Shown: one piece after another, positions 1 through 42,736 of the stretch
Numbering within the stretch: position 1 is the first letter of the stretch
How the letters are laid out: every line of letters starts with the position of its first letter
From: a virus
Reading direction: 5' to 3' (one strand)
Length of the DNA: 42,736 bases
Virus record (IMG/VR): IMGVR_UViG_3300013093_000089
Location: 1 to 42,736 of that record
The notes under the pieces: generated by a model
What the model saw: only the letters and a program-made list of their open reading frames with translations
Database searches by the model: none
What the model was told of the DNA's origin: nothing
Made by a program: the position numbers and the translations under genes

Positions 1-387
1 ATTACTTTTTCTTTCTTCTTTAATATTATCTAGACTGTGAAGTCATAATTCGCCCGTTTCCGGGCGATGGAATGATAGAGCATTATCTGAGCTGCTCGGT
101 CATACTAGAATAAAGTGATTTCCTTTCGGAACGGAGGCGGTAACCCTTAAACCCCCTACACCAGCTTCGCGATTAGTTACGGTTGGCAGTTATTCCCATT
201 CTAGCGAAAATACTTACCATGACGGTTGGATCTTTTTCACAGAGCCGTCATCTTTTAAAGCCTGAAGTTAGCTTTTGTCTGTGGCACCCGAGCTTCTGAA
301 CGCAGGAAACTGCGCCCTCAACGGGGATCGAGCCGCCTCGATCAAACAGAGCCTATAGCCTATTTTTTGCCTAATATATGTGCGAGT
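1..387. other. Hairpin-rich non-coding region, possible structured RNA
   Basis: No credible reading frame is present, and the region is visibly richer in G+C than the endonuclease genes beside it. Perfect short hairpins are visible: 51-66 (6-bp arms; GAAA loop on the minus strand), 120-131 (4-bp arms; GAAA loop on the minus strand), 257-275 (5-bp arms, 9-nt loop), 301-314 (5-bp arms; GAAA loop on the plus strand) and 326-343 (7-bp arms, 4-nt loop). TGACGG at 220-225 can pair with CCGTCA at 245-250, and GCTCGG at 94-99 can pair at long range with CCGAGC at 288-293. The octamer ACAGAGCC occurs at 239-246 and again at 346-353, and TCTGT at 278-282 could pair with either copy. A T run follows at 361-368. 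I could not match it to tRNA, tmRNA, RNase P RNA or a group I core. The strand is uncertain: GNRA-type loops favour minus for two hairpins and plus for one. Confidence 0.4.
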
Positions 388-984
388 TTATTTTTTTAAT
401 TTACCTAACGTCATTCCTTCTGGAACAACAGATTTTCTGTAATTTTTAATTCCATCATTGCACCATTTTAGAGAAGACATCTTTTTAGACATATTTTCTC
501 GATGCATTGGATTATCCCAAATTGATGATAATTGTTTACATCTTTTTTCGTAATTTTCTGGAATTGATAGATATTCTTTTGTTTTTTTACTTAAATGTTG
601 TGCTTGTTTTTTCTGTGCCTGCGCATATTTCTTTTTAGTTTCTTCGGTATGTTTTTTGCCTTTGAGTGCTTTTGATACTTTTTGTCTACTTTCAATGGTC
701 CACAGCATAGCACCACCATCTCCCATTTCAGGAACTATGTTAGCAAAATCTTTAGATTCTACAATATTCCATAAAGTTGAATAATATATTCCAACTTCTT
801 TAAGTTCTTTTTGATCATTTGTTTCAAGTAAAATTTCAGTTGTTACATCATAACCGTGTTTTTTAATATGACGTTTCCATACAGTTCCTGAACCTTGATA
901 TAAATGCGGATCATTAGAGATAGTCTTGCCGAGATATTTTAACCCAGTCTTGTTGTGTGTTTTCACATAGAGGTAAATAGGCAT
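388..984 (-). CDS. GIY-YIG homing endonuclease with NUMOD3-like repeats
   Basis: This is probably a free-standing homing endonuclease of the Seg/Mob type that nicks or cuts DNA at phage sites. The N-terminus reads PIYLYVKTHNKTGLKYLGKT, a GIY-YIG fold in which YLY and YLG stand for the two motifs. The middle holds ESRQKVSKALKGKKHTEETK, typical of NUMOD3 DNA-binding repeats, and the tail is very basic. The longer frame to 1089 adds a low-complexity leader. I chose ATG at 984 because AAGGA lies 9-10 bases upstream and the domain begins there, giving 198 aa. Base use differs from the virion genes: isoleucine is mostly ATT (8 of 11 codons), whereas the gene at 38317 uses ATA in 14 of 21. This suggests separate acquisition. 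The gene is last in the minus-strand run and abuts the structured region at 1-387. Confidence 0.8.
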   Translation of the reverse strand: MPIYLYVKTHNKTGLKYLGKTISNDPHLYQGSGTVWKRHIKKHGYDVTTEILLETNDQKELKEVGIYYSTLWNIVESKDFANIVPEMGDGGAMLWTIESRQKVSKALKGKKHTEETKKKYAQAQKKQAQHLSKKTKEYLSIPENYEKRCKQLSSIWDNPMHRENMSKKMSSLKWCNDGIKNYRKSVVPEGMTLGKLKK

Positions 985-1052
985 GCTGATAGTTCCTTCA
1001 TAACTGTTAGAACGGATGGATGTTGGCGCATCGCGATCCGTACTAATATTTA

Positions 1053-1493
1053 TTACAGTTTGAATCTTCTTACTTTTACAGAAATCCATCCGTTATACCA
1101 TATACTTTCATCTAACAACACATCACAATCAAATTGATATTTTGATTCATAATATGACAATTCAGTTTTGCTTTTACAATATCTTAAAATTTCTCTCGTG
1201 AATTTTTCTGAGCCTAATTTTTTAACATCCTCGTTTAACATATCATTAGAACCGTAGTAGTCTTGCCAATCGCTGTCAATCTTGCTGCGTATTTTCTTTT
1301 TTTTCTTAGTACCGTTCTTTAATTTTACTACTTTGTATGATGTCTTGCTAAACTTAGCTAATTTCTTGCCTATATATTTCCTGCCTGTAGTAGTATTAGT
1401 GATTAGATAAACAAATCCCACACAATCATCTGGGAGAACTTCTACGTCAACTCCTTGGTACGTCCACTTGTTTTTTTGGTTTCCGTTGTTCAC
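1053..1493 (-). CDS. SegE-like GIY-YIG endonuclease
   Basis: A 146-aa protein with a GIY-YIG nuclease domain. GFVYLITNTTTGRKYIGKK carries the GIY-like and YIG motifs near residues 26-44, followed by a Lys-rich insertion and SDWQDYYGSN. The ending NGWISVKVRRF is typical of a small GIY-YIG family common in marine T4-like phages. The family is related to T4 Seg endonucleases, although many members have no shown homing activity. The start is GTG at 1493 and overlaps the end of the upstream gene (1447-1707) by 47 bases. No clear ribosome binding site is visible, so the start is uncertain and translation may be coupled. It lies next to another GIY-YIG gene of different sequence, so this is not a recent tandem duplication. 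Confidence 0.78.
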   Translation of the reverse strand: MNNGNQKNKWTYQGVDVEVLPDDCVGFVYLITNTTTGRKYIGKKLAKFSKTSYKVVKLKNGTKKKKKIRSKIDSDWQDYYGSNDMLNEDVKKLGSEKFTREILRYCKSKTELSYYESKYQFDCDVLLDESIWYNGWISVKVRRFKL

Positions 1494-1707
1494 GTAGGCG
1501 TTTTTTTCTTTCTGCTCTCTGCCTCTGTATTTCCATACGCTTCTTACGAGCGATTATCCTTATCATAGCTAATGCATTGCGTGCATCAACTCCTGGTCGA
1601 TCTGCATCACCTTTTTCCCAACGCTCATTTGCCTTGAAATATTTTATCATCTCAAGCACCAACTGTTCGTTTAGGTCATCGGTTTCAAATCGTATCCGAT
1701 TACTCAT
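1447..1707 (-). CDS. Small basic conserved phage protein, unknown function
   Basis: An 86-aa protein that I do not recognise by function. The first half is amphipathic (LNEQLVLEMIKYFKANERWEKGD) and the second half is a highly charged Arg/Lys-rich helix rich in RKKR and QRQRAERKKRLREQ. That composition would suit nucleic-acid or protein binding. A weak AGG ribosome binding site lies 6 bases before ATG at 1707. The gene sits 11 bases downstream of the end of gp46 in the same minus-strand run, and similar short ORFs occur beside recombination genes in marine T4-like phages. Its cotranscription with gp46/gp47 is inferred from spacing only. Confidence 0.6.
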   Translation of the reverse strand: MSNRIRFETDDLNEQLVLEMIKYFKANERWEKGDADRPGVDARNALAMIRIIARKKRMEIQRQRAERKKRLREQRKPKKQVDVPRS

Positions 1708-1718
1708 ATATACCTACA

Positions 1719-1985
1719 TCATTCATATATATCGACAGAATTGGCATATGATGTAAACCCGTTTTCTTTAATGACACGCAATACGTTATTCACGCGACCT
1801 ATCAGCTCATCTTTGTGTGATATTAGATAGATATTCTTGTTGCTTTCTCGTGCCATCTTTTTCAATATAGCTAGGCTGTTCTCTACACCAGCACTGTCCA
1901 TGCCGCTGTCTATTAGCTCGTCTATGAACAGCAGGTTGATGGGCTGATATAGATTTTCCCACATATCACGGAATGCCCAGCTCAA
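1719..1985 (-). CDS. 46: gp46 recombination nuclease, C-terminal part (frameshifted)
   Basis: This frame encodes the missing C-terminal ATPase lobe of the gp46 subunit at 1994-3496. Reading the same frame upstream to about 2030 adds FDNLSRGERNRLILSLSWAF, the ABC signature region (LSRGER). The annotated part then gives INLLFIDELIDSGMD, the Walker B motif with its following acidic residue and D-loop, and LISHKDEL, the H-loop. These pieces lack meaning without the N-terminal Walker A half, and the ATG at 1985 lies inside the domain rather than at a true start. The two frames join exactly (aspartate, phenylalanine, aspartate, asparagine) if one extra A is added at 2028-2030 on the plus strand. 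This is therefore one gene with a frameshift, not two genes. Confidence 0.85.
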   Translation of the reverse strand: MSWAFRDMWENLYQPINLLFIDELIDSGMDSAGVENSLAILKKMARESNKNIYLISHKDELIGRVNNVLRVIKENGFTSYANSVDIYE

Positions 1986-1993
1986 CGAAAGTA

Positions 1994-3496
1994 TTAGTCT
2001 ATTCCTCTCACCCCTAGATAAGTTATCAAATCTAGATCCTGTCCTAGCTGAGTTATCTCGACCTGTAGATCGTTTTGGAATGTTACCTGATGAGGTAATC
2101 CTGTCTTATCAAGATAGTAGGTCAGCCTCTGGTTTAGATAGCTGAGATTTTGATCTATGATCTTCTTGCGTATGAAGCTGTCTTTGTTGGTTAGCAATTT
2201 GAGCAAGAACTCTTGGTGATCTTTGAACTTAGTAAGATCGTTTACCTTAGTCCAATCTATTTCTTGCAATGCTGTGTTTTCGAGTTCGTCGATCTGTTCT
2301 TGGAAAGGATCGTTCTCTAACTTCTTTGTATTGTATTGATGTATTAAATTATCTAGGTTGCTTTTGTGTTCATAAGCATCTTCTATTTTTTCGTAAAAGG
2401 TAGAAGGTTTAGGATCAAGTTCACCGAGCTCAGCTAATGCTGCTGTTGCTTCTGATAGCTTGTTGTTTAGTTCTGTTACAAATGCACTGCTATCGTCGAT
2501 GTCTTTTTTAGCCTTGACAAGCATCTCTTTCTGTTTCTCTTCGTGCAATGGTTGGCCGCAGGCATGACACGAATGTGACTCAATATCTTTTAGCTGCTTG
2601 ACGAATCTATCTAGCGTCTTCTCTGCCTGCGCGATGCTGCTTTCAATGGAAATTTTCTCCCTATGAACAGCTCTAATATTATCATTCTTTGTGATCCAGA
2701 TTTTGAGAGCAGCATGAGCCTCAATCTCGGATCCGATATCCACATCTTGGAGATGACGAATAGCGGTTTCGATACTTTTAATCTCTTCTTCTTGCCTGTT
2801 ATGCCAAGCTCTTTTTTTAATGTGGAGAGAATCAATCGTGGCTTTGATACGCTCATTACTTGATTTTGTCGCTTCAATGTTTGCATTCTCCTGTGTTATC
2901 AGATCTTTTGTCGCCTTTACCTGTTCCTTCAGTAGATCTGCTTTTTCACTTAGTAATGTGATACCTAGAAGCTGCTCAATCACTTCACGTTGATCATTTG
3001 CCTTTAGGCTGAGGAAAGGTTCTGTATATGTATTCAGAGCAACTATATGTTTGAACATAGTATGGCTCATGCCTATGAGATCATAGATAGCTTCTTGGGT
3101 TTTCCTGCTATCGCCTTGGCTCTCGTCTAGATCTCCTGTTTCTTGTTCTTGATTATTGATATAAAACTTTAAAATATTTGGTTTACGGCCGCGCTCTATC
3201 TTATATTCGATACCATTTTTCTCAAAATTGACAGTGACCAACATGTTTTTCTGGTTGATGTTGTTTATCAGATTATCTTTCCTAATATTAGTGAGTGCTT
3301 GACCAAACAGACTATAGCTGAGAGCATTTATGATGGTGGTTTTACCTGTACCGTTGCGGCTACCACTATCATCGCCTCCCATGTCTATGTTCTCACCTAA
3401 TACTAGTGTTAGGTGTTCTTTCTCGAAATCAACAGCTTGCGTTTGATTTCCGATGCTCATAAAGTTTTTTACGGTTAGATTCTTGATACGTATCAT
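1994..3496 (-). CDS. 46: gp46 recombination endonuclease subunit, N-terminal part
   Basis: This is the SMC/Rad50-type ATPase subunit of the T4 gp46/gp47 nuclease, which resects DNA ends for recombination-dependent replication. Visible features are Walker A at residues 45-53 (GSRNGTGKT), long helical segments rich in Glu, Lys and Ala on both sides of the middle, and a zinc-hook CHAC motif near residue 314. The frame stops after LITYLG with 9 unrelated codons instead of running into the ABC signature, which lies in the -1 frame at 1719-2030. The combined product of about 590 aa would fit the family. The start ATG overlaps the gp47 stop codon by 4 bases, so the two are translationally coupled. 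Whether the protein is active depends on whether the frameshift is real. Confidence 0.9.
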   Translation of the reverse strand: MIRIKNLTVKNFMSIGNQTQAVDFEKEHLTLVLGENIDMGGDDSGSRNGTGKTTIINALSYSLFGQALTNIRKDNLINNINQKNMLVTVNFEKNGIEYKIERGRKPNILKFYINNQEQETGDLDESQGDSRKTQEAIYDLIGMSHTMFKHIVALNTYTEPFLSLKANDQREVIEQLLGITLLSEKADLLKEQVKATKDLITQENANIEATKSSNERIKATIDSLHIKKRAWHNRQEEEIKSIETAIRHLQDVDIGSEIEAHAALKIWITKNDNIRAVHREKISIESSIAQAEKTLDRFVKQLKDIESHSCHACGQPLHEEKQKEMLVKAKKDIDDSSAFVTELNNKLSEATAALAELGELDPKPSTFYEKIEDAYEHKSNLDNLIHQYNTKKLENDPFQEQIDELENTALQEIDWTKVNDLTKFKDHQEFLLKLLTNKDSFIRKKIIDQNLSYLNQRLTYYLDKTGLPHQVTFQNDLQVEITQLGQDLDLITYLGVRGID

Positions 3497-4506
3497 AGGC
3501 TGTTATAGATCTCCAACAGTGTCTTAGAATCAAACGCATCACTTTCGATATTGATAATCTGATTTGTTACTATCTGATCAACACTTTCAAATTTTGTTAT
3601 CTCTACATCGCTAGTGATATCGCTTAGATTACGTTTTTCTGGGATCAGTGTGCATTCTCTGATGTCATAGCTACCCATGACTGTTTCTTTGATAAAATTA
3701 GCTTCTTCAAAACTGATATCTATGTCTAGATTGACACGCAGATGCATCTTTGATTTGCAGATAGTGTCCATGCTGTCGATCAGTTGGCTTAGTTTTACTG
3801 TCCTATATTTTGGCATGTTAGGCCAATCTAAATATTGTGGTTTTCCTCCCCACTCTAATATCATCATGCCGCGTTCGTCGTCCCAGGCATCAGCAAAATT
3901 ATGCGGAAATGCATTTCCGATATAGTGTATATTTCCTTTAGACTGTCGTTTGTGGAAATGCCCAGTAAACACGTATTCATTATTAGCGAGATCGTCAGCT
4001 TTCATCTCACCGTGGTCTGGCATCTGTACCATCGCATTCATCATGAACATAGGCAATTCAAAATGTCCAAACATATATCGGCTTTTTAGCTTGCTAATCT
4101 TACGCCATTCGTCTCCGACTAGCCAAGGTATAAATGCGACCTCATCTATTACGACAGGTTCAGTAATCATGGTTATTCCGGGAACGTGCTTTCCAAACGC
4201 AACGGAATTCATATCACGTCTATCTTTGTAATAGAGATCGTGATTTCCGGGGAAGAAAATAGTACGTTCAAATGCAGCCCCTAATTTCTCTAGACCTTCT
4301 AAACCTGCATTCATAGTCGTGATGTTGATACTGTTTCTATTATGGTTCCAATCACCACAGAAGATAGCAGTCTCACAACCCTGTGCCTTTCCGTTATCGA
4401 TAAACCAATCGATAAACTCTAAGCAATCGTCGTTGTGTGTCTTGCTATTTGATTTTAATCCAAGGTGAAGATCTGTAAAGACAGCAGCTTTTTTAAAAAA
4501 TTCCAT
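3493..4506 (-). CDS. 47: gp47 recombination endonuclease subunit (Mre11-like)
   Basis: A calcineurin-like metallophosphoesterase and partner of gp46 in the Mre11/Rad50-like complex. All the metal-binding motifs are in order: DLH at residues 12-14, GDWNH at 51-55, GNHD at 87-90, GHFE around 147-150 and GHFH at 182-185. The length (337 aa) matches T4 gp47. A GAGG ribosome binding site lies about 6 bases before ATG at 4506. A sigma70-like promoter with a 17-base spacer lies just upstream (4524-4552), so gp47 and gp46 may be transcribed independently of the sigma-factor gene as well as with it. Confidence 0.93.
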   Translation of the reverse strand: MEFFKKAAVFTDLHLGLKSNSKTHNDDCLEFIDWFIDNGKAQGCETAIFCGDWNHNRNSINITTMNAGLEGLEKLGAAFERTIFFPGNHDLYYKDRRDMNSVAFGKHVPGITMITEPVVIDEVAFIPWLVGDEWRKISKLKSRYMFGHFELPMFMMNAMVQMPDHGEMKADDLANNEYVFTGHFHKRQSKGNIHYIGNAFPHNFADAWDDERGMMILEWGGKPQYLDWPNMPKYRTVKLSQLIDSMDTICKSKMHLRVNLDIDISFEEANFIKETVMGSYDIRECTLIPEKRNLSDITSDVEITKFESVDQIVTNQIINIESDAFDSKTLLEIYNSL

Positions 4507-4523
4507 GCATAACCTCTATTCTA

Positions 4524-4552
4524 AATATAACAGAGAATCTCGAATACGTCAA
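4524..4552 (-). promoter_or_regulatory. Sigma70-like promoter for gp47-gp46
   Basis: On the minus strand TTGACG (4547-4552) and TATATT (4524-4529) are separated by exactly 17 bases, in the 52-base gap between the sigma-factor stop codon and the gp47 start. Both hexamers match five of six consensus positions. The role is inferred from sequence. Confidence 0.6.
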
Positions 4553-4558
4553 TGGTCT

Positions 4559-5392
4559 TTAATCGGTATCTTTAGAGATATTGTTTCGATCTTTCGCTAG
4601 TTGCCATTCATGATTACCCTGTCGGGTATAGCTAGGATTGAGGTTGTTCATTTCTAAGATATCGTCTCTGATGTTTTGATTGCGTTTTTCTATATTGATC
4701 ACACGCACAAAACTATTAGTGACAGCAGCAGTGTAGTAGGCAAAAGGATTGTTAGACTTGCTTTCATCGAACTGCAATCCAATCTGTGTAAGCTGTAGTA
4801 TCGCTTGACCACGCATTTCGTCATTGTATGTATAACCTCGTACATTGCCTCGGGTAGCATAGCGTTCGCATAGTTTCATAAACATACGTGCTAGTTTTGG
4901 AGTAAACTGACCGTGGTCTTTTTTGTAGTATCCGTTCTCCATGCCTCCTATCCAGTGGCTTTTTCCTACGCATAATAAGTTACCGTTTTCATCAAACTTC
5001 CAATGCTGGAATGGGGGAAAATTCACTTTGTCATGTGCATCTGCTACAGTCTTTGTCTTCTTCTTCCTACCTGGAGCTAGAGGTATATGGTCAAAGGTCA
5101 TGATGCGGAATATAACATCGCTTTTCTCTATCTTCTTGTAATCAATCTCACAATCGCCTAGTTTGACTTTCTTGTCTCCATTTATTTTTCGTCTCTCAAA
5201 TTCTCTCGAGGTCAGCTTCTTAGCACGGGCTTTCTTAGCATCAGCGATAGTGCGTATGTTTATCTTCTCAATGCTGGGCAGTATGATATCGTATTCACTA
5301 TAAGTAGAATCTACGAAACTACAATAGCTGTTCTTGCTCTTAGCAATCTCTTCTAATAAATCTTTATTGTTTAGATAGTTTACTTTAGCCAT
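4559..5392 (-). CDS. 55: gp55-like sigma factor for late transcription
   Basis: This is likely the phage sigma factor that directs host RNA polymerase to late promoters. The C-terminal half carries the conserved block of marine T4-like gp55 proteins: YTYNDEMRGQAILQL near residues 192-206, then FDESKSNNPFAYYTAAVTNS and the EKRNQNIRDDILEMN segment, which resembles sigma region 2. The protein is 277 aa, longer than T4 gp55, because of an N-terminal extension of about 130 residues with LAPGRKKKTKT, a basic patch. GGAG lies about 10 bases before ATG at 5392. Five T4-type late promoters in this window would be its targets. A sigma70-like promoter at 5416-5444 would supply it before the late phase. 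Confidence 0.82.
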   Translation of the reverse strand: MAKVNYLNNKDLLEEIAKSKNSYCSFVDSTYSEYDIILPSIEKINIRTIADAKKARAKKLTSREFERRKINGDKKVKLGDCEIDYKKIEKSDVIFRIMTFDHIPLAPGRKKKTKTVADAHDKVNFPPFQHWKFDENGNLLCVGKSHWIGGMENGYYKKDHGQFTPKLARMFMKLCERYATRGNVRGYTYNDEMRGQAILQLTQIGLQFDESKSNNPFAYYTAAVTNSFVRVINIEKRNQNIRDDILEMNNLNPSYTRQGNHEWQLAKDRNNISKDTD

Positions 5393-5415
5393 TTATTTTA
5401 TTTCTCCAAACTATG

Positions 5416-5444
5416 ATTATAATATACGTAGATAATTTTTGCAA
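5416..5444 (-). promoter_or_regulatory. Sigma70-like promoter for the late sigma-factor gene
   Basis: On the minus strand TTGCAA (5439-5444) and a perfect TATAAT (5416-5421) are 17 bases apart, 24 bases upstream of the ATG at 5392. The -35 box overlaps the opposite-strand late promoter at 5443-5450, so the two cannot easily be occupied together. Confidence 0.65.
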
Positions 5445-5450
5445 TAAATA
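5443..5450 (+). promoter_or_regulatory. T4-type late promoter before the baseplate operon
   Basis: AATAAATA lies 18 bases upstream of ATG at 5469 and matches the T4 late consensus TATAAATA except for the first base. It is flanked by an inverted repeat, TTGCA (5439-5443) and TGCAA (5453-5457), which two G-T pairs can extend. The 3' arm overlaps the AAGGAG ribosome binding site at 5456-5461. Confidence 0.6.
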
Positions 5451-5468
5451 TCTGCAAGGAGTTACCGC

Positions 5469-6332
5469 ATGTCAGATGATTTTTTTGGTGGCGTAGGCGA
5501 TGCTGTTAGCGATGTTGTCGGAACTATAACCCAAACAGCGGGTGATGTTTTCAATGCTTCAGCTAATGTGTTAGGTACTGGCATATCTGCTTTCCTAAAT
5601 GCCGCAGTCGGCACGAATCCAAATTTACTTATCAGTAGTTACCGTTCTCAAGGCATACCTTCTGGTGCGGAATCTTACTATGACTACTCTCCGGCATCTG
5701 CACAATTTTCGACTAGCCCGCAAGAAATGGATTGGCGTGTTAGGATATCATGTCCGCTCATTTATGAGAGCCAGATATTCCAACCTCTTGCTACTACATC
5801 CGGTATGATCTTTCCATATACTCCTACAATCACTATGAGCAGCACCGCTAACTATCAAAATATTGATACTGCCCATACTAACTATCCGTTTTATGCTTAT
5901 AAAAACAGCCAGGTAGATGAAATACAGATAGCAGGACAGTTTACAGTACAAGATCAAGGAGAAGCAACATACTGGTTATCGATGATGCATTTCTTGAGGA
6001 CAGTTACTAAGATGTATTTTGGTCAAGGCCCTAATCTAGGAAATCCACCACCTATATGTACTTTGAATGGATATGGTGATTTTGTATACAATAATGTCTC
6101 TGTCGTTGTAAAACAGTTTAACATAACGATGTCTAAAGATGTTGATTATATTGCAGCATACATAGGAGAAGGCAGTACTGATGGATCTAATCTAAGTTAT
6201 GTTCCTACCTTATCAGATGTTACGGTAACGTTATTACCGGTCTACAGCAGGACACAGATAAAATCTTTTAATCTAGATGCATTCGCTAAAGGCCAGCTAG
6301 TAGTGGGACCAGATGGAAAAGGATTTATCTAA
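5469..6332 (+). CDS. Baseplate tail-tube cap-like structural protein (gp48/gp54-like)
   Basis: A 287-aa virion protein, first in the late operon. Its N-terminal 50 residues are Gly/Ala/Val-rich (DAVSDVVGTITQTAGDVF) and could form a flexible or amphipathic segment. The core contains MDWRVRISCPLIYESQIFQP, FPYTPTITMSSTANY and EATYWLSMMHFLRTVTKMYFG, a pattern I associate with tail-tube initiator or cap proteins of marine T4-like phages. Position beside gp53 and the hub genes supports a role where the tail tube joins the baseplate. The assignment to gp48 rather than gp54 is not certain. AAGGAG lies 7 bases before ATG. The stop overlaps the next start by one base. Confidence 0.55.
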   Translation: MSDDFFGGVGDAVSDVVGTITQTAGDVFNASANVLGTGISAFLNAAVGTNPNLLISSYRSQGIPSGAESYYDYSPASAQFSTSPQEMDWRVRISCPLIYESQIFQPLATTSGMIFPYTPTITMSSTANYQNIDTAHTNYPFYAYKNSQVDEIQIAGQFTVQDQGEATYWLSMMHFLRTVTKMYFGQGPNLGNPPPICTLNGYGDFVYNNVSVVVKQFNITMSKDVDYIAAYIGEGSTDGSNLSYVPTLSDVTVTLLPVYSRTQIKSFNLDAFAKGQLVVGPDGKGFI

Positions 6333-6637
6333 TGGCGAAATATTCTCCGTCTAGTCCTTGGTACTCTACCACCCAGAATCAATTATATCTTGAGGTATGG
6401 CAACCCAGGCCAATTCCAGCAGCTTCTGATGATTTCCAATATGTTATACAACCACAGTATAACTATAGGCCAGATTTATTAGCATATGACATATACGGTA
6501 ATCCTCATCTATGGTGGGTTTTTACACAGCGCAATGTTGATATATTATTTGATCCAATCTATGATTTTAGGGCTGGTATAACTATACAGTTGCCAAAGAA
6601 AACAGCATTGCTCTCATATTTAGGACTAGGTGGATGA
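6332..6637 (+). CDS. 53: Baseplate wedge subunit gp53
   Basis: A 101-aa protein matching the gp53 wedge family, which helps join wedge to hub. The hallmark is YRPDLLAYDIYGNPHLWWVF near residues 46-65, followed by QRNVDILFDPIYDF, where the Tyr-Gly-Asn-Pro and tryptophan pair are conserved. It is shorter than T4 gp53 (about 196 aa), as is usual in marine relatives. The start overlaps the previous stop by one base, and its TGA overlaps the ATG of the hub gene, so the three are translationally coupled. Confidence 0.85.
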   Translation: MAKYSPSSPWYSTTQNQLYLEVWQPRPIPAASDDFQYVIQPQYNYRPDLLAYDIYGNPHLWWVFTQRNVDILFDPIYDFRAGITIQLPKKTALLSYLGLGG

Positions 6638-8376
6638 CAGGTGCATACACAGTAGCTATAAACAGTAGTGGCGACAACGTTTCCCAGTCTCCCCTACAGG
6701 GTACAAACAATAATAATACAGTAACTAATACTTCTAAATATACCAGTGCTGTGGATCCAAATAGTACTACGTCTTTGGCAAATATGCCTGCCCTTGGCAC
6801 TAATCCATTAAATGATTTTAAAAGCTATGACTGTATCTTTACCTTAGCATGCCTAACAAAGAGCCAACAAAATTCTGGAAATTTTAATACAGCATCTCTT
6901 ACAAACATATTAGCATCATCTAAAGGTGATTGGGGTAATAATGGATCAAAACGGGTACGAACAAGTTTTGGATCTTATGATTATTTTATTGATGATGTGG
7001 TGATTACTAGCATCGCTGCAATGAATGAACGCACAGGTAGTACTACAGCTACAAAGATTACATTTAGGATAACTGAACCTTATAGCATGGGACTATTCCT
7101 TATAGCTATGCAACAGGGTGCAGCAGCATCTGGCTACACGACAAATTTCCAACAAGCTCCATACATACTCGTTATTGAGTTTTACGGATATGGAGCTGAC
7201 GATAATTTTGCACCAAATAGGATAGCGAGATACCTACCGATAACGATTCTAAAAGCTCAAATGAAGGTAACTTCTGCAGGCTGCACTTACGATTGCGAAG
7301 CTATTCCTGCTAACGAGGTAGTAGTTAGAGATCAATATACAACAGTGCCTTCAGATCTAAAACTAAGTGGGTCAGATGTTAAAACTATGCTCACTGGTGG
7401 AGAGAATAACCTGCTCACTGCTATGAAGAAAAAATATCAGATAGACATTAAAGATATAGAAACTGCAATAACTGACGATATTGATATACACTTTCCTAGT
7501 AGTTTAACAGACACGTCAAACGGTGGTAATGCTATATCGCAATCAAAAATTTTTACTAACTTAGATACTAGCGGTATACCGTCGTTTCCTAGCCACGATT
7601 CTGTGTTTGACGTTAGCAAACAGATCTATAAACAGGACATAGTAAAGAGCGTTGATAAGACTAATGTCACTTTTAATTTTAGACAAAACGTAAAGATACA
7701 GGATGTTATCACAGAAGTAATATTGAGAAGTGATTATATAGTGAATCAACTCACAAATGCTGATGTTGTAAAAGATCCTAGAGGTATGATAAATTGGTTT
7801 AGGATTGAAACACAAGTAATCGATGGTCCTGAAAGTGCGCAGTTAGGTAGGCAGAGTAGGAAGGCAATATATCGTATAATACCATATCAGGTGCATATGA
7901 GTAGATTGTTACCACCAGGGGGGATCCCCCCAGGATATCCTCAGATAACTGAGACAGTTACTAGGATGTATAATTATCTATATACCGGGCAAAATACAGA
8001 AGTGTTATCTGTTGATTTAGGTTTTAACCTGGCATTCTTTACTTCTCTACCTGCGGATCTAGGAAGCCAAACGGGTCAATCAAATCCAAACCAAGGAGGA
8101 TTATCTGCAGGACAGGTTGCTCCAAAGATTACTATAGCAAATGAAACAGGTGCGATTTTAAATCAGGGAGTTGGTGGATTTATCGCAGCTAGCCAACCGC
8201 AATCACAATCTGGAACACAATATCGTGCAGCAGGTGGTGGAGGAGCTGATCTACCTGCAAATGCCCAAGTTAAAACCTATCAAACTCTTTTAGAAAATCC
8301 AGCGGATATGGTAAACATAGAAATGACGATAATGGGAGATCCCTATTTCATACCTAGCGGTGCTATGGGTAATTAG
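6634..8376 (+). CDS. Baseplate hub protein (gp27-like), ends at in-frame amber
   Basis: A 580-aa product up to TAG at 8374-8376. It resembles the large hub subunit of marine T4-like phages, equivalent to T4 gp27, which forms the ring on which gp5 sits. Support comes from TFRITEPYSMGLFLIAMQQ and PYILVIEFYGYG in the first third, PRGMINWFRIETQV and RKAIYRIIPYQVH in the middle, and MTIMGDPYFIPSGAMGN at the end. The frame stays open after the TAG for a further 94 codons that look like the proper C-terminus (8377-8661). The product written here is therefore probably truncated. The ATG overlaps the gp53 stop. Confidence 0.75.
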   Translation: MTGAYTVAINSSGDNVSQSPLQGTNNNNTVTNTSKYTSAVDPNSTTSLANMPALGTNPLNDFKSYDCIFTLACLTKSQQNSGNFNTASLTNILASSKGDWGNNGSKRVRTSFGSYDYFIDDVVITSIAAMNERTGSTTATKITFRITEPYSMGLFLIAMQQGAAASGYTTNFQQAPYILVIEFYGYGADDNFAPNRIARYLPITILKAQMKVTSAGCTYDCEAIPANEVVVRDQYTTVPSDLKLSGSDVKTMLTGGENNLLTAMKKKYQIDIKDIETAITDDIDIHFPSSLTDTSNGGNAISQSKIFTNLDTSGIPSFPSHDSVFDVSKQIYKQDIVKSVDKTNVTFNFRQNVKIQDVITEVILRSDYIVNQLTNADVVKDPRGMINWFRIETQVIDGPESAQLGRQSRKAIYRIIPYQVHMSRLLPPGGIPPGYPQITETVTRMYNYLYTGQNTEVLSVDLGFNLAFFTSLPADLGSQTGQSNPNQGGLSAGQVAPKITIANETGAILNQGVGGFIAASQPQSQSGTQYRAAGGGGADLPANAQVKTYQTLLENPADMVNIEMTIMGDPYFIPSGAMGN

Positions 8377-8661
8377 CTGTTCGCGCCCGAATCGCCTAAT
8401 CTGTTATCTAACGGCTCGATAAATTACCAGAGCGGAGAAGTGCATATAATAATAAATTTCAGGACGCCAGTAGATCTTGATCCTGTTACAGGATTATATA
8501 AGTTTGTGATACAGATAGATCAATACAGCGGATTGTATCAGGTTATCAATATTGAATCAAGGTTTAATCACAACAAGTTTACACAGGTAATCAAAGGAAT
8601 ACGTATGCGTTCGCAAGTTTCTGGATCTTCTCAAGCGAACACGGTATTTGGACAAGGATGA
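8377..8661 (+). CDS. C-terminal segment of the hub gene after the amber codon
   Basis: In frame with 6634-8376, this stretch reads on from the amber codon through SINYQSGEVHIIINFRTPVD, GLYKFVIQIDQYSGLYQVIN and NHNKFTQVIKGIRM, a beta-rich ending that fits late-control/gp27-type hub proteins. A separate start is possible only at GTG 8440, where GGAG is just 2 bases away, too close to be good. I treat it as the continuation of one gene, either read through or broken. TGA ends it 6 bases before the gp5 start. Confidence 0.7.
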   Translation: MFAPESPNLLSNGSINYQSGEVHIIINFRTPVDLDPVTGLYKFVIQIDQYSGLYQVINIESRFNHNKFTQVIKGIRMRSQVSGSSQANTVFGQG

Positions 8662-8667
8662 TTTTAG

Positions 8668-11316
8668 ATGCCTATTGATGATAAGCGATCTAGTAATAGC
8701 ATTGATGCTACTAATACTTTACTAAATTCTGGACCATACGTGGCCAAAATAGTAAACAATATTGATCCTATGAAACAGGGCTCGCTTGAAGTACAGTTAT
8801 TGAGGAGCATAGGTAACCAGTCAGTAGACAATAAATCTGCTAACCAAGAGATATTCGCCGTTAGATATCTAAGTCCATTCTACGGCGCGACAGATGTAAC
8901 GCTAAATGGCAATGACCCGAATGATTTTAATGAGACCCAAAAAAGTTATGGTTTTTGGTTCGTACCTCCTGATCCGGGGTCTTTAGTTTTAGTAATATTT
9001 GCTGAAGGAAATCCTGGACAGGGTTTTTGGATAGGTTGTGTGCAAGATGCTTATACAAACCACATGATACCAGGTATAGCTGCTAGCAAAAGCGTGCAAT
9101 CGCAAGTCAAAGATAGTGATGACAAAGAATGGAAGGACGAGACTAAAACCATATCGGACAAGTACGGTGTTGATTTCCTTCCTGTAGGAGAGATAAACAG
9201 GGTATCTATAAGAGAAGGAAAGTCAACAGCTAATCCGAGTATAGATGATAATAAGAAACCTGTACATCCTATGGCAGATGTACTTCTTAGACAGGGATTA
9301 CAAGGAGATACAGTACGAGGCACCCATACTAGTAGTGCCCGCAGGGAATCACCTAGTAATGTGTATGGTATAAGCACACCTGGTCCTTTAGACAAGAGGA
9401 ACAAAGCTAAAAAAGGTAAGGTAGGAAAATACGATAATCAGATAACGAAGTTTGTCAGCAGGCTAGGTGGACATACCTTAGTCATGGATGATGGTAATGA
9501 AAATTTCCTGAGGAAATATAAGCCCGATGAAGGCCCACCGGATTATGCAGATGTTGAAAGTGGCGATACTAGTGGATTGATAAACTACCCCAAAGATGAG
9601 AGTTTCCGTATAAGGACACGTACAGGGCATCAGATATTATTGCACAATAGCGAGGACCTCATCTATATAGGCAATGCTAACGGAACTGCTTGGATAGAAC
9701 TGACTAGCCAAGGAAAGATTGATATCTATGCCAGTGACAGTGTTAGCATACGCACGGAAGCAGACTTTAATTTCGTAGCAGACAGAGATGTAAATCTGCA
9801 TGCAGGCCGCAGCATAAATCTCTACGCTGAAACTAGGATAAATCTACAATCTTTAGATAACACTAATATCAAATCTGGAGTTTCTTTCCATGTTGAGGCA
9901 GCAGTAAACGGTACTCTCAAATTCGGAGCAGCACTCGATATGAGTGGTGCTAATTCAGCTGACATTCATGCAGATCAGGTCAGAGTAACAGGCGCACATC
10001 TGATAGATGTGCTATCTGGCGGTAATTTACATATTACAGGTCATGCGAACCTAGAAATGAAGGGCGACGCTAAAGCATTGTTATCAACTGGAGGCGACCT
10101 CCATCTACTAGCAGGCGGCGTAGGTTTCTACACGGCAGCAAGTAACAATATAAAATCTTTCGCCTCAACGTATTTTGAATCAGGTGCTGATACTAACATA
10201 AAATCAGGCGGTCCTATGATGATAGGTGCCGGAGGACAGCTAAGCCTAGGTGCCGGAGGAGTCATAGCAGCACAAGGTACGTCGATATATCTAAACGGTG
10301 GAACAGCCCCAACAACCCCCGGCGGCGCTTCTACAGCACTCCAAGCAGTAGAAGCAGTTGCGGTTACTTCGAATCTGTCATCGGTACAGGATTTAGTTCT
10401 TTATCCATTGCCTGGAATTGGATCAGTTCTGACCAAGCGAGCTCCTACTGCAGAACCTTGGCCACACCATGAAAATACAAATCCATCGGGATTTACTTCT
10501 GATCTGACAGATAGAGAACAGCCTGATATGCCTTATACCAAAGATGGTAATAAGGCCAGCATACGGTCTACTTCGGACGCCGCTCAGATTCCTCAACAAG
10601 ATGGTGGAACAGCTCCAGATCCAGGATCTGGAGTGAGCACAGGTGCAGGAAATCCACAGTCAGGAAACAGGAAGAATAAGTTTGTAGTCGACAAAGGCAA
10701 CTCTACTTCGGATCCAAATGATGCAGTAGCGCCACCTCTCAGTGATGCACAGATAGCAAAGATACCGAGCAAGTGGTTAGAAGATAAAGAATTCCTGGCT
10801 AAATGCCAAGATCTTGCTGGCAAGTACCAATGCCAACTCAAAGATATACTAGGCTGTTGCTATGCTGAATCTGGCTCATCTATGAGCCCGGCGATACAAA
10901 ACAAGTTTGGTTATACTGGGCTGATACAGATAGGTGATGATGCTTGTGTGACTATGTCTAAGTATTACGGCACGCAGATCACTACTAGCATGCTCAAGAG
11001 GATGAGCAGGGCAGAATACATGGGATGGGCAGAAAAATATTGGGATTATTGGATAAAGACCATGAGCATACCTCTGCCAATGACAGCAGGAAAATTATAT
11101 CAGATGGTCGCACGTCCGGGAGACCTAAAAAAATCAGATCCAAATACAGTCCTCGGCCCAGTTAATTCTAGCTTATGGCAAAATAATGCCCCTTGGAGAT
11201 CCGGTGGCAGTGGACCAGTAACTCCGGCTAGCATACAAGCATACGGAAACAGATCGGCTGATATAATAGAAGCTATCCTCAAGAAAGGTGGAGCACAGCC
11301 AACTCCGGTGGCATGA
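8668..11316 (+). CDS. 5: Baseplate central spike gp5 with C-terminal lysozyme-like domain
   Basis: An 882-aa spike. The first ~160 residues look like the gp5 OB-fold (VAKIVNNIDPMKQGSLEVQL, SYGFWFVPPDPGSLVLVIF, GQGFWIGCVQD). Residues ~290-550 are repetitive, with TSQGKIDIYASDSVSIRTEA and many GG- and alternating-valine turns, consistent with the triple beta-helix needle. A Pro/Gly/Asp-rich linker follows. Residues ~697-870 look like a lytic transglycosylase/goose-lysozyme type domain: CYAESG with likely catalytic Glu734, then GLIQIGDD at 752-759. In T4 the lysozyme lies between OB-fold and needle; here a different muramidase is at the C-terminus. AAGGA lies 9 bases before ATG. Confidence 0.85.
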   Translation: MPIDDKRSSNSIDATNTLLNSGPYVAKIVNNIDPMKQGSLEVQLLRSIGNQSVDNKSANQEIFAVRYLSPFYGATDVTLNGNDPNDFNETQKSYGFWFVPPDPGSLVLVIFAEGNPGQGFWIGCVQDAYTNHMIPGIAASKSVQSQVKDSDDKEWKDETKTISDKYGVDFLPVGEINRVSIREGKSTANPSIDDNKKPVHPMADVLLRQGLQGDTVRGTHTSSARRESPSNVYGISTPGPLDKRNKAKKGKVGKYDNQITKFVSRLGGHTLVMDDGNENFLRKYKPDEGPPDYADVESGDTSGLINYPKDESFRIRTRTGHQILLHNSEDLIYIGNANGTAWIELTSQGKIDIYASDSVSIRTEADFNFVADRDVNLHAGRSINLYAETRINLQSLDNTNIKSGVSFHVEAAVNGTLKFGAALDMSGANSADIHADQVRVTGAHLIDVLSGGNLHITGHANLEMKGDAKALLSTGGDLHLLAGGVGFYTAASNNIKSFASTYFESGADTNIKSGGPMMIGAGGQLSLGAGGVIAAQGTSIYLNGGTAPTTPGGASTALQAVEAVAVTSNLSSVQDLVLYPLPGIGSVLTKRAPTAEPWPHHENTNPSGFTSDLTDREQPDMPYTKDGNKASIRSTSDAAQIPQQDGGTAPDPGSGVSTGAGNPQSGNRKNKFVVDKGNSTSDPNDAVAPPLSDAQIAKIPSKWLEDKEFLAKCQDLAGKYQCQLKDILGCCYAESGSSMSPAIQNKFGYTGLIQIGDDACVTMSKYYGTQITTSMLKRMSRAEYMGWAEKYWDYWIKTMSIPLPMTAGKLYQMVARPGDLKKSDPNTVLGPVNSSLWQNNAPWRSGGSGPVTPASIQAYGNRSADIIEAILKKGGAQPTPVA

Positions 11317-11343
11317 TCTGATAAGTATGTTTAGGTAAACAAG

Positions 11344-11784
11344 ATGGCAACACAAGGTTATGACAATCTCCGCATAGGACCCAAAAGCAATACACCAGCT
11401 GTAAAGGCATTTACTAGCGGTTCGTATAAGGGATTCAGTACGGTAAATGAAAGCACAAAAAGTGTAGCTTTGTATGACCTGGAGCTTATCAAACAAGACC
11501 TGATCAACAATTTCCACATACGCAAGGGCGAGAAACTAGAAAATCCAGAATTTGGAACAATCGTGTGGGACATGTTATTTGAACCGCTAACTGCACAGGC
11601 TAGGGAACTGATAGTAAATGATGTTACTACGATCGTAAATTCCGATCCCAGGACAAAGATGATCAAAACTGTAGTGACACAAGTTGAACAGGGATTGCAG
11701 ATAGAGATGACCATGCTCTATCTACCCTACAATATACAAGAAACTATGCAGTTCACGTTTGATCAAACAAATAACTTCGTTTAA
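11344..11784 (+). CDS. 25: Baseplate wedge subunit gp25
   Basis: A 146-aa member of the gp25/GpW lysozyme-like fold family that links the wedge inner ring and nucleates sheath assembly. Residues ~41-70 read VALYDLELIKQDLINNFHIR followed by KGEKLENPEFGT, and then WDMLFEPLT, the family's conserved core including the EFG turn. A short palindrome (GTTTAGGTAAAC) lies just before the start, and the gap to gp5 is 27 bases. It is between gp5 and gp6, the usual place in marine T4-like genomes. Confidence 0.92.
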   Translation: MATQGYDNLRIGPKSNTPAVKAFTSGSYKGFSTVNESTKSVALYDLELIKQDLINNFHIRKGEKLENPEFGTIVWDMLFEPLTAQARELIVNDVTTIVNSDPRTKMIKTVVTQVEQGLQIEMTMLYLPYNIQETMQFTFDQTNNFV

Positions 11785-11796
11785 TTAAACACCCAG

Positions 11797-11813
11797 TTAT
11801 TTTCCTAAAATAA
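11797..11813 (+). other. 7-bp inverted repeat overlapping the gp6 late promoter
   Basis: TTATTTT (11797-11803) and AAAATAA (11807-11813) are perfect inverted repeats around a 3-base loop. The 3' arm overlaps the AATAAATA late promoter. A transcript coming from gp25 would form the hairpin, whereas one starting at the promoter would lack the 5' arm. No T run follows, so it is not a standard terminator. Confidence 0.4.
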
Positions 11814-11816
11814 ATA
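11809..11816 (+). promoter_or_regulatory. T4-type late promoter before gp6
   Basis: AATAAATA lies 21 bases upstream of ATG 11838, in the only gap of any size in the hub and wedge operon. It would give gp6 and the giant gene their own late transcript. Confidence 0.55.
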
Positions 11817-11837
11817 AACTAAACAGGGCAGCCATAA

Positions 11838-14800
11838 ATGTCAGTAACAACACGACAGAATAATCTATTTTTAGCAGAAGATTGGAAAACCATATACCAA
11901 ACCTTCACGAATGCGGATTTTACCAGCTACGATTTTGAGAACATACGCCGGGTGATGATCGGGTATATCAGGGAAAACTTTCCTGAAGATTTCAACGATT
12001 ACATTGAATCAAGTGAATACCTTGCACTTATAGATCTCATCGCATTCCTTGGACAAAGCCTTGCCTTCCGCATCGACCTAAACGCACGAGAAAACTTCCT
12101 AGAACTGGCAGAACGTAGAGAAAGCATACTACGTCTAGCACAGCTTCTGAGTTATAACGCCAAAAGGAATGTCTGTGCTAGTGGTTTGTTGAAGATTGAA
12201 TCTATATCAACTACTGAAGAAGTGATAGATGCTACCGGAAGGAATCTATCCAACATAGAAATTTTGTGGAACGACAATACTAACAGCAATTGGTTTGACC
12301 AATTCACAAAGGTAATGAATGCAGCATTAGTTTCTGAGCTAGAATTTGGAAATCCAAAAGCTAGTGATACAGTAAACGGAATATATTCTGAACAGTATAC
12401 ACTCAACAGCAACATACCTACAGTTCCTGTATTTCCTTTTTCCAAGACTATCGATGGTTCTTCTTATGCATTTGAAGCTGTTAGCACTGCCATTTTAAAC
12501 GGTAATATAATAGAAGATACTCCAAAACAGAAAAATAATGTATCATTGTTATACCTAGATGATCTGCAGGGATATGCTAGTAATAATACTGGTTGGTTTA
12601 TGCACTTTAGACAAGGTACCACTAACCAAAATAATTTTACCATATCTAGCCCGGTTACTAATCAAATAGTCAATATAAACGATACTAACATCAATAATGA
12701 TGACGTTTGGTTATATTCTCTAGATAGTACAGGTGCAGAAAGCACGTTATGGACGCAGGTTCCTTCGGTAGTTGGTAATAGTGTGATTTATAACAGCCTT
12801 GACAAGACACTTAGGAACATATACGGAGTACAGACACTAGCTAATGATTCTGTATCACTGGTTTTTGGTGATGGAATATTCGCTAACTTACCAAAAGGCA
12901 GTTTCCGTTGTTATTACAGGACATCAAATGCTAAGACCTACACGATAAATTCCAAAGACATGAGGAACATAGTAGTCAGCATTCCTTATATCTCTAGGAC
13001 AGGATCGTCTCAGACGCTGCGGATGGTAATGAGCTTAAATGCCTCAGTGTCAAACGCATCAGCACCTGAAACAAACGATGAGATAAAAATAAATGCTCCT
13101 GCAACCTACTATACACAAAATAGGATGATAACCGGTGAAGATTATAACCTTGCTCCTTTGAATGTAAGCCAGAGTATAGCAAAGGTAAAAAGTGTCAATC
13201 GTATATCCAGCGGGATCAGCAAGAATTTTGATCTGATAGATGCTAGCGGCAACTATAGTTCAACTAGCGCATTCTGCACCGATGGTATAATATACAGAGA
13301 AGAAGTTTTAGAACAATTTAATTTTTCTTTTAATACTAGAACCGACATATCTGAGATAATAATAAACCAAATAGAACCTGTGATAGCTTTAAACAGCACT
13401 AGAGATTTCTACTACGAAAAATACAATAACATATTGTTTACAGATCTAAATCCAACTTTTGCTATAGGTACTAGCGGGTATAATCAGACTACTGGCTACA
13501 TAGCAAATAGTTCAGATAACACACCGTTTGCTGTAGGAACATATACTGGAAGTAATCTAAAATATATCGAACCTGGTGCCCTAGTAAAGTTTACTCCGCC
13601 AGCAAACAAGTATTTTACAGCAGCGGGAAAGATCACAACGGTTCCTACAGCTACAACCACTGATCGTTTGTGGACTAAAGTAATATCAGTGGTAGGTGAC
13701 GGAACAGCAAGTGGGTCAGGCCTACTGTCAACTGGAGTTGGTCCCATCACTGTAGGATATAACATACCTGCCGGAGCAATAGTCAGCCGTGTGATACCAA
13801 AATTCATAACTTACCTATCATCAGATCTACAGTCATCGATGGTAGAGCTGATTTTCAATTATCAGACTTTTGGATTGCGTTATGATATGAACACAAGAAC
13901 TTGGCAAATAGTACAGAATCGCAATCTAAATTTCATATCGCCGTGGAGCCTAGCAAACTCTGGTGATAACAGCGGCCAGAAATTAGACAGCAGCTGGCTT
14001 ATAGCTTTTGAAACAGACGGAAGCACATATACAGTCAGTTATGGGGGTTTAGAATATTATTTTGAATCTGTAGCAGAAAATAGGTTCTATTTTGATGGTA
14101 CACGCAAGATATACGATTCTACTACTAGCAGTATACAGAAAGACAACATATCTGTATTGAAATTTAACACATTACCTGGAACTGCGACAGGATTTGGTGT
14201 TGATTATAAATGGAAGATAATAGATACTGTACTAGGACAAGACGGTTATGCTAGCACAAAGACGGTAAAGATAACATTTAATGATTCTAACGACGACGAT
14301 ATAGCCGATAATCCAGATGCATTTAATATAATATCGATTGATCCATCTAATCCCTCTAATTTAGATCGTTATATATTCTTTGAAAAGTATATAACAGATA
14401 GTTACACTGATGATTTTAGGTATGTTTCTAATGATAACAACATGTTCTTGATATATGATTCGGAACAGAGTATCATTAGTCTATCATCATTTACTGATGG
14501 ACAACTGTTCTATTTTTATGTTCCAAACATAGTAAAAGTCTATAACGCTGCTTCGAGCACACTTACTATCACAAATGATTATTATGCCGCAGTTGGCAGG
14601 AGTGATCTCTATTTCCATTACCTGCATAACGCAGATTCAACTATCAGGATAGATCCTAGTGCTAGCAATATAATAGACATTTATATACTGACAAATGCTT
14701 ATGATACAGCTTACCGCCAGTATTTGAATGGTGATATAGACACAGAACCACTACCACTCAGCAGCACTTCTCTCATGCTTACATATGGGTCTGCGTTAGA

Positions 14801-15275
14801 TAACATAAAAAGCATAAGCGATGATGTCATATATCATCCTGTTAGGTACAAGGTATTGTTCGGTAGCAAAGCTGATGTTAGGTTGCAGGCATCTTTTAAG
14901 GTAATAAAGAATACTGAACAGGTGATAACAGACAACGAAGTAAAAACGAGGATAGTTCAGGCTATAAACGAATTTTTCTCTATAGAAAATTTTAATTTCG
15001 GAGATACGTTTTATTTCTCAGAGCTATCTGCATATGTGATGTCAAAACTATCACCATATATAACCACCTTCTTGATAGTTCCATCTAGCTCTAACCAAGT
15101 ATTTGGTAGCCTTCAACAGATAACATCGTCACCTAACGAGATATTTGTAAGTGGGGCTACTACTGCTGACATACAGATAATACAGGCTGTTACAGCTGCG
15201 CAAATAAATGCACAAGGAAATATAGTGACAAGTTCGGTACAAGACATAATTTCAAGTAATATACAGAGTTCGTAA
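11838..15275 (+). CDS. 6: Baseplate wedge subunit gp6, enlarged
   Basis: A 1145-aa protein of the gp6 / baseplate J family, which forms the inner ring of the baseplate. The N-terminal 120 residues carry the conserved block WKTIYQTFTNADFTSYDFEN, YIESSEYLALIDLIAFLGQS and RENFLELAERRESILRLAQLL. Near residues 1030-1100, KTRIVQAINEFFSIENFNFG and FYFSELSAYVMSKLSPYI match the family C-terminus. It is much longer than T4 gp6 (660 aa). The extra length is in the middle, with TSGYNQTTGYIANSSDN and several beta-rich, Asn/Ser/Thr-rich segments that may be surface-exposed insertions. It is followed after 18 bases by the giant gene. Confidence 0.9.
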   Translation: MSVTTRQNNLFLAEDWKTIYQTFTNADFTSYDFENIRRVMIGYIRENFPEDFNDYIESSEYLALIDLIAFLGQSLAFRIDLNARENFLELAERRESILRLAQLLSYNAKRNVCASGLLKIESISTTEEVIDATGRNLSNIEILWNDNTNSNWFDQFTKVMNAALVSELEFGNPKASDTVNGIYSEQYTLNSNIPTVPVFPFSKTIDGSSYAFEAVSTAILNGNIIEDTPKQKNNVSLLYLDDLQGYASNNTGWFMHFRQGTTNQNNFTISSPVTNQIVNINDTNINNDDVWLYSLDSTGAESTLWTQVPSVVGNSVIYNSLDKTLRNIYGVQTLANDSVSLVFGDGIFANLPKGSFRCYYRTSNAKTYTINSKDMRNIVVSIPYISRTGSSQTLRMVMSLNASVSNASAPETNDEIKINAPATYYTQNRMITGEDYNLAPLNVSQSIAKVKSVNRISSGISKNFDLIDASGNYSSTSAFCTDGIIYREEVLEQFNFSFNTRTDISEIIINQIEPVIALNSTRDFYYEKYNNILFTDLNPTFAIGTSGYNQTTGYIANSSDNTPFAVGTYTGSNLKYIEPGALVKFTPPANKYFTAAGKITTVPTATTTDRLWTKVISVVGDGTASGSGLLSTGVGPITVGYNIPAGAIVSRVIPKFITYLSSDLQSSMVELIFNYQTFGLRYDMNTRTWQIVQNRNLNFISPWSLANSGDNSGQKLDSSWLIAFETDGSTYTVSYGGLEYYFESVAENRFYFDGTRKIYDSTTSSIQKDNISVLKFNTLPGTATGFGVDYKWKIIDTVLGQDGYASTKTVKITFNDSNDDDIADNPDAFNIISIDPSNPSNLDRYIFFEKYITDSYTDDFRYVSNDNNMFLIYDSEQSIISLSSFTDGQLFYFYVPNIVKVYNAASSTLTITNDYYAAVGRSDLYFHYLHNADSTIRIDPSASNIIDIYILTNAYDTAYRQYLNGDIDTEPLPLSSTSLMLTYGSALDNIKSISDDVIYHPVRYKVLFGSKADVRLQASFKVIKNTEQVITDNEVKTRIVQAINEFFSIENFNFGDTFYFSELSAYVMSKLSPYITTFLIVPSSSNQVFGSLQQITSSPNEIFVSGATTADIQIIQAVTAAQINAQGNIVTSSVQDIISSNIQSS

Positions 15276-15293
15276 CACGAGATGGATAGGTAA

Positions 15294-18200
15294 ATGGCAA
15301 ACAATACTCAAAATGAATTTCCACTTCCATTAGGATTAGAAGACCAGAGCAAGAGGCAGACAGCTCGCCATCTGCCTAAATTTTTCAGGACAACTGCTAA
15401 TCAGAAGTTTTTAGGAGGAACCCTAGATCCGCTAACACAGCCCGGAAAGCTAGGTAGGATAAATGCCTATGTAGGTAGGCAGGATATACCAAACTATTCT
15501 TTTGACGATAATTATCTACAAGAGACGTCTACTCCTAGGCAATATTATCAGCTAGAACCGTCATTTGTCTATCAAGACCCTAAGAGCCAAAATGTTGAAT
15601 GGTATGCTGACTATATTGATTACATCAATAGTTTAAGATATTTTGGAGCACCAGTTGCTAATCATAGCAAGTTAAACAAAGCAGAAGCATACGCTTGGAA
15701 CCCACACATAGATTGGGACAAGATAGTAAATTTCAGAGAATATTATTGGTTACCAACAGGTCCTGACCCCATAACAATCTATGGACATCTAGAGTCAACT
15801 GTGTCGACTTTTTCTGTCACTGAACAGAATGAAGGTGATCATGTAGCCTACATCTTTAGTCCTGACGGGCTAACAGCGAATCCTAGACTAACACTCTATA
15901 GAGGAATAACATATAATTTCAATATCAGCACACCAAATAAATCTCTGGCTATCAAGACACTGCCTACGGTAGGAGCAGGTGATTTCTACAATATTGGAGT
16001 TAGTTCTCAGGGCGTAACAGCCGGACTTATGACATTTACTGTTTCGTCAGATGCCCCTAATCTCCTCTATTATATAGATCAGAACGACCCAAATTCTTAT
16101 GGTATGATTGATATAAAAGATATAACAGCTGATTCTGTCCTAGATGTTGAATCTGAAATAATTGGTAAGAAAAATTATACCAGCAGCAGCGGAATATCTT
16201 TTATAAATGGCCTCAAAGTACAGTTTATAGGTCAAGTGACTCCTTCAAAATATGTAGGAACATCGTGGTATGTAGAAGGTGTTGGTAGGAAGATACGTTT
16301 GGTTAGCGTCCTGGATATAGAATCTCCAGCTATATATGGAACAGCATTAGACGTTCCGTTTGATGAACAACCTTTTGATTCTCTTCCTTGGGAGTCTGCT
16401 AGCAGCTATCCAGGACAGAAAGATTATCTAACGATCAATAGGTCCTCAAACGACCTCAATAGTTGGTCTAGGACCAACAGGTGGTTCCATCTAAATGTGC
16501 TAGAACTAACAGCTACAGCCAATAACCAGATAGCATCTCCAGATCAAACAGCTAGAGCAACACGACCAATTATCGAATTTGATCCGGATCTAAAATTATT
16601 CAATCATGGTTGGAATTACAAGAAAGACATAGATCTAGTCGATACTTTTACTACAGATGCTTTCTCTATGATAGAAGGATCGATCGGTTATGTAGTTGAT
16701 GAAGAATCCCTGCTTTCTGGTTACCGAGTTCTATTTCTAGCTGATACTGATACTATGGTTTACGGAAAAGTATTCACAGTAAATTTTATATTCAATGCTA
16801 ATGAAAACAAGACACAGATAACCTTACAAGAAGCAGATGACGCTGCACCTAACGAAGGAGAAAATGTGTATGTCACAAAAGGCAACAGTGCAGGATCATC
16901 TTATCATTACACTGGTAGTGTTTGGTCGATCTCTCAAAAGAAATCATCAGTAAATCAAGCACCTCTATTTGATCTCTATGATGAGGAAGGAATTAGTTTC
17001 AGTGATCCTATACAATATCCAAAAAGTTCTTTTGCAGGTAATAGGATATTTGGATATAAGATAGGTTCCGGTACCGTTGACACAGAACTAGGATTCTCCT
17101 TATCTTATGCAAATATTGATAATGTTGGTGATATACAGCTTGAGTTTGATCTGCATGACAAGAATTGGACATATCAGACAGGAACTACTTTATCAACAGT
17201 AAACTCTTTCTCTGGGTTTGTTAGGATAACCAATACTGATGGTAGTTTCTATTACAGCAATGGTTGGACGCAGACTAACAAGAAACTTGAACAGAACGTA
17301 GCACGTATACTACGCATAACTGCTCCGACTTATACTGTTCCTATTGACGTATTTGATAATAGCGGTTCGATAAATGACCTAACTGTTAGGGTGTATGTAA
17401 ACAACGTAAAGAGGACAGATATATCGCCTAGCATAATAAACGGAGTAACATATATAACTTTTGGTACTATGTTAGCAGTTGATGATAAGGTAGTCTATAA
17501 GGTAAAATCTAAAGCAAACAAGAATGCTAGAGGTTATTACGAGATACCATTGAATTGGCAGAATAATTCCACAAATCAGTTGCTCTCTTATTTTACATTA
17601 GGTGAAGTAACAGATCATGTTGGTAGCATAATCGAAAACGTTCCAAATTTTGCAGGTAATTTTCCAGGAAATGGCAATCTATCAAACATAGGTGACATTT
17701 CTTCATATGGTAGAAAGTTCCTACAACATGCAGGACCTATGAGCTTGTCTGCATTCTTGTTAGTAGATCAACATGCTAACATAGTAAAGGCCCTAAGATG
17801 GAATTCCGGAAGGTACTCAGTATTCAAGAAAGAATTCTTACAGATAGCAGAACAGACAGCATATGATGGATCTATAGCAGAGATAGTAGATTCTATACTA
17901 CTAAGGTATTCAAACGCCAAGCACATAAACACAGATTCTTTTTATTTTTCTGATATGGCTCCATACGGACCTGCTAGTGTTAGGACATATACTGTAGTAG
18001 ATCCTAGGTTGCCTTCTTTTGTTATTGACAGTATTTTTAATCCAAAATCTCAGACAAAGAGAGCTGTCCTAATATATCTAAATGATCAGCAGCTAACCTA
18101 CGGGATAGATTTCACGTTCAGTACAGAGAATGCGTTTGTAAATGTAACGAGATCATTGGCAGTTGGTGATACTATCGTAATAAGAGATTATGCTAGCACT

Positions 18201-21200
18201 GACGGTTGTTTCATCCCATTTACACCTACTAAGCTGGGATTATATCCTAGTTATGTGCCTAGGAAATATATTGATGATACCTATGTGACTCCAACTGAAA
18301 TCATACAGGGACACGATGGTAGCATAATAAAATCTTATGGTGATTTTAGAGATGATTTAATCCTCGAGATGGAAATGAGGATCTTTAATTCTATTAGGAT
18401 CGACTACGACCCTACTATCTTTAATATAGATGATGTTGTAGGGGGTTATTACAGGCGAAATGATTTTACGAGAGCAGAGATAAACAACATACTTTCAATA
18501 GATTTCCTAAGATGGAATCTATCTCTGAATAATGATTTTAATGCAAACAATTATTATGTTGAAGACCAATCATTTACCTACAACTATAGTAATTCTCCAG
18601 CCCCTAACAGCACAGAAAATCTATATGGATATTGGAGAGGTATATACAATTATTTCTATGATACCGATAGACCACATACTTGCCCTTGGGAGATGCAGGG
18701 TTTTAAGATAAAACCAAAATGGTGGGATAACATATACGGTACAGCACCATATACTAGCGAAAACAAGATAATGTGGGACGCTATCGAAAAAGGTTTGATA
18801 AACGAGCCAGGAAATGTTAGGTTTGATTCTAGATATGCTAGATCTGGTCTATCTAAGTATATACCGGTCGACGACTCAGGGAACTTACTGAGTCCATTAG
18901 ATAGCAACCTAGTGCAGAGCTTTTCTCTCGTGAATGCCCAAGGACCATTTTCTTTCGGTGATCAAGCCCCAGTTGAAACAGCATGGAGACGCTCTAGCGA
19001 ATATCCGTTCTCTGTAATGGTATTGATGTCTATCTTAAACGGAGCAGAATTCATAGGAAAATTCTGGGATAGATTTAGATTGCAGAGGAATATCGCCGGA
19101 CAGATGTATTATGTTGACACTGGCAATAAGATAAATCCTGCATCTTTAGTATTTTCTGATGTTCCTCTAGGCAGTAGCACTAGTCCAAACGTTCCTAGGA
19201 CCTTTACCTGTGGAATAGCTAACATCATCGACGAATATGTAGGCAGTGAAAAGGGAGTAAACATAGATCAGTACAAGAACTATCTATCAAATATACAACC
19301 AAAGCTGTCACACAGGATGGGAGGTTTCACTAGCAAAGATAAGATCAAAGTATTGCTTGATAGCCGCAGTCCTAATGCTAGTGGTAGCATATATCTCCCT
19401 TCAGAAAATTATCAGGTATTCTACAATAAAAGTGTTCCAGTTGATACTGTAACCTACAGCGGAGTTGTGGTAGAAAAGAAAAGCAATGGATTTACTGTAA
19501 GAGGATATGATAGCGAGAAGAGTTATTTTGAAATATATCCTGCTAGGGTGAGCCAAGCAGATCCTAGCATCAACATTGGTGGAGTTTCAGAACAGTTTTA
19601 TGAATGGACACCGGGTAGTTATTATACTGTAGGCCAGATAATAAAAGTCTCAGAAAGATATTATAGAGCTATCGTTGGCAACACAGCTTCGACGGATTTC
19701 AATACAGATATAAAGAAATGGGCACCACTGTCTAGCTTGCCTTTAGTTGGCGGCGTGACTGCCGTGCTAAGAACTAAATTTGTGAAAACACCAACACGGA
19801 TAAACTACGGTACACTTTTCTTAGATGTGCAATCTGTGGTAGATTTCTTGTTATCATACCAAGAGAGATTAAAAGATTGGGGATTCTCGTTCGATGATTA
19901 TAGTCAAGAACTTGAGGTTCCTTTAGACTGGAACACGAGTGCTAAAGAATTTATGTTTTGGTCGATACAGAGATGGTCCGAAGGATCAGTCATAACACTT
20001 AGTCCATCTGCAGGTGGAGTAAACTTTACCCCTAAGATAAATGCTGTAGCAGATGACCTAACATCTGACTTTTATAACTATAGTATATTCAGGGCAGATG
20101 GATCACCTATAAGATCTAACCAGACAAACATATATCGAAACAATGGAGGTTTCATAATAAAGCCATTGTCTCAGAATAACGATGGGGTATTTTTTGTCAG
20201 GGCCACGCTTGTTTACAAAGAACATGTATTGTTGTTGGATAATATTTCTCAGTTTAATGACGTAGTATATGATGTCGTTCCTGGATACAGGCAAGGTCGC
20301 GTTAGGCTAGTAGGATTTAAAACAACCATGTGGGATGGAGGGTTTACTAGTCCGGGGTTTGTTTATGATGAAGCTTTGGTACAGAATTGGCAACCTAACA
20401 CAGATTACAACATAGGGGATGTTGTAAACTACAAAGGTTATTATTTTACTGCATTGTCTAATGTAGTAGGTTCTTCGACTTTTGATTATAACTATTGGAG
20501 GCAGCTAACCACAGCTCCGACACCTAAATTGATACCTAATTTTGATTATCAGACAGAGCAGTTCCGAGATTTTTATAATCTAGATGCCAGTATATATGAC
20601 GAAAACCAGCAGAATCTAGCGAGGCACTTGGTCGGATATCAAGATAGGACTTACCTCGATGATATAATCATCGATAGCGTTTCGCAGTATAAGTTCTATC
20701 TAGGATATATCAAAGAAAAAGGAACCATGAACAGCATTTCTAAGCTGTTTAATGCACTGCGAGGAGCCGGTTATAGCAGTATAGACGTCATGGAAGAATG
20801 GGCGTTCAAGGTAGGAGACTATGGTGCATCTGATGCTTATTCTGAGATAGAGATATCATTAGACGAGACTAAGGTCAGATCAAATCCACAGAACATCGTT
20901 CTAACGACTACTTCTACAGAGTTTAATGATCTTTCTATATACAATATTACGGCTAACATGATAGCGATAAAACCCAGCAGCTATGATAGCAATCCGTTTA
21001 GCATGGCTACTATAGATACTTCTCTCAATGACTATGGGATATTCAAATATAGTGTAGCCGGCTACGTCAAAGAAGAACAAGTTGATCATATAGTATATGA
21101 TTATTCTACGTTATTAAACTATGATCTTACGCTTTTGAGAGAGAAAGATAAGATATGGGTAGGGTACACACCAAACAATGATTGGAATGTCTTTGAGTAT

Positions 21201-24200
21201 CTAGCTACAGGAATAGTCATAACCAACTGGTCTATATCTATAAACACTATAGCTCTAGTCTGCAGCCAGATACCTACGAACATAGCAATAAATGACATAA
21301 TCGCTATTACTAACTTGGGAGTACTAGACGGCTTATATACTGTCCTGAACACCTATAACAACATAATAGAAGTTTTCACATATAATAGCAATGTCTATAA
21401 GCTACCAGAGACGACAACTAGCGGACTGCTGTTCAAGCTTGAATCTGTTAGATATAAGAACGAATCGGCGATTTCTCTGAGGCGTTACAATAATACTAAT
21501 ATACGCGGTGAAACCATATGGTTAGATGATGACTCGACAGGTAAATGGGCGGTATTGGAAAACTCAGATGCATTCACAACAAGCAGTTTGACTCCAGCTG
21601 CAATATCATCTTCAAACAACCAACAGTATGGATATGAAGTGAAGATAAGCGGTGACGGCAAGATGATGTTTGTTGGAGCCATAAACAATGCTAGCGGAAA
21701 GGTATTTGTTTACAATAAACCAAGCGTTGGAAATTGGACATTGAAACAGCTGATACCTATGCCTGTTGATGTTATATCACCGGCAGGTAACGAACAGTTT
21801 GGAACTAGCATAGATGTCAATTATGATGGATCTATGCTAGTAGTAAGTGCCCCTAATTCTAGCAACCTCCTAACTACAACTTCTAATGGGCTCAATATAG
21901 GAAGTGCTGTTGGAACGCCTAGCGGATTATCTAAGCAAGGTGTAGTACATGTTTACACCTATGACACATATAACCTAATTTATGAAAGAGTGATATCAAT
22001 AGCATCAAAATCGCCTGTTAGTAATGAAAGATTTGGCAGCAAAGTAAAGATCGGTAGTGATGGTGTGAACACTTGGCTGTTTGTAGCTAATAGGCACTAC
22101 AATAACGACCAAGGAGCTGTACAGATATTTAAAAATACGGCAGGTGTTTGGAGTAATGGCTCGCAGGATTATCTAAATTTCGGCTATTCGATAACAACGA
22201 ACCCTAGTGGTTCGTTCAATCCTTTCTCACAGACAGGCGGAATGTATGGATATGAAATTGACTGCACTAGCACAGTTGATAAAGTAATAGTCAGTGCTCC
22301 GTTCCTAGGAGATGGATCTGTATTTGTTTTCAAGAGAGTAGGACTTTTATTCTTCCTAATGCAGGTGATAGACAGTAACACTATATCAACTGTTACAGCA
22401 GATAATCTATTAGGTAGTGTAAGCTATCTCAAAGCAAATGATCTCTTTGGGTACAGCCTGATAGTGAGAGACGATATACTGTTAGTAGGATCACCAAACA
22501 ACGACAACGGAGCAAGCAATCTAGGTGCAGTCTACGTGTTTGACACTACTGATGCCTCGCCGGACTACAGGCTAAGGCAGATGATATCTCCACCTGTTAT
22601 CTCAGATAATGAGAGGTTTGGAACCAAGATTTCTATAAACCCCAACGGAAACATATTAGCTATCTCGTCTATCGGTGGAGACAGTATATTTGATACAACG
22701 TTTGATGTATATTCAAAGAGATTAGTTTTTACGCAATCCTCACCTAGAGATTATACACTAGATCCCAGCAGCACAGCTAATAAGTCTGCTACTACATTTG
22801 ATAACAGTTCTACTAGATTCTATGACAAGACATTATATGCTGGAGCAGTATATGTCTATAATAGGATAGCTAATGATTTTATATACGGAGATAGGCTCAA
22901 TTCGGATCAGCTACTATCATCGAGCGATAATTTTGGTTCGGCTATATCTGTATCAAATGATTGCATTTCTGTAGGTTCTTCGGGGCGAGCATCTGGAAGT
23001 TATACTTTCGGAATGGTATTTGTCTTTAGTTATTCTGTACCAAGCTGGAACACGATAGCAACAGAATCGCAGATGGTTGACATATCTAAGTTTAAAAAAT
23101 CATTCATTTATAACACAGAAAAGAATTCCATGATAGAAACCCTGGATTTCTTAGATCCAGCTAAAGGTCGTATTCCCGGAACAGCTGATCAAGAGATAAC
23201 CTATCAGACCTATTATGATCCAGCGATATATCAGTATTCAGATGTAACAGATAGAGCGATAGATACTAGTGAAATATGGACTGATGATCATGTTGGTGAA
23301 GTTTGGTGGGATCTATCCACAGTTAAATTTATGTGGTATGAACAAGGTGATAGTTCATACAGGACTAATAATTGGGGGAGGATATTTCCGGGATCTAGTG
23401 TTGACGTATATGAATGGGTAGAATCATCTTATCTGCCCAGCGTTTACACTAAACTAGCCGATACAGCAGATGGATTGTCGCAGGGAATAAGCGGTACACC
23501 GAAGTTTTCAGATGATTTTACATATAGTTCAAAGTACAAATATGATAAGATAAGCGGAATACAAACTACCCTATACTATTTCTGGGTTAAAAATAAAGTG
23601 ATAGTTCCTAATGTATCATTTAGGAACATAAGTGTAAATGATGTAACTAATTTAATACTTGATCCTATATCTTATGGTTATCAATTTGTGGCAATAACTG
23701 GACAGAATAGTCTCTCGCTAACAAATATAAAGAATAAGCTAGTTGAATCTGATGTTGCTCTAAATCTGCAATTTTATACGATTGATAACACAGATTTAAT
23801 GTTACATAGAGAATTTGCTCTAATAGCTAAAGATGATCCATATGCTAAAATCCCCAAGAATCTAGAAATAAAATGGTTCGATAGTCTAGTTGGCAGCACT
23901 GTAAATGGTTACGCAGTTCCGGATATAAGATTGAGTGCAAAGCAGAGATTAGGTACAGCTAATTCACCTAGACAATCTTGGTTCTCTAACAGGTTTGAAG
24001 CCCTAAAGCAGCTGATAGAATATGTAAATTCTATACTGTTGATAAACCCAGTTGTTGATAGCATCAGTTTCAAAAATCTAGATTTAAAAGATCCTCCACC
24101 TAGCATCCTTTCTGGAGACATTGATACGAAGATTGATGTCATCTACCAGCTGAATTTCATAGGAACCGCGCAGATATCGCAGGCAGTGCTTGCTGCAACG

Positions 24201-27200
24201 ATAGTTGACGGTAAGTTTGTTGGCATATCTATAGTAGATTCGGGATACGGTTATGGCAGGAATAAACCCTATGCTGATGACGAATATGGAAATCCTATAA
24301 GCTGGTACGGTCCAAATGTTACTATCACTGGTACAGGCACCGGTGCTAAGATACAGACAGTTATAAACAGTCAAGGAAAAGTTATAGAGGCTATAATAGT
24401 TAAACCGGGTAACGATTACGATGATAATCTAACACAAGTAACTGTTAGGCCATATGCTGTCTTGATCAATAGCGACTCCGATGCAAACGGCGGATGGAGC
24501 GTGCAGACGTGGAATTCAAACAGGAATGAATGGATACGCTCCCATACGCAATCATATGATGTTACAAGATATTGGAATCTCGCAGATTGGTATGAACAGG
24601 GATATGGTCTAGAATCAGATATAAGTTTCTTGATCAATTCTACATATGATCTCAATGGTTTAGGAGCTAAAATAGGTGAGATAGTAAAGATAAAAGATGC
24701 TGGTTATGGAAAATGGCTGTTATTGCAGAGGGTAAACCAAACCAACAGTTCGGATTTTACGAACGACTATCAGGTAGTAGGCAAGCAGGATGCAACTATA
24801 CAGTTTTCTTCGATGCTCTATGATCCCAAACAGGGAAGCGGATTTGATAATATTTCTAGTTTTGATACAGGATTATTTGACCAGTCAGCCACTACTGAAC
24901 TTAGGATAATACTAACAGCAATACGTGACGATATACTGATAAATGATCTGAGGATCGAATATATACGTTCTTTCTTTAATAGCATCTATTATGTTTTTAG
25001 CGAACAGCATTATGTTGATTGGGCGTTTAAGACCAGCTTCTTAAAGATAAATCATGTGGTAGGATCGTTAAATCAGAGACCAGTATCGCAGAGCGATGTG
25101 TTAGATAGCTATCAGTCTTATATAGAAGAAGTGAAGCCCTATAAGAGCAAGATAAGGGAATTTGTTAGCACATATGGGCAGAAAGATCAGCCTCTAGATT
25201 TTGCTAATCAAGTAGTCAGCGATTTTGACTTACAGCCTTATTATAATAATGATACTGGTACAGTTGATCAGATAACGACAGAATCGTCGATAGTCAATTC
25301 GTATCCGTGGAAGAATTGGTTAGATAATAATATCTATAAGTTAGTTGACATAGTAATAAAAACCGGAGGTAAAAATTACGCATCTCAACCTCAGGTTATC
25401 ATATCGGGCGGCGGCGGAACAGGCGCAAAAGCTTCTGCTTATATCGCACAGGGATCTGTTTATAAGATAGTGATAGATGATCCGGGGGTCGGTTTTATAT
25501 CAGCACCTAATATCTATATAAGCGGAGGAAATGGAGATATAGATGCCGATAGGGCCAAAGCATATGCGATAATAGGCGACGGTTTAGTGAGGACTAATCT
25601 GATTGGGATGAAGTTTGACAGATATTCTCCAGCTTATGAAGTCAGTTCTTTCAAATTTACAGATATGTTTAGTGGCGACGGAAGCACAGTCAAATGGAAA
25701 CTCACGTATGCTCCCGAAGTAGAAAAATCTAAATTTTATGTAGTAGTTGACGATCTAGTACTGTACGGCAACCAGTTTAGCATATCTATCGTAGAAACCC
25801 TGCATGACACATATACAGCACTAGAAGGTTATATTACCTTTGCTGTACCTCCTGCTTCACCAGCATCGTCTAATGTTAGCAACATAATAATAACCTATGA
25901 TAAGAATATAAGACTGTATTCGGCAGCTGATCGCATAGATTATGCCTATAATCCGACCAGCGGTCGTTACGGCAAAGATCTAGGATTACTGATGACAGGG
26001 GTTGATTATGGTGGCGTGCAGATCAGCAGCTTAGATTTTGAGATATCGGGAGGATGGGACGTTACACCGTGGGGTAGCAGTTCCTGGGATAACGTACCCA
26101 ACAGCAATGACGACTCGGTGTCACTGGTTTCAGAGCTCAGCGGATCTTCATCGCATATAACAGCTACCGGATCAAATAGCCAGTATACTATAACTGTTTC
26201 TTCTGCTAGCGGTTTAACAGACGGTATGGCAGTTTTTGGACATGGAATAAACACTTTTGCTAGGATAGCGACAGGTGGTAGGAATGGAAATGTGCTGACA
26301 CTAACCGCAGCTAATTCTGGAACAGTTTCTGGAACAGTTACGTTTGCGACAGTCTTTACTTTAGGATTTACTCCTGCACTAAATGATGTGATAAATGTCT
26401 ATCTAAATGGCGTTAGGATAGATGATCCTAATTACGGAACACAAGCAACTATTACTAATGCGGATGCGATGATGAAGTCGATCATAGGGGACGGAGTCAC
26501 TGATACTATAAATGTACCAAGCACGATATCATTGTCGCCTGGAGATTTGATAACCTTCCGCAAGAGCACTAGTGATGGTAGTATATTACCGACTGATCTA
26601 AGCGCAGTCGATTCATTCATATCTGGTGGTGATTTAGGATATTCTACCGCCAAAGGTATAAATGCAGATGATATAGTGATAGATGGAGATTGGTTCAATA
26701 CTACAGACACTAGCCACGGACCAGAAGAGCTAGTACAAGGTCAAGTAGTAGATTCCGTTGATATAAAAGTTTATCATACACCATCATCTGGTGGTCCGAA
26801 GATAAACATAAACAGCTACATCGGAGATGGATCAACTACTGTATATCCTATAAATTCTGTTCCGGGAACCGACGCGGGCGTGATAGTCATAGTTGACAAA
26901 TCATTTGTAACAGCCACGATTGATCATCTAAATTCAAAGATAATCATGCCTTCTGCTCCGCTACCAAATGCCAAGATAAGCATAATGACTATCGACACAG
27001 CGGGTTACGATATACTCGATAAAGAAATTTATATAGGTGATGGAAACACTACTGATTATATGACAGCAGCCCGTTATTCAAAGACAAACGGTATATTAGA
27101 TATAACGGCATTTGTTACCGTTGACGGTATGCCTATAGATTATATGATAATTGAAAGCGATATCACACATGGTGTTGCTGGGGACGTGATTGTGAGATTA

Positions 27201-28994
27201 CCAGAAGCTGTTAGCGTAAATTCTGTCATACAAATAATGATCTTCCAAGGGTCTACTCAGAAATGGAGCCAAGTCAACCAGCAGCAGATACCAATAGTAC
27301 AAGGGCAGTCATCTTACACGATAAATCCGATGCCAGCAGATAACGGCCCCCTAGAAATCATGGTATTTGTCTGTGCAGATTCTGATTTCTTGCAGGCACC
27401 AGAATGCAAGAGTTTCGCATATGATGGTAATGCTTTCGTTATAGTTGATCCTAGATATAGTGGCCACGCACTGTCTCCTTCGGACGTTGATGTATATAAA
27501 AATGGTATCAAACTAACAACATCTGTAGATTATGTAGTAAACGGAACACAGAACGAAATAACAATGAATCCTTCTAGTGTTGCATTTGGAGACGACATAG
27601 TAATAGCACTTTATGTATTTGCTGATTATAGGATAATCGGTGATCAGCTAGTTTTAGGAAATGGATATTCTACTAGAAACAAGAACTATCTAAATATAAC
27701 AACTTTTACTAATCATAATATCTTGAAGATAAGATCAGTAGAGGAAGGATTCTTCTTTAATGTTGGGTTTGATGCTAGTTCGTATGATGCGATAGGATTT
27801 GATACGCAGAGCTCAATAGTAAATGCTAGTAGTATATTTGATCTACCTAGAGAAGTAGATGATATAGCTGGAATTTTTGTATCTCTAAATAGGACGCTGC
27901 TGAAACCAAATTTTGACTATATTGTATTAGACAATAGATCTCAAATCAAACTGTTGTTACCTGATTCGTTAAAAGGTGATGATTATGTTGAGATAATTTC
28001 TTTCAATCCTCAGGTAGTAACTCCTAGTTTTGGATTTAAACAATTCAAAGATATGACTAATAGGATGATATACAAGAGATTGGATGATGCTAAATCTACC
28101 GTACTTGCAGCTGATCTCGCATACTATGATACCACGATAACCGTAGAGAACGCAAACAATCTAGAAATGCCAAATCCTTCTCTAAACCTTCCAGGAGTCA
28201 TAGAAATAGACAATGAGAGGATAGAATATTTCACGATGACAGGTAACGTCCTTGGACAGATAAGGAGAGGTACTCTTGGGACAGGAATAAACAGTTCGGT
28301 TGCTGCCGGTACTCTTGTTAGAGATATAGGTGTGATGGAAACAGTTCCATATACCGATAACGAAAGAAAATACACGTATTATGGTGATGGAACTACTAAC
28401 TTCTTTGGGCTTGATTTTGTACCCACACTGAACACAGCCAGTGTTTCATACGAAATAGTAGCTAATGGGACCAACGGAAATACCTTTATAACAGTCACTG
28501 ACACTACTAACCTATCAGTAGGTATGTTTGTAAGAGAAGCAAACGGAATACAAGATGGAACTAAGATAGTTTCTATAATAGGTAGCACATTGAAATTGAG
28601 CAAATCTATAACAAACAATCTGTCAAATGCTAGTCTATATGTTTCTAATTGGTATAGGAGCACTATATCTAACCAATACGGACAGAATGATCAGCTCGAG
28701 GTATTTGTAGCAGGACAGAGGTTATGTAAAGTTCCTGTAACTGTCTATGATCAATCTCTAGGTCAGGATAGTTACAGAGGACTAGCTGACAGGACTATAG
28801 AAGCTGAGTTTTCAGTAAACGGCATTGATCAAGGAGTCACTATCACTTCTATCCCAGCAGCTGGGGAGATAGTAGTAATAGTGTACAAGACTGGTAAATT
28901 ATGGCAAGATATAAATGAAAATACAGCACTAGTCTATAGCAAATCAGACATAGCGAAGTTCTTAACCTCAGCTACGGTGAGTTTACCTAAATAA
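15294..28994 (+). CDS. Giant 4566-aa gp7-like baseplate/virion protein
   Basis: One open frame of 13.7 kb, about four times the length of T4 gp7 (1032 aa). The first ~170 residues (RHLPKFFRTTANQKFLGGTL, YQLEPSFVYQD, AYAWNPHIDWDKIVNFREYY) match the conserved start of the very large structural proteins that follow gp6 in marine T4-like phages. Modules: two CBM5/12-like segments (~1437-1480 and ~1699-1740, each with W, Y-x-x-G, Y-x-A/Y-Y-x-A and W-x-x-L); seven FG-GAP repeats (2112-2590); two Gly-rich GTGAK repeats (~2980-3045 and ~3350-3415); five GDG-T modules (nt ~25675, 26485, 26821, 27037, 28384); and a late IEIDNERIEY turn module. It likely forms the outer wedge and adhesin surface. No TAG or frameshift interrupts it. 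Start ATG 15294 follows GGATAGG. Confidence 0.8.
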   Translation: MANNTQNEFPLPLGLEDQSKRQTARHLPKFFRTTANQKFLGGTLDPLTQPGKLGRINAYVGRQDIPNYSFDDNYLQETSTPRQYYQLEPSFVYQDPKSQNVEWYADYIDYINSLRYFGAPVANHSKLNKAEAYAWNPHIDWDKIVNFREYYWLPTGPDPITIYGHLESTVSTFSVTEQNEGDHVAYIFSPDGLTANPRLTLYRGITYNFNISTPNKSLAIKTLPTVGAGDFYNIGVSSQGVTAGLMTFTVSSDAPNLLYYIDQNDPNSYGMIDIKDITADSVLDVESEIIGKKNYTSSSGISFINGLKVQFIGQVTPSKYVGTSWYVEGVGRKIRLVSVLDIESPAIYGTALDVPFDEQPFDSLPWESASSYPGQKDYLTINRSSNDLNSWSRTNRWFHLNVLELTATANNQIASPDQTARATRPIIEFDPDLKLFNHGWNYKKDIDLVDTFTTDAFSMIEGSIGYVVDEESLLSGYRVLFLADTDTMVYGKVFTVNFIFNANENKTQITLQEADDAAPNEGENVYVTKGNSAGSSYHYTGSVWSISQKKSSVNQAPLFDLYDEEGISFSDPIQYPKSSFAGNRIFGYKIGSGTVDTELGFSLSYANIDNVGDIQLEFDLHDKNWTYQTGTTLSTVNSFSGFVRITNTDGSFYYSNGWTQTNKKLEQNVARILRITAPTYTVPIDVFDNSGSINDLTVRVYVNNVKRTDISPSIINGVTYITFGTMLAVDDKVVYKVKSKANKNARGYYEIPLNWQNNSTNQLLSYFTLGEVTDHVGSIIENVPNFAGNFPGNGNLSNIGDISSYGRKFLQHAGPMSLSAFLLVDQHANIVKALRWNSGRYSVFKKEFLQIAEQTAYDGSIAEIVDSILLRYSNAKHINTDSFYFSDMAPYGPASVRTYTVVDPRLPSFVIDSIFNPKSQTKRAVLIYLNDQQLTYGIDFTFSTENAFVNVTRSLAVGDTIVIRDYASTDGCFIPFTPTKLGLYPSYVPRKYIDDTYVTPTEIIQGHDGSIIKSYGDFRDDLILEMEMRIFNSIRIDYDPTIFNIDDVVGGYYRRNDFTRAEINNILSIDFLRWNLSLNNDFNANNYYVEDQSFTYNYSNSPAPNSTENLYGYWRGIYNYFYDTDRPHTCPWEMQGFKIKPKWWDNIYGTAPYTSENKIMWDAIEKGLINEPGNVRFDSRYARSGLSKYIPVDDSGNLLSPLDSNLVQSFSLVNAQGPFSFGDQAPVETAWRRSSEYPFSVMVLMSILNGAEFIGKFWDRFRLQRNIAGQMYYVDTGNKINPASLVFSDVPLGSSTSPNVPRTFTCGIANIIDEYVGSEKGVNIDQYKNYLSNIQPKLSHRMGGFTSKDKIKVLLDSRSPNASGSIYLPSENYQVFYNKSVPVDTVTYSGVVVEKKSNGFTVRGYDSEKSYFEIYPARVSQADPSINIGGVSEQFYEWTPGSYYTVGQIIKVSERYYRAIVGNTASTDFNTDIKKWAPLSSLPLVGGVTAVLRTKFVKTPTRINYGTLFLDVQSVVDFLLSYQERLKDWGFSFDDYSQELEVPLDWNTSAKEFMFWSIQRWSEGSVITLSPSAGGVNFTPKINAVADDLTSDFYNYSIFRADGSPIRSNQTNIYRNNGGFIIKPLSQNNDGVFFVRATLVYKEHVLLLDNISQFNDVVYDVVPGYRQGRVRLVGFKTTMWDGGFTSPGFVYDEALVQNWQPNTDYNIGDVVNYKGYYFTALSNVVGSSTFDYNYWRQLTTAPTPKLIPNFDYQTEQFRDFYNLDASIYDENQQNLARHLVGYQDRTYLDDIIIDSVSQYKFYLGYIKEKGTMNSISKLFNALRGAGYSSIDVMEEWAFKVGDYGASDAYSEIEISLDETKVRSNPQNIVLTTTSTEFNDLSIYNITANMIAIKPSSYDSNPFSMATIDTSLNDYGIFKYSVAGYVKEEQVDHIVYDYSTLLNYDLTLLREKDKIWVGYTPNNDWNVFEYLATGIVITNWSISINTIALVCSQIPTNIAINDIIAITNLGVLDGLYTVLNTYNNIIEVFTYNSNVYKLPETTTSGLLFKLESVRYKNESAISLRRYNNTNIRGETIWLDDDSTGKWAVLENSDAFTTSSLTPAAISSSNNQQYGYEVKISGDGKMMFVGAINNASGKVFVYNKPSVGNWTLKQLIPMPVDVISPAGNEQFGTSIDVNYDGSMLVVSAPNSSNLLTTTSNGLNIGSAVGTPSGLSKQGVVHVYTYDTYNLIYERVISIASKSPVSNERFGSKVKIGSDGVNTWLFVANRHYNNDQGAVQIFKNTAGVWSNGSQDYLNFGYSITTNPSGSFNPFSQTGGMYGYEIDCTSTVDKVIVSAPFLGDGSVFVFKRVGLLFFLMQVIDSNTISTVTADNLLGSVSYLKANDLFGYSLIVRDDILLVGSPNNDNGASNLGAVYVFDTTDASPDYRLRQMISPPVISDNERFGTKISINPNGNILAISSIGGDSIFDTTFDVYSKRLVFTQSSPRDYTLDPSSTANKSATTFDNSSTRFYDKTLYAGAVYVYNRIANDFIYGDRLNSDQLLSSSDNFGSAISVSNDCISVGSSGRASGSYTFGMVFVFSYSVPSWNTIATESQMVDISKFKKSFIYNTEKNSMIETLDFLDPAKGRIPGTADQEITYQTYYDPAIYQYSDVTDRAIDTSEIWTDDHVGEVWWDLSTVKFMWYEQGDSSYRTNNWGRIFPGSSVDVYEWVESSYLPSVYTKLADTADGLSQGISGTPKFSDDFTYSSKYKYDKISGIQTTLYYFWVKNKVIVPNVSFRNISVNDVTNLILDPISYGYQFVAITGQNSLSLTNIKNKLVESDVALNLQFYTIDNTDLMLHREFALIAKDDPYAKIPKNLEIKWFDSLVGSTVNGYAVPDIRLSAKQRLGTANSPRQSWFSNRFEALKQLIEYVNSILLINPVVDSISFKNLDLKDPPPSILSGDIDTKIDVIYQLNFIGTAQISQAVLAATIVDGKFVGISIVDSGYGYGRNKPYADDEYGNPISWYGPNVTITGTGTGAKIQTVINSQGKVIEAIIVKPGNDYDDNLTQVTVRPYAVLINSDSDANGGWSVQTWNSNRNEWIRSHTQSYDVTRYWNLADWYEQGYGLESDISFLINSTYDLNGLGAKIGEIVKIKDAGYGKWLLLQRVNQTNSSDFTNDYQVVGKQDATIQFSSMLYDPKQGSGFDNISSFDTGLFDQSATTELRIILTAIRDDILINDLRIEYIRSFFNSIYYVFSEQHYVDWAFKTSFLKINHVVGSLNQRPVSQSDVLDSYQSYIEEVKPYKSKIREFVSTYGQKDQPLDFANQVVSDFDLQPYYNNDTGTVDQITTESSIVNSYPWKNWLDNNIYKLVDIVIKTGGKNYASQPQVIISGGGGTGAKASAYIAQGSVYKIVIDDPGVGFISAPNIYISGGNGDIDADRAKAYAIIGDGLVRTNLIGMKFDRYSPAYEVSSFKFTDMFSGDGSTVKWKLTYAPEVEKSKFYVVVDDLVLYGNQFSISIVETLHDTYTALEGYITFAVPPASPASSNVSNIIITYDKNIRLYSAADRIDYAYNPTSGRYGKDLGLLMTGVDYGGVQISSLDFEISGGWDVTPWGSSSWDNVPNSNDDSVSLVSELSGSSSHITATGSNSQYTITVSSASGLTDGMAVFGHGINTFARIATGGRNGNVLTLTAANSGTVSGTVTFATVFTLGFTPALNDVINVYLNGVRIDDPNYGTQATITNADAMMKSIIGDGVTDTINVPSTISLSPGDLITFRKSTSDGSILPTDLSAVDSFISGGDLGYSTAKGINADDIVIDGDWFNTTDTSHGPEELVQGQVVDSVDIKVYHTPSSGGPKININSYIGDGSTTVYPINSVPGTDAGVIVIVDKSFVTATIDHLNSKIIMPSAPLPNAKISIMTIDTAGYDILDKEIYIGDGNTTDYMTAARYSKTNGILDITAFVTVDGMPIDYMIIESDITHGVAGDVIVRLPEAVSVNSVIQIMIFQGSTQKWSQVNQQQIPIVQGQSSYTINPMPADNGPLEIMVFVCADSDFLQAPECKSFAYDGNAFVIVDPRYSGHALSPSDVDVYKNGIKLTTSVDYVVNGTQNEITMNPSSVAFGDDIVIALYVFADYRIIGDQLVLGNGYSTRNKNYLNITTFTNHNILKIRSVEEGFFFNVGFDASSYDAIGFDTQSSIVNASSIFDLPREVDDIAGIFVSLNRTLLKPNFDYIVLDNRSQIKLLLPDSLKGDDYVEIISFNPQVVTPSFGFKQFKDMTNRMIYKRLDDAKSTVLAADLAYYDTTITVENANNLEMPNPSLNLPGVIEIDNERIEYFTMTGNVLGQIRRGTLGTGINSSVAAGTLVRDIGVMETVPYTDNERKYTYYGDGTTNFFGLDFVPTLNTASVSYEIVANGTNGNTFITVTDTTNLSVGMFVREANGIQDGTKIVSIIGSTLKLSKSITNNLSNASLYVSNWYRSTISNQYGQNDQLEVFVAGQRLCKVPVTVYDQSLGQDSYRGLADRTIEAEFSVNGIDQGVTITSIPAAGEIVVIVYKTGKLWQDINENTALVYSKSDIAKFLTSATVSLPK
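21627..23040 (+). repeat. Seven FG-GAP repeats (predicted beta-propeller) inside the giant gene
   Basis: Seven FG or YG blade starts occur at residues 2112, 2169, 2247, 2318, 2385, 2442 and 2547 of the 4566-aa protein. Each has the pattern (F/Y)G-x-x-(V/I)-x-(I/V), then a -V-(V/S)-(S/G)-AP/SP strand, and a V(F/Y)V(Y/F) strand at the end, for example FGTSIDVNYDGSMLVVSAP and GAVYVFD. Seven is the number in integrin-type propellers. Blade 6 carries an insertion of about 40 residues before its GAVYVYN strand. Confidence 0.75.
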
Positions 28995-28997
28995 ATA
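28990..28997 (+). promoter_or_regulatory. T4-type late promoter before 29012
   Basis: AATAAATA overlaps the stop codon of the giant gene (TAA 28992-28994) and lies 14 bases before ATG 29012. It would start a separate transcript for the tail-fibre block. Confidence 0.5.
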
Positions 28998-29011
28998 AAG
29001 TGAGTTAGAAG

Positions 29012-29665
29012 ATGACTGAAGATACTAAAAAAGATAAATCACAGGATGAAAAGATGAGAGATAAGCCAGATGAGCAAGGTTCATTCCATGTTGAGGGACA
29101 CATAAAGATCTATGATCCAATATCTGGAGAAGTCTACATCAATAAGAGGAACGCTATCCATTACGAAAATATGAGCGTTGCTCTAGCAGAAAATCTAGCT
29201 AATTCTGGTCAGGGATTTATATATGAGATGGCATTTGGAAATGGCGGAACTAATGTTGATCCTACTGGAATCATCACATATTTGACTCCAAATACTGTAG
29301 GAACTAACAGCACTCTCTATAATGAAACCTATTCTAAAGTAGTAGATGGTAACAGTGTTTCTAACACAGATCCAACTAGGAATTATATCGAAGTAAAGCA
29401 CCTGACAGGAACGACCTACAGCGATATCGTTGTTACCTGCTTGTTAGATTATGGTGATGTTCCGGACCAAGCCGCATTTGACAATGTTACTAGCATAAAC
29501 GATGTAGCAACATTTGATGAGTTAGGATTGCGCGGTTATGACTCAACAGGAACAGGAAAATTGTTGACACATGTTATTTTCCATCCAGTACAGAAAAGCC
29601 TAAATAGGTTAGTACAGATAGATTATACTGTTAGGGTACAGAGCTTATCGGGATTTAACGGATAA
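29012..29665 (+). CDS. Conserved virion structural protein, unknown role
   Basis: A 217-aa protein. The first ~25 residues are very charged (KKDKSQDEKMRDKPDEQ) and likely disordered. The core has HVEGHIKIYDPISGEVYINK, AIHYENMSVALAENLANS and GFIYEMAFGNGGT, a pattern conserved in marine T4-like phages next to the tail-fibre genes. Position between the giant gp7-like protein and the fibre paralogues suggests a baseplate-to-fibre connector, comparable in place to T4 gp8 to gp10, but I see no clear sequence match to those. The stop overlaps the start of the next gene (TAATG). The ribosome binding site is weak. Confidence 0.55.
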   Translation: MTEDTKKDKSQDEKMRDKPDEQGSFHVEGHIKIYDPISGEVYINKRNAIHYENMSVALAENLANSGQGFIYEMAFGNGGTNVDPTGIITYLTPNTVGTNSTLYNETYSKVVDGNSVSNTDPTRNYIEVKHLTGTTYSDIVVTCLLDYGDVPDQAAFDNVTSINDVATFDELGLRGYDSTGTGKLLTHVIFHPVQKSLNRLVQIDYTVRVQSLSGFNG

Positions 29666-31806
29666 TGGCAACGAATTCTTATAATATAAATTTCACAGAT
29701 ACAGAGAACAATACTGCCATAACAGTAAACGATAATTCTCTCAATCAACAGACTAACCTAACATTTACTGGTAGGAATCAGAGGGGGTATGCAGAATCGA
29801 TCGGTGAAAACTTTCTGCATTTATTAGAAAATTTTGCAGCTTCATCTCCTCCTGATCAAACAGTCGGAGGACAACCAGTTAAAGGACAGTTGTGGTATGA
29901 TACTACCTCTTCTGTGAATGAATTAAAGGTATATGACGGGCAAACATGGAAATCAGCAGGATCAGTTAAAAAAGGAATCGGTCAACCGACACCAGGTACT
30001 GTTGGTGGAATAATGGGTGACCTCTATGTTGACACTCTAAATCAACAATTATATCTGTATTCTGGATCTGTTTGGGTGCTTGTTGGACCAAACTTTAGTT
30101 CAGGAACTAGGACAGGTGTCCAAGCTGCTGTATTATTAGATGCGACTGATAATTCCCACATCGTATTGCAGACCTTTATAAATGATGCTGTTGTTTCTAT
30201 ATACAGTTTTGATTCATTCTCTCTAAAAACTAACATTTCTGGATTTAGCAAGATCAATCCCGGACTGAATCTAGCAGTATTGTATGATTCTAAAAATAAT
30301 GTTACTACTAAATTCTGGGGAGTGTCCGAAAAAGCAGAATCTATTTTGATAAATGGAAAATCTGTAGCTGGAAGCACCTTTGTTAGGAATGATCAAGATG
30401 GGATTATTACTGGTTCGATATCGGTGCGTTCGGATGGTGGACTAATAGTAGGATCTAATGGACAGATAAGGATACAAGTTGATAATACTGGCAGGGGATA
30501 TGTATACCATTCATATCAAGATTCTGCCCTCGATCTCAAACTAAATCATGGCGGTGTGCAAACTACGGTAATACGCATAGATGGCACTGCTGGTACTGCA
30601 CACGCACCTTATGTAGGTATAAACCAAACAACACCAACTGCTAACCTAGATGTTGGTGGAACAGCAAACATAAGCGGCCAACTTACGCTGGGCGGAGTAC
30701 TAAATGCTAACAGCACCACTGCTAGCACAGCATATACTAACGGCGCATTGGTAGTAGCTGGAGGAGTTGGTATAGCAGGAAACATCAATGCGAACGGTGC
30801 ATTATCTATCGCTAGCAATACCAATAGCACTAGTTCGATAACAGGATCCTTGATAACAGCAGGCGGTGCGGGTATAGCCAAGGATTTAAATGTTGGCGGA
30901 AATGTCAATGTCACTGGCACGATAACAGGAAATGTTACAGGCAACGTATCTGGCACAGCAGGAACAGCTATACAGCTAGCACACAGTACTACGTTTAAGA
31001 TAGCAGGTGACGTTATAGATTCAACAGGATTTAGCTTCAATGGTAGCAGCACTATTTCTACTCAGACGTTTAATACTGTTTTAAATCCGGCTTTTGTGAC
31101 TTCAAAACAGCTCACTTCTCTAACAGATGACAGCGATATCCTCCTCATCTATAGCCAAAACACTAACATTAGGACACCTGGTTTATATAGTATGAGGAAA
31201 GATACTTTTGTAAGCAGTCTAGGACTAGTACAACCGGGAACTATTTTTCCTTATGCAGGCGCTGTAGCGAGTACTCCTACAGGATATCTATTGTGCGATG
31301 GTAGCCAAGTACCACAGCAGATATATCCGGACCTCTATGCTGTATTAGGAAACATATATGGAACCCCTTCTCCGGGTTCGGGTACTTTTTATCTACCAGA
31401 TCTTAGAGGACGTTTTGCTCTTGGTAATCTCAGCATGGCAAACTCTATATCTAACATGACATCTACGCCGATAGACCCAACAGCAGTAAATAGGGCCACA
31501 GGATCTACAGCTATCACATTAGGAAATGCTGCTGGTTTAGAACAAACCACACTAACTACAAGCAATCTACCAGACCATAGGCATACACTAACGAACGACC
31601 AAGGTACTCAGTTTAGTGTAGTAAATCCTAATCCAACTTCTGCAGATGTCACTGGAAACAGAGAACCTGGCGGAACCGTTGCTAATGGAACACAATTTTA
31701 CAATTATACATCTGGTGTTGATTCTGCATCGCACGGGCAGGCGTTCAATATAATGAATCCATATTTGACGATCAATTACATCATATACGTAGGAAAGATA
31801 GCATAA
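29665..31806 (+). CDS. Tail fibre with C-terminal phage tail-collar domain
   Basis: A 713-aa fibre. Residues 1-~150 form an N-terminal module shared with the next two genes: TFTGRNQRGYAESIGENFLH, LLENFA, GQLWYDTT, a putative baseplate-attachment part. The middle has repeated short turns such as GALVVAGGVGIAGNINANGA, likely a trimeric shaft. Residues ~525-590 are a tail-collar domain: TIFPYAGAVASTPTGYLLCD, FYLPDLRGRFALG. The final part has LPDHRHTL (near 635) and NPYLTINYIIYVGK, as in T4 gp12-type short fibres where histidines bind a metal ion. It is probably the receptor-binding or short-tail-fibre-like member. The ATG overlaps the previous TAA by one base. Confidence 0.8.
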   Translation: MATNSYNINFTDTENNTAITVNDNSLNQQTNLTFTGRNQRGYAESIGENFLHLLENFAASSPPDQTVGGQPVKGQLWYDTTSSVNELKVYDGQTWKSAGSVKKGIGQPTPGTVGGIMGDLYVDTLNQQLYLYSGSVWVLVGPNFSSGTRTGVQAAVLLDATDNSHIVLQTFINDAVVSIYSFDSFSLKTNISGFSKINPGLNLAVLYDSKNNVTTKFWGVSEKAESILINGKSVAGSTFVRNDQDGIITGSISVRSDGGLIVGSNGQIRIQVDNTGRGYVYHSYQDSALDLKLNHGGVQTTVIRIDGTAGTAHAPYVGINQTTPTANLDVGGTANISGQLTLGGVLNANSTTASTAYTNGALVVAGGVGIAGNINANGALSIASNTNSTSSITGSLITAGGAGIAKDLNVGGNVNVTGTITGNVTGNVSGTAGTAIQLAHSTTFKIAGDVIDSTGFSFNGSSTISTQTFNTVLNPAFVTSKQLTSLTDDSDILLIYSQNTNIRTPGLYSMRKDTFVSSLGLVQPGTIFPYAGAVASTPTGYLLCDGSQVPQQIYPDLYAVLGNIYGTPSPGSGTFYLPDLRGRFALGNLSMANSISNMTSTPIDPTAVNRATGSTAITLGNAAGLEQTTLTTSNLPDHRHTLTNDQGTQFSVVNPNPTSADVTGNREPGGTVANGTQFYNYTSGVDSASHGQAFNIMNPYLTINYIIYVGKIA

Positions 31807-31807
31807 G

Positions 31808-33796
31808 ATGTCATACACGATCAATAAAACCAATGGAACGATACTTACTACGATGATAGATGGTACTGTAGATGATACTACAGATTTAACCCTGATAGGT
31901 AGGAATTACAGCGGTTTTGGCCAGATGATAAACCAAGATTTGGTCTATCTATTGGAAAATTTTGCTAACACTTCTGAGCCTTCTCGTCCTATAACTGGAC
32001 AGCTTTGGTTTGATACAACAAGTGGTGAAGATAGATTGAAAGTATATTCGTCATCTGGATGGAAATCAGTCGCCGGCACAGTAATAAGTGCTTCCGAACC
32101 TCTCACTCTTACTGCTGGCGATACGTGGTATGATAATAATGAACAACAGTTTTATGTGTTTGATGGATTAAATCCGATACTAATCGGTCCTATGTGGGGT
32201 AAGAGCCAGGGAATAACTGGAACAAAAGCAGAGACTATATTAGATTCTAACGGTAACTACAGGAATGTTTTATTCCTTTATGTAAATTCAACCCTGCTGG
32301 GAATATTTTCATCTGCTGAGTTTACTCCTAAGACTGCTATAACGGGATTTCCTACTATAGGTCAGGGATTTAATTCAAACAATTCGATCAACTTTAATTT
32401 TAACACAAACGTCACGAATTCCTTAGCATTAAACGGATTGACATCATCTCAGTTCCTGAGGAGCGATGCAGATTCGTCAACTACTGGTAAGCTGACAATA
32501 CAGAATCTCACTGGACAAGGACTAGTCATACAAGCACGAGCTTCTGCTAGCTTATCTGTTCCTACTCCTGGAACAGCGTTCGTGATAGCAAACAATACTA
32601 GCAATGGCAACATAGTGTTCCAGACAACCACCGGTGTGGGAACATTCAATCCAATATATGTAGACGCTACAAACAATCGTGTTGGGTTCTATACTACATC
32701 TCCGACACAGACAGTTGACGTTGCAGGAGATCTGAGGATACGTGGTAACCTAACAGTAGAAGGCACTAATCTAAATGTCAATGCTACGAACCTCATCGTA
32801 GAAGATAAAAACATACAGTTAGCTTATAGTGCTAGTCCGACAGATGCTCTCGCCGACGGTGCAGGCATCACGATAATGGGTACAACTAACAAGACCATAA
32901 CTTATAACAATACTACTACGGCATTTGATGTATCTCAGAGCGTCAATCTAGCATCTGGAAAATCTTTTAACATCAACGGAGTAGCGATACTAACCGCTAC
33001 TGCATTAGCTTCATCGGTTACTAGTGCTCCGGGATTGACCAGTTTTGGTCCACAGACTTCTATAACAGCTGGAACGATACAGATATCGACTAATGTGATC
33101 AGTACTACTACTACTAATCAAGATCTACAGCTAAGTCCAAACGGAACTGGAAACATAGCCATCGTTGGCAGCAAGAAGATAACCGGGTTGGCTAACCCCA
33201 CTAGCACACAAGATGCTGCAACCAAATACTATGTAGATACAGCAGCACTTACAGCTCCTCTTTCTGTAGCTGTAACTGATACTAACATAGTGCCGCTGAG
33301 CAATACCAGCATAGCTACACTTTTAGGTGATATATACCCAGCATCAACCTCAGCTAACAACAAACTAGCTTATGTTCATCAGCAGACGATGACTTATACT
33401 AGCGGAACACTTTCTTCGGTAGTCTATGCAACTTCTAGCACTATATCATATACTGCGACTAATATCGCTCTTCCGATAGGTACAACAGTGGTGATTACTA
33501 GGACTTCTTCCGGAACTGCGATAACCGGAACACTAACTATCGGTGGTACTGCGATCAGCAGTATTGCTAGTGGTGCTAGTTTAACATACTATGTCGCGGG
33601 CACTCCTACCACCACTGCATCGGGATTGTCTACTACCTACGGTGGAACTGTTGCAGCCCTAACGGGATCTACTACTACAGGTGCTACGTTTACCTATTAC
33701 TTACCTGGCGTGATAACGATAACGAGAGCATTGAAGGAATTTGAGATAGTTAGCGGCGCCTGGGCATACCAGAGCACCCTAACAAGCCACGTATGA
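31808..33796 (+). CDS. Tail fibre paralogue 2
   Basis: A 662-aa fibre with the same N-terminal module as its neighbours: TDLTLIGRNYSGFGQMINQD, LLENFANTSEPSRPITGQLW and FDTT. The middle holds a fibre segment common in marine phages: GDLRIRGNLTVEGTNLNVNA, VEDKNIQLAYSASPTDA, GAGITIMGTTNKT. Near residues 456-480 lies KKITGLANPTSTQDAATKYY, a join found in many phage fibres. The C-terminal 170 residues are a Thr/Ser/Gly-rich beta segment unlike that of either paralogue, as expected for a receptor-binding tip. The start is one base after the stop of the previous gene, with the ribosome binding site inside that gene. Confidence 0.75.
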   Translation: MSYTINKTNGTILTTMIDGTVDDTTDLTLIGRNYSGFGQMINQDLVYLLENFANTSEPSRPITGQLWFDTTSGEDRLKVYSSSGWKSVAGTVISASEPLTLTAGDTWYDNNEQQFYVFDGLNPILIGPMWGKSQGITGTKAETILDSNGNYRNVLFLYVNSTLLGIFSSAEFTPKTAITGFPTIGQGFNSNNSINFNFNTNVTNSLALNGLTSSQFLRSDADSSTTGKLTIQNLTGQGLVIQARASASLSVPTPGTAFVIANNTSNGNIVFQTTTGVGTFNPIYVDATNNRVGFYTTSPTQTVDVAGDLRIRGNLTVEGTNLNVNATNLIVEDKNIQLAYSASPTDALADGAGITIMGTTNKTITYNNTTTAFDVSQSVNLASGKSFNINGVAILTATALASSVTSAPGLTSFGPQTSITAGTIQISTNVISTTTTNQDLQLSPNGTGNIAIVGSKKITGLANPTSTQDAATKYYVDTAALTAPLSVAVTDTNIVPLSNTSIATLLGDIYPASTSANNKLAYVHQQTMTYTSGTLSSVVYATSSTISYTATNIALPIGTTVVITRTSSGTAITGTLTIGGTAISSIASGASLTYYVAGTPTTTASGLSTTYGGTVAALTGSTTTGATFTYYLPGVITITRALKEFEIVSGAWAYQSTLTSHV

Positions 33797-33802
33797 TAAA
33801 TA
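33795..33802 (+). promoter_or_regulatory. T4-type late promoter before tail fibre 3
   Basis: GATAAATA begins at the stop codon of the previous gene and lies 31 bases before ATG 33834. Right after it comes TCTATA (33803-33808), inverted-repeated as TATAGA (33828-33833) directly against the start codon. The AGGAG ribosome binding site (33821-33825) lies in the loop. Confidence 0.5.
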
Positions 33803-33833
33803 TCTATAAGATTATGACTTAGGAGCCTATAGA

Positions 33834-35426
33834 ATGCCATATCAGATAAATCATTTCAACGGAACGTCGTTGGTATCAATACCAGACGGTTCGGCTGATC
33901 AAACAACAGATCTAGTACTAATAGGTAAGAATTATGCCGGATATGGCGCCATACAGAACGATAATTTCGTCTACTTGCTGGAAAACTTTGCCAGCGCCGG
34001 CGGCCCAGCAAAACCACAGGTTGGACAGATCTGGTATGATAGTGCTAATAAGAAGCTCAAATTTTGTGATACGGTAACTAATGGAGTAGCACACTGGAGG
34101 ACTACAGGTGGCTCGGAAGTGGCTACTAGCCAACCTTCAGGATTGACAACCGGTGATTTTTGGTACAACGACTCAACTAATCAGCTATTTGCTTATAATG
34201 CTTCAACTGGGCAGTCATATCTGATAGGTCCTCAGGCAGTTGCTGGTCAAGGCCAAACAGATTTAGTAAGTGTTAGTGTCCTCGATAATTCTTCACCTAC
34301 CCCAGTCGCCCACGCTATAGTGCGAGGTGTAGTAAACGGGGTAACGGTTTTTGTAGTCAGTAGCGATACTGGGTTTACCTTAAACAGTACAGAAACGCTG
34401 GCTAGCAACGGGTTTAGCTTCATACAGCAAGGTATAACCCTAGTGAATTCATCTAGCGGAGCTACTACTAGCAGCTTTAGATTCCAAGGTACAGCTACAA
34501 ACAGTGATAATCTAGGTGGTATAGCTGCCGCACAATATCTACAGTCAAACGCTTTAACAAATATAACTACATTTCCAGGTTCTGCTACATTTAAAAACGC
34601 TGGTGTTACTATTGGTGACAATGGTGATATAAAGATCTTTATAGATACAACCAGTTCTAATCTAGGAACCATTGAAAACACAGTATCAAATTCTCTAGCA
34701 TTTAAAGTAACTAATAGCAGCACGCTTTATGAGCCATTGGTTCTCAATAATACCGGCGTGTTCCCAGGTGTAACAGATGCATTTGATATAGGTTCTGCAA
34801 CCTTTGAATGGAACAATTTATGGGTTCAAACAGCCAACGTTGATACACTGAACGTTGATAATATAGTATTATCTTCCGGTGGTACTATAACAGGAGGATC
34901 AGCAGCTAGTGCTAACACTCTCCTCTATAACTATGACGGAAGCCATGCTTCTAACTATGTAGCAGCTACTGATCAAGGTACAGTAAATACGATAGTTGCT
35001 AGAGATTCGAGCGGTAATTTCGTAGCTAATATTATTACAGCTACATCAACTAAGGCTAGATATGCTGACTTAGCAGAACGATATGAGGCAGATTCATCTT
35101 ATGAACCCGGAACTGTTGTTGTGTTTGGCGGTGAGTTTGAAGTAACTACTACTAGCGACGAATATGACACTAGGGTTGCGGGAGTCGTTTCTACTGCTCC
35201 TGCATATCTAATGAATGACGATTCGGATGGTATAGCGATAGCACTACGAGGCAAAGTACCAGTAAAAGTTGTAGGATCAGTGAAAAAAGGCGATGTCCTA
35301 GTAACATCGTCTACTCCTGGATATGCTATGGCAGCGGAAGATCCTAGACAAGTACCTTCTGCTTCTATCATAGGTAAGAGCATCGAAGACTATGACGGAT
35401 CTGGCACAGTGTTCGCAGTTGTTTAA
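33834..35426 (+). CDS. Tail fibre paralogue 3
   Basis: A 530-aa fibre. The N-terminal module is again present: TDLVLIGKNYAGYGAIQNDN, LLENFASAGGPAKPQVGQIW and YDS. The C-terminal ~125 residues begin KARYADLAERYEADSSYEPG and continue TVVVFGG, DTRVAGVVSTAPAYLMN and KVVGSVKKGDVLVTSSTPGY. This compact beta domain recurs at fibre ends in marine T4-like phages; its exact role is not known to me. The Ala/Asp/Leu-rich stretch before it may be the trimerisation helix. AGGAG lies 8 bases before ATG. Confidence 0.75.
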   Translation: MPYQINHFNGTSLVSIPDGSADQTTDLVLIGKNYAGYGAIQNDNFVYLLENFASAGGPAKPQVGQIWYDSANKKLKFCDTVTNGVAHWRTTGGSEVATSQPSGLTTGDFWYNDSTNQLFAYNASTGQSYLIGPQAVAGQGQTDLVSVSVLDNSSPTPVAHAIVRGVVNGVTVFVVSSDTGFTLNSTETLASNGFSFIQQGITLVNSSSGATTSSFRFQGTATNSDNLGGIAAAQYLQSNALTNITTFPGSATFKNAGVTIGDNGDIKIFIDTTSSNLGTIENTVSNSLAFKVTNSSTLYEPLVLNNTGVFPGVTDAFDIGSATFEWNNLWVQTANVDTLNVDNIVLSSGGTITGGSAASANTLLYNYDGSHASNYVAATDQGTVNTIVARDSSGNFVANIITATSTKARYADLAERYEADSSYEPGTVVVFGGEFEVTTTSDEYDTRVAGVVSTAPAYLMNDDSDGIAIALRGKVPVKVVGSVKKGDVLVTSSTPGYAMAAEDPRQVPSASIIGKSIEDYDGSGTVFAVV

Positions 35427-35441
35427 TGAGATGGGGATCAG

Positions 35442-38276
35442 ATGACAGTAACTCTTGGATCACAGATAGCAGCGACCGACTATAATAGCTTACAGTCTTC
35501 GGTTTCAAATATATTAGGTAATACCAGTTCAGACCCAACCTATGGATATGGACAAGGAGTAACTAGCGCACCAGTATCGAGCGGCAATCTTATAACTCAC
35601 ACTGAATGGGCTAATCTAAAGACGGATATACTAAAGATAGCAGGACACCAAGGTACCTCTACTGATCCGACTGTTATCGGCTTGCCGTCGATAACCCTAA
35701 ACAAAGAGATAGATACTGCTGATGTAAACGTATTTGCTAATGTGATCCCTGTGATAACCAGCAACAGATATGTTAGCGCACAAAGTAGCCAAGAAACGCT
35801 AACTCCAGACATATCTAGCACGAGGACGGCCAGTTGGGGAAATCCAGCAGTACCAGTAGTTACGCATGCCTTTACCCTAACATTTCCTGATTCAAATTCT
35901 GCTAGATACTTTTTCAATGCTGGCGGAACTATAAATTTCAAAGCTAGCCGCACTGGCGGATCTACTAGCCCACAGAATACCGACTGGTCCGATATATTGT
36001 CAGCGTTTTCTGGTTCTAATTCGGTTATATTCAATTATAATAGCTGCACTGCTGTTTCTGGACAGAACAGCAGCATTGGATGGTATCAGCTAACATCAAC
36101 ACCACAGACAGTATACAAGAAATCAGGCAACGGTGGTGAATCGGGCGGCGGTGTCTATGCTAGCAACGATTATCATATAAACATGAGCTGTGACGTTACT
36201 AATAACGGCACAGGAACCGGCAAGATACTTTATGTGACTGTTTATTTCTCAGACACACATACAGGTGGATCGGACATAGTTGACGGAACACTGTCTTCAA
36301 ATATATTCATAACTAGACCATCGGGTGCTAATGTGTCTGTTGTAGGTCCAACTGGAGTAAACACTGTAACGCTAGATACCGGAACTGTTCCTAGCAAGGT
36401 AGCTACGTCATTGACACTAGCTGCTTCACCTTCTTCTCTATCTCCGGGAGCAAGCACAACACTAACAGCAACGGTAAACCCATCCTATGCTACAGGAACG
36501 ATCACATTCAAGGACAATGGTTCAACGATAGGTTCCCCAGCTACGATCACCGGTGGAGTTGCAACCTATACATATAATTCAGTGCCTGCTGGATCACATT
36601 CGATAATAGCTGTATATAGCGGTGATGGTACGTATAATATTAGCTCTAGCCTACCCACAGTAGTAAGCGTAGCACAGTTGAGCTCGTCGGTGTCTCTAGC
36701 TTCGTCTTCCTCTACACCTTCATATGGAACATCGATAACCCTAACGGCTACCATGACTCCGAGTGCAGCAACAGGTACTGTCTCCTTCTATGATGGAAGC
36801 ACTGATATTGGTGACCAAACCTTGTTAACTGGTGTAGCTAGATTGACTACTAGCGCACTAACTGGTGGTCCACATCCTAACATTACTGCCGTTTACCAAG
36901 GTGACACTACTTATAAGACGTCAACTAGCTCTCCTGTAACAGTGACAGTATCTAAGTCATCTATCACCGCACTGCTAGCAGCATCTAGCAGCAGCTTCAC
37001 ACAGGGTACGAACATAACACTAACACTGACCCTAGGGGAAACAGATGCTACGGGTTCAGTAACATTCTACGATCACGATGATAATACGAACCTTGGTACC
37101 GCAGCTGTGCAGGCAGGAACCGGAATAGCTACGCTATCTACTAGCAATTTTAATGGTGGAACCAAAACCAACATAACTGCTGTCTATAGTGGCGATAACA
37201 ATTATCTAACACAAACAAGCAATGCTATATCTCTAGTAGTAGCTCCTAAGACTACTTCTGTAACGATAGCGACTTCGAATGCAAGCGTAGCGTATGGTAC
37301 AGCTATAACGTTCACGGCTACTGTTTCCTACGTTGGAACAGATCACCAACCAACCGGAACAGTCACATTTAAAGATGGTGCTACAACGATAGCTACAGGT
37401 ACAGTAGGAAATGGAACTATATGTACTGCAAGCATATCTACTAGCACATTATCTGTTGGGACACATAACATAACAGCGACCTATAATGGTGATGCAAACA
37501 ACGCAGCCGCAACGAGCACAGCAACTAATGTGGTGATATCGAGGGCTACTACCTCTACCACAATGGCAGCATCTCTAACAACACCGAAGCAAGGAACTCC
37601 GGTTACGTTCACGGCTACGATAACACCTAGCGTAGCGACTGGATCGGTCGTGTTCTACGATGGAACAACATCTTTAGGATCCGGTTCTGTGAGTAATGGT
37701 TCTGTGTCTTTTGCTACTTCGGCATTATCAGTAGCTGCACACAGCATTACAGCAGCATATAGTGGTGATGTAAATTACAATTCATCTACTAGTGCTATTA
37801 GCACCGTTACTGTACACACTCCAGTCCCACAGGTACCGACTATATCCTTTATAATATCTCCGTATTCGTACCATTTCGGTGGTTGCTATGGCACCGGTTG
37901 GAATGATCTATATTGTGAAATTGACCCAACTAATGGTTTGTATTTCTCGATAAACGGTGCAGCAGCGGATTATACAGTAGCATCTCCGGGTTATACTGGC
38001 TATTGGAGCCCCAATGGACATACTACAGTTGCTAACCCAACAACCGTTAGCGGAGTCATGAAGCATCAGATGGTCAGCGCAGCAAACTTTTTCGCAGCAT
38101 CTCATGACAGCGGCTGGATAAGTTTCTATTCCGCGGGCCGTGACAATCTAGCATTTAGGGCAGTTACCACTTGGGACGGAACTACATATACTGTGGAATG
38201 TTACGGAGACTGCAAAGGCGGCGGAAACGGCGGCCAGTTAGTACTGACACAGACTGTATCGATCCCTACAATCTAA
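35442..38276 (+). CDS. Virion adhesin with five tandem Ig-like domains
   Basis: A 944-aa protein. Residues ~1-320 are homologous to the whole of the next gene (38317-39288): both begin with GSxIxAxDYN and share TDILKIA-HQG, the SARYFF/TARWFF strand, and SRTGGS, SSIGW and FSDTHT motifs. Residues ~322-792 are five tandem Ig-like units of about 90 aa (bacterial Ig group 3 type), with TATVNPSYATGTITFKDN, GSHSIIAVYSGDGTY and equivalents. The last ~150 residues (CYGTGWNDLYCEID, VECYGDCKGGG) have four cysteines and look like a separate domain. Such Ig arrays on phage virions are thought to help adsorb to cell surfaces or polysaccharides. GGGG lies about 6 bases before ATG. Confidence 0.75.
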   Translation: MTVTLGSQIAATDYNSLQSSVSNILGNTSSDPTYGYGQGVTSAPVSSGNLITHTEWANLKTDILKIAGHQGTSTDPTVIGLPSITLNKEIDTADVNVFANVIPVITSNRYVSAQSSQETLTPDISSTRTASWGNPAVPVVTHAFTLTFPDSNSARYFFNAGGTINFKASRTGGSTSPQNTDWSDILSAFSGSNSVIFNYNSCTAVSGQNSSIGWYQLTSTPQTVYKKSGNGGESGGGVYASNDYHINMSCDVTNNGTGTGKILYVTVYFSDTHTGGSDIVDGTLSSNIFITRPSGANVSVVGPTGVNTVTLDTGTVPSKVATSLTLAASPSSLSPGASTTLTATVNPSYATGTITFKDNGSTIGSPATITGGVATYTYNSVPAGSHSIIAVYSGDGTYNISSSLPTVVSVAQLSSSVSLASSSSTPSYGTSITLTATMTPSAATGTVSFYDGSTDIGDQTLLTGVARLTTSALTGGPHPNITAVYQGDTTYKTSTSSPVTVTVSKSSITALLAASSSSFTQGTNITLTLTLGETDATGSVTFYDHDDNTNLGTAAVQAGTGIATLSTSNFNGGTKTNITAVYSGDNNYLTQTSNAISLVVAPKTTSVTIATSNASVAYGTAITFTATVSYVGTDHQPTGTVTFKDGATTIATGTVGNGTICTASISTSTLSVGTHNITATYNGDANNAAATSTATNVVISRATTSTTMAASLTTPKQGTPVTFTATITPSVATGSVVFYDGTTSLGSGSVSNGSVSFATSALSVAAHSITAAYSGDVNYNSSTSAISTVTVHTPVPQVPTISFIISPYSYHFGGCYGTGWNDLYCEIDPTNGLYFSINGAAADYTVASPGYTGYWSPNGHTTVANPTTVSGVMKHQMVSAANFFAASHDSGWISFYSAGRDNLAFRAVTTWDGTTYTVECYGDCKGGGNGGQLVLTQTVSIPTI
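36406..37815 (+). repeat. Five tandem Ig-like repeats within 35442-38276
   Basis: Repeats start near residues 322, 412, 505, 603 and 701 of the 944-aa protein. Each keeps the order TLTAT, ATGT(I/V)(T/S)F(K/Y)D, then AVY(S/Q)GD-x-x-Y. The fourth has an insertion (VGTDHQP) and the third reads DHDDN in place of the usual short turn. DNA copies have diverged, so the repeats are not recent. Confidence 0.75.
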
Positions 38277-38289
38277 TGGGTTACGCACA

Positions 38290-38297
38290 TATAAATA
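38290..38297 (+). promoter_or_regulatory. T4-type late promoter (perfect TATAAATA) before 38317
   Basis: TATAAATA is an exact T4 late consensus, 19 bases before the GTG start. It is enclosed by a perfect 6-bp inverted repeat, CGCACA (38284-38289) and TGTGCG (38311-38316). The loop holds the promoter and the AAAGG ribosome binding site (38306-38310), and the 3' arm touches the start codon. Confidence 0.7.
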
Positions 38298-38316
38298 AAT
38301 CAAACAAAGGTGTGCG

Positions 38317-39288
38317 GTGACTGCTTCAACTGGTTCTCTGATAAGAGCAAGCGATTATAATGCGATACAGACTGCTGTAGCTACCATACTAGGTTCCGGT
38401 TATGTTGGTTCATCTGGAACTCCTTATGGTTCTGGTTACGGTCAGGCAGTAACTAGCACGCAGGCTACTGCTGGCCACATAGGTAGCAGCGCACAGACCG
38501 GAACCGTAGTCACAGCTAGCAGCGGAAGTGGTAACATAGCAGCACTTGCTACTGACATACTAAAGATAGCAGCACATCAAGGTACTACAGTGACGCTACC
38601 ATCTGCTATCGCAAATTTCAGTTCTGCTAATAACAGACAGATACAGGCTAGTGATTTTACCACTCTCTCTAGCATAGTTGGAACGCTTTTTACTAACAGA
38701 TTCAACATTGCAGCTGGTCAGTTTAGCACAGAAACACTTTCTACCGGTACTAGGACTACATCATGGGGTAGTGGCAACAGTTCTATATCGCATAACATAA
38801 CAGTGACTTTCGCTGATGCTAATACAGCACGCTGGTTCTTTATCGCAGGAGGTAAGGTACAGTTTACTGCTAGTCGTACCGGCGGCAGCAGTACTACGCA
38901 GAACGCAGATTGGACTAATCTGCTGTCTAATATGGGTACGATCTCTTTTAACTATAATAGTACATCATCTTCTGCGGGCACAGGAACGGCTAGCAGCAGC
39001 ATTGGGTGGTTCAATCTAACCACTAGTGCCCAAACGATTTACACACATTCAGGCAATATGGAAAGTGGTGGATCTAGATATGCGTCAAATTCCTACACTG
39101 TAACTGCTGCTACGAATGCTGGTCTCACGCAGCTGATATTATCAGTCACTTTCTCAGATACACACACAAATGCCTATAGTGACTTTGTAGATGGAACGAT
39201 CACATCTAGGATAGTCAGCCTGCGTCCAACAGGCTCTAATGTGGTCATAACGGCTCCTACAGTGAATAATCCTACAGTTTCGATGTAA
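38317..39288 (+). CDS. Virion protein, short paralogue of the Ig-array adhesin
   Basis: A 323-aa protein homologous along its length to residues ~1-320 of the preceding gene: GSLIRASDYNAIQTAVATIL at the start, ATDILKIAAHQGTTV, then TSWGSGNSSISHNITVTFAD, TARWFFIAGGKVQFTASRTG, SSIGWFNL and VTFSDTHT. It ends just where the Ig array begins in the longer copy. This looks like a tandem duplication in which one copy gained the Ig domains or the other lost them. The function is probably a virion surface or fibre-associated part. The start is GTG with AAAGG 6 bases upstream; ATG alternatives are not available nearby. Confidence 0.7.
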   Translation: MTASTGSLIRASDYNAIQTAVATILGSGYVGSSGTPYGSGYGQAVTSTQATAGHIGSSAQTGTVVTASSGSGNIAALATDILKIAAHQGTTVTLPSAIANFSSANNRQIQASDFTTLSSIVGTLFTNRFNIAAGQFSTETLSTGTRTTSWGSGNSSISHNITVTFADANTARWFFIAGGKVQFTASRTGGSSTTQNADWTNLLSNMGTISFNYNSTSSSAGTGTASSSIGWFNLTTSAQTIYTHSGNMESGGSRYASNSYTVTAATNAGLTQLILSVTFSDTHTNAYSDFVDGTITSRIVSLRPTGSNVVITAPTVNNPTVSM

Positions 39289-39303
39289 GCTGACAATCAA
39301 GAC

Positions 39304-39332
39304 TTGCGATCTTTATCGAGATATAGTATAAT
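39304..39332 (+). promoter_or_regulatory. Sigma70-like promoter for the glycosyltransferase operon
   Basis: TTGCGA (39304-39309) and a perfect TATAAT (39327-39332) are exactly 17 bases apart, 26 bases before ATG 39359. No ATAAATA motif occurs here, unlike before the virion genes. This suggests the downstream genes are expressed earlier than the virion block. Confidence 0.65.
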
Positions 39333-39358
39333 TATTTTTAACAATATTGGAGATCTGT

Positions 39359-39709
39359 ATGGACGAGAGACTGAAGTTAGCATTAGAATCAGCTAACATG
39401 ATGGTTACTTTTAACAACCAATCGCATTTGTTAAAGCAAGAATATAAGGAAAGCTGCCTCTATCATAAAGACGGTCGTCGATTTACCGTAAATCGTGAGC
39501 TCATCAATTTTTTATCAACTCTAATACAGAGAAGTTTAACTGAAGATATCGTAATAATGGATGATTCAGAAACACCATATATGATATCAGATGTGGCGGA
39601 TTTCTTAGAAAAGATATTTGATATCTACGTAGAAAGCTCAAATGATTATTACCACAAATATACCCAGCTGAAGAACAGCAGATCTATGACAAAGATACTG
39701 GGCGTGTAA
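39359..39709 (+). CDS. Conserved marine-phage protein, unknown function
   Basis: A 116-aa protein without a function I can name. It carries CLYHKDGRRFTVNRELINFL and EDIVIMDDSETPYMISDVAD, then a helical end (FLEKIFDIYVESSNDYYHKY) rich in aromatic and acidic residues. Similar sequences sit beside glycosyltransferase-like genes in marine T4-like phages. A frame open upstream would allow TTG at 39347. I chose ATG 39359 because GGAG (39349-39352) lies 6 bases before it. The next gene starts at the base after its stop. Confidence 0.65.
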   Translation: MDERLKLALESANMMVTFNNQSHLLKQEYKESCLYHKDGRRFTVNRELINFLSTLIQRSLTEDIVIMDDSETPYMISDVADFLEKIFDIYVESSNDYYHKYTQLKNSRSMTKILGV

Positions 39710-40594
39710 ATGGATGAAACTAAGGGTGTATTGTTATTCGCACATAACAATAGAGAAATAGACTACATAAATCAAGCATATGTTTCTGGAAGATATGTGC
39801 AACGGCAATTAGATGTTCCGGTATCTCTAGTAACAGATACGGGATCGTTAGGATGGTTGCGAAAAAACAAACCTGAACGGGAGGCGTTTTTTGATAAAAT
39901 CATATTGACTGATGATCTTAAAAAGATCGTGCAGGACAAGAGATTCTATGATGGATCTCTCTCCTACAACAATGCACAGTTCAATAATGGATTCCGAACA
40001 TTAGCTTACAACCTTTCCCCATACGATAAGACTCTAGTTTTAGATACTGACCTACTGATAACAAATAATCGCCTAAGGTCTATATGGGACACCGATACAG
40101 ATTTTATGATAAATCCAAAACATCATGATCTAGCCACTGATAGAGATGGTTATGAGTTTAGGAGAGTCAACGACTATGGTATAGATTTCTATTGGGCAAC
40201 TATATTCTATTTTAAAAAGACAGCATGGACTGAGATATTCTTTAATCTGTGCCAACACATAGTGGAAAATTACGAGTTTTACAGGTTTACTTATAGGATA
40301 TCTAATCCTCTGCTGAGGAATGATTATGTTTTTAGCATAGCAATACATATATTAGGAGGATTTAGCAGCGCCGTATCTCCTATGGTATTGCCCTGTGACA
40401 TCTATTATATTTCTGATAGAGACCTGCTTTGGAGAGTCGATAGCGGAAAAGACTTCCTCTTTATGATTGAGAAGAAGGATAATCTAGGGCAGTACACGAT
40501 GGTGCGTACATCCGGTCATAACATGCATGTGATGAACAAGTACAGCATCGGAAGGAATATAGAAGAGCTAGTAGGAGCGATAGCAGATGACTAG
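39710..40594 (+). CDS. GT-A-fold glycosyltransferase-like protein 1
   Basis: A 294-aa protein that resembles nucleotide-sugar-dependent glycosyltransferases. The N-terminus has VLLFAHNN and VSLVTDTGSLGW, an opening strand and loop as in GT-A folds, followed by YDKTLVLDTDLLITN with the DxD metal-binding motif at residues 112-114. It shares this layout with the next gene, with which it overlaps by 8 bases (ATG inside its end). It is the only gene here ending in TAG. Substrate and acceptor are unknown. Confidence 0.6.
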   Translation: MDETKGVLLFAHNNREIDYINQAYVSGRYVQRQLDVPVSLVTDTGSLGWLRKNKPEREAFFDKIILTDDLKKIVQDKRFYDGSLSYNNAQFNNGFRTLAYNLSPYDKTLVLDTDLLITNNRLRSIWDTDTDFMINPKHHDLATDRDGYEFRRVNDYGIDFYWATIFYFKKTAWTEIFFNLCQHIVENYEFYRFTYRISNPLLRNDYVFSIAIHILGGFSSAVSPMVLPCDIYYISDRDLLWRVDSGKDFLFMIEKKDNLGQYTMVRTSGHNMHVMNKYSIGRNIEELVGAIADD

Positions 40595-41447
40595 AGGATA
40601 CCTAATATTAGCACAGAACAACGGAGATCACGATTACCTAAAGCTGGCATATGTATTAGCTTTAAGCATAAAAGTAACACAATCAAAAGTAGCATCTGTT
40701 TCACTAGTTACTGATGTAGTTGATGCAGTCCCTAAACACTATAGAGATGTATTTGATTATGTTATAGAGATACCTTGGTATGATGATGCATTGGAATCTA
40801 CTTGGAAGATAGAAAATAGATGGAAACTGTATCATGCGACACCATATGATGAGACGGTAATATTGGATTCTGATATGCTGTTCCTCTCGGATGTTAGCGA
40901 CTGGTGGGATTATCTAGCAGAAAATCATGATCTCTGCTTTACCACCAGTGTTAGGACATATAGAGATGAGATAGTAACCGGTGATTATTATCGCAAAGCA
41001 TTTGTGTCAAATCGATTGCCTAATTTCTATAGTGCCTTTGCCTATTTTAAGAAGACAGAAAAAGCAAGGGAATATTGGGAATTGGTTGAGATCATCTCAA
41101 AGAACTGGAGAGAATATTACCAGAAGTTTTTGATCAACGATAGACCAAAGTTCCTCTCTATGGACATAGTTTTTGCGTTAGCAGCTAAGATAATGTGTAT
41201 AGAAGATGAGATGACGAGTGGATTTGATCACCTAAACTTTGTACACATGAAACCCAAGATACAAAACTGGAGAAATGCCTCAGATGACTGGACGCTACAT
41301 GTCGGGATATATCTAAATGAAAGAGGGAATCTCAAGATAGGAAATTATCAACAGCACGGCATATTCCATTACACCGACAAGAACTTCATGATGGAACACA
41401 TGCTATACACATTTGAAGATCTATATAAGGAAAAATATAATGGATGA
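40587..41447 (+). CDS. GT-A-fold glycosyltransferase-like protein 2
   Basis: A 286-aa paralogue of the preceding protein: GYLILAQNNGDHDYLKLAYV at the start, VSLVTDVVDAVP, then PYDETVILDSDMLFL with DxD at residues 94-96, and a shared YFKKT motif in the second half. The conserved order suggests a GT8-like enzyme. The ATG lies inside the end of the previous gene, implying coupled translation. Its last 8 bases overlap the following gene. Confidence 0.6.
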   Translation: MTRGYLILAQNNGDHDYLKLAYVLALSIKVTQSKVASVSLVTDVVDAVPKHYRDVFDYVIEIPWYDDALESTWKIENRWKLYHATPYDETVILDSDMLFLSDVSDWWDYLAENHDLCFTTSVRTYRDEIVTGDYYRKAFVSNRLPNFYSAFAYFKKTEKAREYWELVEIISKNWREYYQKFLINDRPKFLSMDIVFALAAKIMCIEDEMTSGFDHLNFVHMKPKIQNWRNASDDWTLHVGIYLNERGNLKIGNYQQHGIFHYTDKNFMMEHMLYTFEDLYKEKYNG

Positions 41448-42066
41448 AGATATATTTGAGACATTGAAAAGGCTAGAAGATTCGTTGAAGAATCAGTCTT
41501 TTAATTATTACATCTATTATGATCCCCAAAATGGTAAGATAATGCACATAAGGAATTATGAAGAAAATGATACTTTGCCTGTTTTAGTGGTAAAGAATGA
41601 CGACTTTGATCAACACAATATAAGCATGCATAGCCATTCAGTCGTTGAGATAGACGGAGAAAAGACGATAAAAAAAATAGTAAATCCTTATAAAACACCA
41701 GCAGTAGATGAGTTTATACACAGGATACCGAAAGAACAGATTAAACCGAGAGCTAAGGTTACTAAATCCTATGAGTTTGATCTACTAATAGAACAAGATA
41801 ATGCAAAGAAAGAATTCCGTCTGAGATTATCAAAGGAACTGAGATCAGCAGCAGCCGGAACGCCCGAAGCTGATAGGAAAATAGTCATGTTTGTTACAGC
41901 GTCAGGCGACCCTAACATACTTTATAAAACATTAGAGATTCCAATGTCAAAACTAGTAAACGATGAGTTTTCTGTTGTAGAGTTTGGTGATTATGACGGA
42001 ACCAAATCTAATGTTTATTCTATAAGATATTTTAAGAAATACCTACATCTGGATTTTAGAAAATGA
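41440..42066 (+). CDS. Conserved phage protein, unknown function
   Basis: A 208-aa protein that I do not recognise by function. The first half has FNYYIYYDPQNGKIMHIRNY and LPVLVVKNDDF, and the second half FDLLIEQDNAKKEFRLRLSK and IVMFVTASGDPNILYKTLEI, two beta-rich halves joined by a basic Pro-containing linker. A frame open upstream allows TTG at 41413, but ATG 41440, preceded by AAGG, is the better start and gives the usual overlap with the previous gene. It is embedded between glycosyltransferase-like genes, so a role in the same pathway is likely but not shown. Confidence 0.6.
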   Translation: MDEDIFETLKRLEDSLKNQSFNYYIYYDPQNGKIMHIRNYEENDTLPVLVVKNDDFDQHNISMHSHSVVEIDGEKTIKKIVNPYKTPAVDEFIHRIPKEQIKPRAKVTKSYEFDLLIEQDNAKKEFRLRLSKELRSAAAGTPEADRKIVMFVTASGDPNILYKTLEIPMSKLVNDEFSVVEFGDYDGTKSNVYSIRYFKKYLHLDFRK

Positions 42067-42736
42067 AGCTGATATTGCATGAACTTGATACTATATTCAT
42101 CAGCTATGATGAACCAAATGCCGAAGAGAATTATGCTAACCTTGTGAAAATAATACCATGGGCTAAGAGGATACATGGAGTAAAAGGCAGCGATGCTGCA
42201 CACAAAGCAGCAGCTAATCTCAGCGAGACTGATAGGTTTGTTACCGTCGATGCTGACAATGTAGTAGATCCTAGATTTTACCAACAAGACATATTGATAA
42301 CAGAAGAAAACAAAGATTTTGTGTTTTCTTGGTGCGGCCGCAACGTGATCAATGGACTAGTTTACGGTAACGGTGGACTCAAATGTTGGACCAAAGATTT
42401 CGTACTCAGCATGAAGACGCATGAAAACGCAGACCCATCAGATACAGAAAGTGTTGTTGAATTTTGTTTTGATACTAGATATTACCAAATGAATGAATGT
42501 TATTCTACCAGCTACATCAATGGATCGCCGTTCCAAGCATGGCGTGCTGGTTTCCGAGAAGGTGTAAAGATGAGCCTAAATAGAGGAGCCAGGGCAGATG
42601 ATATAAAATCTGTTTGGTGGCAAAACTATCAGAGACTGTTGATATGGATGAATGTTGGAGCTGATGTAAAAAATGGTCTCTGGGCCATGTACGGAGCGAG
42701 ATTAGGTTGCCACATGACTATGTGTAGCGAATGGGA
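42063..42736 (+). CDS. Glycosyltransferase-like protein 3 (partial at window end)
   Basis: The frame opens at ATG 42063, overlapping the previous stop by 4 bases, and runs off the right edge after 224 codons. It reads TIFISYDEPNAEENYANLVK near the start, then PWAKRIHGVKGSDAAHKAA and FVTVDADNVVDPRF, with a DAD (DxD-type) motif at residues 63-65. Opening strand, KG-x-x-A-A-x-N segment and DxD resemble family 2-type GT-A glycosyltransferases and recur in marine T4-like phages. The C-terminus is missing. Confidence 0.65.
   Translation, partial: MKLILHELDTIFISYDEPNAEENYANLVKIIPWAKRIHGVKGSDAAHKAAANLSETDRFVTVDADNVVDPRFYQQDILITEENKDFVFSWCGRNVINGLVYGNGGLKCWTKDFVLSMKTHENADPSDTESVVEFCFDTRYYQMNECYSTSYINGSPFQAWRAGFREGVKMSLNRGARADDIKSVWWQNYQRLLIWMNVGADVKNGLWAMYGARLGCHMTMCSEW

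Follow-up and report, generated by a model that had tools for sequence, protein, structure and literature searches.

A predicted seven-bladed FG-GAP propeller inside a giant virion protein at the gp7 position of environmental RaK2/PA5oct-type phages

The window, that is the whole stretch of 42,736 nucleotides of viral DNA analysed here (IMG/VR record IMGVR_UViG_3300013093_000089), carries a giant reading frame with FG/YG repeats in its interior, and the locus raises the question of what kind of protein this is and what such repeats may do in it. A sequence-only reading had described an uninterrupted frame of 4566 codons with a gp7-like N-terminus and seven FG-GAP repeats expected to form a propeller, a possible receptor-binding or scaffold module. 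The frame and the propeller stand, and the gp7-like N-terminus is not borne out by sequence.

The giant gene and its position among the baseplate genes

The frame occupies positions 15294..28994 on the + strand, starts with ATG, has no internal stop and encodes a putative baseplate wedge protein of 4566 aa. Relatives of similar full length exist, such as those in contigs L012 (4552 aa) and L058 (4443 aa), and the frame is therefore not an assembly fusion. The relatives read are from 3326 to about 5576 residues long, so that giant size is the rule in the PHROG 10938 family ('virion structural protein'), the profile of which matches four stretches of the giant protein with E=0 and 1057 bits. RaK2, PA5oct-type phages, Atu_ph07 and other jumbo phages have full-length relatives, as do dozens of IMG/VR contigs, and hundreds of environmental phages encode relatives of the protein. 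The first 1069 residues matched 63 phage records and residues 2603-3436 matched 57 (tblastn), with RaK2, 121Q, GAP32, CBB, PA5oct, Atu_ph07 and Phosso among the matching phages. CBB_236, a relative in phage CBB that lacks the propeller and whose gene identity as a relative was checked, is represented by 21 unique peptides in a mass-spectrometric analysis of virions (PMC5259590, Table 4). By homology the giant protein is a virion protein of the RaK2/PA5oct type and a member of PHROG 10938. Giant proteins at the gp7 position are present in many jumbo phages, with no known function beyond their presence in the virion, and such frames are not odd fusions; members of the family are usually of this size, and in one large clade of it the propeller is the usual condition.

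The gene order in the window, gp46-gp47-gp55-structural-gp53-structural-gp5-gp25-gp6-giant, matches in the main that of RaK2 and of the PA5oct-type phage Deifobo. The baseplate genes lie on the + strand and encode a gp53-type wedge protein (6332..6637, phrog_7145 E 4e-27), a gp5-type hub and tail lysozyme protein (8668..11316, phrog_13211 E 4e-42), a gp25-type wedge protein (11344..11784, phrog_261 and phrog_43) and, directly upstream of the giant gene, a gp6-type wedge protein (11838..15275, phrog_10646 E 1e-287 and phrog_219 E 7e-20), the end of which is separated by 18 bases from the start of the giant frame. Downstream on the same strand are three tail-fibre-type genes (29665-31806, 31808-33796 and 33834-35426, with PHROG tail fibre or tail protein matches), whose products are possible partners. 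At the other end, the gp46 gene (SbcC-like, 388-3496, - strand) looks broken, with profile positions 295-848 at 1994-3496 and positions 875-951 in a separate frame at 1719-1985. Homing-endonuclease-like genes at 388-1089 and 1053-1493 adjoin the pieces, and an intron, a split gene or a frameshift could account for the arrangement.

The order gp25-gp6-giant gene is common to RaK2-type, PA5oct-type and Atu_ph07/Phosso phages and the window. In T4 the gene order is 6-7 and in P2 it is W-J-I, the equivalents of gp25-gp6-gp7, and the giant gene directly follows the gp6 type just as T4 gp7 and P2 gpI follow gp6/gpJ. The proposed gp7-like N-terminus finds no support at the sequence level, the T4-type gp7 profile matching none of the four large blocks of the protein. 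T4 gp7 was rejected as a direct sequence relative with an hhalign probability below 1% for each of the four blocks, and a narrowed core also gave nothing; the positive control, T4 gp7 against gpI, fails in the same profile comparison, and the test has therefore little power. A KGT motif at about residues 1805-1825 aligns with P2 gpI (P 0.003-0.005 uncorrected), this being the best of 61 windows (P 0.0037 uncorrected) and not significant after correction. P2 gpI, tried as a sequence relative, gives no more than this weak match, in a comparison in which the positive control likewise fails. Pfam and NCBIfam searches of residues 1490-2100 found no gp7/gpI family, helices such as a core bundle with two gp6 copies would need are predicted with low confidence at residues 1796-1824, and the AlphaFold2 model of residues 1490-2100 is poor (pLDDT 65, pTM 0.33), with no match below E 0.001 in a PDB fold search. 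The position after gp25 and gp6, together with the weak gpI-like motif near residue 1805, supports a putative gp7 role; by position the giant protein is gp7, an identity that is not demonstrable by sequence. Residues 166-276 (15789..16121, + strand) form a domain as in a cyanophage 'baseplate wedge tail fiber connector' (phrog_677 E 1e-8; tblastn), and this domain is also present in other cyanophage proteins (tblastn).

The propeller and the slot that it fills

The seven FG/YG repeats start at residues 2112, 2169, 2247, 2318, 2385, 2442 and 2547. Pfam FG-GAP_2 matches with an E-value of 3.8e-9 in the full chain and 6.2e-17 when residues 2085-2625 are searched alone, and a scan of 28 sequences found it in 24, among them the window, so the profile search that the sequence-only reading proposed as a check does reach FG-GAP families and bears out the repeats placed at residues 2112-2590. 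A propeller profile built without the window scores it with 386 bits, the highest score among 2000 shuffled versions of these residues being 8.9, and the propeller profile matches integrin alpha-4 in the PDB with an E-value of 6.4e-12. Residues 2085-2625 modelled by AlphaFold2 as an isolated domain, from an alignment of 28 sequences, give a mean pLDDT of 83.3 and a pTM of 0.83, and the strands of the model are listed as seven blades of four strands each, as the structure prediction of the domain alone had been expected to give. Integrin alpha chains are the top 48 Foldseek matches in the PDB (best E 5.8e-14), and in a viral library Foldseek finds numerous FG-GAP proteins from giant viruses of algae and amoebae. 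From the number of strands and the integrin matches we infer that the modelled blades would close into a ring. The integrin calcium motif DxDxDG is not found in residues 2085-2625, and the domain is therefore of the FG-GAP_2 type and not an integrin domain proper.

The propeller as a whole comprises residues 2111-2590 (21624..23063, + strand). Following the strands of the model, and all on the + strand, blade 1 is formed by residues 2111-2155 (21624..21758), blade 2 by 2169-2236 (21798..22001), blade 3 by 2247-2293 (22032..22172), blade 4 by 2318-2359 (22245..22370), blade 5 by 2385-2431 (22446..22586), where Pfam places the strongest single FG-GAP_2 repeat (2381-2416), blade 6 by 2442-2535 (22617..22898), with a loop of 58 residues between strands 2 and 3 (2460-2517), and blade 7 by 2547-2590 (22932..23063).

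No close copies of the propeller alone were found in viral contigs, and relatives were reached via the conserved flank. Two conserved segments on the + strand border the propeller, residues 1750-1860 to the left (20541..20873, anchor profile in 157 ORFs), which include the P2 gpI-like KGT motif, and residues 2612-2760 to the right (23127..23573, anchor profile in 159 ORFs; tblastn). With these flanks as anchors the content of the slot between them was read in 154 frames. The propeller profile, which the 28 training sequences match by construction, matches all of the frames except those of RaK2, Vibrio 2.275.O, Deifobo, SCTP-2, L158, L162-L170 and Atu_ph07/Phosso, and the later-fetched loci L103-L161, which are independent of the training, match it at 3e-50 or better, except L158. 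Among the frames where the propeller is missing, the slot has 247 residues in RaK2, 305 in Vibrio 2.275.O, 359 in Deifobo, 546 in SCTP-2 and 581 in L158. It has 711-916 residues with G-x-G-Y repeats and no propeller match in L162-L170. In Atu_ph07 and Phosso (L007 and L008) it is longer still, at about 1570 residues, again with G-x-G-Y repeats and without a match to FG-GAP. The repeats in all of these are of the type G-x-G-Y...P-x-V-x-I-x-G-x-G-x-G-A. A Pfam scan of the Atu_ph07 and Phosso slot gave no convincing match. A LamG-like lectin suspected by eye in the SCTP-2 slot was unsupported by Pfam and was dropped.

In a tree of the flanks a single branch, with an SH-aLRT support of 100%, separates the 88 rows with a propeller (the window and 87 environmental contigs) from those without one, corresponding to one change of state; the order of the propeller-less rows, which have long branches, is unsure. 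With the tree unrooted, this change may be either a gain or a loss of the propeller. Going by these alignments, the propeller fills a slot between conserved flanks, and nearly all environmental relatives examined keep it. The content of the slot differs between phage lineages, and one giant protein of the family is here assigned a domain of recognisable fold.

Divergence, variable loops and probable role

Pairwise distances in the propeller follow those in the flanks (Mantel r 0.90, with none of 999 permutations as high) yet exceed them at every level, for example 0.75 versus 0.55, indicating a fold that is maintained and passed down with the gene, and a sequence that changes fast. Identity to L012 is 46% in the propeller and 57-60% in the blocks up to residue 1900 and from 2611 to 3600, and five other, more distant relatives are 24-27% identical in the propeller versus 41-45% in most other blocks. 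Residues 1901-2095 and the C-terminal third also diverge fast, and rapid change is therefore not confined to the propeller.

Loop cells longer than 25 residues are for the most part (156 of 206) found in the 2-3 and 4-1 loops, on the side that is the ligand face by integrin convention and not as read from model coordinates; an exception is blade 3, where 46 of 87 rows have a long 3-4 loop, which lies on the opposite side. The most variable site described here is the loop between strands 2 and 3 of blade 2, which in the window has 29 aa (residues 2187-2215, 21852..21938, + strand) and among relatives 7 to 655 residues, with at least 17 changes of size class on a tree of 84 rows. Among the nearest relatives it has 29 residues in L160 as in the window, 70 in L012 and 74 in L001. 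The loop often begins with CBM5/12-like sequence, which in some cases is interrupted by hundreds of further residues; in L034, L070, L126 and others, insertions of 400-650 residues appear to lie inside the CBM5/12-like module, as inserts nested three deep, and the two that were scanned gave no convincing Pfam match of their own. The loop is by these comparisons an apparent site of repeated gain or loss of modules, often CBM5/12-like. Integrin I domains are inserted on the ligand face between blades 2 and 3; the variable loop lies on the corresponding side, but within blade 2.

CBM5/12-like segments are also found outside the propeller, at residues 1698-1720 and about 1428-1462 (window about 19575-20453). 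The former (20385..20453, + strand) is below the Pfam cut-off in the window, and 18 of 30 sequences of the stretch match. The family profile finds chitin deacetylase and chitinase binding domains at 3e-4 to 0.1, and chitin-binding domains are also among the weak Foldseek matches of the model of residues 1490-2100, which was used for these matches alone because the model is poor. Structural regions of phage proteins often contain modules of the CBM5/12-like kind as well, a point against a binding role.

Our preferred reading, to which we give a probability of about 0.5, is that the propeller, as a module of the baseplate wedge, binds to a surface or a glycan, probably late in adsorption. The giant protein would be the gp7-position wedge component of the RaK2/PA5oct-type jumbo-phage baseplate, enlarged by many added domains, and the propeller would sit between conserved wedge segments, which occur without it in other lineages. 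Most likely each of the six wedges would carry it on the outer side with the loop-rich face toward the cell surface. Binding there to a glycan or a surface protein of the host might add avidity or trigger a later, irreversible adsorption step, with first recognition left to the separate fibre genes. A conserved scaffold with fast sequence change and a changeable carbohydrate-binding-like loop fits the expectation for a ligand-binding module better than that for a fixed joint in the structure, and the kinship to integrins, the long loops on the integrin ligand-face side and the recurring CBM5/12-like segments point the same way. This suggests a surface-recognition part built into the base of the tail. 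Of the two putative roles, receptor binding and scaffold, the pattern of variation favours ligand binding. Against binding count the absence of DxDxDG, the existence of RaK2 and other relatives that do without the propeller, and the inheritance of its core with the flanks, with no swapping between lineages. Classical receptor-binding tips are often swapped in this way. RaK2 has separate receptor-binding proteins, and the study of its adsorption complex contains no mention of the giant protein under the gene-product names searched (PMC10253068).

In the main rival reading, which we consider a real possibility and yet hold only tentatively, the propeller may be a docking platform. Located at the wedge rim, it would bind tail fibres or further proteins of the baseplate, and it would vary with these partners and not with the host surface. 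Propellers in general serve as protein-binding platforms, the propeller is inherited with its flanks, three fibre-type genes lie closely downstream, and the gp7 counterpart of XM1 itself holds tail spikes (PMC10457771). However, a fixed protein interface would hardly tolerate the many size-class changes of one loop and its CBM5/12-like sequence, and RaK2-type relatives attach elaborate fibres without any propeller. We think it unlikely that the propeller is a stable, tolerated insert with no specific ligand, which would only make the baseplate periphery larger or stiffer, in line with a general tendency of giant phage proteins; the chain does contain many other insertions of varied sizes, and unrelated sequence is found in the slot of other lineages, but insertions concentrate in particular loops, and all 88 propeller rows of one large clade keep the profile match at mean propeller distances of about 0.75, implying selection on the fold. 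That the protein is an independent giant adhesin or fibre lying after gp6 by chance would agree with its lack of detectable sequence similarity to T4 gp7 and with the occurrence of integrin-type propellers in adhesins, but is very improbable given the gene order that the window shares with RaK2-type, PA5oct-type and Atu_ph07/Phosso phages and that matches P2 W-J-I, the weak gpI motif that is best at one interior place, and the failure to find another gp7/gpI candidate between gp6 and the fibre genes.

A bolder form of the surface-binding reading, which is speculative and rather doubtful as a whole, is that of an integrin-like receptor head in the wedge, with a vertically inherited scaffold and one blade loop as the exchange site for lectin modules, such that in a large clade of uncultured jumbo phages the wedge itself, and not the detachable fibres, would sense the host surface and trigger contraction. 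If the blade-2 loop determines what the baseplate sticks to, it would offer a direct handle on cell recognition by environmental jumbo phages, and a variable ligand loop would have arisen on an integrin-type propeller in a second, independent case. A search for hosts via genome contigs gave three matches, all in marine MAG contigs. These relatives (L180-L182) are in contigs labelled as Euryarchaeota and Gammaproteobacteria MAGs, and give no evidence on the host since they are probably phage contigs binned with the MAG.

Comparison with known systems

The closest systems are RaK2 ORF070, CBB_236, GAP32_230 and the PA5oct-type proteins, which have the same position after gp25 and gp6 and whose homology to the giant protein extends to either side of the slot and covers several thousand residues. 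Unlike the window, RaK2, Deifobo (PA5oct type) and Vibrio 2.275.O have no propeller and a slot of 247-359 residues. The giant proteins of Agrobacterium phage Atu_ph07 (4449 aa) and Sinorhizobium phage Phosso (4555 aa) are of the same position and family, but differ in the long G-x-G-Y slot and in having FG-GAP propellers in other proteins instead. By fold, FG-GAP domains are also found in the Atu_ph07 'hemagglutinin' and in a protein of cyanophage S-TIM5. Gene 107 of Phosso (L011, PV764938.1 48338-57826) encodes a separate protein of 3162 residues with eight FG-GAP_2 stretches (E 4e-53) and glycine-rich domains. By these profile matches, this type of propeller appears in different giant proteins within the phage group of Phosso.

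The alpha-chain propeller of integrins (such as alpha-4 and alpha-M) also has seven blades with FG-GAP repeats and gives the best profile and fold matches, but the window propeller is only 10-16% identical to it and has neither DxDxDG nor a beta-chain partner. T4 gp7 and P2 gpI adjoin gp6/gpJ like the giant protein, and gpI may have the weak KGT motif in common with it, whereas there is no significant sequence similarity to either, and the giant protein has four times the length of T4 gp7, with the propeller and CBM-like modules in its interior. Other propellers are known from phage tails and virions, namely in the T7/SU10 nozzle, the phAss-1 structural protein, the K1F endosialidase and the CBB Kelch proteins (PMC10607447, PMC5259590). 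They belong to other families and positions, and none has been reported as a wedge FG-GAP propeller; a search of open-licence papers likewise gave no report of an FG-GAP propeller inside a phage baseplate wedge protein. New here are the propeller in the slot, its distribution on a single branch, its inheritance with the flanks, its faster divergence and the turnover of modules in the blade-2 loop.
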